Shown here one piece after another: positions 1-64,000 of a stretch of 64,000 nucleotides of DNA; the stretch's first letter is position 1; each line of letters starts with the position of its first letter. The DNA is from a virus. Under the pieces are notes generated by a model. It made no database searches, was not told the DNA's origin, and saw nothing but the letters and a program-made list of their open reading frames with translations. The DNA is taken from IMG/VR virus record IMGVR_UViG_3300030002_000003, positions 1-64,000 of that record; one strand, given 5' to 3'. Made by a program: the position numbers and the translations under genes.

Positions 1-2
1 TA

Positions 3-314
3 AAAGAATGGCTAAATGAAGAGTTTGCTCCAGGAAAGAAGAACTTAACAAAGATAATGTCAGAAGCACTACTAGAAGAACTTATACAGTACAATACTAA
101 AGGAAAATTCGATAGGGTAATAGCACTGATAATGGTAATGATATACAGGCTTCAAATGCATAATACATATGTAAAGAAGCGTGATTCAGAATCCAAAAAG
201 ATTAACTTATTTGATAAGCCACTATTCTCTAAAGAATGGTATTCTGGTACAGAGTTATCAGATCTATCAGATATAGACCTAAATACAAATACTAAAGAAA
301 TAAAATGGTTTTAA
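3..314 (+). CDS. terL: Terminase large subunit, C-terminal end (5' partial)
   Basis: The reading frame is open from the left edge of the window, so this is the tail of a longer gene; an internal ATG at 57 is not its true start. The visible 103 residues include a stretch reading KGKFDRVIALIMVMIYR, which resembles the end of the nuclease domain of crAss-like large terminases, followed by a charged tail ending in KWF. The large terminase cuts concatemeric DNA and drives it into the procapsid through the portal. The portal lies two genes downstream, as is usual in tailed phages. No ATPase or nuclease catalytic residues are inside the window, so the call rests on this C-terminal pattern and on gene order. 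Confidence 0.7.
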   Translation, partial: KEWLNEEFAPGKKNLTKIMSEALLEELIQYNTKGKFDRVIALIMVMIYRLQMHNTYVKKRDSESKKINLFDKPLFSKEWYSGTELSDLSDIDLNTNTKEIKWF

Positions 315-315
315 T

Positions 316-1080
316 ATGATACCTAAAACAATTAAGCCAATACTACCAAATCTAGACCTGACTGCCAATAAAATTCAGACTCCAGTAAAAGGAATGTTTA
401 CCGATATGAAATCAATTGGAAGTGTTGATCTTTCAAATAGGACGTTATCTCCTAAAGAATTTACAGAGAAGTATATTCAATCGCCTATATATAAAAAGAG
501 AATGGAGTTATCTGGATATGAGGATTTAGAAAAAAATAGACAGACTAGGCTAAAAGCAGTACAGGAGTCTAATACTATTATACAGGAAAAGACCCCTTCT
601 ATAGCAAAGCAAATCTCAAATGAACTAAATGGAATTCCCTATAGTAATTCTGGAAGTAATGCCGTAACTCCTAAATATGTTATAGTAGATAAGTCCGAGG
701 CTAAGAAATATAACGTTCCAGTAAGTAGCATAGAGACTCATGAATATAGTCACAAGGAGACCGGGATAGATAAGGATCTATTGAATAATAATGATATAAT
801 GCAGTTGCAAGATAGGCTTAGACCTACTATACGCGATGAGCATGATATAGACCCAACAGAGAATAAGGCCGATATGAATGCACTTCGATACGAATTATAT
901 AAAAGCGGAGTTGATGTATTCAATGGGAAGATAGAGCAAAAACATTTAGACATGATAAGGAATTCTAAGTCATCTGGAGGTAAAAGGCTTTTAAAGAATT
1001 ACGAAGACAAGGACGCATTATGGCTTTTGAATAATGTTGCTCAAAACAAACAAAATAACAACGAAATACTTAATGTTTAA
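316..1080 (+). CDS. Zincin-like metallopeptidase candidate between terminase and portal
   Basis: A 254-residue protein starting one base after the terminase stop. It has a HEYSH motif (HExxH type) near residues 143-147 and a downstream acidic helix DPTENKADMNALRYELYK that could supply a third zinc ligand, the arrangement seen in zincin metallopeptidases. The N-terminus carries LPNLDLTANKI, a short motif that recurs at the start of the small gene after the portal (4712-5026). No signal peptide or membrane segment is visible. Its place among head genes makes a role in head maturation or as a packaged protease possible, but that is inference. It could also be a catalytically inactive structural protein. 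Confidence 0.5.
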   Translation: MIPKTIKPILPNLDLTANKIQTPVKGMFTDMKSIGSVDLSNRTLSPKEFTEKYIQSPIYKKRMELSGYEDLEKNRQTRLKAVQESNTIIQEKTPSIAKQISNELNGIPYSNSGSNAVTPKYVIVDKSEAKKYNVPVSSIETHEYSHKETGIDKDLLNNNDIMQLQDRLRPTIRDEHDIDPTENKADMNALRYELYKSGVDVFNGKIEQKHLDMIRNSKSSGGKRLLKNYEDKDALWLLNNVAQNKQNNNEILNV

Positions 1081-1083
1081 ACA

Positions 1084-4000
1084 ATGAGAGATACAACTAG
1101 CATTTTCCCGGCACAGAAGCTTAGTCTAAAGAAAAAGAACGCTGAATGGGGAGAAACGTGCGTTGACTATATCATAGGAATGGGGGAGACTGTACCATCT
1201 GGTTCAGATAGAACTTCATTCGAAGAGATGGCTGCATATTACGACCTATACAATAGCATATTTGATCCAAAAGATTTAAAGCATGTTACTGACCCATTTA
1301 ATCAAGAAGATGGATTTCCTGCTAATCCTCAGAGTATTAATATCATAAAATCTAAAATAGATCTACTTCTTGGAGAAGAAGCTAAGCATCCATTTAGATT
1401 TAGAGTTATTAGAACTAGCCAAGATGCAGCGTCTGACGTACAAGATAAGATGAAGCAAATGCTTATGGATTATACCATGGCTACTATTCTATCTGGAATG
1501 GATGAGAAATCTGCTCAAGAATACCAAGAGAAGCTACAGACCGGTGAATTAATGCCGCCTGAAAAAATAATGAACTATGTATCTAAAGGATATAAAGACA
1601 TTGCAGAGAACTCAGCATATCATACACTTAACTATCTAAAAGAAAAGCTTAATCTACCTCACGAATACTCTAAAGGATGGAAAGATGCTTTAATTGCTGG
1701 TAAAGAGGTATACTACACTGGAGTAGTTAACGGAGAGCCAAATATGGAACGCGTTAATCCACTATACTTCGGTCATGATCATTCACCTGATATGGAGTTC
1801 ATAGAAGATGGTGATTGGGCTGTTAGACGTATGAGAATGTCTTATACTGAGGTATACGATAGATTGTTTGATAAGATGACAGAGAAAGAGCTAGATAAGT
1901 TATTAGAACTTACTGGTCAGAATCCACAATCTGGTAGATATGGTAAAGATACTCCATCATCATTAGATTATGTCAACATGAACATGAAGACTGTAGCAGG
2001 TGGAGGTGATAGTACTATTAATCAACCAAATCAAGTTAATCTATGGCATGCGGTATGGAAATCATACAAAAAGATTGGATTCGTAAAAGTACTTGGCGAT
2101 AATGGAGAGCCTAACGAGATCATAGTAAGTGAAGACTATATGGTTATCGGCAACGAACTTAGCATCGAATGGAAATGGGTTATCGAAGTATGGGAAGGCT
2201 ATAGAATTGGAGAAGATATCTATATTGGGATAGCTCCACTAGAATATCAACACGTTTCTGCAGATAACCTTAATTCACAGAAATTACCTTATAGTGGCGT
2301 TATATATAATAACACTAATTCTACTCCTAAGTCATTAGTGGCTATAATGAAACCGCTTCAATACATGTACATAGTTATATGGTACAGACTTGAACTTGCG
2401 TTAGCTAGAGATAAAGGGAAGGTTATCAACATGGATATCACGCAGATACCTAAATCGATGAATATAGATCCAGCTAAATGGATGCATTATCTATCATCTG
2501 TAGGCGTTAACTTTATTAATCCATACGAAGAAGGTTGGGATATACCAGGACGTGAAGGTGGTAAGTGTTTTGGTCGCGGAACAAAGATATTAATGTTTGA
2601 CGGAAGTTTAAAAAACATTGAAGATGTGTCTGTTGGGAATTTAGTAATGGGTCCAGACTTGTCTCCTAGACGAGTACTTAATACGCACAATGGAGTCGAC
2701 AATATGTATAAGATAGTCCCTAGCTCTGGAGGAGATGTTCAAATAGTTAATAGCAGACACGATATATACTATGGTTTAAAAAATCATCATACGAACGAAG
2801 TATCTTTTATTACGTCCACCCCAGAAGAGCTGATGTTAAAGTTCAATAAAACCCCATCATGTAGAGATAGGCACTTTCTATATAGGAGAGGGGAGATAGA
2901 TATGTGGCGAAGTGGGAATTATAGAGATCATTTAATAGATCCGTACACTCTTGGACTATGGATTGGCGATGGAAGCACAAACAAAGCTCAGTTCGAAAGT
3001 ATGGATACGGAGATAATAAACTATCTAGAGGAATTTGCTATTCTTCATGGAATGAATACTAGAATAACTGCGAACATAAATAGTCGATCTCTTACTGTAA
3101 ATTTATCTGGAGGAAGTAGATCAAAATACAGGAACCTGCCTGGCAATTGGTTTTTGGATAGGCTTTCCGATCTGAACATAAGAGAGTATAAGGATATTCC
3201 AGAAGAGTATATATACACATCAAAGGAAAATAGGCTTTCAATCCTTGCTGGCCTTATAGATACCGATGGATGGTACGATAAAACAAAAAATAGATTTGGA
3301 TTCTGTCAAACAGAGTATAGAAAGCACATTGTTGATAAATTTGCATTTATTGCAAGAAGTTTAGGAATGAAGGTGTCTGTTAGAAAAAGAAAATGTACGC
3401 CATCGGAATTATGTAAAAACCATGCTGAATTTTGTTATGTTGCAAGTATACTAAGTGGATGCGAAAGAATTCCAACTAGAATAAAAAGAAAGCAAACTAA
3501 TCAAGTAAAATTCTTCGCAAGAGATGCTAATAGATCAATGTTTAATGTCGAGTATCATGGAGTTGATGAATATTTTGGATTTGAGTTGGATCAAGATCAT
3601 TTGTTCCTTCTTGGAGATTTGACAATAGCTCACAACTCAGCACAGTTCAATCAGATCACTGCTTTAGACTTAACTATGTCTAATGTTATTAACCAGTATA
3701 TTGGATTAATGAATAAGATAGAGGATATGATGGCTGAGATATCGGGCGTATCTAGACAACGTCAAGGCGAGATTTCTCCAAGCGAATTAGTTGGTAATGT
3801 TAATGCAGCTGTAAGTAACTCTGCAAGCATCACAGAACCTCTCTACTGGACTCATAATCAATGTAAGCGTAATTCATTAAGAATGTTATTGAATACCGCT
3901 AAGGAGGTCTGGAAGGACTCTAAGCGTGTTAGCTTGCAATACATAATGGATGATTCTACAAGAACATTCCTTAAGTTGGCAGATAACTTCTTCTATGAGG

Positions 4001-4710
4001 ACTACGATATATTTGTATCTGACTCAGTTAAGGATCTACAGGACTTGGAAGCTGTTAAATCACTTTATCAACCTGCCATGCAGAATGGTGCTACTATATT
4101 AGATATTGCTGAAATCATGACACTTGATAGTGTTAGTGCAATTAAATCTAAATTAGCTGGTATTGAAAAAGCTAGAGGAGAGAAAGAGCAGGCTGCCGCC
4201 GAACAAGAAAATCAACGTCAAATGCAATTGATTGATGCTCAAAATCAAGTTAAATCTCAAGCATTATCATTAGAGCAACAAAAACTCGAACTTGAAAAAT
4301 ATAAAATTGATACTGACAACCAGACTAAGATATATGTTGCTGAGCTTAGTGCTTATAGAGGACAACAAGATCTTGATGCTGATCAGAACGGTATTCCAGA
4401 TGTAATGGAAATTGCTGACATGTCATTGAAGCAAAGAGCTCAAGACTCTAACGAGATGGATAAAGCAATGCAGTTGTCTGTTAAACAGAAAGAAGCTGCT
4501 ATGAAACATAATTTAGAAGTTAGAAAGATTCAGCAACAGAAAGCTACTGAAGACGGTAAGCTTGCTTTGGATCATGATAAGCTAGAGCTGGAGGATAAAA
4601 AGATTAAGGCTGTGAAAGAACTTCAGGCTATGAAGGATCGGAACGCTATGGATAGAGAGAGATTAAAAGCTAAGACTGCAATGAAGAATAAGGTAACAGG
4701 AGAAAGATAA
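1084..4710 (+). CDS. Portal protein with an in-frame intein
   Basis: A 1208-residue precursor. Residues 1-494 and 852-1208 form the portal (851 residues after splicing), and residues 495-851 are an intein. The portal is the dodecameric ring at one capsid vertex through which DNA enters and leaves. Its first part contains a segment on low-molecular packing (TDPFNQEDGFPANPQSINI) and long conserved body regions, and the part after the intein reads SAQFNQITALDLTMSNVI. The last 200 residues are very rich in Q, E and K (about residues 1030-1208) and predict a long coiled coil or crown helix. The gene follows the terminase and the zincin-like gene, and is coupled to the next gene. The portal call rests on gene order, length and general pattern of crAss-like portals; the intein call is stronger. 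Confidence 0.8.
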   Translation: MRDTTSIFPAQKLSLKKKNAEWGETCVDYIIGMGETVPSGSDRTSFEEMAAYYDLYNSIFDPKDLKHVTDPFNQEDGFPANPQSINIIKSKIDLLLGEEAKHPFRFRVIRTSQDAASDVQDKMKQMLMDYTMATILSGMDEKSAQEYQEKLQTGELMPPEKIMNYVSKGYKDIAENSAYHTLNYLKEKLNLPHEYSKGWKDALIAGKEVYYTGVVNGEPNMERVNPLYFGHDHSPDMEFIEDGDWAVRRMRMSYTEVYDRLFDKMTEKELDKLLELTGQNPQSGRYGKDTPSSLDYVNMNMKTVAGGGDSTINQPNQVNLWHAVWKSYKKIGFVKVLGDNGEPNEIIVSEDYMVIGNELSIEWKWVIEVWEGYRIGEDIYIGIAPLEYQHVSADNLNSQKLPYSGVIYNNTNSTPKSLVAIMKPLQYMYIVIWYRLELALARDKGKVINMDITQIPKSMNIDPAKWMHYLSSVGVNFINPYEEGWDIPGREGGKCFGRGTKILMFDGSLKNIEDVSVGNLVMGPDLSPRRVLNTHNGVDNMYKIVPSSGGDVQIVNSRHDIYYGLKNHHTNEVSFITSTPEELMLKFNKTPSCRDRHFLYRRGEIDMWRSGNYRDHLIDPYTLGLWIGDGSTNKAQFESMDTEIINYLEEFAILHGMNTRITANINSRSLTVNLSGGSRSKYRNLPGNWFLDRLSDLNIREYKDIPEEYIYTSKENRLSILAGLIDTDGWYDKTKNRFGFCQTEYRKHIVDKFAFIARSLGMKVSVRKRKCTPSELCKNHAEFCYVASILSGCERIPTRIKRKQTNQVKFFARDANRSMFNVEYHGVDEYFGFELDQDHLFLLGDLTIAHNSAQFNQITALDLTMSNVINQYIGLMNKIEDMMAEISGVSRQRQGEISPSELVGNVNAAVSNSASITEPLYWTHNQCKRNSLRMLLNTAKEVWKDSKRVSLQYIMDDSTRTFLKLADNFFYEDYDIFVSDSVKDLQDLEAVKSLYQPAMQNGATILDIAEIMTLDSVSAIKSKLAGIEKARGEKEQAAAEQENQRQMQLIDAQNQVKSQALSLEQQKLELEKYKIDTDNQTKIYVAELSAYRGQQDLDADQNGIPDVMEIADMSLKQRAQDSNEMDKAMQLSVKQKEAAMKHNLEVRKIQQQKATEDGKLALDHDKLELEDKKIKAVKELQAMKDRNAMDRERLKAKTAMKNKVTGER
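2566..3636 (+). mobile_element. Intein with LAGLIDADG homing endonuclease in the portal gene
   Basis: This in-frame 357-residue insert begins with Cys495 (CFGRGTKILMFDG, block A) and ends with LTIAHN at Asn851, followed by Ser852 as the +1 nucleophile. A block-B-like NSRHDIYYG follows the N-terminal splicing block. The two endonuclease motifs are LGLWIGDGS (from residue 623) and LAGLIDTDG (residues 721-729). All residues needed for class 1 splicing (Cys1, the block B His, the penultimate His, terminal Asn, +1 Ser) are present, so the element appears active. The endonuclease would cut intein-free portal alleles and spread the element between phages. The insertion lies just before the sequence SAQFNQITAL, a probably conserved portal site, as is usual for inteins. 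Confidence 0.92.
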
Positions 4711-4711
4711 T

Positions 4712-5026
4712 ATGAAATTAAAAGAAAGATTAGTAGATCTACCAGATCTAAATGTTACTGCTAAAAGAATTAAGAGCAAACTTCCTATAAATGAACCGGC
4801 TAAATTAGTTAAGCCGGTATATGATACTCAGTATACACATACTACTGATTTAAACTTCTATAATAGCGGTCAATTATCCGATACAGAGAAGGCTTTGTAT
4901 GATCCAAAAACTCTTACTAGAACATTAACTAAGGATGAGTATGAAGCAGCTATGAAGAATAATGACGAATCGGCCACAGATAATGGGCCTGGATATAGAA
5001 AGATTAAAGTTCTAGTAACTAAATAA
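4712..5026 (+). CDS. Small protein of unknown function after the portal
   Basis: A 104-residue basic protein starting one base after the portal stop, so probably translated together with it. I do not recognise the family. The N-terminus has DLPDLNVTAKRIKSK, closely resembling LPNLDLTANKIQ near the start of the zincin-like protein at 316-1080. The rest is polar with no membrane segment, cysteine cluster or obvious fold. Its place between portal and scaffold candidate suggests a head assembly or minor virion protein. That is inferred from position only. Confidence 0.55.
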   Translation: MKLKERLVDLPDLNVTAKRIKSKLPINEPAKLVKPVYDTQYTHTTDLNFYNSGQLSDTEKALYDPKTLTRTLTKDEYEAAMKNNDESATDNGPGYRKIKVLVTK

Positions 5027-5048
5027 AATACAATTATACTAAATAATT

Positions 5049-6173
5049 ATGAAAAAGAATAATAATGAGATACTGGGTGGGTTCAGCGCTATGTTTGATA
5101 CGCTAACACCTAATGAAGACATTAAAATTAAAGGGGTAGAAGTAGTTGAAGACCCAAACGATCCTACGAATGATACAAATGCTTTTGACTTAGAAGACGA
5201 AGATGAGTTTGAAGAAACTCCAGCTCTAGATATAGAAGACGAAGATGAAGTAGAAGAAGCTAAAGAGACCAAAGAGCCCAAAGCTAAAGAAGAAAAAGAA
5301 GTAGAGCCATCTGCTGAAGACACTGCTGAAGCTGAAACGGTTGGAGCTCTATTTGATTCTATCGCTGAATCAGTTGGATGGACTGATATAGAAGAAGATG
5401 ACAAACCTAAGTCTGTAGAAGGTCTTATAGACTACATGAAAGCCGCTGTAGAGGCATCAAGTGTCCCAGAGTATGCAAATGACGATATAGCTAGCTTAGA
5501 CGCCTACGTAAAGGCTGGTGGATCTATAGAGGACTATCTTAATGTTGCCAAAGCTGGAACTGATTATGATGCCTTAGATATAGAGGACACTACTACTCAG
5601 AAACAATTGATTAGAGAGTATCTATCTGAAAAGGGATTTAGCGATACTCAGATCAAAAGAAAGCTTGAAAAGTATGAAGATGCTGACCTTTTAGAGGATG
5701 AGGCTACCGATGCACTCGAATTTCTTAAAGAATCTAAGGAGCAAAATAAGAAAGCGCTATTAGAGAGCCAAAATCTTGCTAACCAGGCTGCTATCGAAAG
5801 CCAACAAACATTCTACAACTCCGTTGTTGATGAAATAGAGTCACTTAATGATGTAAGAGGTATCCAAATACCGAAGACCGATAAGAAGGCATTAATGGAA
5901 TATATATTCAAAGTTGAGGCTGATGGTAAAACAAAATACCAAAAAGAATATGCCAAATCTACTAAGAATCTGATCGAATCTGCATACTTCACTATGAAGG
6001 GCGATGCATTGATTAGTCAAGCTAAACGATCTGGAGAGACATCTGCCGTATCGAGACTTAAACAAACTTTAAGTTCTAACAAAATAAGTGGTTCAAAACA
6101 AACAATAAATAACGGGTCGGCAGTACCATTGTGGTCATTAGCGTCACAACAACTTTTGCGAAAGCCCCAATAA
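5049..6173 (+). CDS. Acidic coiled protein, probable capsid scaffold or head assembly protein
   Basis: A 374-residue protein immediately upstream of the major capsid protein. Residues about 30-120 are extremely acidic (long runs of E and D with A, T and K), followed by helical, charged segments such as QKQLIREYLSEKGFSDTQIK and a basic, polar C-terminus. Composition, predicted helicity and position directly before the capsid gene match scaffolding proteins of tailed phages, which fill the procapsid and leave before or during DNA packaging. No protease motif was seen in it. The acidic region also opens a long spurious frame on the opposite strand. Scaffold function is inferred from context, not from a recognised domain. 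Confidence 0.6.
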   Translation: MKKNNNEILGGFSAMFDTLTPNEDIKIKGVEVVEDPNDPTNDTNAFDLEDEDEFEETPALDIEDEDEVEEAKETKEPKAKEEKEVEPSAEDTAEAETVGALFDSIAESVGWTDIEEDDKPKSVEGLIDYMKAAVEASSVPEYANDDIASLDAYVKAGGSIEDYLNVAKAGTDYDALDIEDTTTQKQLIREYLSEKGFSDTQIKRKLEKYEDADLLEDEATDALEFLKESKEQNKKALLESQNLANQAAIESQQTFYNSVVDEIESLNDVRGIQIPKTDKKALMEYIFKVEADGKTKYQKEYAKSTKNLIESAYFTMKGDALISQAKRSGETSAVSRLKQTLSSNKISGSKQTINNGSAVPLWSLASQQLLRKPQ

Positions 6174-6202
6174 CAAAAAAATAATAAAACTTAGTTTTAT
6201 AT

Positions 6203-7678
6203 ATGGAAAACGGAATTTTAAACGATCTGCAACTTTACAAAGGCAAATGGTTTTCTGACTTAGTTGATGAAAACAAATTGTCTAATGCTTTACTTATTAA
6301 ACCTCATGAAGTATCTAGCGTAATCTCTTACGTATTTGGTACTAAAGATAGTGGCTATAACTCATCTCTTGACTTCCTTACTGGTGGTTTAGGTAAGACT
6401 ATGGTTATCGATCAACGTGAATTCAGATGGTCAGTTATGATCGATTCTGATCGTGCGGTTACTATTCGTTCTGCTAAATGGAATGGCTCAGCAGTGACTA
6501 CTGGCGTAACAGCTGGTTTAGGAAATACTCCAATCATGTTGTCTCTAGAAGATAAATGGTTCGGACCTGGCTCAATCATCGAATTGGACGATAAAGAATA
6601 TCAATTACGTGTAGCTGGCGCTCCTTACCAAGATGGTAATGAATGGGTTTATACCTGTTTCATCGCTGACGGTCAAGCAACTTCTTATGTTCCTGCTGAA
6701 TATTTAACAGCTGGATCTCAAGTTTCTCGTTTAGGTTCTGCCTATGAAGAGTATTCAGAAGAAGCTGATATCATCAACTATAGCACTCATATCAAATTGC
6801 ATAATCACCTTACTACTGTTCGTTTGTCTTATGACATCACCGGTTCTGCTTATAGCACCGTTCTTGCAGTAGCTTTAAAAGATCCTAAAACTGGTAAGAC
6901 TTCTTACTTGTGGTCAGACTTCCAAGAGTGGAAAGCAATGCGTGAGTGGTACAAACGTCTAGAACGCCAATTAGTTTACTCTAAATACAATGCAGCTGCT
7001 GATGGCACTACTGAATTGATGGGTACTAATGGTCGTCCAGTATATATCGGAGCTGGTCTATTGCAACAAATTGCACCTGCTAACCGTAGATATTATACTC
7101 AATTGACAGCAGAATTGCTAGAAGACTTCTTGTTTGATATGTCTTATAACATGATTGGAACTAACGATCGTAAATTCGTTGCCTTTACTGGCGAAATGGG
7201 TATGCGTGAGTTTGACAAAGTATTGAAACAAAAAGTTGCTGCATTTACTTTAGTAGATAGCAAATTCATTACTGGTTCTGGTCAAGAGCTTACATTAGGT
7301 GGTCAATTCACTACTTATCGTATGACTAACGGTATTGAACTTACTGTTAAACATATGCCTTTGTATGATGACTTGATTCATAATCGTAAATTGCATCCAA
7401 TCACTGGAAAGCCAACTGAATCATATCGTTTCACTTTCCTTGACTTCGGTGTAAGAGATGGTGAAGCTAATATCGTTAAGGTAGCTAGAAAAGAAAGAGA
7501 GTTGAGTATCTGGCATAATGCTGGTTCTGTAGCTCCTGGTGCAGGTTATGCTAAGTCAACTAACACTTTGCGTTCAAATGCAAAAGATGGTTACTCTGTA
7601 CACTTCTTAGGTGAAGTTGGTATCATGGTTCGCGACCCACGTGCTTGTGGAGAGCTCATACTCGACGTTATTGATTAA
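6203..7678 (+). CDS. Major capsid protein (HK97-fold family expected)
   Basis: A 491-residue protein with the length and pattern of crAss-like major capsid proteins: start MENGILNDLQLYKGKWFSDL, a segment QREFRWSVMIDSDRAVTIR, and a C-terminus with LGEVGIMVRDPRACGELILD. It forms the icosahedral shell. Codon use differs clearly from its neighbours: arginine is often CGT here (for example in FRWSVMIDSDRAV and NRRYYTQ) whereas flanking genes use mostly AGA, which fits very high expression. The start is preceded by an A/T-rich leader typical of Bacteroidota and no strong Shine-Dalgarno. A strong hairpin follows the stop. The fold itself cannot be seen directly from sequence, but family assignment by order, size and codon bias is good. 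Confidence 0.85.
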   Translation: MENGILNDLQLYKGKWFSDLVDENKLSNALLIKPHEVSSVISYVFGTKDSGYNSSLDFLTGGLGKTMVIDQREFRWSVMIDSDRAVTIRSAKWNGSAVTTGVTAGLGNTPIMLSLEDKWFGPGSIIELDDKEYQLRVAGAPYQDGNEWVYTCFIADGQATSYVPAEYLTAGSQVSRLGSAYEEYSEEADIINYSTHIKLHNHLTTVRLSYDITGSAYSTVLAVALKDPKTGKTSYLWSDFQEWKAMREWYKRLERQLVYSKYNAAADGTTELMGTNGRPVYIGAGLLQQIAPANRRYYTQLTAELLEDFLFDMSYNMIGTNDRKFVAFTGEMGMREFDKVLKQKVAAFTLVDSKFITGSGQELTLGGQFTTYRMTNGIELTVKHMPLYDDLIHNRKLHPITGKPTESYRFTFLDFGVRDGEANIVKVARKERELSIWHNAGSVAPGAGYAKSTNTLRSNAKDGYSVHFLGEVGIMVRDPRACGELILDVID

Positions 7679-7717
7679 CAACATCAAAGATTAATTCTTT
7701 TTCATGAATTAAAAAAA

Positions 7718-7745
7718 GTATGCCTCTATTGGTTTAGAGGCATAC
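7718..7745. terminator. Strong hairpin after the capsid gene
   Basis: A perfect 11-bp stem (GTATGCCTCTA with TAGAGGCATAC) and a 6-base loop, lying 39 bases after the capsid stop. A run of seven A precedes it and no T run follows, so it looks like an intrinsic terminator only when read on the - strand. On the + strand it may be an attenuator, an RNA stability element or a processing site. The rest of the 218-base gap (7679-7896) is A/T-rich leader with a second small hairpin near 7838-7856 and no coding potential. Confidence 0.6.
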
Positions 7746-7896
7746 AACTAAATAAAGCAAAAAATCAAATTTTGTCAATAATGTCAAATAGTAAGGCTTA
7801 AAGATATTTTGAATTAGTTTACTAACTCATAGGGAATAATTGATCCTATAGCGTTGGATTAATTATATTTAATATTAATTTAAATCTTATAAAATT

Positions 7897-8625
7897 ATGG
7901 CACTTACATTAGATGGAACTACCACATTGCCTGCAATGGGTGGCTCAGGATTAGGTTCAGGAGTTGGCTTAGGAGCAGTTGGTGGTGGTATCGCCGGTTT
8001 GCTTATAGGTGGATTACTTGGAAACAATGGTGGTGGACTATTCGGAGGAAACGGAAATAATAATGACGTTCAATTCGATGCTGTTCAAGGACAAATAAAC
8101 AATCTATCCGGACAAATTAGCAATGAGGCTTTATCTTCAGAGATAAGATCAGATGCTATCAGTCTAGCTGGAAGTATTGCTGGAGTGGGAACTCAGATTG
8201 GTCAATTAGCTACAGCTCAAGCTTCTGCTAATTTTACTACTCTAGACTCTATCAATGGCTTAGGAAGAGACATTACTGCACAATCAAATCAAAATGCTTT
8301 GCAGCAATTGAATAGCTTCAATAATCTATCTACTACCACATTGCAAGGATTCAATAGTCAGGCAATGCAAATGCAAAATGCTACAAATCAAATTATAGCA
8401 CAAGGTACTGCAAATGCAATGGCTATGGCCAACTGCTGTTGTGAAATAAAGAGTACTATCCTTGCCGACGGCAATTCTACTAGAGCATTGATAAATGACC
8501 TTAATGTTCAAAACTTAAGAGATCAATTAGCTGCGGCTAATAATAAAGTTTCCAACAATGAACAAAATCAGTACTTACTTAGTACTTTGATTGCTCATTT
8601 GAAACCAGCCGATGTTATTATCTAA
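7897..8625 (+). CDS. Glycine-rich virion protein with CCCE signature
   Basis: A 242-residue protein. Residues 14-53 are glycine-rich and hydrophobic (GGGIAGLLIGGLLGNNGGG), and could form a membrane-interacting segment. The middle is rich in Q, N, S and T with heptad-like spacing. Residues 180-183 are CCCE, followed by a pattern TRALINDLNVQNLRDQLAAA. That CCCE plus TR-x-LI plus LRDQLA pattern recurs, as I recall it, in phage virion proteins of unknown function. It is flanked by two hairpins and sits right after the capsid gene, so a minor capsid or internal head protein is likely. No enzymatic motif was seen. Confidence 0.6.
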   Translation: MALTLDGTTTLPAMGGSGLGSGVGLGAVGGGIAGLLIGGLLGNNGGGLFGGNGNNNDVQFDAVQGQINNLSGQISNEALSSEIRSDAISLAGSIAGVGTQIGQLATAQASANFTTLDSINGLGRDITAQSNQNALQQLNSFNNLSTTTLQGFNSQAMQMQNATNQIIAQGTANAMAMANCCCEIKSTILADGNSTRALINDLNVQNLRDQLAAANNKVSNNEQNQYLLSTLIAHLKPADVII

Positions 8626-8633
8626 TTAAAAAT

Positions 8634-8661
8634 TATACAGGGAGTTTCGGCTCCTTGTATA
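8634..8661. terminator. Hairpin with 11-bp stem between head genes
   Basis: TATACAGGGAG pairs with CTCCTTGTATA (one G-U pair) around a TTTCGG loop, starting 8 bases after the previous stop and ending 13 bases before the next start. No T run follows, so it is probably an attenuator or mRNA processing or stability element more than a complete terminator. Confidence 0.5.
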
Positions 8662-8674
8662 CATCTTATAAAAC

Positions 8675-8968
8675 ATGGCTAGCCCATTAAACATAGGCGT
8701 ATCGGCTGTAGCAGTCGCACCTATAAATAAGAAAAGAAATTCAATTAGATTTCAAAATGCAGGGACAACTCAGATATACTTGAAAAGGATTCCTTTAGAA
8801 GGAGCTTATTCTTTAGTATCTGCTACTGACTATGAAGCAGTCTTATTTCCAGCATCATCATCTCAAGAAGGTGGAGAGGCTTTTGAAACAGATTCAATAT
8901 TATCATTCATGGCTATATCTCCTGGAACTCCAGGGCTTCTAGCTATATACGAAACTAAAAAAGTTTAA
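8675..8968 (+). CDS. Small beta-type head protein (auxiliary capsid or decoration candidate)
   Basis: A 97-residue protein with short alternating hydrophobic and polar segments that suggest beta structure: KRNSIRFQNAGTTQIYLKR near residues 20-39 and a C-terminal FMAISPGTPGLLAIYETKKV. The pattern of the first part, arginine, Asn-x-Ile-x-Phe then Gly-Thr-Thr-x-Ile-Tyr, resembles small structural beta domains of phage virions. It lies between a glycine-rich head protein and three short genes. No enzymatic motif, signal peptide or membrane helix is visible. A decoration or minor capsid role is inferred from position. Confidence 0.55.
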   Translation: MASPLNIGVSAVAVAPINKKRNSIRFQNAGTTQIYLKRIPLEGAYSLVSATDYEAVLFPASSSQEGGEAFETDSILSFMAISPGTPGLLAIYETKKV

Positions 8969-8972
8969 TATA

Positions 8973-9146
8973 ATGGAAGAGGAATATTTTAAAATAAGTA
9001 TGGAAAAGGTTTTTGAACTAAGGAGTAGTGAAATTATTCAAGACATAAGAAGATTCTATCTAGATAAACTTGGTAAGGCTACTGCTGATATGCTAGATGC
9101 ATACGAACCTAAACCTTCTGAGATATTGAAACTATTCACTCGCTAA
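8973..9146 (+). CDS. 57-residue protein of unknown function
   Basis: A short frame from an ATG 2 bases past the previous stop (TAA-TATA-ATG) to a TAA at 9144-9146. The predicted product begins MEEEYFKISMEKVFEL and ends SEILKLFTR, is charged and probably helical. Tight spacing on both sides (10 bases to the next start) and codon use like the neighbours support translation. I do not recognise it. It fills what would otherwise be a 180-base hole in a compact operon. Confidence 0.6.
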   Translation: MEEEYFKISMEKVFELRSSEIIQDIRRFYLDKLGKATADMLDAYEPKPSEILKLFTR

Positions 9147-9156
9147 ATAAACTAAT

Positions 9157-9417
9157 ATGGAAGAGATAAAATTACCTACAGTCGTTAGTGATTCTCCTAT
9201 AGAACCAAAAAAAGTTTATCCACTAGTAGAGGAAATGACATTCAAAGCTCCAGTTAAGAGTGAGGAAGAAGGATACAGATTGCTAATGGCTATACAGGTA
9301 TTAGTTAATGAATTGGGATCAGAACAAATTTTATCAACGTATGACTATCTTATAAAGAATCCGTCAATGATTCAAAAAGCTAAGAAATATCTTCCGTATA
9401 TAAAAATGTTAACATGA
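9157..9417 (+). CDS. 86-residue protein of unknown function
   Basis: A small protein with a polar N-terminus and a C-terminal helix-rich part (EEEGYRLLMAIQVLVNELG). Its stop overlaps the next start by four bases (ATGA), showing translational coupling. No motif was recognised. It belongs to the small-gene group between capsid and tail ring genes, where crAss-like phages encode minor head proteins. That role is inferred from place only. Confidence 0.6.
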   Translation: MEEIKLPTVVSDSPIEPKKVYPLVEEMTFKAPVKSEEEGYRLLMAIQVLVNELGSEQILSTYDYLIKNPSMIQKAKKYLPYIKMLT

Positions 9418-9887
9418 CCAAATTTATAGAATTAATAGAGAAAGTATACCCATCTAAGAGTCAATCTAAACCAATGTCTGAAATATTCGAAGTTCTAGAC
9501 GATCACCTAGAAGCTATATGCATTAAAGACTTTACTACATATTCTGATGTTATAGAAGAGATGTGTATTATAGTGCATGGTCCATACTTCAATGTAGATA
9601 CTGCCACAAAAGCAGTCGCTGCGATGAAGAACGAAGATGGTACATTTGGACAAAAAGTTTCAATGGATGAAAGCAATATAGCTGCATCTGAACTTGGGAT
9701 CACATTTGATAAATTCACGGTATACGATTGGTACTATGTAATGAATATGATATATTCTGACTTTTGCGTAGTACTTGGACCTGATAATAAAGAAGTATAT
9801 AAACAATTAGCTAAGGCTTTTATAATGGATGCAGACGCCCCAGTTGGTAAAGCATTTCTTTATTACAAAGCAATGACTGATTTGTAG
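9414..9887 (+). CDS. 157-residue protein of unknown function in the head region
   Basis: The start ATG overlaps the previous gene stop, so the two are probably coupled. The protein is acidic and mainly helical: MTKFIELIEKVYPSKSQSK, then several amphipathic helices ending in GKAFLYYKAMTDL. No catalytic motif, cysteine cluster or membrane segment is visible. The coupling suggests it works with the 86-residue protein before it. A strong hairpin lies right after its TAG stop, marking the end of this small-gene group. Confidence 0.6.
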   Translation: MTKFIELIEKVYPSKSQSKPMSEIFEVLDDHLEAICIKDFTTYSDVIEEMCIIVHGPYFNVDTATKAVAAMKNEDGTFGQKVSMDESNIAASELGITFDKFTVYDWYYVMNMIYSDFCVVLGPDNKEVYKQLAKAFIMDADAPVGKAFLYYKAMTDL

Positions 9888-9894
9888 ATCACAT

Positions 9895-9929
9895 ATATAA
9901 GGCTAGCCCCTCAATCACTAGCCTTATAT
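9895..9929. terminator. 12-bp hairpin ending a small-gene group
   Basis: ATATAAGGCTAG pairs perfectly with CTAGCCTTATAT around an 11-base loop, starting 7 bases after a stop codon. Bases after the stem are mixed A/T without a clear T run, so efficiency as an intrinsic terminator is uncertain, but position and stem length indicate a transcript end, attenuator or processing site. The remaining intergenic stretch to 10021 holds a leader with a small hairpin and an AGGAG. Confidence 0.6.
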
Positions 9930-9986
9930 TGTACATATAGATTAGCTTCTATTTGTATAGCAAAACATTAAAACAATTAATTGCAC

Positions 9987-10005
9987 TTACGTTATCGTAA
10001 AGGAG
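9987..10005 (+). promoter_or_regulatory. Small hairpin directly before an AGGAG ribosome-binding-like site
   Basis: TTACG-TTAT-CGTAA forms a 5-bp hairpin, followed at once by AGGAG (10001-10005), 16 bases before the ATG at 10022. Most genes in this window lack a clear Shine-Dalgarno, so this one is unusual. The spacing to the ATG is too long for a standard site, so it may be coincidence. Confidence 0.25.
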
Positions 10006-10021
10006 AATTATACATACCCAT

Positions 10022-10774
10022 ATGGAAATATTACTAAAACATAAAAGAGTAGACCCTTGGTCCGGCGTTACTAAATATAAAAGCTGTTCTGATTATATCG
10101 CACCATCATTAACTAGATCTGGTAATCATCACACTGGCTTAACTCCAGAAGATGAATCGAGATTAGAAAAGGCGCTAGGCCTTGGAGAAAAAACACTAGC
10201 ACAATATAGTTCGTACTGGAATACATTCACTGTTAAAATTACAAACAGAGAATTAGTACTTGATACAGATCGTCCTTGGGATGAACTTCAATATCTATTC
10301 CTTAAAAATCACCACAGAGTTTCAAATGGCATTAACGATATGAAACCAAAAGCTGATTATGTACTTATAAATAAAGACTCGGAAGCACAAGAATCCAACA
10401 GACTTAACAAACGTAAGAGAGACGCTATTAAAGAATTTGACAAGATGTCATTAGAGGATATGCGTAAATGCTTACGATTATTCGGATATAAAGCAGATAC
10501 CATGTCTGCCGAATTGGTTGAGAGTAAATTATTTGAACTAGTTGAGAAAGACCCTGAAAAATTCTTCTTGAAGTGGGTTAATAACAAGACAAAAAATACT
10601 GAGTTTACAATACAGGCTGCTATAGCTAAAAATATTATGCGTAAGAATAAAAATGCATATTATTACGGTACTGAGATAATTGGCACTTCTATAGATGACG
10701 CTGTTGCGTTCTTAGATAATAAAAACAATCAAGATTTGAAGATGACTATCCTCAATGAGCTTGAAGTAAAATAA
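10022..10774 (+). CDS. Head-region protein of unknown function (250 residues)
   Basis: A basic protein with a start MEILLKHKRVDPWSGVTKYK, a tryptophan- and charge-rich first half, and a helical, lysine-rich middle (ESNRLNKRKRDAIKEFDKMS) followed by a segment DMRKCLRLFGYKADTMSAEL that looks like a small helical SAP- or HeH-type extension. This could bind nucleic acid, but that is a weak reading. It sits between small head genes and a ring-like protein and is separated from the next start by three bases. I do not recognise the family; a head or connector protein is likely by position. Confidence 0.55.
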   Translation: MEILLKHKRVDPWSGVTKYKSCSDYIAPSLTRSGNHHTGLTPEDESRLEKALGLGEKTLAQYSSYWNTFTVKITNRELVLDTDRPWDELQYLFLKNHHRVSNGINDMKPKADYVLINKDSEAQESNRLNKRKRDAIKEFDKMSLEDMRKCLRLFGYKADTMSAELVESKLFELVEKDPEKFFLKWVNNKTKNTEFTIQAAIAKNIMRKNKNAYYYGTEIIGTSIDDAVAFLDNKNNQDLKMTILNELEVK

Positions 10775-10777
10775 TAT

Positions 10778-11731
10778 ATGACATTAAAAGAGTTACATAG
10801 AATTTGGGATATAGAGCTAGACAAACTAAACGTGTCTAGCTATCCTTCATTTCTTCCAGAAGAAAAGGATTATTGGATTAACGCCTCTACACAAAGATTC
10901 ATCAAAACTAGGTACTCTGGACTAAATTCACATAGAGCTGGATTCCAGCAAAATCAAAAAAGGAGCGACGACTTAAGAACTGTTATTAAGACAGTGGAAT
11001 ATGACGTAACTCCATTTAATTATTCGAAAACGTATTTCATGGGAGATACTGTAGTTAGTAGAGGATTTTATTATAAATGCAAAATAGATGATATCTCTGG
11101 GGATATATTTGAGTCTCAATGGGATTCTATATCTACATCAGAAAATTCTGTCTATTTTCCATACCCTTTAGACTACATGATAACTGTTGGAGAGTTTGCA
11201 AAAGTTGGTACATTTGTTGCCACCGAACTTCCCGATAATAGATTCACTCCTGACAATATATTAATCCGCAGAAGAAATGATATTACTGAGGCTACTATAG
11301 AGAACTTGGATTCTAAGTTAAATAATTCAATAGCTCCTCATTTATTTCATAATAATACTGCTAAGCCATTGAGGGCATTTACTGACGACTCTATATCATT
11401 GTATACCGACAGTAACTATTATGTATCTAAATACGGGTTGACTTACATATTTCTACCTGAGAAGATAGATACATATAAGTATCCTACATTCAACCAGAGT
11501 CTTTCTTATGTAATTGGAGATAAGGTTCTATATAATGGACAACATTATGTATGTACACAGGACAGGCCAGGTGGAGCATTTAATATGGATTACTTCGAAG
11601 AAATTAAAATTATAACAATGCCAGAACATACTTGGGATGAAATACTAGTAGGAGCTGTTCGATTAGCATTGGAAAATATCTCTGAGTCAAGGTATCAAAC
11701 CTATGCAGCAGAGTCTCAGGCAACTGAGTAA
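10778..11731 (+). CDS. Tail ring or head-connector protein with two carbohydrate-binding-like inserts
   Basis: A 317-residue protein. The ends look like a ring or adaptor protein of crAss-like phages: MTLKELHRIWDIELDKLN at the start and EHTWDEILVGAVRLALE near the end. Two internal segments, about residues 80-118 and 238-278, share the pattern Y-x2-GD-x-V-x3-G-x-x-Y-x-C (YFMGDTVVSRGFYYKC and YVIGDKVLYNGQHYVC) typical of small CBM5/12-type carbohydrate-binding modules. These would lie on the outside of a ring and could touch surface glycans. Ring identity comes from position and general pattern; the inserts are seen directly. Confidence 0.6.
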   Translation: MTLKELHRIWDIELDKLNVSSYPSFLPEEKDYWINASTQRFIKTRYSGLNSHRAGFQQNQKRSDDLRTVIKTVEYDVTPFNYSKTYFMGDTVVSRGFYYKCKIDDISGDIFESQWDSISTSENSVYFPYPLDYMITVGEFAKVGTFVATELPDNRFTPDNILIRRRNDITEATIENLDSKLNNSIAPHLFHNNTAKPLRAFTDDSISLYTDSNYYVSKYGLTYIFLPEKIDTYKYPTFNQSLSYVIGDKVLYNGQHYVCTQDRPGGAFNMDYFEEIKIITMPEHTWDEILVGAVRLALENISESRYQTYAAESQATE

Positions 11732-11837
11732 AGTTCTCAGTCTTAGTTTAACGTGGAACCCTTTAACGGTAGTAGAGCGACTAGACTATAGTTAAGCTGA
11801 GTTTTAAAGAACAATTAACTATAAAAATTAAAATATT
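11732..11837 (+). other. Noncoding leader with nested inverted repeats
   Basis: This 106-base gap before a probably highly expressed gene contains CTCAG (11736-11740) paired with CTGAG (11797-11801) and TTAAC (11748-11752) paired with GTTAA (11791-11795), plus two copies of TTTAACG. Nothing codes here. It may form a structured 5' leader or carry a promoter. The stretch ends in an A/T-rich leader typical of Bacteroidota starts. Confidence 0.35.
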
Positions 11838-12809
11838 ATGATGCAAAAACCAAATACCGTATTTGTCGGTAAACAAACTTACGTAACACAAAAAGCACCT
11901 GGTGCTGCCAATGCTTTAACTGTTGGTGATATTGTTGTTATCAACCCAGCAAACGGTAATGTTTGTGCAATCGCAGATCTTACTTCTGCAGTAGAATCTA
12001 TCCAATTAGGATATGTAAAGGCTGTAGGAACTTTGACTCAAGATGCTACAATAATTAAAACATCGCCAATCAGCAGAAAGAAAATTACCAGTATCACTCC
12101 AGACGGAACTTGCGCTTATGTTGCAAAAACTGAAGCTTCCTCTGTAGTTGAATTCTCTGGTGTAACTCCTACTGTTGGAAATCGTTACGTTCTTCGTATT
12201 GTATACAAAGATCTTTACGAACATCCAGGTCAATTTACTCACTCTTATGAAGTTATCGCTACTAGCGTAAATCCTGCAGTCCTGTCTGCCGCTTTTGCTG
12301 CTCGTATTAATGCTCATGTTGGAGCCAGAGTAACTGCAACAGATGATGGTACTTCTACTTTGACTATTACTGCTAAAGTAATCACAGGAATGGGAACTGA
12401 TGGCGTTAATGCTATTACTCCTTATTCTCAAGTTGCTATGGAGGTATTTGCTTATGTAACTAACCCTACTGCTGCATTTAGCTCACAAGACGCTGTTACT
12501 GGTCTAACCATTACTACCGTTCAAAGCAAACCTGGTCGTGGAAATTGGAAAATAGTTAGAGATCGTGAACGTGAAGCTCTTGGATATAAAGGTATTACTT
12601 ACCGTACTGAATTCCCAGTTATTCAACCTGACTTAAACGTTGATTCAACTAAAACTTATGATACGCTTACATTAGAGTTTTCTAAAGCATATCAAAGCCC
12701 TGACAATCAATATATAAAATCTACTGACCTAGCATCTGAGATTTATATCGTTGCTGGTAATGGAGCAGAAGCGTTGAGAGACGGAATCGCTGCATGGATG
12801 ATTGCCTAA
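11838..12809 (+). CDS. Probable abundant virion protein (323 residues)
   Basis: A beta-rich, alanine- and threonine-rich protein without cysteine clusters or catalytic motifs; it begins MMQKPNTVFVGKQTYVTQK and ends in GAEALRDGIAAWMIA. Like the capsid gene it uses CGT arginine codons often (RYVLRIV, RDREREALGYKG) and reads as codon-optimised, unlike the AGA-rich genes around it. This suggests a high-copy structural protein, for example an auxiliary capsid or tail protein. It has its own leader and a terminator right after it, so it may be a separately controlled transcript. Exact role unknown. Confidence 0.6.
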   Translation: MMQKPNTVFVGKQTYVTQKAPGAANALTVGDIVVINPANGNVCAIADLTSAVESIQLGYVKAVGTLTQDATIIKTSPISRKKITSITPDGTCAYVAKTEASSVVEFSGVTPTVGNRYVLRIVYKDLYEHPGQFTHSYEVIATSVNPAVLSAAFAARINAHVGARVTATDDGTSTLTITAKVITGMGTDGVNAITPYSQVAMEVFAYVTNPTAAFSSQDAVTGLTITTVQSKPGRGNWKIVRDREREALGYKGITYRTEFPVIQPDLNVDSTKTYDTLTLEFSKAYQSPDNQYIKSTDLASEIYIVAGNGAEALRDGIAAWMIA

Positions 12810-12825
12810 TCAAAATAAATAATGG

Positions 12826-12851
12826 AGGCGGCTGTAATGGTCGCCTTTTTT
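12826..12851 (+). terminator. Rho-independent terminator
   Basis: AGGCG (12826-12830) pairs with CGCCT (12842-12846) over an 11-base loop, followed by a run of six T. It lies 16 bases after the stop of the abundant virion protein gene and is the most classical + strand terminator of the head region. The rest of the 99-base gap up to 12908 is a leader with no gene. Confidence 0.7.
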
Positions 12852-12908
12852 ATTACCAAAAAATACGGGTTGCTACCTAAATAGCTGAATAAACTTAATA
12901 AAAAACTT

Positions 12909-14390
12909 ATGATAAATAGAGCATTTACTAAAACGTACGCAAGTACTATAGCCCCATCTCCATCAATGAATTGTCTTTGGATGGACCTATCCGCTGATCC
13001 TTATGGCTCAGTAATAAAATATTTTAATGGCAGCTCATGGGCTTCTGACGCTAGCGATACATTAGTATCTCCTAGTTTATCTGGTATACCTACTGCCCCT
13101 ACCGCTACAGTTGGTACTAATACTACTCAATTAGCCACTACCGGGTTTGTTTCTACAGCTGCTGCTTTGAAGGCCGATAAGGAAAATCCAACGTTTACTG
13201 GCGTTATATCTAGATCTGGTACAGGGACTCCTGCAGCTTTATCTGGGTTAAGTTATCAATCATGGGATACTGTATCTGGAGTATTTCAAAATAATATACA
13301 GAATTTATCTAATTCCGCTACAGCGTCAACTGACTTAGTCGCTACAGCTGATTCTGGCAATGATACTACTAATTACGTAGACTTTGGTATAAATGGATCT
13401 GGATATTCAGTTGGAACATGGACCATAAACGGGGCTCTTGATGGATATTTATATTCTCAATCAAGCAATATTGCAGTTGGTACTGCCACTTCTGGAAAGA
13501 ATTTAGTTCTATTTACTGGAGGCACTTTGGCGGCTAATGCTAGATTAACTCTTAGTGATTCAATGTCAACGTTCTCTGGGTTGGTTTCATCCCCTAATGT
13601 CATAGAAGGGTATGCAACAGTAGCTACAGCTGGAGCAACTACTACATTTGTAGCAACTAGCCCATATCAACAATACTTTACTGGTACTTTAGCGCAAACA
13701 GTTGTTATGCCAGTTGTTACTACTCTCACTAATGGTCAGCAATGGTTAATCACAAATAACTCTACAGGATTAGTAACTGTTAATACTTCTGGTGCTAATG
13801 CATTGATAGTCCTTGTTAGTGGTACTTCTGCTTCAATTACATGTATAAATACTGCTGGAGGAACTGGAGTTGCTTCGTGGAATGTACAATATTCTGGCGC
13901 AAATTCAGCCACTGGTAAAAAATTAATATCTAACAACACATTGACTTTGGCTGGTACTGATGCTACCACAATGACCTTCCCTTCTACTTCTGCTACCATA
14001 GCCAGGGCTGACGCTACTGGTAATGCTGGTGCTTTATTACACTCTGGCTCAGCTGGTATAGGTTATACTACTGGTGCTGGCGGTACAGTTACTCAATTAA
14101 CATCCAAGGCTACTGCTTTTACATTAAGCAAATTGTGTGGAACAATAATAACCGCCGCTGATGCATTAGCTTCTCAAACTACAGTTACTTCTACATGGAC
14201 CAATACTACTATAGCTGCAAATGATATAATCATAGCTACTCATATTAGTGGAGGTACTCTTGGAGCATATAATATATGTGTTGCTGCTGGCGCTGGTACA
14301 GCTACAGTCTCAATAAGAAATGTTGCTGCTGTTTCACTGTCAGAAGCTATCACTATTAGATATACAGTACTTAAAGGAGTAGTTGCTTAA
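12909..14390 (+). CDS. Tail fibre or appendage protein
   Basis: A 493-residue beta-rich, threonine-, alanine- and serine-rich protein. It contains the phage fibre repeat PTAPTATVGTNTTQLATTGFV at about residues 61-80, a motif frequent in tail fibres, and a C-terminal part (GIGYTTGAGGTVTQLTSK then LCGTIITAADAL and SLSEAITIRYTVLKG) that I recognise as a common fibre end domain. Trimeric beta-helical fibres of this type recognise the host surface. It opens the fibre module and is followed 11 bases later by a small adaptor-like gene. Receptor specificity cannot be read from the sequence. Confidence 0.75.
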   Translation: MINRAFTKTYASTIAPSPSMNCLWMDLSADPYGSVIKYFNGSSWASDASDTLVSPSLSGIPTAPTATVGTNTTQLATTGFVSTAAALKADKENPTFTGVISRSGTGTPAALSGLSYQSWDTVSGVFQNNIQNLSNSATASTDLVATADSGNDTTNYVDFGINGSGYSVGTWTINGALDGYLYSQSSNIAVGTATSGKNLVLFTGGTLAANARLTLSDSMSTFSGLVSSPNVIEGYATVATAGATTTFVATSPYQQYFTGTLAQTVVMPVVTTLTNGQQWLITNNSTGLVTVNTSGANALIVLVSGTSASITCINTAGGTGVASWNVQYSGANSATGKKLISNNTLTLAGTDATTMTFPSTSATIARADATGNAGALLHSGSAGIGYTTGAGGTVTQLTSKATAFTLSKLCGTIITAADALASQTTVTSTWTNTTIAANDIIIATHISGGTLGAYNICVAAGAGTATVSIRNVAAVSLSEAITIRYTVLKGVVA

Positions 14391-14401
14391 TATTGTTATA
14401 T

Positions 14402-14791
14402 ATGAAAAAATACCAAGGAGAAGATATATACTTTTCATTAAACTTCAGCAATTCTAGTAATGTAAATATATCTAGCTTTGATGATTTGGAAAATGTAATA
14501 GTATACGCGTACACAGGTGAAAATGACATAGTTAAATTCTCTAGGGATCTCAAAGAAGGGTATGAGCCATTGACTTCATTCAGCTCAACTAATTTAAAAG
14601 GGGTTATTAGGAGTGAATTTACTAAACTAATGACCGGTCAGATAATGCTAGATATAATGTGCATAGCCACTTCTATAGATGGAGATAAGGCTGACAATAT
14701 TATACAAAGAGCAATGTCTGGAATATATATATTGCCAAGCATAATTAAAGATGAGGCGGTAAATGAAATACCAGTAATAATTCCGGAATAA
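14402..14791 (+). CDS. Small fibre adaptor-like protein
   Basis: A 129-residue protein. I start it at the ATG at 14402; a TTG at 14393 in the same frame gives three extra residues but is less likely. It reads MKKYQGEDIYFSLNFSN and has alternating beta segments (VIVYAYTGENDIVKF, IMLDIMCIATS), resembling the small beta-sandwich adaptors that attach fibres to the tail in phages with BppU-like N-terminal domains. It lies between two fibre genes, which fits an adaptor. The family match is by pattern only. Confidence 0.5.
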   Translation: MKKYQGEDIYFSLNFSNSSNVNISSFDDLENVIVYAYTGENDIVKFSRDLKEGYEPLTSFSSTNLKGVIRSEFTKLMTGQIMLDIMCIATSIDGDKADNIIQRAMSGIYILPSIIKDEAVNEIPVIIPE

Positions 14792-14801
14792 ATACTAATC
14801 A

Positions 14802-17597
14802 ATGACATTAGAATTCAATCAGGCAGAAGAATCTGTAATATCAATAGACAATGTTATTGGAAATATTGATTTATCATTAAGCATAGAATCACCGTCAGTT
14901 GAGGCTATTCCTGTAGATGTCGTTTTAAGCGCTTCTAATGAACTTAATATTGAAGTAGTATTAGATAACCAAGAGGTACCTTTAAGTGTCACTATAGAGC
15001 CGCAAATGGCCTTAAACGTCGATATAACTACTAATGATTCCATAGACTTTACTATAGACGTAAATACAGATATAAATAAGGGGGATAAAGGAGATCAAGG
15101 CTCTGATGGCCAGCCTGGTCCAAAAGGCGATAAGGGAGACAAAGGTGATAGAGGAGATACTGGAGCTACTGGACAAACAGGCAATACTGGCTCTACCGGT
15201 TCTATTGGACCTAAAGGAGATAAAGGCGATAAGGGAGACTTAGGCCTTACTGGCGCTAAAGGCGATAAAGGAGATCAAGGGAATCAAGGTTTTAAAGGAG
15301 ATAAGGGTGATACTGGACTTTCCGGAGACAAAGGTGATCAAGGAATGCCTGGAGCTGAAGGGCCACAAGGGATACAGGGTGCACCTGGACAAGACGGGTT
15401 AACTACCTCAGTAAATGGAGTAACTCAAATAAATGGCAACGTTACATTAACTAAAGCTGATATAGGTCTTGTTAATGTAGATAATACTAGTGATCTAAAT
15501 AAGCCAATATCTACTGCAACTCAAAGCGCATTAGATTTAAAGCTTGGTCTTAACACTCCAATAACTGCTGGATCTAATTCCAAGATAACATACGACTCTC
15601 ATGGACTCGTTGTAAGCTCATCTAAGGCTGATATAAGCGACATAAATAATTTAACTAGTGCTTTATCAAATAAACTAGAAACGTCGCTTAAAGGTGCTAT
15701 AAATGGCCTTGCCGAACTTGATTCAAGTGGATTTGTAAAGAACTCCCAATTGCCGTCATATGTAGATGATGTTTTGGAGTACTCATCAATAACCCTATTC
15801 CCAGCTACTGGAGAATCCGGTAAGATCTATATAGACACCACTACTAATCTTACATATAGATGGAGTGGCAGTATATATGCTCTTATTAGCCAATCATTGG
15901 CATTAGGAGAAACTTCTTCTACGGCGTATAGAGGAGATAGGGGAAAGACTGCATATGACCACTCTCAGATAATAACTGGAAATCCTCATAATACATCTAA
16001 GACCGATATAGGTTTATCTAATGTCCCAAATCTTTCATTTTCTGGATCTAATACTGGTGATGAGACAATTACAACTATTAAAACTAAGTTAGGTGTAACT
16101 ACGTTAAGTGGTAGTAACACTGGAGATCAAACTTTATCTGGCCTTGGCGGTCAACCACAATTAAACGGGACTGGATTTGTTAAGTCTAGTGGAACTACGG
16201 TTAGTTACGATAATTCATCATACTACTTAGCGTCAAATCCTAATAGTTATATTAGCGGAATAACTAAAGCTAATGTTGAATCAGTTCTTACTGGCTTAAT
16301 AACTACTCACACGCACAACTACCTATCTAGTTTTACTGAAACAGACCCTATATTTACTGCATGGAATAAATCTACTGGTATAAGCATTACTAAGTCGCAG
16401 GTTAGTAATTTTCCAACTAACCTAAGTCAATTTACAAATAATCTTGGTAACTATGGTGGTTGGATAACAGGTATAAATAGTGGAATGGTGACTACTGCTT
16501 TAGGCTACACCCCATGGAACACTAGTAGTCACCCTACTACAATTAGTGGATATGGAATAACAGATATACCTACTTATAGTGGAAGTAATTTCATACTAAA
16601 CCAAAATGCTTCTGCTCAATCTGCAAATATGTGGATTAGTGGGGTTGCTCGCGCTAATTCACATATTAGAACAGGAGTTGATGCAACTATGTTTCTTGGA
16701 GTTGGTGGTGATATATCGGGGGGTTATTCATCAACAGATTTTATATTGTTTAATACTGGTGGTGATGCTTATTTACTTGGTACTGGTGCTCAAGGATTAA
16801 AAATATCTGCAACGACAGGAGCAGCAACTTTTGCTTCTATTGTAAATGCTACTCAACTTCAATCAACAGTAGCAACTGGAACTTCTCCACTTACTGTAAA
16901 TTCTACTACAATAGTTAGTAACTTGAATGCAGAATATCTTGGTAATAAATCAGAATCTAGTTATTTTGTAGGAGAACTTGGAAACGCAACAGGTCAAAAT
17001 GCCAATGATTTAACAAGACATGCTGGTTATAATGTATTTGGCATGCCTTCATCATTAAACTATCCTATAGATGGTGGATATGGTTCCGTTTTAAATTTTA
17101 ATACTTACTATGGAACTCAATTATATTTTAATTACGATGGCTCTAGTATGTATTTTAGAAGTACTAGACAGGTAGTAAGTCCATGGAATAAGGTATATCA
17201 CTCAGGCAATCTAACAAATACTTTATCAACTAACTACCTTCCTAAATGGAATGGTAGTAGTATGGTAAATAGTTTGATTAGCGAAAGCGGAAGTTCTATT
17301 TCTGTAAGCGGAACCGTTACTGCCAGTAACTTTATTCTATCATCAGATAGAACCTTAAAAACCAATATTCAACCAATTATTAAAGACTATAGCAGACTTA
17401 ATTTAGTATCATTTAATTTTAAAAATAACTTAGATGAACTTAGATTTGGTACTATTGCTCAAGATTTACTTAGTAATGGATTTGATGAATTTGTAACTGG
17501 AGACAAAGAGGGTGAATACAAAGTAAAATATATTGATTTATTGGTAGCTAAAATAGCATACTTAGAAGTTGAGATAAATAAACTAAAGAATAAATAG
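14802..17597 (+). CDS. Collagen-like tail fibre with S74 chaperone domain
   Basis: A 931-residue fibre. Order: a beta-rich N-terminal part (1-92), a collagen-like Gly-X-Y stalk (94-199), a middle made of fibre segments with repeats such as SGSNTGDETITT and SGSNTGDQTLSG, and a C-terminal Peptidase_S74 intramolecular chaperone (about 847-931). The chaperone contains Ser848 and Lys853 with the five-residue spacing of the autocleavage dyad of this family (SDRTLKTNI), then a coiled coil at the very end. Such domains help trimer folding and are then cut off. The stop codon is followed directly by the next ATG (TAG ATG), so translation is coupled. Host-binding is expected of the fibre. Confidence 0.85.
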   Translation: MTLEFNQAEESVISIDNVIGNIDLSLSIESPSVEAIPVDVVLSASNELNIEVVLDNQEVPLSVTIEPQMALNVDITTNDSIDFTIDVNTDINKGDKGDQGSDGQPGPKGDKGDKGDRGDTGATGQTGNTGSTGSIGPKGDKGDKGDLGLTGAKGDKGDQGNQGFKGDKGDTGLSGDKGDQGMPGAEGPQGIQGAPGQDGLTTSVNGVTQINGNVTLTKADIGLVNVDNTSDLNKPISTATQSALDLKLGLNTPITAGSNSKITYDSHGLVVSSSKADISDINNLTSALSNKLETSLKGAINGLAELDSSGFVKNSQLPSYVDDVLEYSSITLFPATGESGKIYIDTTTNLTYRWSGSIYALISQSLALGETSSTAYRGDRGKTAYDHSQIITGNPHNTSKTDIGLSNVPNLSFSGSNTGDETITTIKTKLGVTTLSGSNTGDQTLSGLGGQPQLNGTGFVKSSGTTVSYDNSSYYLASNPNSYISGITKANVESVLTGLITTHTHNYLSSFTETDPIFTAWNKSTGISITKSQVSNFPTNLSQFTNNLGNYGGWITGINSGMVTTALGYTPWNTSSHPTTISGYGITDIPTYSGSNFILNQNASAQSANMWISGVARANSHIRTGVDATMFLGVGGDISGGYSSTDFILFNTGGDAYLLGTGAQGLKISATTGAATFASIVNATQLQSTVATGTSPLTVNSTTIVSNLNAEYLGNKSESSYFVGELGNATGQNANDLTRHAGYNVFGMPSSLNYPIDGGYGSVLNFNTYYGTQLYFNYDGSSMYFRSTRQVVSPWNKVYHSGNLTNTLSTNYLPKWNGSSMVNSLISESGSSISVSGTVTASNFILSSDRTLKTNIQPIIKDYSRLNLVSFNFKNNLDELRFGTIAQDLLSNGFDEFVTGDKEGEYKVKYIDLLVAKIAYLEVEINKLKNK
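15081..15398 (+). repeat. Collagen-like Gly-X-Y coding repeat
   Basis: About 35 consecutive Gly-X-Y triplets (GDK, GDR, GDT, GPK types dominate), encoded by imperfect repeats of GGAGATAAAGG-like units. In phage fibres such stretches form a triple-helical stalk. The DNA repeats invite expansion and contraction, so stalk length may vary between strains. Confidence 0.9.
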
Positions 17598-18707
17598 ATG
17601 GCTGTACCGAATACTGATTCATTTAATCAGCGCGATGTAGTAACTGAAATATATGGTGATAGCAGTGATATGACTCTAACTGAACTATTTTCTGCGGCAG
17701 TAGGCACTTTTGATTCTAGCTACGTTGGCTCAAAAAATAGCTTGTATAATTTTAGAAATTATCAACATATTATTCCTAATGGTGGATATGGTAGATTATA
17801 TAATAACTATGCAATACACGATAGCAGAAATATAGCCCCAAGCGGATGGCATGTTCCAACTGCTGCAGAACTATCAACTCTTATTTCTACAGTCGGAGGA
17901 AGTTCGGTTGCTGGTGGAAATTTAAAGGAAGTGGGAACTACTCATTGGCTTACTCCAAATACTAGTGCGACTGATTCTTATGGTTTTTCTGGAGTCGGAA
18001 GTGGATATAGATTATATAATGGAGTATTTAATTATATAAGATCGTATGGTTTATACGGAACTACTACTTATTATGGATTGGAGTTATATTACAATCTAGC
18101 TAGCATAGGATCAGGTGACGGAGGAAATGGAAATACCGGTTTATCAGTAAGACTTATTAAAGATAATTCTACTAACGACGGAATAATGACTGACAATAGT
18201 GGATATACATATAAAACTGTAAAGATTGGCAGTCAAGTGTGGATGGCATCGAATTTAAGAGGAACCAAATATAGAAACGGTAATGATATACCAGTAGTAA
18301 CAGACAATTCGACCTGGGCTAGTCTTAGCACTGGAGCTTGCTGCAGTTATAGCAATAACGATGCATGGGCTTATGCTGATAATTATGTGATCAATGATAC
18401 ATATGTCGAAATATATGTTGATACTACGTATGATGGAACCAATTGGAAAATGTATGCATATTCTGTATATGCTGGATCTCCTAGTGCTGTTACCGTAAAC
18501 ACTAATGTCACTATAACATTTAACTACAGCTACTATGATGCTTCCGCAGGAAGGTCATTTAATGTTTCTGGAGCTAATTTGATAATAGCATCTGGACAGT
18601 CTCAGTCATCAAGTACTATCATAGGAGGATACTTTACTGCTTTAGCATTACTTTCAGTAAGCCCTACAAACAATGGAACGTACCACTATACAAAAGGTGG
18701 ATTATAA
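17598..18707 (+). CDS. Permuted FISUMP-domain (Fib_succ_major) appendage protein
   Basis: A 369-residue protein. From about residue 60 it matches the Fibrobacter major paralogous domain (FISUMP): GRLYNNYAIHDSRNIAPSGW, then GGNLKEVGTTHWLTPNT, then SVRLIKD. The part that normally comes first, a YKTVKIGSQVWMASNL segment with the following KYRNGNDIPVVTDNSTWASL, appears after it, at about 200-255. So the two halves are in swapped order. A Tyr-, Asn- and Ser-rich loop at about 134-165 lies where these domains bind ligands. The N-terminus (about 1-58) may attach it to the fibre upstream, and the C-terminal 110 residues form a separate beta domain. A surface-binding role is inferred. Confidence 0.75.
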   Translation: MAVPNTDSFNQRDVVTEIYGDSSDMTLTELFSAAVGTFDSSYVGSKNSLYNFRNYQHIIPNGGYGRLYNNYAIHDSRNIAPSGWHVPTAAELSTLISTVGGSSVAGGNLKEVGTTHWLTPNTSATDSYGFSGVGSGYRLYNGVFNYIRSYGLYGTTTYYGLELYYNLASIGSGDGGNGNTGLSVRLIKDNSTNDGIMTDNSGYTYKTVKIGSQVWMASNLRGTKYRNGNDIPVVTDNSTWASLSTGACCSYSNNDAWAYADNYVINDTYVEIYVDTTYDGTNWKMYAYSVYAGSPSAVTVNTNVTITFNYSYYDASAGRSFNVSGANLIIASGQSQSSSTIIGGYFTALALLSVSPTNNGTYHYTKGGL

Positions 18708-18725
18708 AAAAATAAATAAATAATT

Positions 18726-19067
18726 ATGGCACTACAGCAATCAATAGATTTTAAGAACGGGGTGGTATCCAAAAGTGCATACCTAGAAGTAACTAGCATA
18801 AACTTAGACTTTGAAAGAAAATCAGCTAATTTCACTTTAAAGACTTATCTAAATAAAGAGTCTAAAGAAGCAGGATTAAACACAATAATCCAACCTGAAA
18901 ATATATATGTATCTGATGATATTATGTTGCCTACCACTGGAATTGTAGAGAGTACATCTAATAAAGATAGCTTCACTAAATATTTTAGCACTGGAGATTC
19001 ATTGTCAAATGCATACTCTTATATAAAAACACTCCCTAATCACTTAGACGCAATAGAAATAAAATAA
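18726..19067 (+). CDS. Small beta-type protein of the fibre module
   Basis: A 113-residue protein with start MALQQSIDFKNGVVSKSAYL and beta strands KSANFTLKTYLNKES. The pattern of a short N-terminal strand, a charged strand and a long hydrophilic loop resembles small fibre or baseplate attachment proteins. It follows the permuted FISUMP gene and precedes the lysis genes. No catalytic residues are seen. The role is inferred from position. Confidence 0.5.
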   Translation: MALQQSIDFKNGVVSKSAYLEVTSINLDFERKSANFTLKTYLNKESKEAGLNTIIQPENIYVSDDIMLPTTGIVESTSNKDSFTKYFSTGDSLSNAYSYIKTLPNHLDAIEIK

Positions 19068-19072
19068 ATCAC

Positions 19073-19231
19073 ATGAACTTAACTGAACTAACTGTAGACC
19101 AACTAAAAGTAATTGCATTCGATCAAATTCAATTACTAGAGCAAAGTAAAAATAACCTATCATTAATATACGCTGAACTTTCAAAAAGAAATGAAAGCCA
19201 AACTAAAGATGAAGTAGCTAATGACAAATAA
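19073..19231 (+). CDS. 52-residue protein of unknown function
   Basis: A short frame from ATG at 19073 to TAA at 19229-19231, beginning MNLTELTVDQLKVIAFDQI and ending SQTKDEVANDK. It is helical, with amphipathic heptad-like spacing. It is five bases past the previous stop and its end overlaps the next start by 11 bases, so it fits the compact operon. The family is not recognised. Confidence 0.6.
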   Translation: MNLTELTVDQLKVIAFDQIQLLEQSKNNLSLIYAELSKRNESQTKDEVANDK

Positions 19232-19505
19232 GACAGAAGTGAGTAAATTTTCATATGCAGAAGCCATGAGTAATTCAAATGGCAAGACAAGTGGCTCTAA
19301 GCTGAATGGAGATAAAATAGTAACAATAGGATGTATCTCATTCTTGCTTTGTACATCTGCATTATTTTTAGATATAAGGGATGCTTTAGCATTCGGAGCA
19401 TTATCTGCTGGGGTTATAGCCACTGGAGCAGGGTTGCTTGGGTACTCAAAAAAGCACGCAACACAGGACACAACAAATTCAATAGACATCGACAAACAAG
19501 AATAA
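19221..19505 (+). CDS. Holin-like membrane protein
   Basis: A 94-residue protein with two hydrophobic segments, IVTIGCISFLLCTSALFL and LAFGALSAGVIATGAGLLGY (about residues 33-76), a polar N-terminus and a charged, hydrophilic C-terminus. This is the layout of small phage holins, which form holes in the inner membrane at lysis. It is followed by two more single-membrane-helix proteins and a DUF5675 protein, so a lysis cassette is likely. It overlaps the preceding small gene by 11 bases. Holin assignment rests on topology and context. Confidence 0.55.
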   Translation: MTNKTEVSKFSYAEAMSNSNGKTSGSKLNGDKIVTIGCISFLLCTSALFLDIRDALAFGALSAGVIATGAGLLGYSKKHATQDTTNSIDIDKQE

Positions 19506-19509
19506 TTAA

Positions 19510-19830
19510 ATGAGTACTTCGGAAATCATAATGATAGTCGGTATAGCCTTAGTCAATATAGGCGGACTACTAACTGTCTTTACTAACCTCAATGTGAAGA
19601 TAACAGAAACTGCTAAGGATATTCTATCACTTAGAGACGATATGGAAGAGCACAAGAATAAAAATAGGGACGATATTCGTGAAATAAAGGAGATCGTTTA
19701 CAGAGATCGTAATGAGAATAGAGAAGATCATAACTCCTTGATGAGAGAGATTGGATGTATATCTAAGAGCATTTCTGACCTAAAAACAGATTTAAAAGAT
19801 GATTTAATTCAAATCATGAAACGAAAATAA
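19510..19830 (+). CDS. Membrane-anchored coiled-coil protein of the lysis cassette
   Basis: A 106-residue protein with one N-terminal membrane helix (IIMIVGIALVNIGGLLTVF) and then a long highly charged coiled coil (KNKNRDDIREIKEIVYRDRN and beyond). This topology resembles XhlA-like accessory holins or holin regulators. It lies four bases after a holin-like gene and one base before the next. No catalytic motif. Its membrane anchor and neighbours make a lysis role likely. Confidence 0.55.
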   Translation: MSTSEIIMIVGIALVNIGGLLTVFTNLNVKITETAKDILSLRDDMEEHKNKNRDDIREIKEIVYRDRNENREDHNSLMREIGCISKSISDLKTDLKDDLIQIMKRK

Positions 19831-19831
19831 C

Positions 19832-20458
19832 ATGAACATAAAATTAAGTATTTTAAAAATAGCCATTACTTCCGTACTGGCTATTTGTTCTTTAGGGGGT
19901 ATAATAACCGGAATAAAGAACTATTACTCGCTGAAAGAACAATTAACTAACGAAACTAGCAATAGGAAGGCATATGAGAATATGAATTCAGCATTAAAGA
20001 ATGATAAGCGTGTCCTAAGGCTATCTGTATCCGATTTAAGAGACTCAAATGATAAATACATACATTCTATGGATTCATTAAGAAAGTCGCTTAAATTGCC
20101 TAAGAAGAAGTCTGGTGACGTTTCTACGGGCATAAGTACTACTATTCACGACACTGCGTACGTAGAACTACCAAAACCAGCTGAATGCGACATAGATACC
20201 ACCATAATTCATAACGAATTTACAAATACCAGAGTTATTTTACACGAAAATCAACTAAAAGCAATACTTGATGTAAACAATACTGAGTATTTATACGTTT
20301 ACTCATCGAGGGAGTTCGTAAATAGTAGGAAGGGATGGCTGGATAGGTTATTACATTTAGACTATAGGAAAGAAGATATAGAACGATATGAGATAGTTAA
20401 TACCAATGATTTAATTAAGGTAGGAGATGTTCGTATAATTAAAACAGTAGATAAATAA
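19832..20458 (+). CDS. Membrane-anchored spanin-like protein
   Basis: A 208-residue protein with a single N-terminal membrane helix (ILKIAITSVLAICSLGGII) and coiled-coil-rich residues 35-95, then a small C-terminal globular part with KKKSGDVSTG and YVYSSREFVNSRKGWLDRL. It has the shape of an inner-membrane spanin subunit, which links inner and outer membranes at the last step of lysis. The stop overlaps the next start by one base (TAATG), typical of coupling. No lipoprotein partner was recognised nearby. Confidence 0.5.
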   Translation: MNIKLSILKIAITSVLAICSLGGIITGIKNYYSLKEQLTNETSNRKAYENMNSALKNDKRVLRLSVSDLRDSNDKYIHSMDSLRKSLKLPKKKSGDVSTGISTTIHDTAYVELPKPAECDIDTTIIHNEFTNTRVILHENQLKAILDVNNTEYLYVYSSREFVNSRKGWLDRLLHLDYRKEDIERYEIVNTNDLIKVGDVRIIKTVDK

Positions 20459-20889
20459 TGAAACTAGAATTAAAAAGGAAAGCATTAATGGATACCTATA
20501 CCATAGGTGATCTGTTTTTAAATGACGTATTCTTCTGTAATGTACTTGAAGATACAGTCAGAGATTTGAACAAAGATGGCGATCTTGACGAAAAAGGGGA
20601 GGAGAAGGTTTATGGGCAAACTGCAATTCCTTATGGTACCTATACTATAGATCTTACTCATTCTAATAGATTTAAAAAAATACTTCCATTACTTGAAAAT
20701 GTGAAAGGATTTGAAGGAATTAGAATTCATCCAGGCAATACCGCAGTAGATACTCATGGGTGTCTATTAGTTGGGAACAATACTGAAAAAGGAATGGTTA
20801 CTGATTCTAGGAAGGTTTTTGAAAAACTAATGATTAGATTAGTAGACGCTCACGAAATGAAAGAAACAATTACAATTAAAATATCATAA
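20458..20889 (+). CDS. DUF5675 protein, possible cell-wall enzyme
   Basis: A 143-residue protein with the family pattern: YGQTAIPYGTYTIDLTHSNR, then a GIRIHPGN motif with His91 and THGC with His100 and Cys102. The His, His and Cys arrangement resembles the active site of L,D-transpeptidase (YkuD-like) domains. DUF5675 proteins sit near lysis genes of Bacteroidota phages as I recall, so peptidoglycan processing is a fair guess. No signal peptide is visible, so it would need a holin to reach the wall. It is coupled to the genes on both sides (TAATG). Confidence 0.7.
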   Translation: MKLELKRKALMDTYTIGDLFLNDVFFCNVLEDTVRDLNKDGDLDEKGEEKVYGQTAIPYGTYTIDLTHSNRFKKILPLLENVKGFEGIRIHPGNTAVDTHGCLLVGNNTEKGMVTDSRKVFEKLMIRLVDAHEMKETITIKIS

Positions 20890-21551
20890 TGGTAAGACTG
20901 AATACACTCAACACTCTTATAGATGACATACTAAACGAGGCAAGGAATAGCAATATATCTGAGTCTGAGTCGTTGAGTAGGATTCAGATAGAGCAATGGA
21001 TAGTTCAATATAGAGCAATCCTGATAAAACAAGATATAGATAAAGGTAGAGATATCAATCCAGACTATGTACAAGAAATGGAGCTGGTTAAGCTAGTTGA
21101 GGCTGGTAATAGCCCTTCGTATATAGACAATAGAAGGTGGACCGCTAAAACAGATATAGTCATACCCAAAACTATAGACTTTCATTTTGGTACCGGAATA
21201 ACTGCAATAACAGACCTAATGGGAAATAAGATACAATTAGCCACTGAGTATATTGCAAACATGCAAAGTAATAGACGTTACACTAGCAATGACTATATAG
21301 CGTACAAGAAGGGTGATAGACTGATGATATCTGGTCCTAATGAATTAGGAGCTGTTAATATAAGAGGAGTTTTTGAGAATCCATCAGAAGCCTCAGTTAA
21401 TTTTAGTGCAGATGACTTATATCCTATACCGGTAAATATGTTGCCAGTTATAAAGGAAATGATATTTGCAAAGGAACTTAAGTTGCAGTTTCCTTCTGAC
21501 ACTACTAATAATTCTACAAACGATATTCAGCAAGTAAATAATGCCAGATAG
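20889..21551 (+). CDS. Tail ring-type structural protein
   Basis: A 220-residue protein with start MVRLNTLNTLIDDILNEAR, then a segment AKTDIVIPKTIDFHFGTGIT and later YKKGDRLMISGPNELGAVN. This pattern matches the small conserved ring protein between lysis and muzzle genes of crAss-like phages, which forms part of the collar below the portal. It is coupled to the lysis gene before it and overlaps the next gene by 11 bases, tying tail assembly to the same transcript. Which ring it forms cannot be told from sequence. Confidence 0.65.
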   Translation: MVRLNTLNTLIDDILNEARNSNISESESLSRIQIEQWIVQYRAILIKQDIDKGRDINPDYVQEMELVKLVEAGNSPSYIDNRRWTAKTDIVIPKTIDFHFGTGITAITDLMGNKIQLATEYIANMQSNRRYTSNDYIAYKKGDRLMISGPNELGAVNIRGVFENPSEASVNFSADDLYPIPVNMLPVIKEMIFAKELKLQFPSDTTNNSTNDIQQVNNAR

Positions 21552-21987
21552 AAATTCATATACTATAGAAGATTACTATCTATCATATAAAGAGTACGTA
21601 TCAGACAATAGATTATATCAGGTTTCAAAAGCTAAGTTTAGGGAGATATTAAATGATTACTTCAAATACTTAGCTACTGAGCTGATAGACAACTCAAAGG
21701 AGATACGACTACCAGCTAGAATGGGTACGCTATGCGTAATAAAGAAGAAGCCTAAACGCTACGACTTCACCTATCTTAGAGTAGATTTTCACGAGACTAA
21801 AGCTTGTGAGAAAACAGTACTTCATTTGAATGAGCATTCCGATGGATATAATTATCAGTTCTTTTGGTCTAAGCACGATATGCTTATAAGATGCAAAAGT
21901 ATGTACGAATTGGTAATGTCTAGAGCCAATAAAAGAAGACTAGCAAAAGAAATAAAAGAAAATAAACAAGATTACATAGAGAAATAA
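21541..21987 (+). CDS. IHF/HU-like structural protein of the tail module
   Basis: A 148-residue protein with a segment VSKAKFREILNDYFKYLATE followed by RLPARMGTLCVIKKKPKRYD, the pattern of the HU/IHF fold (helix pair then beta with a conserved RxG and basic loop). crAss-like phages are known to place an IHF-related gene beside tail genes. The rest is a charged helical C-terminus (SRANKRRLAKEIKENKQ). In this place it probably serves as a structural subunit more than a DNA-bending protein. It overlaps the genes on both sides slightly. Confidence 0.65.
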   Translation: MPDRNSYTIEDYYLSYKEYVSDNRLYQVSKAKFREILNDYFKYLATELIDNSKEIRLPARMGTLCVIKKKPKRYDFTYLRVDFHETKACEKTVLHLNEHSDGYNYQFFWSKHDMLIRCKSMYELVMSRANKRRLAKEIKENKQDYIEK

Positions 21988-22886
21988 TGATCTATAAATA
22001 CATATCGAGCAAGCAGGTCGTATCAAAGATACTGTCTGATCTTGACATTAGAGAAGAGGATGTTAGAATATCTAGTATTCTTGAATGGATTGGAGAGGCT
22101 GTTGAAAAGATAGGTTCTGTTACTCAGCTAGATAGAAAGATATCTGGAGTAGATGGGGAACCTATTATTCCTATTATTGGAAATCAAGCTCAACTTCCAG
22201 CATCACTGCATAGGCTTAACCAAGTTACATATTCGCCAAATTTAAACGGACCATGGATTCCAATGAGCGCTTCAACGAGTTCGTTTAACGTATGGAAATC
22301 AACAGATAAAGTTTCAGGCGAAGTGTCTGATCCGATACCTTCTCAAGAGCTTATAATAAACATCGTTAGATCATTATACAATGTTGGATCTGAGGAAGCG
22401 CTTAAGCTTATAAATGAGAATGCGAATATAAGGCCAATGATTGTTAGTCTGTTGTCCATAGCTGGACAAGGGATTACAGTTCCTAATGGTGGAATAAAGT
22501 ATTCAATTAAACCTGGATATATAGTGACTAATATACCTACTGGATACCTAAGAATAAGCTACGACTCAGTTAAGGTTGATTCGAATGGATATATGCTTAT
22601 ACCCGACTTAATGTCATATATAGAAGCTGTGTACTGGTACGTAGTAATGAAACTAAAATACCCAGAATACATGTCAGGCCGAATGAATAGAGAGATCTAT
22701 TACGATATGAGAAGGTCTTGGAATTTCTACTGTAAGCAAGCATATGCTGAATCACTTATGCCAAACGAAGATGGAATGGAAGCTATAAAGAATGTATGGG
22801 TTAAATTGATTCCAAACATGAACGCTCATTCATCAATGTTTGAAGATATAACACTCTCTGAAGGGTATAAAGACCAATCTAGATAA
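21987..22886 (+). CDS. Tail tubular/ring protein
   Basis: A 299-residue protein with start MIYKYISSKQVVSKILSDLD and body segments like VSKILSDLDIREEDVRISSI and YPEYMSGRMNREIYYDMRR, matching the conserved ring or tail tubular proteins of crAss-like phages. It is expected to form a dodecameric ring between portal and muzzle. It is one base before the next gene, the muzzle-type protein. No enzymatic motif. Identity by pattern and order, not by fold. Confidence 0.65.
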   Translation: MIYKYISSKQVVSKILSDLDIREEDVRISSILEWIGEAVEKIGSVTQLDRKISGVDGEPIIPIIGNQAQLPASLHRLNQVTYSPNLNGPWIPMSASTSSFNVWKSTDKVSGEVSDPIPSQELIINIVRSLYNVGSEEALKLINENANIRPMIVSLLSIAGQGITVPNGGIKYSIKPGYIVTNIPTGYLRISYDSVKVDSNGYMLIPDLMSYIEAVYWYVVMKLKYPEYMSGRMNREIYYDMRRSWNFYCKQAYAESLMPNEDGMEAIKNVWVKLIPNMNAHSSMFEDITLSEGYKDQSR

Positions 22887-22887
22887 T

Positions 22888-25800
22888 ATGAATCCAAGAA
22901 CAGGTAAAAAAGTAGCAAATACTTTTGGAAAGGGGATGAATCTTGATCTAGATAAATCCTTATTGAATAAAGATCAGTACAGATATGCGGAGAATATAAG
23001 ATGCGTTGCTAATAACAATGCGACTTCTGGAGCAATAACAAATATACAAAGCTCAAAATTAGTCGACCTTTCGTTCGGTGCGAATGAAAAGATAATAGGT
23101 ACTACAGCAATTAGAAATATTGGTGTAGTTTTTACGTTTGATACAGTCACTAATAAGAATAGACTATACAGAATAGATTTCTCAAATCCTCTAATCCCAG
23201 TAAAGAAAAATGTTTTGCCTGGCAATCCAGGGAGAGTAGTAGGACTTGACGTTGGAGTAGATATGGGAATAAACGAATCTAGCGTACTAAGTATAGTTGG
23301 TAGGTTTGAGGATTTCGATAATATTAAAGTATATTGGGCTGATGGATTATCATACATGAGATCTGTTAATATAGCTGCATCTAACGACATTAAGAATGAA
23401 ATCATAGATAATGTATCAACGCTAGATATACTTCCCTCTACGGCCTTTAAAAGGCCATCTATCTATGGTATTGACTCTGGTTTGTTGAACTCTGGTCTGA
23501 TACAGTATTACTATCAGTTGTTTAACTCATCTGGTAGCGAAACTGCGGTTAGCCAGCCAAGCCCAATGGTCCACTTAACTGAGTCTGTAATCAAACAGAA
23601 GAGTATAGATTATCTTGGAACTGGGCTTGGAGATAAATATGGTAAATCTGCGAACAAATCAGTAAAAGTAGAAATAGGAATACCAGAAGGGAATAAGCTT
23701 TCTAAAATTAGATTAATATCAGTATACTATTATAATTATGCTGAAGTTCCGGTTATACACATAGTTAAAGAGCTAGATCTAGTTGAATCTAATTCAGGAT
23801 CCTCTATAATAATAGAGGATAGTGGATCTGGTGCTATAGGAGAATTGTCAGTACAGGAGTTCGCTTCTATAGGGGGCTATCTATTTAAACCTAATTATCT
23901 AGAATCTAAAGACAATATTCTGTTCGCAGGAAACGTTAAAGAAGATACTTGGGATATGCCTAATCCTGGAGAACCTGGATACTATGATACTAGAGCATAT
24001 CAGTTTGATATAAACGGATATTGCCATATAAAAAACGGTTCTGTAACAAATACTTATTCATCAGAAGTTATAGGTACAGTTCCGACTACGCATGACTCAA
24101 TACACGATGAAATATATACTGTAGATAAATATTCGTCACTTACTGATATATACGACGCTAACGGTAATCTAGGTGGATCTGGAGTTAACGTAAGCTATTT
24201 GTTTACTAATACATACTTTGTAGAATCATATGGAGATTTTTGGAGCAACACTCCTGGAATTACTAAGCCAGCTGGAGATGCAGCTAGATTCATAGACAAT
24301 AGGACTGCTAGGATTGGAGACGTAAAAAGAGAAATAGACTCAGTACGCATATTTAAGAGCGATGGTACATATTGTAATTCAGATATAACTAATTTTGGTC
24401 TACCAGTTCATGAAGGTCCACTAAACTATGCTAATCCATATCTATCTAATAATTTTAAATCTTATCAAAGGGATGAGATTTACAGGTTCGCTGCTGTATT
24501 TTACGATTCTAAAGGAAGAAGTACTACTGCAAAATGGATAGCAGATATTAGATTTCCGGCTGGATATGTAAGCAACTCTGAATGGAATTCAAGTATATTT
24601 GAGATGCCAGAAGAAACTGATAACCTTGGATATTCCGACATCACAATGTTAAAGAATCAAGAGCTATTAGTAAAGCCGCTTGGATTATCATTTAACTTTA
24701 ATAATATACCTTCTAATATTAGCAGGATAGAGATAGTCAGAGCTAAGAGAGATTTAATCAATAAGACTATATTGTCTCAAGGGGTGGTCCAAAAAGTTGG
24801 AACGTACCATGACAGTATAGGCGATAGTGATCTTACTCCTCCGATAGAAGGAAGCATAATGCCACACCCATTTATTGCGATGGGATATAACTACTCGTCA
24901 CTTGGCCCAGTATACGAAATACTTGAGACTGGATATAACTCAAACGACATAGCGGTTCCATGGACTTCAGACAATAAATGTTGCTTCTTTGGCTTTCCTA
25001 ATGCAATAGTATGGGAAAGATCTGGTGCCGATACTACTCAATTTGTAGGATACGATGACTTTGGTGGAGGAAGAAATGTAAGATATGACTTCACTAAGCA
25101 TGCATTATCTCCATATAGAGCAAGCAATACTGACTTCTTGTTTATAAACCCGGAAACTTCTTTTTACGGAGTAGATTTTACTGAACAGATTAGAGGAATA
25201 ACTACTAATCCTACATTTGAAACTGTAGACATAATATTCCCTAAATCAACTCCACCTACATTATTAACTGCTAGGGGAGATACTGGAAGAAGTTCATATT
25301 ACGGAAGTCCGCTACACGAAAGACTATCGTTCTATGGTGGCGGTAAATGGAACCCATCTTCTTTATATTTTGGTGCTGATATAAATACAAAGAACAGGAA
25401 TAACACAACATTCTTTTCTTTGTTTGGTTTATTTGGAATGGATATGAAGAATATAAATCCAAGCTTTGATCACAATTTAGCATTAGATTTATGTAAAGTA
25501 ATACCTGCTCCAGAGAAACTTGATATATATCCACCTACGCTAAATGATGGAATAAATAACATTACGTACCCAAGGGGATATGTTGCGACTGGCGGAGCAT
25601 ACGTAACATCAACTGGAGATCAACAAGCTTCGTATAGAAGTGGATCTGGAAGAGTATTTAGCGATGCGGCTGCATTTGATAACGGAAGACCAATGTGTGA
25701 TATACCACCAGCCTACTATACTGCTAGCATTGAAGGTGGTTTGATTGGTGGAACGTTCAAATACTTCAGAAGGCTATTCGATGTTAAGAATGACTCAAAG

Positions 25801-27321
25801 ACTATAAAGCTTCTATACCAAAACAGCAGGAACATTACAAATAAAACTATAGAGACTACTTCTAATCCATTTGGATCAGATTATACTAGAAGACTGTTTC
25901 AAGCAGATTCATTTGAATACTCTGGAGATACGTTGCCAAAAACAAAGGCTGGATTAATTACACCCGATAGATATGTGTCTAACGGAGGTAAACAATATTT
26001 AAATCTATCATATTCACTGACTATTGGAGATTGTAGGGACTTTAATGGAGCTAAATCTGAAATAGATGACGTATATACTAGCTCTGTATTAGCTATATCT
26101 GGAACAAAGGCTTCAGGACATCACGGAGAAGGAATAATATTTTCAGTTAATAATGAGAATACAATACCTCATATGTTATCCATAGATACGGTTAGAAACG
26201 AATACTCTAATTCTAACTACTCTACTGAACATAAGCGACTTGATAAGATGGGGATGGCCACTCTTTCTACATATATAATGAATATGAAGAAGATGAATAG
26301 CAGTATATACGGTGGATCATCTATAGTTGATAGACAATTTACTGAATATATATCTACTGGATATTCTATTAACCCTGAAGAAGCGACAAACGTTGATGTA
26401 TTTGGAGGTGACACTTTCATAGGAATATTTGACTATACTATAACCAGGTCTACAGAACCTATGATGGGTAATGCTGGAATGGATAGCGGCCTATTTGTAA
26501 CTGAAGAATGTCTTGCTGCTCAAGCTAAGCACGTAGGTGCTATGATACCATTAGAATCATCTATAAACTTACACCTGGTTAATTCTAAGTCATACGTGGC
26601 TAGTAGCTATAATGGAGATATAGAAAAGAATCCAGGATCATATATGCCAGCCGGTTCATATGGAGGAACATATACATCAGTTCAAGAGCTACCTCAGTAC
26701 GCATATAACTCAGCGTACTCAGCGGAACCTACAGCATTGTCGTATTACCCTAGATTAATAGGTACTGAGTCAAATAAATCATTTGATTGTAGAGTTTATT
26801 CGTCAGAGGTTAAGACTAATGATGAGTTATCTGACAGTTGGACTAAGTTCAAAGTTGCTAATTATATAGATGTTGACTCTGAATTTGGTAGACTGACCAA
26901 TTTGTATAAATTCAACAATAAGCTATTTTTCTGGCAAGATAATTCGTTTGGAGTTTTATCAGTAAACGAACGATCACTGATGAAAGATAATAACCTTACT
27001 GAATTGGTACTTGGGACGTCTGGAATACTTACTAGATTTGATTATATATCTACAAGCAATGGATTTAAATACGGCATCATAGGGGGCATTTCTAGCTCTG
27101 ATAATACTCTTTACTGGTATGACTCAGACAGGGCGGAGATCGTCGCTTACAGGGGCTCTATTGGTGCTCTATCGAAGCTTAAAGGAGTTCAATCGATATT
27201 GAATGATAGCAAATCTACAATAAATGAAGAAGGAAACAATATTCCTATCATATACGACAAGAAATATAACGAGATTATGATATCTCTTTACGGCATAAAG
27301 GATGCCTCTACTATAGAATAA
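22888..27321 (+). CDS. Muzzle-type tail protein (large tail stabilisation/nozzle protein)
   Basis: A 1477-residue protein starting MNPRTGKKVANTFGKGMNLD, with the long beta-rich layout of the crAss-like tail muzzle: repeated beta blocks, DAFNDNGN-like loops and a C-terminal propeller-like stretch (FWQDNSFGVLSVNERSL to GIIGGISSSDNTLYW). The N-terminal text QYRYAENIRCVANNNATSGA is typical of phage tail nozzle or stabilisation proteins. It closes the tail and may form the channel exit for DNA and ejected proteins. It is placed directly after the ring proteins and two bases before a FISUMP gene. Signal peptide and catalytic residues are absent. Confidence 0.75.
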   Translation: MNPRTGKKVANTFGKGMNLDLDKSLLNKDQYRYAENIRCVANNNATSGAITNIQSSKLVDLSFGANEKIIGTTAIRNIGVVFTFDTVTNKNRLYRIDFSNPLIPVKKNVLPGNPGRVVGLDVGVDMGINESSVLSIVGRFEDFDNIKVYWADGLSYMRSVNIAASNDIKNEIIDNVSTLDILPSTAFKRPSIYGIDSGLLNSGLIQYYYQLFNSSGSETAVSQPSPMVHLTESVIKQKSIDYLGTGLGDKYGKSANKSVKVEIGIPEGNKLSKIRLISVYYYNYAEVPVIHIVKELDLVESNSGSSIIIEDSGSGAIGELSVQEFASIGGYLFKPNYLESKDNILFAGNVKEDTWDMPNPGEPGYYDTRAYQFDINGYCHIKNGSVTNTYSSEVIGTVPTTHDSIHDEIYTVDKYSSLTDIYDANGNLGGSGVNVSYLFTNTYFVESYGDFWSNTPGITKPAGDAARFIDNRTARIGDVKREIDSVRIFKSDGTYCNSDITNFGLPVHEGPLNYANPYLSNNFKSYQRDEIYRFAAVFYDSKGRSTTAKWIADIRFPAGYVSNSEWNSSIFEMPEETDNLGYSDITMLKNQELLVKPLGLSFNFNNIPSNISRIEIVRAKRDLINKTILSQGVVQKVGTYHDSIGDSDLTPPIEGSIMPHPFIAMGYNYSSLGPVYEILETGYNSNDIAVPWTSDNKCCFFGFPNAIVWERSGADTTQFVGYDDFGGGRNVRYDFTKHALSPYRASNTDFLFINPETSFYGVDFTEQIRGITTNPTFETVDIIFPKSTPPTLLTARGDTGRSSYYGSPLHERLSFYGGGKWNPSSLYFGADINTKNRNNTTFFSLFGLFGMDMKNINPSFDHNLALDLCKVIPAPEKLDIYPPTLNDGINNITYPRGYVATGGAYVTSTGDQQASYRSGSGRVFSDAAAFDNGRPMCDIPPAYYTASIEGGLIGGTFKYFRRLFDVKNDSKTIKLLYQNSRNITNKTIETTSNPFGSDYTRRLFQADSFEYSGDTLPKTKAGLITPDRYVSNGGKQYLNLSYSLTIGDCRDFNGAKSEIDDVYTSSVLAISGTKASGHHGEGIIFSVNNENTIPHMLSIDTVRNEYSNSNYSTEHKRLDKMGMATLSTYIMNMKKMNSSIYGGSSIVDRQFTEYISTGYSINPEEATNVDVFGGDTFIGIFDYTITRSTEPMMGNAGMDSGLFVTEECLAAQAKHVGAMIPLESSINLHLVNSKSYVASSYNGDIEKNPGSYMPAGSYGGTYTSVQELPQYAYNSAYSAEPTALSYYPRLIGTESNKSFDCRVYSSEVKTNDELSDSWTKFKVANYIDVDSEFGRLTNLYKFNNKLFFWQDNSFGVLSVNERSLMKDNNLTELVLGTSGILTRFDYISTSNGFKYGIIGGISSSDNTLYWYDSDRAEIVAYRGSIGALSKLKGVQSILNDSKSTINEEGNNIPIIYDKKYNEIMISLYGIKDASTIE

Positions 27322-27322
27322 T

Positions 27323-28450
27323 ATGCTAAGCACATTAAACTACTCAGAAGCCATAGAGGCTTTTTCATCATTTATCTCATCTGATCCTAAATGGTATATT
27401 GATTTAAAGGGATCGTATTACTCATTTGATGCAGACGGTAAATGTTTTCTTCATAATGTAGAGAATGACTATAATAGAATGAAAGATACATATACTCCAG
27501 ATAGATCATTCATTAGATTTCTAATAAATGATGATTATGAAGTTACAAAAACATTTGACAATGTATCATATTCTGCTGATTTTCATCCTACTGAAAATAT
27601 AGTTCCATTGCAATTTAAAACTAGATTGTACACTACAGATAAGGTTGAATTTATAGATAGTAGAGAAGATACTTATAAGTTTTCTATACCTAGAGATAGC
27701 TCAGAAGACATATCTTCATCGTCGTCAAAAACTATAAAACACGGTAGACTTTATAGCTGGGATGCCTTTATAGATTCTAGAGGAATCGCCCCTTCTGGCT
27801 GGCATATTCCAAGTCTAGAGGAATGGCAAACCTTAATCACTTACTCAGGAGGAAGTGAGGCTGGCGGAAAACTTAAAGAAGTCGGCACCCTTAATTGGAA
27901 CTCCCCAAATACAGGAGCTACAAATGAATCTAATTTTACGGCTTTGCCAAGCGGAATAAGGTATGGTTCTGATATAAATATTGGAGATGAATGTTCTTTT
28001 TGGGCTTTAGAACAATATTATATCAAATTAGAGCATGATAATGGCAGTGTTAGCACAGTGTATTTATACAATACTGGTGGACAAGCAAAATCAATAAGAT
28101 TAATCAAAGATGACTCCATAAATGAAGGAGATATTATAATTGATGGAGATACGTATAATTCGGTTACTATTGGTACTCAGGTTTGGCTAAAACAAAATCT
28201 CGCTGTTAAGCATTATCAAAACGGAGACCTAATAGGATCTGATTTCTCTGGAACAATTGGCGCCGTTGAGGCGTATAATGGAGATGAGAATAATGTATAC
28301 GCAATAGTAAATATTCCTGAATCAAAAGCATTATTTGCATCCAGGCTTAGAGGTAAGTACATGGTATGCGATTACGAATTTAAAAGCAATGATGGGTATA
28401 CGTTCAGATTGCCTTATATAGAAACAACATATAGATATTCAATGATATAA
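27323..28450 (+). CDS. Second permuted FISUMP-domain protein
   Basis: A 375-residue protein. Residues 1 to about 130 form a distinct N-terminal domain, followed by a serine run and then the FISUMP domain. From about residue 139 comes HGRLYSWDAFIDSRGIAPSG, then GGKLKEVGTLNWNSPNTGAT, and IRLIKDDS, followed by GDTYNSVTIGTQVWLKQNL at about 275. So again the halves are reversed. It lies directly behind the muzzle gene and may decorate the tail tip and touch the host surface. It is a paralogue of the protein at 17598-18707. Confidence 0.75.
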   Translation: MLSTLNYSEAIEAFSSFISSDPKWYIDLKGSYYSFDADGKCFLHNVENDYNRMKDTYTPDRSFIRFLINDDYEVTKTFDNVSYSADFHPTENIVPLQFKTRLYTTDKVEFIDSREDTYKFSIPRDSSEDISSSSSKTIKHGRLYSWDAFIDSRGIAPSGWHIPSLEEWQTLITYSGGSEAGGKLKEVGTLNWNSPNTGATNESNFTALPSGIRYGSDINIGDECSFWALEQYYIKLEHDNGSVSTVYLYNTGGQAKSIRLIKDDSINEGDIIIDGDTYNSVTIGTQVWLKQNLAVKHYQNGDLIGSDFSGTIGAVEAYNGDENNVYAIVNIPESKALFASRLRGKYMVCDYEFKSNDGYTFRLPYIETTYRYSMI

Positions 28451-28451
28451 T

Positions 28452-30674
28452 ATGAATAAGAATATAAATAAATTGAAGTCTAATACTGCTTCTAAAAGAC
28501 TTTTAAAGAAATATGATCTAGGAACTACTGGTTTTAATGTAGATAGTTACATGAAGCTAAATAAGCCTGGAATGCAGCAAGTATACGGAGCTCAATACTT
28601 TGATCCAAATACAAACACTGCTATAGCGTCAAATGGAGTAGCAGCTGGTGGAGAATCTGTAGCTGGAAGCGCGATGGGTGGAATTACTCCTGGAGGAATA
28701 GCATCCGCTGCTAGTGGAATAGGTGATTTAGTTACATCGTTTGGTGGCGGAGACGCTACGTCTACCGCATCTAAAGTAGGTGGAACATTAGCTAGTGCTG
28801 GAAAGTTTGCTCAAATGGGTGCAGGATTTGGACCATATGGAGCAGCAGCAGGAGCTGTAGTTGGAGGAGTTGTTGGATTGCTTGGTGCTAATAAGGCGGC
28901 TGGGCAACAAATAGCTGCGGAGACTCAAGCTGATATAGATACTAGAATGAATTCCAACAGGAACTCAAATACTGCTATAGCTGGAAAATATAACGCTAGG
29001 AACTTTACAAACAGCAGAGTAGCTGGATTTGATAAAGGCGTTGCTAAGTTTAAATCAAATGGAATAAACTCTAATGATCCAAATGCATTAATTGCTAACG
29101 GAGAAGGAGTAATGGATGGAGCAACTGGTAGAATTGGAACCGTAGATGGTACATATAATCCTAATAATCCAGATGTCGTCCCAGCTAATTTAACAGAAGG
29201 TAGTTCAGTGTATTCTAAGAATGACAAATACGTAATACCTGGAGGGTATAGCACTCCTGCTGATATTATAGCAAGAGCTGAAAAAATGCAAACAATTAAC
29301 GATAAAATACTAATGCCAAAAGAAGGACAAAGAAAACTTGCTGGATTAGATAAGAAAACTGCTGAGTTAAATAGACTTAATATATCGAAGCAAGCTCAAT
29401 TGCTTAACATGAATACCATGCTTAATCAACAACTACAGGGAGGAATTCCAGCAAATTCACAATTACCTAGATATGACGATGGAGTTACTTCATCTAAGAA
29501 ACAAAAAGTATCTACCGATGTAATGCAAGGCGGAAGTACAGTTGGTATTCCTAAAGTAGATGTAACTGGTGTTCCAGAGGGAGATTATATTGATATACAA
29601 GTTCCAGTAGCTAAGGGTCAAACTATAGCTAGACAAGGAGTGTCTTTTGCAAATAAAGCCGCTCTTGATAAATGGGGACTAAATGTTGACTTTGGTGTTA
29701 AAAATGGAGCAGTTGATGAGGTAATGGCTGGGAATTGGACTGGACAAATGAATAAACTAGATCCTAATTACAAAACTGGAGGGAGTTCTGGGTATACGGA
29801 CGGAATTAAGAACCTTAGGATTTATAAGGATCAGGCAGCTAAATATGCTGTAGCTGGATCACCTGCGGCAACTACTGCTCAGTCTCAAATAGACCCATCT
29901 TATAGTCTATCTAACTATGGACTTAATGGAGGAAAGCAAGCTCCGTCGACTATGACTGGATTTGGTACTAAACCAACAGTTAATAATATAGTTAGCCCTA
30001 CATCGTCTCCTAGCATAGATGTATCAGGAGTAGGATACGGGAATGTATTTTCTAGTCTATCTGCAATGGCACCTGCATTGAACAATATGTTCTCGGGTCC
30101 AGCTGATGTTGCTAAGCCAGTATACGAGCAATATCTAAATACTAACAATAGATACAATATGGCTCCAGCAATGAAAGATGCTGAAGAGCAACGCAGAATA
30201 GCTGCATATAATAATAGATCTATAAATACAAGTACTGGAGCAGGCATGGCATTCAGATCAGCAACTCCATCTATAGATATATTGTCTGATATACAAGATA
30301 GAGCAAATACCGCTAATATTGGTTATAAGAATCAATACAATGCAGTCGCCAATGAAAATATTAGAGCTAATACTAACGAACAAAGAAGAGTAGATGACCT
30401 TAATGCTAGAAATCAAGCCTCTGCTAGAAATATCAAGCGAACTGGATTGTCTCAAATGGCAGAAGGAATTCAAACTAATCAACTTATGTCTAATCAACGT
30501 AAGGATGATATGTTTAAATCATTAATATTCTCTAGATATAATACTGCAATGTCTGACGCAGATAAAGCCTCATTAGATGCTTCTATAGCAAAGATGTATG
30601 GTGGTCAAGATAATATAAATATTGGCAAATTTTTTAAAAAGAAAACAGGTATTAGAAAACCTACAAATAAATAA
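28452..30674 (+). CDS. Internal or ejected virion protein, Gly/Ala-rich
   Basis: A 740-residue protein. Residues about 60-155 are a glycine- and alanine-rich hydrophobic region (GPYGAAAGAVVGGVVGLLGA) that could insert in membranes. Then comes a QVP-, N- and G-rich middle with IPKVDVTGVPEGDYIDIQVP at about 366, where a P-x-V-x-VTG pattern recalls the N-terminal motifs of the genes at 316 and 4712. The last 150 residues are alpha-helical and basic. Position before the giant proteins fits the internal proteins of podoviruses that are ejected to build a channel. Function is inferred. Confidence 0.6.
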   Translation: MNKNINKLKSNTASKRLLKKYDLGTTGFNVDSYMKLNKPGMQQVYGAQYFDPNTNTAIASNGVAAGGESVAGSAMGGITPGGIASAASGIGDLVTSFGGGDATSTASKVGGTLASAGKFAQMGAGFGPYGAAAGAVVGGVVGLLGANKAAGQQIAAETQADIDTRMNSNRNSNTAIAGKYNARNFTNSRVAGFDKGVAKFKSNGINSNDPNALIANGEGVMDGATGRIGTVDGTYNPNNPDVVPANLTEGSSVYSKNDKYVIPGGYSTPADIIARAEKMQTINDKILMPKEGQRKLAGLDKKTAELNRLNISKQAQLLNMNTMLNQQLQGGIPANSQLPRYDDGVTSSKKQKVSTDVMQGGSTVGIPKVDVTGVPEGDYIDIQVPVAKGQTIARQGVSFANKAALDKWGLNVDFGVKNGAVDEVMAGNWTGQMNKLDPNYKTGGSSGYTDGIKNLRIYKDQAAKYAVAGSPAATTAQSQIDPSYSLSNYGLNGGKQAPSTMTGFGTKPTVNNIVSPTSSPSIDVSGVGYGNVFSSLSAMAPALNNMFSGPADVAKPVYEQYLNTNNRYNMAPAMKDAEEQRRIAAYNNRSINTSTGAGMAFRSATPSIDILSDIQDRANTANIGYKNQYNAVANENIRANTNEQRRVDDLNARNQASARNIKRTGLSQMAEGIQTNQLMSNQRKDDMFKSLIFSRYNTAMSDADKASLDASIAKMYGGQDNINIGKFFKKKTGIRKPTNK

Positions 30675-30676
30675 AA

Positions 30677-32575
30677 ATGGGAATAAATTTATACGATAAT
30701 CCAGCACAAGCTAAGTTCATAAATACGTATGTTCCTATTCAGTTTGAGAACTTATATAGAGTTGCCGATAAAGCACAGAAGAATCTAGACGAGAATGAGA
30801 AGTTAATGGATGACACTACTCTTAACTACTCTAGCTTAAACACCATGTCTGATGCAGATAAGGCTAAATGGGACTCTGATATCTATGGACCTATAAAGAA
30901 CTTTGTTGATACTAAGTTTAATAGCGACCAAGCAATGAAAGATCCTACGCTACAGTCTGAATATAAGGCTATGGTAAGGAGATTAAAGAATAATCCAACT
31001 ACATCTGCTTTGATGACCTCTGCTGTTAATATGAGAGAAGTGGCTAAGAAGTCTGACCCTAGATGGGGTGAATATGAAAAGAATAAACTTAGGGCTCATG
31101 ATACATCTGCTCAAGGTGTATTTGATGGAAGTAATATTCAATACGAAGGATGGGATAAAGTAGAGGAAGAGATATTTAAAGATCTTCCAAAGGATGGTAC
31201 TCATCAAAAAGCATTATCTACTGGTAATTGGGAAGTTAGCGGTACTACTGATACTGACTTAAAAAATGTTCTAGCAAATACAAAAGACTATTTAGCTACT
31301 CATCCATTTATAAACGCAGCCGTAGAAAAAGATTTACAGGATGGAAACATACCTAAATCTTATTACAGTACTGACTCCAAAGGAAATGTACTTGTAGATC
31401 CTTCTACTGGACAACCATCCGTAGATAAATTTAAATATGCAGAAGACAAGATATATGCTTTAGCTAAAGCTAGGGAACACTTAGACTATAAGTATATAGG
31501 AGATAAGATTAGAGCTAATAGGCCTACATACTCAGGCGCAGAAAGTCCTCAGCAGTATTCTATAGTTCAAGAGGAGAATAACCTATTAGGAGGACAAGTG
31601 CAATCTAATTTAAGAACCGCATATCTAGAAGCTATTGGAAAACAGGTAATTAGAAAAGATGGTCAACTTCAGGCTAACACTAGGGGCCCATTAGGATCTA
31701 TAGGGGCAAGTTATTGGACTGCTAATTCAAATGCGTCTAGACTTGAAGGCGATGTCGCTAAGGCTAAAATAACTCTATCTAGAACAGAAGATCCAGCCGC
31801 CAGAGCAAACATAATGAATGTGTTAGCAGGAAAGGAAAAGGCGTTGTCTAATGCACGCGAGTCCGTTTCTAGGCTGCAAGGAGATTTCGATAATCAGATA
31901 GCAGCAGACGTTAGTTTACATAAATATCCAACAGCAATTGGAGGAAGACAGCTTAAACCAGTACTTACTAAAGATCAGGTAGCTGAGGCCTATAAAACTA
32001 AAATGACTCCAGCGTTTATATCTCAATGGTATAATACTAGTATAGGAACTCCATTCCAATTAAAGAATCAAAGAGGCGTAGTAGCCAATACATACACAGT
32101 TCCAGGTTCTGAGAAGCTAACATTTGTAGATAGACATAAAAAGCTACCACTAACAACTACTGGTGCTCATACAGATAAATCTGTACACGCCATGAATACT
32201 CTTATGAGTTCTGGCAGACTAAGTAATAAAATATCATTCGCTCCTACTTCTACTGCAATTAAGTATTCTGACAATATAGAAAACTATGGGTCTGCATACA
32301 TAGATAAAGGATCTGCGCTTCAATCAGGACTTACTCCTTATGATATTTCTACACTAAAGAAGAGTGGTATGATTTCAGAACAAACAGTAGAGGTTAGTCC
32401 TGCTACAGGAACTGGAGCTACTGCAAAACCAGCAAAAACGGTTACATACTTAGTTATTCCAACTACGTATAATATACCAGCAGAATCTACATCTCCTGGA
32501 TATGAAGCTGCAAGAGTAGACCAAAAGAATCCAAATTTCATAGCTAATCCAGCTCATTACGGATTAAACAAATAA
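30677..32575 (+). CDS. Internal or cargo virion protein (632 residues)
   Basis: A largely helical, polar protein with start MGINLYDNPAQAKFINTYVP and then IQFENLYRVADKAQKNLDE, a start I recognise as conserved in crAss-like phages for a virion-packed protein. It lies two bases behind the preceding internal protein gene and 14 bases before the giant one. No membrane segment or catalytic motif is visible. In this order it is likely ejected with the giant proteins at infection. Evidence is context and the N-terminal pattern. Confidence 0.6.
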   Translation: MGINLYDNPAQAKFINTYVPIQFENLYRVADKAQKNLDENEKLMDDTTLNYSSLNTMSDADKAKWDSDIYGPIKNFVDTKFNSDQAMKDPTLQSEYKAMVRRLKNNPTTSALMTSAVNMREVAKKSDPRWGEYEKNKLRAHDTSAQGVFDGSNIQYEGWDKVEEEIFKDLPKDGTHQKALSTGNWEVSGTTDTDLKNVLANTKDYLATHPFINAAVEKDLQDGNIPKSYYSTDSKGNVLVDPSTGQPSVDKFKYAEDKIYALAKAREHLDYKYIGDKIRANRPTYSGAESPQQYSIVQEENNLLGGQVQSNLRTAYLEAIGKQVIRKDGQLQANTRGPLGSIGASYWTANSNASRLEGDVAKAKITLSRTEDPAARANIMNVLAGKEKALSNARESVSRLQGDFDNQIAADVSLHKYPTAIGGRQLKPVLTKDQVAEAYKTKMTPAFISQWYNTSIGTPFQLKNQRGVVANTYTVPGSEKLTFVDRHKKLPLTTTGAHTDKSVHAMNTLMSSGRLSNKISFAPTSTAIKYSDNIENYGSAYIDKGSALQSGLTPYDISTLKKSGMISEQTVEVSPATGTGATAKPAKTVTYLVIPTTYNIPAESTSPGYEAARVDQKNPNFIANPAHYGLNK

Positions 32576-32589
32576 TATAGCAATTTCTG

Positions 32590-35500
32590 ATGAAGAGACC
32601 AAAAATAGATAAAAGAATTATAACTCCAGGTGCAATGGCAGACTATGCTAAGAGGGAAGCCTCTTGGTCTGGTATGCTTATGAGCGCAGGTGATTTGAGC
32701 GTCGGCAATTACAAAAAGGTTGCTCCAGAGGCTCCTGAGGTAGATACCGAGGCTCAAGACAAAGAGATTGCTAGAAAAGTTGATGTAGCTGTTGCTGAAA
32801 AACTAAAAGCAGCCGAGGCTGGGAAAGTAGATACGAATCTTATTCCTAAAGAGGATAAAGCTACTGAAGCTCCAACTAATCCTTTAGAACAGAAGCAATG
32901 GGAAGTTAATCAGAATAACTGGTTTGAAGCATACAAAAATAAGTTAGGCCCAAAATCATATCCATTGACTACTGGTCCATCTGAGACTCCTTTGTTTGAC
33001 TCAATGAAGGAAGGGGCTAAAAATACCATAAACTTTGTAAATACTGGCCTTAATCAGATATTTGACTTTCCTGCAACCTTGTCTGATATTGGCTCACATG
33101 CAGTTAAATTCGCCGCTAAATCTGCAAATGAGATAGATCAATTTGGGAAGGCTAATTATTTCTCTGACTCATGGAAAGCTACTGCAAATGGATTTGATGA
33201 TTCACATATAAGTAAAGCCGCTGGAGAGCAAGTTGAAGTATTAGGTCAGGCTAGAGACGGAATAGAAACTATGTCTGATGTAATTAAGACTGACCCTACT
33301 ATGCAAGAAGCCCTTCTAGCTTATAATGAGTGGAGTAAAAGACCAGATAAGATGGATGATGGAAATGGAATGCCAGTTTGGGATCAAGTTCAATCAGATC
33401 TTAGGCCTGCATTCGATAAACATTATAGTACTATCAAGAAATATATAGAGGCTAGAGATAAGTTTAGTCCTAATATGTTTAACACCGGTGAATCATTTGA
33501 AAAGACTGCTCATAAGGCTGGCTTATTAGATGGTATTGGTAACTTTGTAGATCAATTAGGAAATTCTATTACTGGCGTAGATGAAAATAATTCATTAGCA
33601 GGGAATGTTAGTAGATCTGGAAGTGGCGCATCTAATGCAGAAGCGTATCCAAAAGGATTCACTCCATATATGCAACCTGATGGCAAACCCGTTCCTAACT
33701 ACGCGCTTCCATCAACAGAAGAGCTTTTTGGTAAAGGTCCTGGATATGACATGCGTGCTACAAATGGGTATCTGAATGCTATGAATAAAATAAATCTTCA
33801 GGATATGAAAACTGAAGAAGACGTTGCATGGCACATGAGACAAAAGAAAGCTCGTGGAGACGCTTCTAATGCATTCCTTGTTAAGCAAAATCAGAACGAT
33901 AATATACTGTTTTCTATGCCTTCTCAGGTAGGTATATCTTCAGGCGATGTAACTACTCAATTTGCTTCTACAGGCCTGTCAATGGCTTTAGGTGCAGCCT
34001 CAGGGGTATCTAAGAACCCATTTATAAAGGGTGCTATTACCGCTGTTAATTTTGGTTCCAATTTAGCCTTAAATGCATACCAACGTAAGCATGAAAACTG
34101 GATGGAGCTTGATGATAATCATAGAACTAAGGTTAATGAGTATCTAGCTAAGAATGGCGGTGGCGACAGCAATATGCTGTATAACCAATCGGACGATAAG
34201 ATATTAAAACCATTATTAACTGATGGTGCTGGTGGGGACGAGGTAAATAAAGCTAGACAGGAGTTAAAAGAAAACGGAGCATTATCTACAGAGACTAGAG
34301 CTATTATAGAAAGAGGTATATTATCTAGACGTATCAAGACATCTGATAAAGTAACTAATGATGCATTAGCTAATGGTGACGTGAAATTGAAAGAATACAT
34401 GAAGCAGAATGATGCTTTCATGTGGACTGATGTTGCAGAGTCTATGATTATGTCTATCCCATTTGGAAGTGGAGCTACTAAGGCAATAGAGCTCGCTGCT
34501 AAACCAGAAGCATCTGCGGCTGCTAAATTTGCTGCAAAAACTATAGAAATGGCTGAAGGCAAGTACACTAAAACTATTGGAAAGATAATGCAACATGGAG
34601 CTATGATAGTTCCAAAGATAGCTGCAGCTCATACTGTAGATGCCTTAGGTGAAGCTTTTGAAGAATCAGGTCAATACGTAAATGGTCAGAACTATATAAA
34701 GAATCATATGAATGAATATGATTCATATATTGGGTCATTGATAGAAGGTACTAATTCTGGTATATCTGGTATCAAAATGATACTTGGAGAGAATGTAGAC
34801 AAAAATTACTATGATAAAGATCAACTAGAGATGAATGCTAAGGCTGGATTCTATATGGGACTTATTATGCCTCTTCCGTTTACTGCATTTCATACCGCTA
34901 CGGAAATAAGGGAAAATTCTAGAGAGAATAGAGCAAAGTCTTATATAGATGGAGGTATTGGGGCTCAAATAGACTCTGAATCAAGAATTACTAAAGCTAA
35001 TTTCTATGTAAACGCAGCTACAAAGGGGATGGGCGATGCTGTTGAAAATCATATAGAGAATCTTTCAGCTAATAACAAAGACCCATATAAAAAGAGACAA
35101 TTCCAAGACGAAGCTAAATTCGCTAAAGAGGTTCTTTCTGTTGCAGATAGCCCACAGGTAACTAAGTTTGCTAAAAATAATGGAAAATATGGATCAGAAG
35201 ATCATAAATTACTCACCTCTTTAATAGTTGACCATAGTGCGGCATATGAGGATGCTGTAAAAAAGGTTGATGAATCTAATTCTATACTTGATAAATCTAG
35301 TAAGACTGACTTTGAATCTGACTTTACATTCCAATCTGCATTTAATCAAATAAATAGTAGGAGAGAGGATGGGAGTGAGGCTATTATACCAAAAAATGTT
35401 CAACAGGAGTTGCATTCTCTAATGGCGGAAAAGCAGGCAACGGAGGTTTTAATTAACTTTAAAGAACTTAGTGACGCTCATGACATAGATAGAAAAGATA

Positions 35501-38500
35501 AAACTGTAAACTCTCCACAGAATAAGCAATTTAAGTCTGATTTAAAATCAAGACTTATGTCTATAAATAATAGAATAAATTCATTTGCTGATGTGATGAG
35601 TATACCTAAGGAAGAGTTCAATGATCTTCCAATGGCTAAGTCATCTAATGAGAGTAAAACTGCTCTATCAACAGGAATAGCTGCTCAGGAAGGATCTAGA
35701 TACGATTCTGACGTTGTTAATGCTTTATCTGGCTATGAATCTAAAAGAAATTCAAACGGAGAGCAGTCATTCAAAAAGATGAGTGATGCTAAACATACTG
35801 CTACAGTTTTAGATTATTTAGATAAATATAGAGCTGCTAGACAGTCAGAGGACGAGACTGAAGACAATTTGCAGTCTCGGGAGGCTGAGAAGGCCTCTAA
35901 GGACGATTCTAAGACAGTTTTAGAGGAAAATGGTATTCCGCATCCAGGAACTCATGAAGAACCCGCTACGGAGCTAGAAATGGCACCAGCAGAGGAGCCG
36001 TTAACTACGGTAACTTCATCGGTTGAGCCAACAGAAGAGACTAAGCCTGTATCTACTGAGGCACCGCAGGTTCAAGAAGAACCAATTAAAGAGGTATTAC
36101 CAGAAGAAGATGTAGAGACTAGTTCAAAGGAAACTCCAGAATCATCTGATGTAACTCCAGAGCCTGCTCCAGAAGTACAAGAAGAACCACTAGCTCCGAC
36201 CGAACCAAAAGGAGAACAGTCTGTAGAGGCTGAAGAAAAAGCTACTAAAGAAACAATATCTACTGAAAAGCAAGCAGGTAGAAATACCTTTGCGTATGCC
36301 AGTAGAATGTTTTATGGCGTTACGGCTAATGCAGTTGCACCTAAAAGTATAAATGGACAAAGAGTCAAATCACACGAAGAATTAGGTAAATTACTCGCTA
36401 CTAATGATTTCTTGGTTGACACCGAGATTGAATTTACTATGCAGGATAAGAATCCTAATATAGGTGGGTTTATACCCGGTCATAGAACTACTTATGATCA
36501 AGCGGCTATTATTGCTGTCATAAATAAGAAGAGCGGCCCAATGAAGGGTTACTATGTAGCTATGGTTACAGACCCGTCTGCTAATACTGCTACAGTAAGG
36601 AGTATGCAAGAAATTATTGCATTGTCTAACTTTAGACGAGGAATAATAGAATCTATAGCATCTAATGAGACGCTTCCTTCTGATAAAAAAGTAAAGGTTG
36701 TAGCTTCTGTAGTAAAGGTAAATGATGGAGAAATCAAAACTCTTCTAGTAGATGGTCAGTCCGTTATACACGAACAGCGTAATATAGCTGACGTTCCTGG
36801 ATTTGGGCTACCAATGAAAGACGGTAAGGTGGTATGGAGTGAAGTGTCTAGCGAAACCATTGGATTGCACCTTGGAAAAGGAGATCGTGGAGATAGAGCC
36901 ATTATGGATGCAGATCAACATGTCGTTTCATATGTTAAAGATGAGAGTAACTCAGGTAATGCGTTCATAAGCGTAACTACTCCAGTAAGAAAAGATAAGA
37001 GAGAAATTAAGGTTAATCAAAAACAAATTAAACGTGAGACTCAAGAGGTAATTGATTTAATATATGACTTAGTTATAAATAAAGCTGCATCTGATGCAGA
37101 ACGTATATATACCAGTCACAAAGGAAAGCAATTAGATACTGGTGTATCTGCATTCTCATTGTTAGATAAATTAATTAACTTCGGCGAAAAGACTATAGTT
37201 CAAGAATCTAGAACTGAAGAGGAGCGTAAATATTTACTTCCAAAACAATTCTATATTAGCTCTGACTCGGCTGCTAGGTTTATTGTATATGGAGAAGACT
37301 CTATGACTTTAGATCAAGCTAAAACTGAATCTGGAGCTAAGATTATAAAAGACTTCATAGTTGGTGGAATGCACTGGAACTTAGAGAAGAATCACCTATC
37401 TATAGAGGGTACCCCAGTAAGAGTTAATCAACTATTTCCTCAATTAGACTATCTGTTTAATGAAACTAATCTTGGAATAGATAAAGTTGAGTTTGCAAAA
37501 GGATTTACAATAACTAAAGAAGACGTCAATAGTTTAACATGGGCTGCATGGATGCTAAAGAACGGTAAGATTACAACTGATGCTATTGATGGTATTTTTG
37601 GCAATCCGTATCTTCACGTGGAGTCATATGATGTAGTTCCAAAGAATAGTATTAGTACTCCAGTGTCGTCAGATGGTGGTTTAAGGGGCCTAGGAGCCTC
37701 TGAGAGCGTCGTAAATAACTCAATTAATGATTCTGTTCAACCAGATAAATCGTTCGTTACAGAGCCTACAGTAGAGCGTGAGATATCACCAGATTCTTAT
37801 GACGAGCTTCCTTCGTTTGACGATCTGATGAATTTTGATCTAGAGGGAGCTCCAAAAGAAGTTAATGGTCCAGTAACCAAAGAGATGAACTCTGATATAG
37901 AGTCCGCTTGGTTGATGGACAAGTTAGGATTAAACGAGGACGAAATCGATATTAGAGACGAAATTATCAAATTAGCTCATGATAGACGCGCTATGGGGCT
38001 TATGGCAGAGTCATCTATAGTATTATGGAATAAGGGCGAAGCAGGTACTGCGTATCACGAAGCATTCCACAGGGTATCGTTATTGCTATTAAATCAATCT
38101 GAAAGAAACAGAATATACAGTTTGGCCAGAAACTCAAACTCTGAGTTAACTAACGCTACTGAAAAACAAATAGAAGAGCACTTAGCTGAATTATTTAGAG
38201 AGCAGATGCTATCTCCTACTCACGTATCTGACGTACTAGGAATTAGAAAGTTCTTTAGAAAAATCGCTAATACAACAAGAAGGTTCTTGGGTATGACTCC
38301 TAGAACCATAAACAGATTATTTAAAGATATCCAACTTGGCGCTTACTCTGACGTAAAAGTAGATAGATCTAGCTTAAATAGATTCAAAGAGGCTTATACT
38401 GAAGGTGCTGAATATGGAATCAAAGAACTTAAGCTTAGAAATATAGGCACTTACTCTGAATTGTTCGCAATTAGAGATTCTTTAGTATATGCAATGTTCC

Positions 38501-41500
38501 AATTGAATAACGTTGCTGCTATCGGTGATATAAGCGACCTAGATATGGGTACACTTAAGTCCTGGATAAAGAAAGTTTCGGCTGATAAATCAAACGAATC
38601 GAGGTCTGCGTTATTTACTGAAATAGATGAAAGATTTGAAGACATATTTAAGCCAAAGATAAATCAATTCTTGGCCGCAATGGACATCAAAGAAGTAGAT
38701 GAAGACAACAGAACAGAAAGCGATTCTAATCAAATAGCTGATGAGGCCGCTGATCACTCTAAAGCCTCTTATGAAATATCTAAGGCTGATAATACTAGGG
38801 CGTCTGTTAAGATGTTTATAGCTACTATGCCTAACTCTGAGATGATAGATGGCAAACCTACTGTATCGTTAGAACCTTTAACTGGAATACCTACATTCGT
38901 ACCATTTGTTCCTTCATGGAATAAGATGATTAGCGAATTAAGCGACATGAGTACAGTTCCTATGATGATAGAGAAGATAGACCGCTTATCAAAAGTAGAT
39001 CCTTTCTATAAACTATTACTAGGCAGACTTAATAAGGTAGATGCTAAGACCGGTAAGATGATGTTAACCGATCAATTTATTACTCAGTTCTGGGGATCGT
39101 TGTTCAGTATGCGTCACCAATTTATAAACATTGGATATAGGGAAATAGCTGAGTCTAAGGATGATATAAGAAATCTATTCGTAATTAGAGATAGTGATGT
39201 TGAAAGAGCTACTAGAGAATTACCTACTCTGTGGGGACAATCTTTTGCTGAGAATCCATCGTTGTTTCCAACCGATGAAAATGGAGATAAGTCGTTTAAT
39301 AAAGAGTACGCTCAATCTATAAAAGATAGATACTTAACTGGACTATTGTCTCAGACTAAACCGTCTAAAGATAAAACTAAACAGATTGATCTTAACGTAG
39401 AGGAAAATAGAAATGCCGTACTCGATGAAATAGTAGACCTATATAATATGGTAGGTATTGCTATTGATAGAGATACATTAAACTACATGCTTCAAGGTAA
39501 AAAAGGAACTGCATCAGAAATGGTTGCAGAACTTACAAAATACCTAACAGATACTAAATCTGGCAGTATGAGCATCTTGTTCAATAATGTAATGTCGTCA
39601 TTAATAAAAAATAATGGAGAACTACTTAAATCTGCCAAGAATAGAAAGTCCGAAATACGTAGAGAGGTTAAAGAGATATTCCTGAATGAGAAGTTTGCAG
39701 AAAGACTTGCAGTAGCTCAATCTAAATCTCACAAATCATATGTAGAGGCAACTGTTATTGGTGCTGATGGAGCTAAGCTTTATCAAGTATCTCAAAACAA
39801 TATTATATCTGATACAGTTAGAGAGTTAAATACTAATCCGGAATTAGTTAATAATTTAATTAATACTACATATGTAGGTGGATTTGTTAACGCTAATGGA
39901 GTTAGTACTGGATCTAGAGTCTTAAGACAATTAAAGGATGGTACCTCCAAAGGAATAGATTTAAAGACATTTGTTAAACTTACTGAAGAGGGAGCTAGAG
40001 ACAAAGGACGCGACTACTTATCTATATCTGATGCTGAGGATTATGTTATGAAAATGTCTGCTTTAGCAAACGATTACATGACTATTCCTACTATGGCGGA
40101 TAAGAAGACGTATATGTTCGTTTCTGGAGTAGAGTTAATTCACCAGCCCATAGTATACTCTAGATTTATCAAGCAAGGAGCTGATGGTAAAAACGTTGCT
40201 GATATTACTATAGATTTCCCTTCTGAAGCTAAAAATCAGTTATCTCAATATATGAGAGCTGAGTTTATGTCGATCAAGAATGCATGGCAAGAATTTAAAA
40301 CTGGCCAGGATCTTATAAAGGTATACCACTATAAATCAAATAGAGACGGCTCTATATCTCATGGAAATGGACTTAGGTTTAGATACTTTGGAAATATATC
40401 TGCTGCTGTATTACTTGGAGCCGATGTTATAAATAAAGATATAAGTTTAAACTCATACTTAGATATAGCTGAAGATACTGGAAATAAGCAAGCGTTTGAC
40501 GATGTACTTGACAATATAGAAAGATTGATGCTGAATGATTACGAAGTTATGAACTCTGTAATAAATGCATCATTAATGAGTGCACTAAAGAAGGAGGTTG
40601 CATATGCTGGATCTATAGGGGTTATTGAATACAATGGTACTATTGGATCTATAAAAAATAAGCTACTTGATAGAGGCTCCATATCTAGAAAATCCGCAGA
40701 AATGGATTCATTGCTTAGTAGCTATGACCCAGTATCTGGAAACAAGATCTCTAACTATGGAGAACAAGCTGCTATCTTAGACGCTTTGTCGGAAAACTTA
40801 GTAAATGAAATTATATCTGTAATCGAATTTGAGAAGCTATTTTCTAAAGATCCTGCATTCTACAAAGATACCGATGCTAAGATTAAGCGTCTATCATCTA
40901 TGCTATCTACTGGTACTAACCTTAGAACTGAATGGCCAATTGGTCATAACCTTCAAGGCGTAACTACATTTACTTCTGCTGAGGCAGCTGATAATATAGT
41001 AGGCAGTAGGGAATACGACAAGGTATTGAATAGATTCAAGGCTAATGAGATAAATGAACTTATAGTTGCTCATGGAAAATTATATGTATACGATCTACAT
41101 GACTTAATTGAAAATCATTCATTACCTGCTGAATCTAGAGACCAGGCTAAAGAAGATAGGCTTCAAATGCTTCAAAAGTCATTTAAAGAGGAATTTATTG
41201 CTGGATCTAAGATAGCTGAAAAGAATTCTGCTGGATATGGATTGAATGGAATAGATGAAACTGATGCTACTGTATATATAACTCCTAAGATGTGGAGAAA
41301 TATGCAAGAAATGCTTGGTGATTGGAACCCTGATATGCAAGAGGCTTTTGATTTACTAGAGTCTAAAGAGCAATCATGGGTTAATAATGATGAACAGTAT
41401 AACAAAGTTGCTAAATTAGCTATGGCTCCGATGAAGATGATCTACTTTGGTAGTAAGGTTGATTCAGAGAGAGGTTTGGATATTCCAAAGCTTGACAAGA

Positions 41501-44500
41501 TGGCAATGTTCCCATTGTTTAAATTCATGGCTAATGGAGATTTATCTCATCTATATGATACTATGAATAGCAAAACGAAGCCAATCGACATGGTTGCTTT
41601 CCAAACTGCTGTTAAAGTAGGTAATATAGAAGCGTCTAAAATATATACCGATGCATCTAATACGGAGATGGCCGATTTGTCAAATATGGTTACTGATACC
41701 CAAGAGTATAAATACTTAAGAAAACAGTTAGTTACTGACGCTCACCATCAATCAGAGATGTCTTTGGGTACTCAACCTGCAAAGGCTGCTATGTCTAATA
41801 TTATTGGAGATAGAGTTTATCAGAATATAATACTCGACGGGAAGAAAGGTGCTACTGGCAATAGAATCCTTGAGGCGTGGAGAGCTACAAACGTTGCTCT
41901 ATCTGATAGAGGTGTTGTAGACATGGAAAAAGAATTAGGGTTCGTAAAGAATGCTGATACTGGAGTATATGAGTTTAACGAACAGAAGCTTATAGATTTA
42001 TTCTCTGCCGATGCTGAGAGATCTAAAATGCCTGATGATGTTGTAGCAAAACTTAAATCCAATACCAAAGAAAATCCTGTATCGTTACAAGCGTTGCAAG
42101 ACTGGAAATGGATTCAAAGTAGAGTCACTTCTATGATTGGAAAGAATGTTATTGATATAAAGACTCCTGGTGGAATGTTTATTCAAATGACTGCATTCGG
42201 GCTTAGAGACGACGGAACTTCTAAGGCAAAAGGTATTGGTCAATCAAACTATAAAGGAAGCTACAAGATTAATAATGGAAATAGATTAAGATTCTTGAAT
42301 GATGATGGATCTATGGATGCAGTGGTTTCTATAAACTTATTCAAAGATGTTATTCCCGCTGATATCAAAAAACTTAGCTTTACGAAGCAAGTTGATTGGT
42401 TAATATCTAACGGAATAATTGGAAATGATTCAGCTCCATCTTCTATTGGGTATCGTGTACCAACTCAAGGACTATCATCAATGTCAGCACTTAAGATCGT
42501 AGATGTCTTACCTGCAAATATAGAAGATACTATAATTCTTCCTACTGAGTTCACCAAACTTACCGGCTCTGACTTTGATATTGATAAGCTTTATATAGCT
42601 AGATATAATTTCAAAACTGATTCAGAAGGCGCTATTAGAAAAGTAGAGTTCGACGATTCTAGAATTGGGAAGAATGGAGAAGATGCTTATCACTCAAATA
42701 GTACTACTGCTTTACAGAATAGACTATTAGATCTATTTATGGGCATATTAACAGATCCATCTAATGCTCATGAAACAAGGATGCCATTGGATACTGTTAC
42801 TGACGAGTTAAAAGGCAAAGGTGGTATATTAGAAGATATAGACAAGTTATCAAATGCATCTAGATCTACATATCCATTTGAACATGTAACTCCTGCTTAT
42901 CAATCTAGAAAGAAAGCTGAGTATGCTGGAGGTAAAGGTGGTATTGGGCCAATGGCATTAGCAAATGCTCACCATGTTCTTACCCAGGTAGCTAAATTAG
43001 AGTTCTTCGATAGAGGCCCTATTAAGAAATTCGGGATGAAGGATCTAGGACTTGTGTACGGTAAAGATGGTAAACGTATTCTTGACTGGCTATCTGCCAT
43101 GATCAATGCATTCGTAGATATTGCTAAAGATCCATATATCATACGTTTGAATATGAATCCATTTACTTACAGTACTGCTGAGTTATTGCTTAGAACTGGA
43201 CTAGGAAAAGATACTTTCTATTACTTGTCTCAACCAATCCTTAAGGACGTCGCTGCTGCAGTATTATTGACAAAAGGTAGATATGGTTCAATTAAAACTT
43301 TAAGTGCCTATGAGAGGGAGCAAATAGCCATTAATGAGGTTAAGCAAACCTATATCAACGCTGCTGTTGATGCTGCTAGAAAGGAAGGTGGTCCTGTTAA
43401 TGAAAAGATAGCTAAATTGAATGCAATTGAAACTAATTTAGATGATTTTGGTAGAAAGATTCTGGCTAATGAGCATATATTTGGTCATGACTTTTTAGTT
43501 TCCCAGATATCTGGTGATAGAAATTCATTCGACTGGAACTATAATCAGATAATGATGATGGAAACATTCGAGGAATTAGCTCCATTCTCTAAAGCATTGG
43601 CCGAGCTAGTTAAGTACTCTCAAGTAGATGGTAAGAAGTGGGGCAACACCCTTATTTCAATGTCTATGTATAATGACAACGTTAATGAGCTTATTGCTAA
43701 GGGAAAATCTGGGGTGTTTAGGAATCTACCTGAATTCTATTCTAAAACGTTCCTTGGAGCTAAATTGAAGAATGCTATTACAATGTCAAATTCTATTGGC
43801 AATTCAATGTTCTTTAGAACTACTCCAATAATGTATAACTTCCTTAAAAAGGCTGGAGCATTAACAGGATCTAGAAAACTACTTAGCTCTGAGACTGTAG
43901 AGTCTATTGCAGATGCTACTGATTCACTTATTAAGTCAGAGTTCTTTATCAATAGGGCTAATAAACAGGGAGTTGAAATAAAAGACTTATTCTATGGAGC
44001 AGATTCAATGGCTAGACGCCTATATAAAATAAAGGATAAAATAGCCAAGGCTGACAAAAATTCATTGTATTTAAGCTTAAAGAATAACGTATTTATCAAT
44101 CACCTTAAACCAGATATAGCTACAGTTAGGTATATTGAAACTAAGGATGAAGCTGGAAATGTTATCTCAAATAGAGACGAGTACAATCAAAGACCTGATC
44201 ATATTCTTACAGACAGTGCCAACAATTCTGACCCAAATTACGTTACTATGTTAAAAGAGTATTGGGCAGAGCTATTGGACAGCCCTATAGAGGACGTTAA
44301 TAAATTTGCTAATGACTTTATATTATATCAATTCTTCTCTAATGGAGAGAATGGTGCAATAAACCAAGTAAAATTAGGAGAGGACGTTAGAACTGATATA
44401 GGATTAGAGAAATTTATTAAAGATAGAATGAAAAATATTGCTAATGGTGAATTACCATTTGAATATAATGAAGCTATCAGAAGTATATTTGTTAATAGAT

Positions 44501-46158
44501 GGTATGATGACGACCTAGTTCCTTATGTTAAGCTAACTGAGAACCAAGGGTTAGATATGCAGGCTACTCAAATAACTGGAACTAGGGTAAATAAAATATA
44601 TAATGCACCTCAAGTTCCTTCACCAGCAATCACTTCCAACGGTAAGGCTAGACCACTCTTCTTTGTAGATGATCTTGCTAGACCAGTAGGTATAATGAGA
44701 GGTGGTGGTAATATGTTTAGTCCATTTGTTAAAGTATCTTACGATAATGGTACTTCTGTACCTGATGTAACCCTATTTGAATTAGTAGGCGTAGTTAGAA
44801 AAGGAGATGAAGGATTTGGGACTACTAAGCCAGTATATGCAGCTATAAATAAATCCAGTGAGAAAGTCGCTGGTAAATCAGTAGTTGAATTTGGCCTAGA
44901 GAAATCAATAATACCTGCCAATAAGGTGATGGCTTACGGTTCTATAAATAAGTCCGTGTTCGAAAGTAAAGATACTTTACTTCCTCATATACCAAATTTG
45001 TTTAATAGATATAATGAAGCGTATCAAAATGCAAGATTATCTATAGAGCAAATGGATAGAACTTATAATTTATTTAGCACATTTCGGCCAATTACATCAT
45101 TTGAATCATTTGAGAAACGTGATGCAGCGGCTAAAGAAGTTACCGATACTGTAGGTGATTTGTACGATAAAGTAATAAACTATGCTAACATAGCTAAGTC
45201 TACTGGTGATTTTGATGCCTACCAAATGTTATCTGATATACAATCTGATGATAATGGTTATTCTGAATCACAAATAGCAGCAGCTCTGTATTTATATGCA
45301 GACACTCTAAAGTCGCTATTTAATGAGAATGCATCAGAAACAGAGTTTAAGGCCGTAGATAGCATATATGATAAATTAGGCGCTAAGACCGAAAGCAAAA
45401 ATGTAAGAATAGTTAAATGGGCTGATCTAAAAGATGCTACAGAACCGTATATACGAGTTGGAGGACATGTAGTAAATGTAATATCAACAAGAATAAAAAA
45501 CTCTGATGAACATTTTGGAAATCCATTTAGTCCTGACGCTAGAATACTTGCTAATAATAAAGATTTAATAAAAGCCGACAGTACTAAAGACGCGGTTGAG
45601 AAGTATATTGACTGGATTATTTACGGAGGCGGTGCGTTTCTAGAAGAAGGCACTGGGCATCCAACAGAGCTTAGTGAAAGGGTTGATGAACTTAAATCAA
45701 GAAGAGGCTGGATTTTGTCTAAGCTGAAGACAGGCGAATTTAAAGATAAACCAATCTTATATTACACAGAACTTGGAGAGCCATCTCATGCAACTGCATT
45801 AGATTACTTAATCAATAGATATTCATTTAAAGATGATTTAATCAACTCTGAAGAATCTAATGATCAAATCACTAATTCCAATGAGATAGTGTCTAAAAAC
45901 GCACTTAAAGCTCGTGTAGAGGAATACACCAACAAACATATGGATGAGAATAAGGCGTATTCTGAATATTTTAACGACTACAAGGAAATTCCAATATCTG
46001 AAGGATGGACTGAAGATAAAATAGCATTATCTGAAAATTCAATAGAAGCTATAAATGGCGGACTTGAATCTATAGGATTACCTAGAATATCTCAAGAGGA
46101 TTATAACAATATGTCACAAGAAGAATTAGATAAACTAAAAGCCTGTTATGGCATATAA
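32590..46158 (+). CDS. Giant virion protein with zincin, crAss-type RNA polymerase and DUF4326-like parts
   Basis: A 4522-residue protein. In order: a helical N-terminal part with hydrophobic segments near 457-480 and 617-640; a Pro/Glu/Thr-rich linker (about 1116-1224); a zincin-like metallopeptidase motif AYHEAFHRV with His1823, Glu1824 and His1827 and a probable third ligand in EEHLAELFRE (about 1862-1870); a long RNA polymerase region (about 2000-4000) with IGYRVPTQGLSSM and the catalytic loop DFDID (Asp3328, 3330, 3332) in GSDFDIDKLYIA; and a C-terminal DUF4326-like domain (about 4270-4412). crAss-like phage phi14:2 carries the related virion RNA polymerase, which enters the cell to transcribe early genes; this one is about twice as long as that protein. 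The zincin may process it. It is followed after 5 bases by the second giant. Confidence 0.85.
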   Translation: MKRPKIDKRIITPGAMADYAKREASWSGMLMSAGDLSVGNYKKVAPEAPEVDTEAQDKEIARKVDVAVAEKLKAAEAGKVDTNLIPKEDKATEAPTNPLEQKQWEVNQNNWFEAYKNKLGPKSYPLTTGPSETPLFDSMKEGAKNTINFVNTGLNQIFDFPATLSDIGSHAVKFAAKSANEIDQFGKANYFSDSWKATANGFDDSHISKAAGEQVEVLGQARDGIETMSDVIKTDPTMQEALLAYNEWSKRPDKMDDGNGMPVWDQVQSDLRPAFDKHYSTIKKYIEARDKFSPNMFNTGESFEKTAHKAGLLDGIGNFVDQLGNSITGVDENNSLAGNVSRSGSGASNAEAYPKGFTPYMQPDGKPVPNYALPSTEELFGKGPGYDMRATNGYLNAMNKINLQDMKTEEDVAWHMRQKKARGDASNAFLVKQNQNDNILFSMPSQVGISSGDVTTQFASTGLSMALGAASGVSKNPFIKGAITAVNFGSNLALNAYQRKHENWMELDDNHRTKVNEYLAKNGGGDSNMLYNQSDDKILKPLLTDGAGGDEVNKARQELKENGALSTETRAIIERGILSRRIKTSDKVTNDALANGDVKLKEYMKQNDAFMWTDVAESMIMSIPFGSGATKAIELAAKPEASAAAKFAAKTIEMAEGKYTKTIGKIMQHGAMIVPKIAAAHTVDALGEAFEESGQYVNGQNYIKNHMNEYDSYIGSLIEGTNSGISGIKMILGENVDKNYYDKDQLEMNAKAGFYMGLIMPLPFTAFHTATEIRENSRENRAKSYIDGGIGAQIDSESRITKANFYVNAATKGMGDAVENHIENLSANNKDPYKKRQFQDEAKFAKEVLSVADSPQVTKFAKNNGKYGSEDHKLLTSLIVDHSAAYEDAVKKVDESNSILDKSSKTDFESDFTFQSAFNQINSRREDGSEAIIPKNVQQELHSLMAEKQATEVLINFKELSDAHDIDRKDKTVNSPQNKQFKSDLKSRLMSINNRINSFADVMSIPKEEFNDLPMAKSSNESKTALSTGIAAQEGSRYDSDVVNALSGYESKRNSNGEQSFKKMSDAKHTATVLDYLDKYRAARQSEDETEDNLQSREAEKASKDDSKTVLEENGIPHPGTHEEPATELEMAPAEEPLTTVTSSVEPTEETKPVSTEAPQVQEEPIKEVLPEEDVETSSKETPESSDVTPEPAPEVQEEPLAPTEPKGEQSVEAEEKATKETISTEKQAGRNTFAYASRMFYGVTANAVAPKSINGQRVKSHEELGKLLATNDFLVDTEIEFTMQDKNPNIGGFIPGHRTTYDQAAIIAVINKKSGPMKGYYVAMVTDPSANTATVRSMQEIIALSNFRRGIIESIASNETLPSDKKVKVVASVVKVNDGEIKTLLVDGQSVIHEQRNIADVPGFGLPMKDGKVVWSEVSSETIGLHLGKGDRGDRAIMDADQHVVSYVKDESNSGNAFISVTTPVRKDKREIKVNQKQIKRETQEVIDLIYDLVINKAASDAERIYTSHKGKQLDTGVSAFSLLDKLINFGEKTIVQESRTEEERKYLLPKQFYISSDSAARFIVYGEDSMTLDQAKTESGAKIIKDFIVGGMHWNLEKNHLSIEGTPVRVNQLFPQLDYLFNETNLGIDKVEFAKGFTITKEDVNSLTWAAWMLKNGKITTDAIDGIFGNPYLHVESYDVVPKNSISTPVSSDGGLRGLGASESVVNNSINDSVQPDKSFVTEPTVEREISPDSYDELPSFDDLMNFDLEGAPKEVNGPVTKEMNSDIESAWLMDKLGLNEDEIDIRDEIIKLAHDRRAMGLMAESSIVLWNKGEAGTAYHEAFHRVSLLLLNQSERNRIYSLARNSNSELTNATEKQIEEHLAELFREQMLSPTHVSDVLGIRKFFRKIANTTRRFLGMTPRTINRLFKDIQLGAYSDVKVDRSSLNRFKEAYTEGAEYGIKELKLRNIGTYSELFAIRDSLVYAMFQLNNVAAIGDISDLDMGTLKSWIKKVSADKSNESRSALFTEIDERFEDIFKPKINQFLAAMDIKEVDEDNRTESDSNQIADEAADHSKASYEISKADNTRASVKMFIATMPNSEMIDGKPTVSLEPLTGIPTFVPFVPSWNKMISELSDMSTVPMMIEKIDRLSKVDPFYKLLLGRLNKVDAKTGKMMLTDQFITQFWGSLFSMRHQFINIGYREIAESKDDIRNLFVIRDSDVERATRELPTLWGQSFAENPSLFPTDENGDKSFNKEYAQSIKDRYLTGLLSQTKPSKDKTKQIDLNVEENRNAVLDEIVDLYNMVGIAIDRDTLNYMLQGKKGTASEMVAELTKYLTDTKSGSMSILFNNVMSSLIKNNGELLKSAKNRKSEIRREVKEIFLNEKFAERLAVAQSKSHKSYVEATVIGADGAKLYQVSQNNIISDTVRELNTNPELVNNLINTTYVGGFVNANGVSTGSRVLRQLKDGTSKGIDLKTFVKLTEEGARDKGRDYLSISDAEDYVMKMSALANDYMTIPTMADKKTYMFVSGVELIHQPIVYSRFIKQGADGKNVADITIDFPSEAKNQLSQYMRAEFMSIKNAWQEFKTGQDLIKVYHYKSNRDGSISHGNGLRFRYFGNISAAVLLGADVINKDISLNSYLDIAEDTGNKQAFDDVLDNIERLMLNDYEVMNSVINASLMSALKKEVAYAGSIGVIEYNGTIGSIKNKLLDRGSISRKSAEMDSLLSSYDPVSGNKISNYGEQAAILDALSENLVNEIISVIEFEKLFSKDPAFYKDTDAKIKRLSSMLSTGTNLRTEWPIGHNLQGVTTFTSAEAADNIVGSREYDKVLNRFKANEINELIVAHGKLYVYDLHDLIENHSLPAESRDQAKEDRLQMLQKSFKEEFIAGSKIAEKNSAGYGLNGIDETDATVYITPKMWRNMQEMLGDWNPDMQEAFDLLESKEQSWVNNDEQYNKVAKLAMAPMKMIYFGSKVDSERGLDIPKLDKMAMFPLFKFMANGDLSHLYDTMNSKTKPIDMVAFQTAVKVGNIEASKIYTDASNTEMADLSNMVTDTQEYKYLRKQLVTDAHHQSEMSLGTQPAKAAMSNIIGDRVYQNIILDGKKGATGNRILEAWRATNVALSDRGVVDMEKELGFVKNADTGVYEFNEQKLIDLFSADAERSKMPDDVVAKLKSNTKENPVSLQALQDWKWIQSRVTSMIGKNVIDIKTPGGMFIQMTAFGLRDDGTSKAKGIGQSNYKGSYKINNGNRLRFLNDDGSMDAVVSINLFKDVIPADIKKLSFTKQVDWLISNGIIGNDSAPSSIGYRVPTQGLSSMSALKIVDVLPANIEDTIILPTEFTKLTGSDFDIDKLYIARYNFKTDSEGAIRKVEFDDSRIGKNGEDAYHSNSTTALQNRLLDLFMGILTDPSNAHETRMPLDTVTDELKGKGGILEDIDKLSNASRSTYPFEHVTPAYQSRKKAEYAGGKGGIGPMALANAHHVLTQVAKLEFFDRGPIKKFGMKDLGLVYGKDGKRILDWLSAMINAFVDIAKDPYIIRLNMNPFTYSTAELLLRTGLGKDTFYYLSQPILKDVAAAVLLTKGRYGSIKTLSAYEREQIAINEVKQTYINAAVDAARKEGGPVNEKIAKLNAIETNLDDFGRKILANEHIFGHDFLVSQISGDRNSFDWNYNQIMMMETFEELAPFSKALAELVKYSQVDGKKWGNTLISMSMYNDNVNELIAKGKSGVFRNLPEFYSKTFLGAKLKNAITMSNSIGNSMFFRTTPIMYNFLKKAGALTGSRKLLSSETVESIADATDSLIKSEFFINRANKQGVEIKDLFYGADSMARRLYKIKDKIAKADKNSLYLSLKNNVFINHLKPDIATVRYIETKDEAGNVISNRDEYNQRPDHILTDSANNSDPNYVTMLKEYWAELLDSPIEDVNKFANDFILYQFFSNGENGAINQVKLGEDVRTDIGLEKFIKDRMKNIANGELPFEYNEAIRSIFVNRWYDDDLVPYVKLTENQGLDMQATQITGTRVNKIYNAPQVPSPAITSNGKARPLFFVDDLARPVGIMRGGGNMFSPFVKVSYDNGTSVPDVTLFELVGVVRKGDEGFGTTKPVYAAINKSSEKVAGKSVVEFGLEKSIIPANKVMAYGSINKSVFESKDTLLPHIPNLFNRYNEAYQNARLSIEQMDRTYNLFSTFRPITSFESFEKRDAAAKEVTDTVGDLYDKVINYANIAKSTGDFDAYQMLSDIQSDDNGYSESQIAAALYLYADTLKSLFNENASETEFKAVDSIYDKLGAKTESKNVRIVKWADLKDATEPYIRVGGHVVNVISTRIKNSDEHFGNPFSPDARILANNKDLIKADSTKDAVEKYIDWIIYGGGAFLEEGTGHPTELSERVDELKSRRGWILSKLKTGEFKDKPILYYTELGEPSHATALDYLINRYSFKDDLINSEESNDQITNSNEIVSKNALKARVEEYTNKHMDENKAYSEYFNDYKEIPISEGWTEDKIALSENSIEAINGGLESIGLPRISQEDYNNMSQEELDKLKACYGI

Positions 46159-46163
46159 TAAAT

Positions 46164-49100
46164 ATGAAACACTGTATTAATCTTAAAAGTCCTGATTTTC
46201 AGGCATTAGCAAAAGGATCTAACATGCATCCAGCTGTATTAGCAGCAAAAATGGGTATATGGCAAGATGAAAATAATACGAGTGAATGGCCTACTCTAGA
46301 TCAACTAACGTCGGAATCTTCCGAATTAGTAAAGGATGGAGTAGATTTTGTATTTAGCCAAAATCCAGAGCTGTTAAATATTGGAAGTAAGCAGCTATAT
46401 TCTCAATACGTAAATAATATATTTCCAGAAAGTGAAGTTAAATATATTGCTTATCATGGAACTAATAGTGAATTTGATAAATTTAGTTTAGAATTTGAGG
46501 GATCTAATGAAAAAGGTGGTAGAGGAAAAGGATTGAACTTTTCAAAAGATTTGTCTGATAGCGACATGTATGGAGACATTAAGATGCCAGTCGTATTGAA
46601 TGCTGTAAATAGAGTTCAAAAAGATTCAGAGGCAAAAGATATTGATTTATCATACATTGATGATGTAGATGAAATTGTTTTATATAATCCAGATCAAATT
46701 CACATACTTGGATCTAAATCCGATATCGATGGATTTCGAAATTTTATAGAAGAGAATAAGCAAGAAACTGATACTATAAAATTCCAACGCTCAAATGTAG
46801 AAGTTCTTCCATTGGCTGGAAATGAAGCTCTGTATAAAGACAAAAACCTAGTCAATGATAAAGGAGAAATCAAGTTCTTTGACAATTATGCAGCCGGCAA
46901 AAAAGCAGAAGCTTCATTTAATAGAAGCACTGATTATCAATTCATACTCAAACCGTCTCAATCTAGAACCAAAGAAGGATGGAGATTATTTATAGTTAAA
47001 CCTATTGTTGAAAGAGATGGTCAAGCTAGAATACAGTTTCAATCGCCAAATGATGCTGCAGAATCGTTAAATAACGCTGCTAGTGCGTTCGCTAAGTCTA
47101 ATACAGACGCTATAATCAACGAGAATGCCCCTAGGAGCTTCACTACGGCCTCTAAATCTCTTTTTAATGCAATTGATCGTCTCAGAATAAAAGCGTCTAA
47201 GATCAGCGGATATCAATCCAAGGCTATCGTCTATTCTATAGCAAAGAATATATCAGATAGGACTGGCATTGAGTTTTCTGTTATATCTCAAGAAGAAGCT
47301 GCTGCTATGCATGCAAATTGGGGAGGATCTCCAGGAATGTATGACTCAGCAAATAAGAAGGCATATTTAGTAGAGGGTCTATTTGACGCATCTACTGCTG
47401 TACATGAGATATTCGGTCACCCATTTCTAGACTCATTAAAAGAGACTGATGAGGGCAGACAAATCCTATCCGATTTACTGTCTGAGGCTAAACTCAATAG
47501 CCTGGTTATAGAGAGTGCAACGAGTAGATATGGCGAAGACGTTAGTGATGATGAAATAACACTTGCAGCGCTAGATTTATTTATACAAGAGAAAGTAGCT
47601 AGCAATAGTGGCCTATATAATGCCATTAAAGCCTATTTTAAGGCGTTTACAGACCTCATTAAAGGGGTTATAGGTAAATCATCCAACGACATAGTTTCAA
47701 TCAAACCTGGCACATCTATTGAAGCCATAGGTAATTGGGCTTGGAATGGAGAAGGACGACTTAAATTAATGGACTCGTATCCTGATGGAATTGTTCCAGG
47801 GATAGAGGCTGCAATATTTCCATTCAATGCAGACAATCACGATGCTACAGATTATGGAATAGGCCTTAATAATGAATTAATAGGTCACATATTAGTTAGT
47901 GATGATGGTCGCATCTCTAGCACTATAGGGCAGGCGGGCGTAGAGCTTGATAAAGAGTATGTTGGAAAGGGATACGGCCTTTCATCATATTTAGCTGTTG
48001 CTAAGGAACTTGCCAGTTCAGGAAAAACATTAAAATCCGAGGGTCTTGGAAAATCCAATATAAATGAAGCAGCTAGACGAGTTTGGGCTTCATTGATCAA
48101 AAAAGGATATGCGGTGGATAGAGGCGATTATTTTGAAATAGTAAATCTTGAATCTGAATTTAGATCCATGTTGAATGTAGCTGACTCAATAGCCAATACA
48201 AATACAGAGACGGAGTTCAATCTTATGCTTGATAATGGAGATGTCGAAGGATTTGTAAATTCTATTGCATTAAATGAACATAACTCAGAATTAGTTAAAG
48301 CTTGGATATTTGAAAATGATCCAGCTACCTTATGGGATTTGGCTCATGGAATGAAATCAGACTTAGTTGGGTTCAATGAGCATATATCCAAGAGTAGTGA
48401 TATACTATTTCAAAGACCTACGGTAGAAGCTAGAATTGAACATGCAAAGGATTTAGCTAAACAGAGAGAGTCTATTATGACTGGATTGCAGTCAAGACTT
48501 AGCTCCTTGAAGCGTGATAAGACTGCTACTATTACAGAAATAGAGGCTTTAGATGACTTACTATTAGATATAAATAAACTATCCAATTCATCTGCGGTAG
48601 TTAGATTCCTCGAATACGCAAATAATGAAGGGTTTGACGTAAATAGAAGACTTGATGCTATGATGGGTCAGTCTAATAAGGCAGAGGAGATTGATGCTGC
48701 TAATGTAGTGTCAATTGGAGAGAACTTCTTATCTATGTTTAGAACCAATCTAAAGAAGATAAATGAGTTATTAGTCGATGAAGCTAATTTCATAACAAAC
48801 TCTATGACTCCAAGAGAAATAGATGATTTGAATAGATTAGTCAATGGTACTAATAACGACTTCGATAAGATGGCCGCTAAGTATGATACTATCGTCAAGT
48901 ATGTATATAGACAAGAGCTAGCTAAGATAGCAAATCAAGTTGGTGACTCATCTATGCAGAGTGTTATAGATAATGCATATGAGTCAGATCAAGACGTATC
49001 TGTAATGTCATTATTTATTGGCAGCCCCGCTAAGTCCAGACTAGTTCAAATTAGAGCTCTAGATAGAAAGATACTCGATGCTAAGAATGCAGCAAATTTA

Positions 49101-52100
49101 GAATTAAGCAGAAGCGGTTATGTTGCTAAATTAGTAGCATTAAATAATAAGATAAATAAGTTAAGTCCTGTAAAATCATTCACTCAGTTCTATGAAAAAA
49201 ACAAGGATGGAAAGTTTACTGGATATATAACTCACTTTCTTAAATATGGAGAGTTTAATGCTAATTACGAAGCTAAAATAGAGGAACTTGCTAAAAAGTA
49301 TAATCTTCCTGGAAAGATGGATAGGCCTACTAATGATGCAGAATATATAGCCTACAATAAAGAGCTTAATAAGTTCTTAAATGAACATGTAGCTAGAAAG
49401 TTTGTTCCCGAATATTACGACGCTAGAGCTAAGTTATCTATAGATACAAATGAATCATTAGATCAAGTAAATAATGCTATAAGTAGAATATCTAGAGATT
49501 ATTTGGATGCTGATGGACACTTAGATACTTCTAGGATGTCAAAATCTGAAAAGTATGCTCTGTGGGACGCTAGAAAGACTAAGGAATATTTATCCAGCGA
49601 TAGATACGCTAATGGAGATATAAAACTAGAATCTGACCTTAAGATAGCAAACGAAATAAAAGCTTTCAATGAATCTATAAGCGGTAACCTAAAATACAAA
49701 GCAAATGTAGAAGCGTTCGAGAATGCCAAAAAGAATGTTAAATTGAATTTATCTCCTGAGAAGTACTTGCAGTGGATAGAGGATAATACAAAGGTTGAGT
49801 ATGATGAGAAATTCTATGAGCAATTGGCTAAAATAGAAAAGGCTGACCAAGCTCCTGAATGGCAAGACCTATATGATAAAAAACAGGCTATCTTAAAACG
49901 TTTTAAAAACAAAGATACAATGGGTATCAATGTTGATATGATGGAAGAGACTAGACAAGGTGGACGATCAGTTAGATCTATTATAGACGAGATAAATGAA
50001 ACCTTATCCAATAATAAGAATGAAAATGTAGCTACAGATGGAGTTAAATTCTCTAGCTTGGCCAGAATGATAACTACTAGGGAGTATAAGCAGAAATTAG
50101 CAGATATGTCTAGTATATCGCCAACTGATACAGCTGGATGGGCCGCAATGGAGCAATGGTATAAGGATAACCATACCCAAGATAGAATGGGTCACGAGGT
50201 TCCTAAATCATACTGGATGATGATAGAGCCGAAAGATACTACCCTTATTAAGAAAGGAGTTCCTAATTCAACCTGGACTGTTTTAGATGACGAGTCTAAA
50301 TTTGTCAATAAAGAGTATGATGATGATTTAGCTAAGAACGGAATGCAGCCATCTAAGAAGTTATACGACAATTCAAAAGTATATAACAAATTAGTTAGTG
50401 ATCCAACTAGAAAAGAGTTTCATGATACCTTAGTTTCTATGATGACTGAGGCTAATTCATTTTACTCTTATATAAATAGGCCAAACAACTTAAAGATGCC
50501 TCAAATAGCTGAGCATTCATTACTATCTGCGTTTAGACGTACTGATAGCGGAAAGAGTTTACTTGAGAGAATAAAATCTATTGGCCAACCTAGAGTTGAT
50601 GATATCCAGTTTGGTGAAAAACCGAAAGAATATAGACCCGATGGTAGTCCAATTAAATACATCCCTACTTCATATAGATCTACATTAGGGAATACAAACT
50701 CTATATCAAAGGATATGATTCACATGTATGCTATCTATTATCAAGAAGCCGCTAACTTTAAACACTTATCTGAAGCTTTGCCAGCAATAAAGATACTTCA
50801 GGCAGGTATGGATAATACTGTTATATCAAATAAGGAATCATTAGCTAATGCAGATAAGCTTGAAAGAGATAATGCTGGAGCTAGATGGAGAAGTCTATCT
50901 GATGACGTTAGATCTGCTATCGGCCTTAAAAAGAGTACTGATAGAGTAATGAAAAAAGCTGGGGAAACTCATCTATCATCTAGAGCTAAAGGAATTATAG
51001 AAAGAGAAGTGTATGGAGTAGAGTCTACTAAGATGATGGTAGGTATACCTCTAACTGGAATAAAATTTGATATAGGGAAACTAGTAAAAGGTGTATTTCT
51101 TCCTTGGTTTAGGGCTGTCAATTTAGGTTTTAATACTATGGCAATTGCAGCTAATTATACTCAATCGGAACATGCTTTAATGGTAGAATCTACTATTGGC
51201 TCTTTAATCAATAAAACAAATTTGCTTAGAGCTAATTGGGAAATAGGGAAAAGAATGCCATATCTATTGGCTACACTGACTTCAGATAGGCATACTGATA
51301 AGACTTCTACACTGATGAGATTCTTTCAAACTTCAAATTCGGAAGTTGAATCAGTAAAGGATATTAACGGAGTAAAAGCTTTAAGTTTTATTAAGGAGCA
51401 CTGGCTATATGGACCATACTCTGCTGGTGACTTCATGGTTAAATCTAAGATGTTAACTGCAATGCTAATGGGATACAAATACCATAATGGAGAATTTGTA
51501 AGCTTAGAATCATTTATCAATAAGAATTACCCTGGAAAGATTAATAGGAAGGAAGCTATTCAACTACACGATGCATTAAAAGTAAATTTATATGATGTTC
51601 TATCTTCAACAGATAAAGGAGAGTTAGTCATAAAGGATGAATACAAAGACGCTTTTAACTATAAGCTAATATCTTCCATTACGCTACAATCAATGGACAT
51701 GGGTAATAGATTAGATGGTATGCTTGCTCCTTCTGATAAGAATGCTATAAATGTTAACGCATTTGCAAGTGCTTTGATGATGCACCGTGGATGGTTAGTA
51801 AATGCATTCCAAGAAAGACTTGGAGGTCAGATGTATAGCTACAGAAAGGAAAGAATGGAAGTTGGCCAATACAGAACTGGATTTACAGATTCTGCTAAAA
51901 TTCTATTCGGCTATCTATCTGGAAGGTTTCAAAAAACTAATCAAATGATGAACGAAATGGGTCAAGCTGAATATGCAAATGCCGTTAGAACTACTGGTGA
52001 AATTGCATCAATGTTTATATTTGCAATGGCTACTGTTATTCTAGGAAATATGCATGACGAGGAACCTGACGATATGGCATTAGAATTAGCTTATACATTT

Positions 52101-52499
52101 ATGATGAGAGCTCTTTACGAACAAAATGCTATGTATTCTCCTGCTGACTTAAGCAGTATTTTACAAAGTCCTACAGCAGCTCAGAATCAATTAAATGAGA
52201 TGTCCGATATATACGGCATGTTAATAGATGGAGACTATATGAAACCGGTTAGAAGTGGTAAATATAAGGATATGCCTAAAATTGAAAAGTCAATAATAAA
52301 GCTTATTCCAGGGTATAAAGGATACTACGAGAATATAGAAAAAGCTGACTATAAAACTAAGCGTGACTATATGTTAAAAGCAGAAGGTCCAGCATATGGT
52401 ATAGTTAACAGAATAAATAAAATGACCCCATTGTTCGGAGCAAAGCCAGAGATTCCAGTTCAAACTCAGTCGTCGGTAAGTTCAAACTCCTCATACTAG
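46164..52499 (+). CDS. Giant polyvalent virion protein (ART-, zincin- and GNAT-like domains)
   Basis: A 2111-residue protein. In order: an ADP-ribosyltransferase-like domain (about 90-200, AYHGTNSEFDKFSLE and a GRGKGLNFSKD loop), a zincin-like region with VHEIFGHP (HExxxH spacing, His414, Glu415, His419), a GNAT acetyltransferase-like region (about 560-670, VGKGYGLSSYLAVAKELA), then a long helical half with coiled coils and a hydrophobic segment near residues 1940-1962 (IASMFIFAMATVILGNM). Such multi-domain polyvalent proteins are ejected with phage DNA and modify host targets. Substrates are unknown. It starts 5 bases after the RNA polymerase gene and ends at the convergent terminator, closing the late block. 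Confidence 0.7.
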   Translation: MKHCINLKSPDFQALAKGSNMHPAVLAAKMGIWQDENNTSEWPTLDQLTSESSELVKDGVDFVFSQNPELLNIGSKQLYSQYVNNIFPESEVKYIAYHGTNSEFDKFSLEFEGSNEKGGRGKGLNFSKDLSDSDMYGDIKMPVVLNAVNRVQKDSEAKDIDLSYIDDVDEIVLYNPDQIHILGSKSDIDGFRNFIEENKQETDTIKFQRSNVEVLPLAGNEALYKDKNLVNDKGEIKFFDNYAAGKKAEASFNRSTDYQFILKPSQSRTKEGWRLFIVKPIVERDGQARIQFQSPNDAAESLNNAASAFAKSNTDAIINENAPRSFTTASKSLFNAIDRLRIKASKISGYQSKAIVYSIAKNISDRTGIEFSVISQEEAAAMHANWGGSPGMYDSANKKAYLVEGLFDASTAVHEIFGHPFLDSLKETDEGRQILSDLLSEAKLNSLVIESATSRYGEDVSDDEITLAALDLFIQEKVASNSGLYNAIKAYFKAFTDLIKGVIGKSSNDIVSIKPGTSIEAIGNWAWNGEGRLKLMDSYPDGIVPGIEAAIFPFNADNHDATDYGIGLNNELIGHILVSDDGRISSTIGQAGVELDKEYVGKGYGLSSYLAVAKELASSGKTLKSEGLGKSNINEAARRVWASLIKKGYAVDRGDYFEIVNLESEFRSMLNVADSIANTNTETEFNLMLDNGDVEGFVNSIALNEHNSELVKAWIFENDPATLWDLAHGMKSDLVGFNEHISKSSDILFQRPTVEARIEHAKDLAKQRESIMTGLQSRLSSLKRDKTATITEIEALDDLLLDINKLSNSSAVVRFLEYANNEGFDVNRRLDAMMGQSNKAEEIDAANVVSIGENFLSMFRTNLKKINELLVDEANFITNSMTPREIDDLNRLVNGTNNDFDKMAAKYDTIVKYVYRQELAKIANQVGDSSMQSVIDNAYESDQDVSVMSLFIGSPAKSRLVQIRALDRKILDAKNAANLELSRSGYVAKLVALNNKINKLSPVKSFTQFYEKNKDGKFTGYITHFLKYGEFNANYEAKIEELAKKYNLPGKMDRPTNDAEYIAYNKELNKFLNEHVARKFVPEYYDARAKLSIDTNESLDQVNNAISRISRDYLDADGHLDTSRMSKSEKYALWDARKTKEYLSSDRYANGDIKLESDLKIANEIKAFNESISGNLKYKANVEAFENAKKNVKLNLSPEKYLQWIEDNTKVEYDEKFYEQLAKIEKADQAPEWQDLYDKKQAILKRFKNKDTMGINVDMMEETRQGGRSVRSIIDEINETLSNNKNENVATDGVKFSSLARMITTREYKQKLADMSSISPTDTAGWAAMEQWYKDNHTQDRMGHEVPKSYWMMIEPKDTTLIKKGVPNSTWTVLDDESKFVNKEYDDDLAKNGMQPSKKLYDNSKVYNKLVSDPTRKEFHDTLVSMMTEANSFYSYINRPNNLKMPQIAEHSLLSAFRRTDSGKSLLERIKSIGQPRVDDIQFGEKPKEYRPDGSPIKYIPTSYRSTLGNTNSISKDMIHMYAIYYQEAANFKHLSEALPAIKILQAGMDNTVISNKESLANADKLERDNAGARWRSLSDDVRSAIGLKKSTDRVMKKAGETHLSSRAKGIIEREVYGVESTKMMVGIPLTGIKFDIGKLVKGVFLPWFRAVNLGFNTMAIAANYTQSEHALMVESTIGSLINKTNLLRANWEIGKRMPYLLATLTSDRHTDKTSTLMRFFQTSNSEVESVKDINGVKALSFIKEHWLYGPYSAGDFMVKSKMLTAMLMGYKYHNGEFVSLESFINKNYPGKINRKEAIQLHDALKVNLYDVLSSTDKGELVIKDEYKDAFNYKLISSITLQSMDMGNRLDGMLAPSDKNAINVNAFASALMMHRGWLVNAFQERLGGQMYSYRKERMEVGQYRTGFTDSAKILFGYLSGRFQKTNQMMNEMGQAEYANAVRTTGEIASMFIFAMATVILGNMHDEEPDDMALELAYTFMMRALYEQNAMYSPADLSSILQSPTAAQNQLNEMSDIYGMLIDGDYMKPVRSGKYKDMPKIEKSIIKLIPGYKGYYENIEKADYKTKRDYMLKAEGPAYGIVNRINKMTPLFGAKPEIPVQTQSSVSSNSSY

Positions 52500-52558
52500 A
52501 AACCGTCGCTATATGTGAAAGTAAACTAGTCAAGCAAAGAAAAAAATCATAGAAAGCG

Positions 52559-52594
52559 TACCCTATTCAGCATCTGTCTGAGTAGGGTATTTTT
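52559..52594 (+). terminator. Terminator at the convergence of late and early blocks
   Basis: TACCCTATTCAG pairs with CTGAGTAGGGTA (one G-U pair) around CATCTGT, followed by TTTTT on the + strand. It ends the 52-kb late transcript. The stop codon of the opposite gene lies inside the left arm of the stem, so the hairpin is partly coding. Confidence 0.8.
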
Positions 52595-53126
52595 CTAGGT
52601 ACTCTTTTGCTATTGTTACTCCGTGTGACTCTATATAGTCCTTTTCGTCGATAATGTCATTTGATATATCTAGTATTCTGTTATCGTTTGAATGTATATT
52701 CATTGATAAGTATCCATTTGACTGTGCTGACCAAAAACTTGTCATTTTTGACTTTAGCTTTCCATCAATCTTATTACATCTTCCTTGTTTTATCAATTCG
52801 AATGATTTTCTGTATTCTATAGGTACTTTTAATGCATATATTGTATAGAACTTATTTTTAATTCTATAATTATACATAGAGGTAAAATTATCATTTTTTT
52901 CTATAAATGATAAATCAAACTCTTTTCTAATTCCTGAATCAAATACTAAAAATATATGCTCATCTAGCCATGGTTTATTTATATCACTTGAGAATCCATT
53001 TATAAATGAAGTCTCTTGTTTTGTAAAATTTCCTGGTCCTAGATATGATTGCCATTTCTCACTTTCTTTTGAAACTAGCGGCAGTAAAAATAGTAAAGAG
53101 TTATTTATTCTTTCACGTGTTATCAT
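52563..53126 (-). CDS. Unknown protein at the end of the early block
   Basis: A protein of 187 residues if started at the inner ATG (MITRERINNSLLFLLPLV), which I prefer because the longer start at 53156 overlaps the previous gene by 44 bases. It is hydrophilic with a few aromatic-rich segments (FYTIYALKVPIEYRKSFEL) and no known motif. Overlap with the gene for a PD-(D/E)XK protein upstream suggests co-translation, so it may be a partner or regulator. Its stop lies in the stem of the shared terminator. Confidence 0.6.
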   Translation of the reverse strand: MITRERINNSLLFLLPLVSKESEKWQSYLGPGNFTKQETSFINGFSSDINKPWLDEHIFLVFDSGIRKEFDLSFIEKNDNFTSMYNYRIKNKFYTIYALKVPIEYRKSFELIKQGRCNKIDGKLKSKMTSFWSAQSNGYLSMNIHSNDNRILDISNDIIDEKDYIESHGVTIAKEYLEKYPTQTDAE

Positions 53127-54114
53127 AAAGTAATAGCTCTGCGCCATCACCTTCATAATACTCTTTACTGTAATCCCATAAATTATTGCTAAAATGCCAA
53201 TCCATTTGTGTTATTATTTGAGTTAGTTTGTCTATGTTTGTTATAATTGTGTCGTCATCTATTTCAAATACCTTGCATGTTGCTCCATCATTTTGTATTG
53301 CTACAATATATGTTGAGTGTTTATATTCCTCGATATCTAATTTAAGTTCATTTTTAAAATACCAATATATTGCCATCCAGTAATAGGCCATTTGAGTACC
53401 ATAACTATACTCTTTAAAAGAGTCTTTGAATTTACTAACACTTACTGTAGTTTTTAAATCTATTAGTGTTACCTTCTTTGAGTCATGATCAATTATCAAT
53501 CTATCTATTAATGATTTGCATGGTATTATAGAACCCTTTCTGACTTCTATTTCCCAATTTATATGAAATTCGTTATGAGTTATTACTCCTGGCGAATTGT
53601 CATTTTTGAAAAGTAATTCATTTGCTTTCTTGTGCAATTGAAGTTTCTCTTTTGTTAGTTTTAAGGCCGATAATTTAGCCCATGATATTGTCTCTTCCTC
53701 TGCGTTGCTTGACTTTAGCCATTTAATATAAGGCTTAAGTTTTAAGGCCATTTCTAGCGCTTTTGCGGCAGTTTCATCTTCGTTCTTACTAGTTGTTACA
53801 TAATTAGCTTTAAGTGCCTCTGTGGCCTTTAAAATGACCGTAGTGGCCTTGCTATTGACATAATCTTCACAGAACTTCTTCTGTTGTGCAGAAGTTGGTA
53901 TTGAGAAGTCTAGTATTTTGTATTTCTTCTTAAATTCAGCATGTTGTAATAGATACATATGAACCATTGTTCCATTCTTCATGGCTACTGATGGCTTGTC
54001 TGGTATCTTTCCGTCCATAATATCTTTTGCAAATCTTGGCGATTCTTCAAACGCTTTGATTAAACTATGATTTACTCTGGATCTGTCTGAATAATACTCT
54101 ATGTCGATTTTCAT
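53113..54114 (-). CDS. PD-(D/E)XK nuclease (exonuclease VIII/Cas4-like)
   Basis: A 333-residue protein of the RecB-like PD-(D/E)XK nuclease group. Seen residues: GTMVH with His52, DRLIID with Asp204 in CKSLIDRLIID, DLKTT with Asp219 and Lys221, and a QMAYYW helix with Gln241; the order H, D, D-x-K, Q fits exonuclease VIII-type enzymes. It may work with the Sak4-like ATPase and ssDNA-binding protein encoded further upstream as a recombination module. The gene lies after the strong terminator on the - strand, so its own start signal is probably in the short leader 54115-54138. It overlaps the unknown gene downstream. Confidence 0.8.
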   Translation of the reverse strand: MKIDIEYYSDRSRVNHSLIKAFEESPRFAKDIMDGKIPDKPSVAMKNGTMVHMYLLQHAEFKKKYKILDFSIPTSAQQKKFCEDYVNSKATTVILKATEALKANYVTTSKNEDETAAKALEMALKLKPYIKWLKSSNAEEETISWAKLSALKLTKEKLQLHKKANELLFKNDNSPGVITHNEFHINWEIEVRKGSIIPCKSLIDRLIIDHDSKKVTLIDLKTTVSVSKFKDSFKEYSYGTQMAYYWMAIYWYFKNELKLDIEEYKHSTYIVAIQNDGATCKVFEIDDDTIITNIDKLTQIITQMDWHFSNNLWDYSKEYYEGDGAELLLYDNT

Positions 54115-54138
54115 CTATTTTGCATTAAATATGAAAAA

Positions 54139-54180
54139 AAATAGCCAATTCATTGCCTCACGGTTTTGAATTGGCTATTT
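54139..54180. terminator. Strong bidirectional terminator
   Basis: A perfect 14-bp stem (54139-54152 with 54167-54180, arms AAATAGCCAATTCA and TGAATTGGCTATTT) with a loop of 14 bases. A run of A lies on the left and T-rich sequence on the right, so it has a U tract in both directions. On the - strand it ends the transcript coming from the peptidase gene and the structured noncoding stretch. Confidence 0.85.
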
Positions 54181-54426
54181 TTATTTTGAATAAATTATTA
54201 ACTAATGGTGCTTTTACTCTCATACCTTGTTGCTTTCGATCCAACATGGATTTTCTAGCTCAATATTACCCTCGAACCTCTATATAGCTTCTTTGCTCAG
54301 CTTGTTTCCTTACTCACTTTCGAGATTAATTTAATCTCTATTGTTTTCTCTACTTTGCGGTAGCACTCTCCCTAATAATTTACTCGAGCTACCCTTAAAT
54401 CATTCCTCGCTCAAGAAATAATATTT
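54181..54426 (-). ncRNA. Structured noncoding stretch upstream of a terminator (candidate RNA)
   Basis: A 246-base stretch without coding potential between the M20-type peptidase gene and the terminator. On the - strand it contains a GGTAGC/GCTACC stem (54388-54393 with 54359-54364) and a 7-bp hairpin GAGATTA/TAATCTC (54322-54338), plus several GAAA-type loops. It ends in a strong terminator and so looks like a separate 3' RNA or a structured 3' end of the peptidase mRNA. No known RNA family matches what I can recall. Function unknown. Confidence 0.35.
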
Positions 54427-55635
54427 TTATTTTTTAAAGTACGATCCTAATTCATCGCTCCATTCAGAATCTATTTCGTATATCCATACGTCATTTATCC
54501 TGTCATAAGCGAAAACTATTCCTGCATCTTCTATTAAACAGTTTTTGTATACCCCTGCGTCTTCTATGTATGCGTTATGTTGTTTTGCTGAGCAATAGAA
54601 CATTCCATCATACGTTGCAAAAATCAGTGTATCTTTTTCTCCACATATTGGACACTCTTCATCATCAAGAAATACTACATCTCCTCCAATTGGTTTAAAC
54701 ATTCTTGAATTTCCTATTTCTATTAATTTCGTTAAGTTTGTTTCTGCCATCTCAACTATTAGATTTGCTGCATCCATTGAGAAGAAGTTTCTTGTAATTG
54801 AATTAGTAAATGCTTTTTTAGCTTTCTTGGCTGTCGACCTTACTGTGTATGTAGGAACGACATGTTCATGTGCAAACTTAGTATTTCCATGAGTCGTAAA
54901 CATTTCTGACACGAATCTATAACATTTATCTAAGTCTTCCATGTCAATGGTTTCTGTGGAAGTATGAGGATTCCAATATCCTGCCGACATATTACATGCC
55001 GAAACCGGAAGGCCTCTTCTTTTTAACGTACCAACATCAGTAGACGTTCCTATCGCTTTTGAATATCCATATTTCAATCCTATTTCTAGCATTGTGTCTG
55101 TAAATTCTTGGCTTGCTACTGATATTCCATTTGTATGTGTGATAAAATCAGAGTTTCCCTTTCTGTCGCATTGCACGACAAAATTACAATCATTGAAAAA
55201 TGAAATATTTGAGGCATTTGATCCCTTACATCCACTTTCCTCAAATCTGAAAAATACTGATTTTACGTTATCAAAATCCTGTAATGCTTTTATACATGTA
55301 TAGATTCCTGATCGATCGTCCCCACCAATACCCGTTTGAACTACTTTAGCTCCCACATATTCATTTGAAGCCATTGCAAACAATGTATTTCCATGAACAT
55401 ATACCTTTCTATTCTTTTTAATCGAATGAACTGTATCTGTGTGAGCTACTATGCATTTGAAGCCATTTTCTCCTTTTCCTTTTGTTGCGTATATGTTTCC
55501 ATATGCATCTTTCTGGATTAGGATATTTTTATCTATAGAAGTTATTATGTTAATAATAAATTCATTGATTTCTTCGTCTGCATCGAAAGATGATTGCACT
55601 GAGACTAATTTTACTAATAATTTTGAATCTATCAT
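54427..55635 (-). CDS. M20-type metallopeptidase with C-terminal zinc ribbon
   Basis: A 402-residue protein. M20/M28-type motifs are present in order: AHTDTVH (His65, Asp67), GGDDRSG (Asp106/107), FEESGCKG (Glu132/133), CDRKG (Asp157) and NPHTSTE. These bind a dinuclear zinc centre and cleave small peptides. The C-terminal part adds a CPICG zinc ribbon (about residue 332) followed by another Cys pair region with FYCSAKQHN, an unusual addition for this family. It may recycle host peptides or process a phage or host protein. The start overlaps the unknown 869-residue gene upstream by four bases (ATGA type). Confidence 0.8.
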   Translation of the reverse strand: MIDSKLLVKLVSVQSSFDADEEINEFIINIITSIDKNILIQKDAYGNIYATKGKGENGFKCIVAHTDTVHSIKKNRKVYVHGNTLFAMASNEYVGAKVVQTGIGGDDRSGIYTCIKALQDFDNVKSVFFRFEESGCKGSNASNISFFNDCNFVVQCDRKGNSDFITHTNGISVASQEFTDTMLEIGLKYGYSKAIGTSTDVGTLKRRGLPVSACNMSAGYWNPHTSTETIDMEDLDKCYRFVSEMFTTHGNTKFAHEHVVPTYTVRSTAKKAKKAFTNSITRNFFSMDAANLIVEMAETNLTKLIEIGNSRMFKPIGGDVVFLDDEECPICGEKDTLIFATYDGMFYCSAKQHNAYIEDAGVYKNCLIEDAGIVFAYDRINDVWIYEIDSEWSDELGSYFKK

Positions 55636-58241
55636 GCTATCATTTTTAATAATCTTTCGTATTCTTGTTCGGCCTTTGTGTTTGAAATGTCAATACAGTT
55701 AACTGGAATATTTAATGGCCAAGCTTTCAATTCTCCATAATTGGCGAATCTTTGGGTTGACATAAATTTCATTCTTTTTATTTCTCCATCAACTTCTACT
55801 GCTTTTATTTTTCCGTATCCAAATTCTCCACTCCAATTTCTTGACGCGTCTGAAATTGATAAAGATTGATCTAAATTAATTGGATTGTCTTTTAAGCTTT
55901 CTGAGCTTTTCATCAATTTTGTTAATTCTTTTACAAATTCCTTCTTCTCTTCTAATATTTTATAATTAGAACTGTCGCATTTTAGGATTGCCACATGTTT
56001 TAAACACTCTTTTGTTATTTCCAATTGAGAGTCTGTTGGATTTGCTGGTATCGCCAATGTTATTGGTTCTACATTGATCATTTTTATTGTTTTTGGATCG
56101 AAATATAAATTTTCTGTATCTTTTAGTGAATAATAATTACCAAATTCTACAAAATCGTTTTCCTCTCTTGCATTTTTAAATAAGAACGAGTTTCCTTGTT
56201 CTATCTTTTTTTCTTTTTGCAATGGAACTGCTTTTATATCTACTTTTAATCCTTCGTAGTATTTCGATTGCCTTTTTGTTGTTGCATCTATAATTATTGT
56301 GCATGCTCCCGCTCCCTGGAAATGACTATTTTTTCGTTCTATCTTAGTAGTGGCCTCTGGTTTAAAATGTCTTATATTTGAACACGTTAATATATTTGCT
56401 ATATAAGTTTTTTGTGCCTGATTATCTCCTAATGTATAAACATTCCCTTGGTTTTCTGCTAGAATTTCTCCATCTGAAGCTATTGTTATATGATTTGCAC
56501 ATATATAATTTTCCCCAAACTTAAAAGCGCTATCTTTTATTATTTTTCTGCATACTTGGCATATCTCTTCATCTCCTTTTGTTAGGTCTTTTTTAATTAC
56601 GAGTGGTATTCTATTGAAGCTTTTTGATGTATAATAAAGAACATCTTTCTTCATTATAGTTTCCATTGTTTTTGAATCCTCTGGGCGACCAATAAATAAT
56701 TTGTTGTTTTTTACATATAAGCTTGTGCTCATTGTATCAAAATATGGCGGATTTTGGTTTGTAGATTTTACTCCATTGAATTCAATTAGAAAATTAGATA
56801 ATAACTTCCCTGATTTCATTATAGATTTAGATACTCCTGACGAGTTTATAAAGAAGAAATTTTCGTTCTCGTTTACAAACGTAATCATTTTCTCTGCTGA
56901 TGCATCACAATTCGTGAACATTCTATCTACGTAGTGTTTTTCGGTTGATTTTTCATACCATACTACAGCTCTTCCCATTAGATATTTACCATCTCCTGTT
57001 GTTAGTGCTAGCATTTTTATGAAGTGATCGTTTTCTGCATAGAACTTAATTCTGTTCTTTACAGAAGCCCCTCTCATACATGAGTTGAATAATGTTCCTT
57101 CTTTCTCTCCTGATTTCGCGTACTGTAGTTCTGGATTATCTAACGCAGCCGTTCCTTTGTAGGAAGATACATTATATAATGCCACGATCTCATCACCTGA
57201 TACCAGTTTAACTGAAGCTTTTGATTTTGAATTTACTCTGTCTTCCTCTATTCTTATCAACGCTGATAAGTCTTCGAAGAATTTATTTGTTTCCGAAAAG
57301 TCTTTAACCACTTTCTCAATTTCTGAATCAGATAATTGTGCAATTTCTGACTTTATTCGCGTATTTCTTATTGAAACGAATCCACTTACTGGATTAACTG
57401 ATTCTATTTTTTCAATCTTTGTGTTTAACTCTACTGAAATTCTATCTCTATCAACCATATCAAATGTTTTAGATATAGATTGGTTTAACGATACTTCGTA
57501 TAAATCAAAAGCTGACGATATTATGATTGCTTCGTTTAAGATTGATTTTTCAGTTTTTGGAGTGTAAAATGGATGTGCCGTTCTTAGGACATTTTCCATG
57601 TTCTTCGCACTTTGCCAAAATTTATATCCTTTTCCGCTTGTGTCTTTTGTGAACAATTTTTGTAATGCCTCTCCCATATAATAGAAGGAGTATAGGAACG
57701 TATCTCTGTCGAAATCTTTTTGTTCATCTACAGATTCTAATGCACTCATTATCGTTCCTGATCTGTCAACGCATCCAGCAATTACTGCTAGTTTTCGTTT
57801 TGCTATATTTTTCTCCATTTGAGATCTATTTAGCGCAGTAAAAACCAATTTTCCTGCATCTTCTGAGTATTCACTTTTGAAGAAATTGAAGTTTCCTTCT
57901 TTTACGTATTCCGCCTTTACTCTCGTATTGGCTATGACGCGTTTCTTTAATTTGCAATTTTCTGCCTTTCCTACTAGGGCGCTGATTGATTTAGATTTTA
58001 CGATTTCAATTGATTTGCTTTCGCTGTCTTTTGTTTTATAAAATCTATCCAAATCTTCATTTCCTATAGTTCCGACACTTATTAATTTCTCAATTAGGTC
58101 GAAATATCTCGCAAGTATTGGGCTAGCTGCTCTGGCTTTGTTGAATATATTCCATGTCCATACATCTTTTTCTTCAAAGATTCTGTAATTGAATTCATTC
58201 TGAGCTTTTTTGTCTATCTGTCTTTGATCTTCTGTGATCAT
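55632..58241 (-). CDS. Large conserved unknown with SCMRG motif and zinc ribbon
   Basis: An 869-residue protein. About residue 387 it has FNSCMRGASVKNRIKFYAEN then GRAVVWYEKSTEKHYVDRMF, a pattern I recall in uncharacterised phage proteins. At about 560-585 it has a zinc-ribbon-like CQVCRK and CANH pair. Between and after these it is helical and charged. It overlaps the genes on both sides by four bases, so it belongs to one operon with the peptidase and the gene at 58238. No enzymatic class can be given; a nucleic-acid or host-interacting protein is possible. Confidence 0.55.
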   Translation of the reverse strand: MITEDQRQIDKKAQNEFNYRIFEEKDVWTWNIFNKARAASPILARYFDLIEKLISVGTIGNEDLDRFYKTKDSESKSIEIVKSKSISALVGKAENCKLKKRVIANTRVKAEYVKEGNFNFFKSEYSEDAGKLVFTALNRSQMEKNIAKRKLAVIAGCVDRSGTIMSALESVDEQKDFDRDTFLYSFYYMGEALQKLFTKDTSGKGYKFWQSAKNMENVLRTAHPFYTPKTEKSILNEAIIISSAFDLYEVSLNQSISKTFDMVDRDRISVELNTKIEKIESVNPVSGFVSIRNTRIKSEIAQLSDSEIEKVVKDFSETNKFFEDLSALIRIEEDRVNSKSKASVKLVSGDEIVALYNVSSYKGTAALDNPELQYAKSGEKEGTLFNSCMRGASVKNRIKFYAENDHFIKMLALTTGDGKYLMGRAVVWYEKSTEKHYVDRMFTNCDASAEKMITFVNENENFFFINSSGVSKSIMKSGKLLSNFLIEFNGVKSTNQNPPYFDTMSTSLYVKNNKLFIGRPEDSKTMETIMKKDVLYYTSKSFNRIPLVIKKDLTKGDEEICQVCRKIIKDSAFKFGENYICANHITIASDGEILAENQGNVYTLGDNQAQKTYIANILTCSNIRHFKPEATTKIERKNSHFQGAGACTIIIDATTKRQSKYYEGLKVDIKAVPLQKEKKIEQGNSFLFKNAREENDFVEFGNYYSLKDTENLYFDPKTIKMINVEPITLAIPANPTDSQLEITKECLKHVAILKCDSSNYKILEEKKEFVKELTKLMKSSESLKDNPINLDQSLSISDASRNWSGEFGYGKIKAVEVDGEIKRMKFMSTQRFANYGELKAWPLNIPVNCIDISNTKAEQEYERLLKMIA

Positions 58242-59119
58242 AGGGGTGTGGTGTATTTGATAGTTCCGTCAATTTCTACTCCTCTAAAGGATACTTTACT
58301 TACTTTTTTGTCTTCTATAAGTTTCAGTAGTAGTTTGTTCGACGACTTCTTTTTGTTAGTATATGATAATTCTATCTTTGTTGCATTGTATTCAACATCG
58401 ATGGTATTTAAAATCTGAGTTTTCGCATTATCAGGATAAGCCATAGACTCTCTTGATGTATACTCTACTATTTCTTCTGTAAAGATTTCATATGGATCTA
58501 CATAAAAACATTGACAAGTATTTAACTTGCTTGCTCCTTCTACATATCTTCCATCACTTGGATAGAACGCTGTCATTGCTCTATTTTTTGCTCCAGCTAA
58601 TACGAAATCTATTATTTCCTTTTTGTTAGCATCTGTAGCTATCATTGTTTTCTGCATGCTTACTGGAACGTCTGGATTCGTTATTGCGATTCCTGCTAAC
58701 ATTCCCTTTGTCATTAAAAATCTGTGTTTAAACATAGTATCCTTTGATATTAACATAAAAATGTCTTCTACGATTATTTCACAGTTTGGCATATTTACTG
58801 CTGATACTGTTGCCCGTGCTAATTTTGTTTCGAAATCGAAATCCAGTTCATCATCTACTCCTATCAATACATCCTTATCTACTATCTTTCCAAATGCTAT
58901 ACATTTGCAATCTAGTAGTCTGTCAGTAAGTGGAGCGAATGTTTCTTGAAATTCTTCATTTCTATATGCTATTCCGTTTAAGTTACATACCTTTCCATTC
59001 ATTAATATGCATGGAATTCCAGGCTTAACTTCAGAAATATGAAACTCCGTGTTCTTTGGAAGCATATCTATTGTGTTTATGCCAGTCTGTACCGGCGGAT
59101 TCATTTTTTTGAAATTCAT
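58238..59119 (-). CDS. Unknown protein, weak resemblance to a degenerate ligase-type domain
   Basis: A 293-residue protein. A segment at residues 31-55 (KPGIPCILMNGKV, then NLNGIAYRN) resembles the nucleotide-binding motif I of ATP-dependent ligases (KxDGxR followed by a G-x-V-x-S-R-N-G loop), but the catalytic Asp and Arg are absent (K-P-G-I-P). The rest is beta-rich with no recognised motif. It overlaps the 869-residue gene by four bases and starts 20 bases after the tRNA-like element. A lost-ligase or unrelated beta protein are both possible. I leave the function open. Confidence 0.5.
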   Translation of the reverse strand: MNFKKMNPPVQTGINTIDMLPKNTEFHISEVKPGIPCILMNGKVCNLNGIAYRNEEFQETFAPLTDRLLDCKCIAFGKIVDKDVLIGVDDELDFDFETKLARATVSAVNMPNCEIIVEDIFMLISKDTMFKHRFLMTKGMLAGIAITNPDVPVSMQKTMIATDANKKEIIDFVLAGAKNRAMTAFYPSDGRYVEGASKLNTCQCFYVDPYEIFTEEIVEYTSRESMAYPDNAKTQILNTIDVEYNATKIELSYTNKKKSSNKLLLKLIEDKKVSKVSFRGVEIDGTIKYTTPL

Positions 59120-59138
59120 GTTTTCTTGTTTTTAATTG

Positions 59139-59210
59139 TCGGCTAAGCGAGATTTGAACTCGCATACTATCTATTTCTAGATCTCCATGTACCAATGTGG
59201 GCATTAGCCT
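59139..59210 (-). tRNA. tRNA-like element with no anticodon loop (degenerate tRNA)
   Basis: Read on the - strand this 72-base element has a T arm with perfect 5-bp stem GCGAG/CTCGC and TTCAAAT loop, an acceptor stem AGGCTAA/TTAGCCG with one A-G mismatch at the first pair, U8, a D arm with GG in the loop, a 5-base variable region and a discriminator A. Where the anticodon arm should be there is ATCTA-GAAA-TAGAT: a 5-bp stem with only four loop bases. So no anticodon exists. Other deviations: C at position 14 and a C-A mismatch in the D stem. CCA is not encoded. It cannot decode; it may be a decaying tRNA gene or a structural mimic. Confidence 0.5.
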
Positions 59211-59218
59211 TCCGTTAT

Positions 59219-60187
59219 TTAATTAATCATTTGTTCAAAGATATTTGCTGCTTTCGCATATCCTACCTTTTTCACTAAATCACTAATATCTTTTGTTTTG
59301 TACTTCTTATTGATAAAAACGAAGTCTAGATTATACTCTTTTGCTAGTTTTCTAGTAAATTGCATTCCAGTTTTGTCTCTATCATAAAATATTACAATTC
59401 TTTTGAATCTCCCTTTTATAGTGTCTATTGCGATTGTAGATATGATTGCGCTTTCGCTCGGTGGAGCTATTGCCTCATACCCCATTTCATGCAGTGTCAT
59501 AACATCCTTTAAACTTTTGGTGATTATTAATAGATCGCCATTTTCTGACAATTGTTCATACCCCTGAATATCTAAATTGCTTAAGTTTCCTCGCCATTTG
59601 TCAAATTTCTTTGCTAATGGCCTGTATATCTTAAATTTGTTAAACACTTTATAACTGTAAATTGGATTGTCTGATTCGTATTTGCCTTTAACTTCTCCAT
59701 TTACTAGAAATCTAGATAGAGCATTTACATTGTACTCTTCTAAAGTTTCTTTAGATATACCAAACTGTTTCCAGAATAGTAAATCTTTTTCACTAAATGG
59801 TCTTCTAACTACTTTTATCTCAGTTGGCCTACTTGCGAATGTTCGTCTAGTTACCCGTATCTGAATTTGGTCTAGATTCATTTCCTTTTGGATTTCCTCT
59901 AAAGTTTCTTTGTATGTTGTGTAACCTCTTAGTTTCTTTACAAACTTAAATACGCTTCCGCATTCTCCATTTGCAAGATCTTTATATAGTAAAGTTCCGT
60001 CTCTATTGCTCACAAATATTCCAAATGAGGGACTTGGATCTTCCCTCAATGGACTATTATATGATTTCCCAATTTTAAAATCTCCAATGTACCGTTTAAA
60101 AATATCGTATTCCGATACCTTGTCCAATATATCCGAAAATTCTAATCGCTTGGGCTGCGTTTCTAATATAATGTCTGTGTTAAACAT
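59219..60187 (-). CDS. DnaG-type primase
   Basis: A 322-residue protein. The N-terminal part has a SPLREDPSPSFGIF segment and KDLANGECGSVFKFVKKL that match the CHC2 zinc-binding domain of primases but without the zinc cysteines and histidine pattern. The C-terminal TOPRIM domain has ITKSLKDVMTL (residues 222-232, Lys instead of the usual acidic residue at motif I) and FYDRDKTG with Asp269 and Asp271. It makes RNA primers for DNA synthesis, with the DnaB-type helicase encoded upstream. It lies 12 bases behind the probable ssDNA-binding gene. Confidence 0.8.
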   Translation of the reverse strand: MFNTDIILETQPKRLEFSDILDKVSEYDIFKRYIGDFKIGKSYNSPLREDPSPSFGIFVSNRDGTLLYKDLANGECGSVFKFVKKLRGYTTYKETLEEIQKEMNLDQIQIRVTRRTFASRPTEIKVVRRPFSEKDLLFWKQFGISKETLEEYNVNALSRFLVNGEVKGKYESDNPIYSYKVFNKFKIYRPLAKKFDKWRGNLSNLDIQGYEQLSENGDLLIITKSLKDVMTLHEMGYEAIAPPSESAIISTIAIDTIKGRFKRIVIFYDRDKTGMQFTRKLAKEYNLDFVFINKKYKTKDISDLVKKVGYAKAANIFEQMIN

Positions 60188-60199
60188 TTCAATTACTTA

Positions 60200-60787
60200 T
60201 TAGAATGGACTGTTTGAAGTTGCTCCAAATGTAGCGGCTGCTGATTTGGTAGTTTGTTCTACGTCCCCCATTTCTGGTCTAACGAAAACGTCAATCTTTA
60301 AGTCTTTCACTTTTGATTCGCTAGCTGGGATTTCCATGCTTTCGATAAATGTGTATTTGGCGTATTTTGGGAGTGATGTGTATCCCGTATTGCCATATAC
60401 GACTTTTAGTCTAACTTTCTTTGATTTGTCTGTTGCATCTAGCATTCCTTTTACCCATTTACCAAATTGGTCAAATGATTCGGCGCTAAAGCTGCTTAAT
60501 TGTTCTTTTGTATACCAAACTTGTAAGATCTGAAGTATTCTTCTAACTTGGTTATTGGCTTTCGCTTCTAATTCCTCGGTAGACTGATCAGCTCTTTTTG
60601 TTGGTTCATATTCAGTGTGAGTTAACTGTGCTCCGTTCTTATCGAACGCGAATTCTAGAAATAAATTTCCGTTTGCACTTCTTTCCTGTCTAACTCCTAC
60701 TAGGCTTACATCTTCATGTATACCTCCTTCTAAGTATGAAACATCTTTAGTTTCTATCTTAAAAGCACTATCTGTACTAAATATCAT
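60200..60787 (-). CDS. Probable ssDNA-binding or recombination accessory protein
   Basis: A 195-residue protein with alternating beta strands and a flexible C-terminal tail ending in SNSPF, reminiscent of the aromatic ends of SSB proteins though not acidic. It reads MIFSTDSAFKIETKDVSYLE at the start and contains a long acidic middle. The gene lies between Sak4-like ATPase and primase genes, where phages often place their single-strand DNA-binding protein. No recognised OB-fold signature, so it is a contextual call. Confidence 0.5.
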   Translation of the reverse strand: MIFSTDSAFKIETKDVSYLEGGIHEDVSLVGVRQERSANGNLFLEFAFDKNGAQLTHTEYEPTKRADQSTEELEAKANNQVRRILQILQVWYTKEQLSSFSAESFDQFGKWVKGMLDATDKSKKVRLKVVYGNTGYTSLPKYAKYTFIESMEIPASESKVKDLKIDVFVRPEMGDVEQTTKSAAATFGATSNSPF

Positions 60788-60798
60788 CTTCTTCTCTG

Positions 60799-61542
60799 TT
60801 AATCGTTATCTGGTAAAAATACCCTGTCCCAAAAGGTTGTGATTCTGTTGTCCTCGTCGGATTCAGCGATCACTATTTCTTGTCCCCTTATGTGAGGCTG
60901 TCTGGCCTCTACTATAAAGTCTCCTCCTCCATTGAAATTCAAAATCGTTTGATTCTTCATTCTATAAAGAAATCCTATTGCGTCAGCATCAGCTGCTACT
61001 AGCCTTGCTGTTTTACCTGATAAGTCTATAGACATTTCGCTTAATTCTTTTCCGTCCTTATTGATCATTGCGTCCTTAACGTGGCAAATCAATATTAATG
61101 TAGGGGATAGTGTTTTAAACATGTCTATAACCTTAAAGAAGGCCTCTCTTACGAAAAGCCATCCAGCTCCATTTGGAAGTTTTCTAACGTCATCGTTGTA
61201 GTTCTTTCCTTGTGGAGTTTCTTGGTAAAGTTTTAAAGCAAGCGGCATAATCATTTCTTCCAACTTAGTTCCATTGTCAATGGTTACATAGTTATAGATA
61301 TATTTGCCAGCTGCTTTATTTGCTGTTGCAATTGATGCGGCTGTTTCAGAAAGTTCTGTTATATTTGCAGCCTTCACTACCATTGCTGATAAGAAATCTG
61401 TCCCGTTTTCGAGGTCAATTATAAGGTTATTTTCTAAAGCAGCCGCGATTGTAGTCTTTCCTGACTTAGGTTTCCCAAAGTACACGAAAAATTTTGGATT
61501 TGATATTTTCGGAGTGCTTTTTATCGTTGGTAGTGTAATCAT
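60799..61542 (-). CDS. Sak4-like RecA-family ATPase (AAA_24)
   Basis: A 247-residue protein with Walker A GKPKSGKT (residues 23-30), a DLENGTDFLSAM segment and a Walker B-like LILICHV near residue 150, the layout of Sak4-type RecA/Rad51-like phage ATPases. These load or promote single-strand annealing and recombination together with an SSB, here probably the next gene. An identical-spacing copy of the 25-bp repeated motif lies 48 bases upstream of its start, so it is likely the first gene of an own transcript. The start at 61542 follows an A-rich leader. Confidence 0.75.
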   Translation of the reverse strand: MITLPTIKSTPKISNPKFFVYFGKPKSGKTTIAAALENNLIIDLENGTDFLSAMVVKAANITELSETAASIATANKAAGKYIYNYVTIDNGTKLEEMIMPLALKLYQETPQGKNYNDDVRKLPNGAGWLFVREAFFKVIDMFKTLSPTLILICHVKDAMINKDGKELSEMSIDLSGKTARLVAADADAIGFLYRMKNQTILNFNGGGDFIVEARQPHIRGQEIVIAESDEDNRITTFWDRVFLPDND

Positions 61543-61590
61543 ATATTTTTATGTATATTCTGACGCTACTGTGATTTGTATTTTGATAAG

Positions 61591-61615
61591 ATTTGATAAG
61601 TGGTGATATGATTTG
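61591..61615 (-). promoter_or_regulatory. Repeated early motif, copy B (candidate promoter or operator)
   Basis: On the - strand the site reads CAAATCATATCA, four bases, TTATCAAAT. Copy A at 63774-63798 has the same two halves with the same four-base spacer, 21 of 21 defined positions identical. It lies 48 bases before the ATG of the Sak4-like gene. A further TTATCAAA and ATACAAATCA follow it downstream. Two copies in front of two gene groups are unlikely by chance. It is A/T-rich, so random matches are the main caveat. Confidence 0.6.
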
Positions 61616-61656
61616 TTAATTATTCACGGCTCTGTCATTTGTATTTCATCCGAAGA

Positions 61657-62196
61657 TTAGTACAAGTTTTTGATTGTGATCACCAGCGTTTTGATTGTTT
61701 CCAATTGAGCTGATGTGTAAACATTACTGTTCGCTTTGGTGCGAGGGATAATGTTCAAACCAATTTTGAAGAAGTTATCGAAAACTTCTACCTTTTGGCC
61801 TCCTGTGTAGAATGATGAACCGGTTTCACGAGTTACATATTTTGGTGCAGGTTTGCGAGCTGCTGCGAATGCGGCAAGTTCTGATTCGATTTTATTCCAA
61901 TCTTTTAACAGATTGTATACTGGATTGTAACCTTTGCCACATGCGTAGTTAGGATCTTTTACCCAGTTAATATCGTGGTTTTTCGCGGTTCCGAAAGTCA
62001 ACAATTCTGTTGGTCCGGCATATTCAATTCCTCGTAGCTCACGACCCGATTTCAATGTGAAAGGGGCATCCATACCGGCAATGGTTAACCATGGGTATTT
62101 TGTGGTGATGTTTTTTACAAACTGTGATTTGTAATAACCGTTTTTGTCTTGAGCGATCGTTGGCAATTGTACTGCGAAAGTTGATTTATTTGTCAT
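61657..62196 (-). CDS. Unknown protein with unusual codon use
   Basis: A 179-residue protein starting MTNKSTFAVQLPTIAQDKNG, with a C-terminal SSFYTGGQKVEVFDNFF segment and basic middle (AAFAAARKPAPKYV). No recognised motif. Its codon use, with more C-ending codons and CGT arginine, differs from neighbours and resembles that of the capsid gene, suggesting strong expression or different origin. It lies between helicase and Sak4-like genes. A DNA-binding or abundant replication factor is conceivable; a transferred gene is another. Confidence 0.6.
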   Translation of the reverse strand: MTNKSTFAVQLPTIAQDKNGYYKSQFVKNITTKYPWLTIAGMDAPFTLKSGRELRGIEYAGPTELLTFGTAKNHDINWVKDPNYACGKGYNPVYNLLKDWNKIESELAAFAAARKPAPKYVTRETGSSFYTGGQKVEVFDNFFKIGLNIIPRTKANSNVYTSAQLETIKTLVITIKNLY

Positions 62197-62207
62197 CCTG
62201 GTAATTT

Positions 62208-63209
62208 TTAAATTTTAATTTCTAATTGTGTCTCTGGCGCTTTTTGTTCTTCTTCTTCAGATTCTTTTAAGTTATTATATTTTAAGTCGTTTATGAACTT
62301 AAGTATTTTAACTTCCCCCTCTCTATTCTTTATTATGTGTAGGTATATGCAGTCTCTTACAGGGAGGTTTTGAAATCCATAAGATAGGATTCCTAGTATT
62401 TCGGGGCGGTGTATTACTATTACGTAATCTGAACCTTGAAATACTGCATCACTTGACGATAAGTCTGAGCGTTGTGGGTAATGCAATGAACTATTGTTTA
62501 TCCTCTCTGGACTTTCAATGTTTCTGTTCATTTGCGATATCTGAATAATGGAGGTTTTGCCAATTTTCTTAGCCTCCATAAGTGTTTTCTCTAAATCTAC
62601 TATTATTTCTCTTTCTCCACCAGTACCACTACCTTTAATTAGTAATGTATGGTCTATTATAACAACTAGCCATTTTCCTTTGGCTAGCGTCTCCTGAAAG
62701 AAACTAATAGTATTTGCAATCTCTTGTACATTCCCTGGTGTGTCTACATAGTAAATCGGATAGTTTACTATCTCCTTTGCTTCTGATTCTACACTGGCAA
62801 TGTCCGCTTCTGATATAGGGCCTGATTCGGCCGCACTATATAATTCAGTAGTGGTTTTTTTGAGTTTGTAGGATAATTTTCTACCAACTTGCTTACTCGC
62901 TAACATCTCAAATGAAAACGATAATACGATTGTTGATTCATCCTGATTTAGATCTATTAGATCAGTTTCTAACGAATTCACAAATGAACTTTTACCACTG
63001 CCAGAAATTCCGGCAATTGTATATATTGCATTTGGCTCTATACCCCCCATTGTTAGTCGGTTTAGTTTAGGCCATCTCGTTACTAACGATTTTGCTTTAT
63101 TTGTTCTTCTGTCTTTGATATATCTAACAATTTCTCCTGTTGCTGATGATATATGCCTGTAAGTTAATATCTTTTTATTCGACTTTAGCTCCATACATTT
63201 CATCTGCAT
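62208..63209 (-). CDS. DnaB-type replicative helicase
   Basis: A 333-residue protein with a RecA-fold core and no long N-terminal domain. Walker A GISGSGKS (residues 67-74), Walker B LVVIIDHT, and the DnaB motif 3 to 4 region QMNRNIESPERINNSS and SDAVFQGSDYVIVIHRPE are visible. DnaB helicases unwind DNA 5' to 3' at the fork as a ring. The start is uncertain: ATGs also occur at residues 3 and 6, and the gene overlaps the preceding one by up to 35 bases, consistent with a loader-helicase pair. It works with the primase encoded further left. Confidence 0.85.
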   Translation of the reverse strand: MQMKCMELKSNKKILTYRHISSATGEIVRYIKDRRTNKAKSLVTRWPKLNRLTMGGIEPNAIYTIAGISGSGKSSFVNSLETDLIDLNQDESTIVLSFSFEMLASKQVGRKLSYKLKKTTTELYSAAESGPISEADIASVESEAKEIVNYPIYYVDTPGNVQEIANTISFFQETLAKGKWLVVIIDHTLLIKGSGTGGEREIIVDLEKTLMEAKKIGKTSIIQISQMNRNIESPERINNSSLHYPQRSDLSSSDAVFQGSDYVIVIHRPEILGILSYGFQNLPVRDCIYLHIIKNREGEVKILKFINDLKYNNLKESEEEEQKAPETQLEIKI

Positions 63210-63741
63210 TTCTAATCACACTTACATCGTTCATGGCATCAGCATAGAGTAACCACTCTTCTGATAATAACCATTTTGACATCCTCTTCATGTATTGCAA
63301 TGAATTTCCTGCTTTTCGAGTTTTAACCTCGAAATTGAGACACTCAAGCATTGATTCATGCTTACTTAAACTTTTTCCTACTATCTTTTGATAGTATTTT
63401 CTGCACCTTGAAATATCACCACGTAGGTAATCCTTCTGTCCATCTGGTCGAGTCGTTGAAGTTGGATAAGCTTCATAGAATTCATCGAAAAAGTCTCTTT
63501 GCTTATACTTCATTTTGAAGTTTTCAGTAAGATGCAGATTCTTTGTTATTCCATCAGTGTAAGTTGATTCTGTTGTTAGTATATTTTGTTCTTTTAAATT
63601 ATTAATATCTGTATCATCAATGCGGATAACATTAATCAATGATTTGATATCAATTTTGTCTATTAATAATTTAATTAGTACAAACTGATTCATAGTAATT
63701 TTAAGGCGTTTAGCCTCGTCCAAATCTATTTCTATCAGCAT
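63175..63741 (-). CDS. Probable helicase loader or replication initiator
   Basis: A 188-residue protein. The N-terminal part (MLIEIDLDEAKRLKITMNQF) and the following helical segments fit a winged-helix domain; the C-terminal part (residues about 85-160, FFDEFYEAYP to SKWLLSEEWLLY) resembles the DnaD/DnaT-like segments found in phage replication proteins. Direct overlap with the helicase gene supports a loader role. Upstream, 32 bases before the start, lies the other copy of the repeated motif, so this is probably the first gene of the early block. Confidence 0.55.
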   Translation of the reverse strand: MLIEIDLDEAKRLKITMNQFVLIKLLIDKIDIKSLINVIRIDDTDINNLKEQNILTTESTYTDGITKNLHLTENFKMKYKQRDFFDEFYEAYPTSTTRPDGQKDYLRGDISRCRKYYQKIVGKSLSKHESMLECLNFEVKTRKAGNSLQYMKRMSKWLLSEEWLLYADAMNDVSVIRNADEMYGAKVE

Positions 63742-63773
63742 TCTATTTTTTACTTTAAAGTTAAAAAGGGAAT

Positions 63774-63798
63774 ATTTGATAAAATTTGATATGATTTG
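63774..63798 (-). promoter_or_regulatory. Repeated early motif, copy A (candidate promoter or operator)
   Basis: The same CAAATCATATCA, four bases, TTATCAAAT as copy B at 61591-61615, read on the - strand, 32 bases before the ATG of the first early gene. With copy B it defines a shared regulatory signal. A host sigma factor promoter is less likely because no clear Bacteroidota -7/-33 pattern was seen. Confidence 0.6.
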
Positions 63799-63806
63799 TG
63801 TTTGTA

Positions 63807-63847
63807 GGAGTGGTATCGACTTCCGGAATCGGCTAGTATAAAACTCC
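63807..63847. other. Hairpin upstream of the early block
   Basis: GGAGT (63807-63811) pairs with ACTCC (63843-63847), enclosing a region with CGA/TCG and a TTCCGGAA palindrome. No T run follows. It lies a few bases beyond copy A of the repeated motif, on the far side from the gene. Possible regulatory or attachment element; weak. Confidence 0.35.
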
Positions 63848-63912
63848 CTAAAAATAATTCTAGCATTCTTTTATAGACGCAATAATGCAAATTTTGTCTA
63901 TATTTTTATTGG

Positions 63913-63977
63913 TAGATTAGTAATGCATGAGTAATTTATGTCGGACTCGATTGCTTGCCGTATTTATTACTAATCTA
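63913..63977. repeat. 12-bp inverted repeat with 41-base loop
   Basis: TAGATTAGTAAT (63913-63924) and ATTACTAATCTA (63966-63977) are perfect inverted repeats. The enclosed 41 bases contain CGG and CCG arms and a GTCGGACTCGA stretch. The element lies outside any gene, about 170 bases from the first early gene. It may be an origin, operator or a structured RNA. Confidence 0.6.
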
Positions 63978-64000
63978 TTGTTAAAGCGAGGGGATTGGAC

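Follow-up and report, generated by a model that had tools for sequence, protein, structure and literature searches.

The window analysed here is the whole stretch of 64,000 nucleotides that forms positions 1 to 64,000 of a viral record of 93,235 bp. The ends of the record overlap by ~233 bp, and hence the genome is close to complete. Two short repeat arrays lie on the − strand of the window, each before a group of replication genes. These arrays, the genes beside them and the related features discussed below are as follows, with bit scores for the arrays from a three-unit motif model:

63774–63801, − strand: array 1, ACACAAAT-CA-TATCAAAT-TT-TATCAAAT, three direct repeats with a period of 10 bp, 32 bp before the ATG of the helicase-loader/replisome-organizer gene; 24.9 bits
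63744–63765, − strand: short inverted repeat TTTTTAACTTTAAAGTAAAAAA, between array 1 and the ATG
63175–63741, − strand: replisome organizer/helicase-loader homologue, 188 aa, downstream of array 1
62208–63209, − strand: DnaB-type replicative helicase (PF03796, E 3.6e-26), in the same gene group as the loader
61657–62196, − strand: conserved 179-aa protein, last gene before array 2
61581–61618, − strand: array 2, TAACAAAT-CA-TATCACCA-CT-TATCAAAT-CT-TATCAAAA, four direct repeats with a period of 10 bp, before the Sak4-like gene; 22.8 bits
60799–61542, − strand: Sak4-like RecA-fold ATPase, 247 aa, downstream of array 2 (phrog_124, E 6e-24; AAA_24)
53216–53243, − strand: weak third site, in the 3ʹ end of an exonuclease gene; 13.0 bits
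32590–46158, + strand: virion RNA polymerase homologue, 4522 aa (PDB 6VR4, phi14:2 RNA polymerase, E 2.1e-46)

The preliminary description of this DNA placed a helicase loader and a Sak4-like ATPase downstream of its motif and a crAss-type virion RNA polymerase in the window. The polymerase and the ATPase are as it described, and the loader is nearly so: its relatives are annotated “putative replisome organizer” or “segregation and condensation protein B”, and the gene stands directly before that for the DnaB-type helicase. The Sak4-like gene heads a gene group that includes the primase. Family searches with the 179-aa protein gave no matches; by position only, it may be SSB-like.

Structure of the arrays

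The two copies of CAAATCATATCA-N4-TTATCAAAT reported in the preliminary description, with a 4-base spacer and 21 defined positions, are indeed exact, at 63774–63798 and 61591–61615 on the − strand. The pattern matches no further place in the 64-kb window even with up to three mismatches, and the whole record holds just these two copies. Shuffling the window gives an expectation of 0.03, and two matches were seen in none of 100 shuffles. The distances to the gene starts are also right, at 32 bp to the start codon at 63741 and 48 bp to that at 61542. However, the reading of these 25 bp as a two-part motif cuts a longer array at the wrong joints. TATCA words recur every 10 bp at both copies; the repeat unit is an 8-bp word, TATCAAAT, repeated directly three to four times in tandem with a period of 10 bp; and the copy at 61.6 kb runs on beyond 61591–61615 into an extra TATCAAAA unit. 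A two-part box with a 4-bp spacer is thus ruled out, the spacer being the joint between repeat units. With at least three directional repeats at helical spacing, the array has the layout of a direct-repeat operator, and the alternative offered earlier, that the repeated TATCA units are operator half-sites, fits best. On its own, TTATCAAAT occurs 11 times in the window, against 2.7 expected, and nine of these copies lie away from both arrays.

We trained a three-unit model on 36 upstream regions; its core is T-A-T-C-A-N-A-T, in which C and A are kept at 93–97%. The training sites score 22.6 bits on average, a value flattered by the training itself, versus −0.3 in shuffles (sd 4.2; 99th percentile 10.5). 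Antisense regions average −3.5 bits, showing that the unit is directional, and when the spacing was left free at 6–15 bp, 62 of the 72 steps were 10 or 11 bp. We applied the model to a held-out set of nine further genomes, picked for encoding the winged-helix protein described below. In these genomes, which are not all independent, some being kin to training genomes (e.g. G018 to cr55), 16 of the 17 loader and Sak4 upstream regions carry the array, at 16.2–26.4 bits against a shuffled 99th percentile of 12.1; the exception is the loader site of G020, which scores 12.4 bits and is 78 bp away. A simple tandem-lag scan, run with no motif model, proved too stringent, detecting the most regular arrays and missing the rest.

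Occurrence of the array among relatives and genes

For the upstream comparison, 39 relatives of the Sak4-like protein were gathered. In the closest of them, tandem 10-bp repeats precede Sak4 (in L009, for example, three CTATCAAAT(A/T) units, and in L012 four units of the ATTCAAATAA type), and the loader gene has an array of the same kind. From L015 onwards, at ~50% identity, the Sak4 relatives have no array, and the Sak4 start abuts the upstream gene. Arrays are present in named Suoliviridae (Crassvirales) of four subfamilies, Uncouvirinae, Boorivirinae, Loutivirinae and Bearivirinae. Across relatives the array is always in the sense orientation, 18–60 bp before the ATG, with a period of 10–11 bp and a unit that is roughly YATCARAW family-wide. 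The place of array 2 is occupied in all 14 array-bearing complete or near-complete genomes. That of array 1 is occupied in all six non-identical close relatives of the training set, with a degenerate copy in G003 (15.0 bits), and in 10 of 11 further Suoliviridae; the loader site of cr118 is partial and degenerate (5.7 bits). Five Oafivirinae-type genomes are without the array, as is an Azobacteroides phage that has Sak4 and is also missing the winged-helix gene. A sequence-free search for triple repeats found no array in 73 kb of crAss001.

A whole-genome scan and a family-by-family comparison of upstream sequences pick out the loader and Sak4 genes as the two near-universal sites. The third site, before the gene that follows the exonuclease, is found in several genomes, and other sites are scattered. 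In this phage the third site is 59 bp before the gene 53156–52563; its homologues in cr109, cr56, cr52, cr6 and cr4 are stronger (15.7–21.2 bits), although the site sits in coding sequence and protein conservation may contribute to its conservation. Each genome thus has two to three strong conserved sites, all in the replication module, and the separate sites lie 2–10 kb apart. No structural-gene family stood out in the upstream comparison; candidate arrays before structural genes were unconvincing, those of family g9414 being weaker and mostly 65–95 bp away.

The preliminary description proposed a candidate early promoter, and suggested following the motif through the genome and related phages. 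What survives is a conserved cis-element before two gene groups: the array precedes loader and Sak4 across the Suoliviridae, whereas most early-region genes lack it. We reject a general early promoter because two to three strong sites per genome, confined to replication genes, are too few for all early genes, and because some early genes carry a different leader motif. Replication genes belong to the middle class in RNA-seq of crAss001 (PMC8375218), whereas in phi14:2 they are counted as early and as transcribed by the virion RNA polymerase (PMC10136315). Hence, timing alone leaves the polymerase unsettled.

The different leader motif is AATCAAT (ATTAATCAATAA or TTTAAAATCAATYTAT). It lies no more than 35 nt from the ATG in 10 of 83 genes, against 0.76 expected. 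The genes that bear it are all on the − strand, in the early and neighbouring region (G000:64.9–82 kb), and it is enriched in four of five relatives (G005, G007, cr10 and cr55), being absent from cr118. As a lead, it is a better candidate than the array for an early promoter or leader signal; refinement of the motif drifted to AT-rich sequence. A further feature of the leaders is a hairpin directly before the loader ATG, which is strong in cr118 and Loutivirinae and weak in this phage. The fold z of the leader is ~0 here, versus −2.3 to −9.4 in cr118, cr56, cr53, cr52, cr4, cr109 and cr55, and by eye the stems show paired changes (CTCATAT/ATATGAG and CTTATAT/ATATAAG). A general hairpin-ATG leader is ruled out, since such hairpins are not enriched before other genes and are absent from many sites.

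Several other features were observed in the same genome. A tmRNA lies on the − strand at L003:9826–10143 (G000:73.8–74.1 kb), found by ARAGORN and by Rfam as a permuted tmRNA with 55.7 bits; cr10_1 likewise has an annotated tmRNA. An ECF-like sigma factor with sigma-70 regions 2 and 4 is encoded at G000:70696–71295 (− strand), and is present in all 19 Suoliviridae genomes examined. A tRNA-like sequence at 59139–59210 of the window (− strand), in the gap before the gene 59119–58238, scores 27 bits in Rfam against a cut-off of 29 and was missed by ARAGORN. Between divergently oriented gene blocks there is a 647-bp gap, G000:82260–82906, which is a possible early control region or origin.

A winged-helix gene that occurs with the array

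Which protein might bind the array? We compared the presence and absence of all G000 proteins between the 14 genomes with the array and the five without it, and then did the same for 116 families from three seed genomes. The family of the following gene stood out:

G000:85710–86096, outside the window, on the strand of the structural genes: winged-helix protein, 128 aa

This family is present in 13 of the 14 array genomes and in none of the five array-less ones, a split that is mostly one evolutionary event (Oafivirinae versus the rest), to which the Azobacteroides phage adds at most one, giving few independent contrasts. The fourteenth array genome is G007, whose contig begins at the gene just past the place of the winged-helix gene. 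In the array-less genomes the neighbours g85197, g83861 and g86292 are contiguous without the winged-helix gene, and the gene cluster is otherwise conserved. Among the 116 families, this is the only recognisable DNA-binding family with the presence/absence pattern of the array; a second family with the same counts, at 25222–25734 of cr109 (minus strand), is presumed to be an antisense reading frame.

Named relatives of the 128-aa protein are annotated “transcriptional regulator”. Its matches to Crp_2 and MarR_2 are weak, falling below the curated cut-off, and two homologues match RP-C. The AlphaFold model is a winged helix (pLDDT 84) with helix-helix-wing order, and the predicted recognition helix, residues 72–84, is among the most conserved parts of the protein. 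Among solved structures, the fold comes closest to Rep initiator, DnaD and MarR domains, each match being weak (E of at least 0.06), and the sequence profile of the family gave only E values of 0.07 and above against solved structures. Regulators of crAss-like and Cellulophaga phages are also among the fold matches, including a cr85_1 protein annotated “VpsT-like transcriptional regulator”. Gp13 of crAss001, with the same annotation, is a distant homologue (hhalign E 1.8e-6, probability 89.7), and its gene, like that of the winged-helix protein, lies a few genes before the terminase. In contrast, no comparable array was found in the parts of crAss001 examined.

Possible functions of the array

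We propose, with moderate confidence, that the array is a direct-repeat binding site for the 128-aa winged-helix protein, through which the replication genes would be switched. In this model, which draws on comparative sequence evidence and the predicted fold, the three to four copies of TATCAAAT, one per helical turn and 18–60 bp upstream of the start codons of both replication gene groups, would each be bound by one winged-helix monomer, head-to-tail on the same face of the DNA, and the array would serve as a switch setting the timing of the replication (middle) genes. Directional repeats on one face of the helix, close to a start codon, suit head-to-tail binding by a small winged-helix protein. 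Operators of the OmpR/PhoB type are built in this way, their winged-helix monomers sitting on direct repeats with a spacing close to one turn of the helix, although the phage candidate has no receiver domain and the sequence of its repeats is another one. The middle promoters of T4 offer a second parallel, in that a small DNA-binding protein of the phage, here putative, would use a short motif that lies ahead of replication (middle) genes, in this case the loader-DnaB and Sak4 groups. MotA works from one short box, ~30 bp ahead of the start, in combination with AsiA and a host −10 element; the arrays differ in having three to four tandem repeats at helical spacing, with no recognisable −10 element at a fixed distance downstream.

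Indeed, we found no conserved −10 or −7 element between array and ATG. The 30 columns after the array hold no information, and columns anchored on either the array or the ATG show A-richness only, so a downstream element of this kind was discarded. Nor is there a host-type TTG-N17-23-TANNTTTG promoter on the replication strand (−) across 52–66 kb. Because of these two results, repression at a host promoter seems less natural than activation, or than a core promoter for a phage polymerase. If the winged-helix protein acts on transcription, activation of promoters that have no host-type consensus is therefore somewhat likelier than repression.

An alternative explanation is that the array is itself the promoter of the crAss-type virion RNA polymerase, and that the transcripts begin just past it. 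The phage encodes a homologue of this enzyme at 32590–46158, the 18–60 bp before the ATG could accommodate a short leader, and the lack of any other conserved element near the array, or of a host-type site on its strand, fits this explanation as well. Moreover, the phi14:2 enzyme is reported to transcribe modules for regulation and replication in a rifampicin-resistant manner (PMC10136315). We nonetheless regard this explanation as unlikely. With two to three strong conserved sites per genome, most early genes are left without a site, and some have the AATCAAT leader instead. The polymerase homologue is found in all five array-less genomes, and thus in 19 of 19 genomes versus 14 with the array; unlike the polymerase, the winged-helix DNA-binding protein tracks the array. 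Helically spaced direct repeats are typical of small proteins that bind in tandem, and atypical of a promoter for a single-polypeptide polymerase. The promoters of the N4 virion RNA polymerase are hairpins. In phage P23-45, many pre-early starts have an AT-rich motif (PMC10770324). Both phages resemble this one in having a virion RNA polymerase and a short motif, theirs before early genes, but the sites here are very few, and hairpins occur in part of the leaders, rather than at one constant position in all sites. The virion polymerase is a possible partner at the array.

It is similarly improbable that the repeats are replication-origin iterons, at which a winged-helix initiator loads the helicase beside the loader and helicase genes. 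The arrays do flank these genes, the model of the winged-helix protein weakly resembles the N-terminal domains of Rep initiator and DnaD, and the RP-C matches of the two homologues point the same way. Tandem direct repeats, a winged-helix binder (here a candidate) and nearby helicase and loader genes are likewise shared with RepA_N-type plasmid iterons and lambda-O origins. However, a replicon would have one principal cluster, whereas here there are two to three separate arrays 2–10 kb apart, each in the sense orientation and with a defined spacing to a start codon; the arrays are short, at 28–38 bp, their flanks are unconserved in either direction, and origin features were not found. An operator at the RNA level, in which a protein bound to repeats in the 5ʹ leader of a polycistronic mRNA controls translation, would explain why the array is close to the start codon and why Sak4, an internal gene of its cluster, carries one; a leader hairpin follows the array in cr118 and Loutivirinae. 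We consider this quite improbable, given that 62 of the 72 steps between repeats are 10–11 bp, which points towards the DNA helix, that hairpins are neither general (median z −0.28 in 36 leaders) nor enriched before ATGs genome-wide, and that the co-occurring protein is a winged helix. The AT-rich units in helical phase could also be phased A-tracts, forming bent DNA or an UP-like element for the host RNA polymerase with no specific phage protein. This is very improbable: the core C and A are kept at 93–97%, the unit is directional, and the array is absent together with the DNA-binding gene.

Binding of the array by the winged-helix protein could be part of a wider scheme. We tentatively suggest, as a possibility that we hold with some doubt, a two-component circuit of the Suoliviridae in which the winged-helix regulator, bound along phased repeats, would direct transcription of the replication genes, perhaps by recruiting a phage RNA polymerase. 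As judged by sequence comparison, the regulator has distant relatives in other crAss-like phages. The open literature searched, which did not cover the phi14:2 polymerase paper, describes no promoter, operator or regulator binding site in crAss-like phages. If true, this circuit would be the first, previously undescribed, cis/trans regulatory pair for the order Crassvirales; phages of the crAss-like group count among the most common viruses in the human gut. Because the array is conserved and a candidate binder can be named, a single small protein and 60 bp of DNA allow direct tests of the switch from early to middle genes, and of how the virion RNA polymerase and the host polymerase divide their work.
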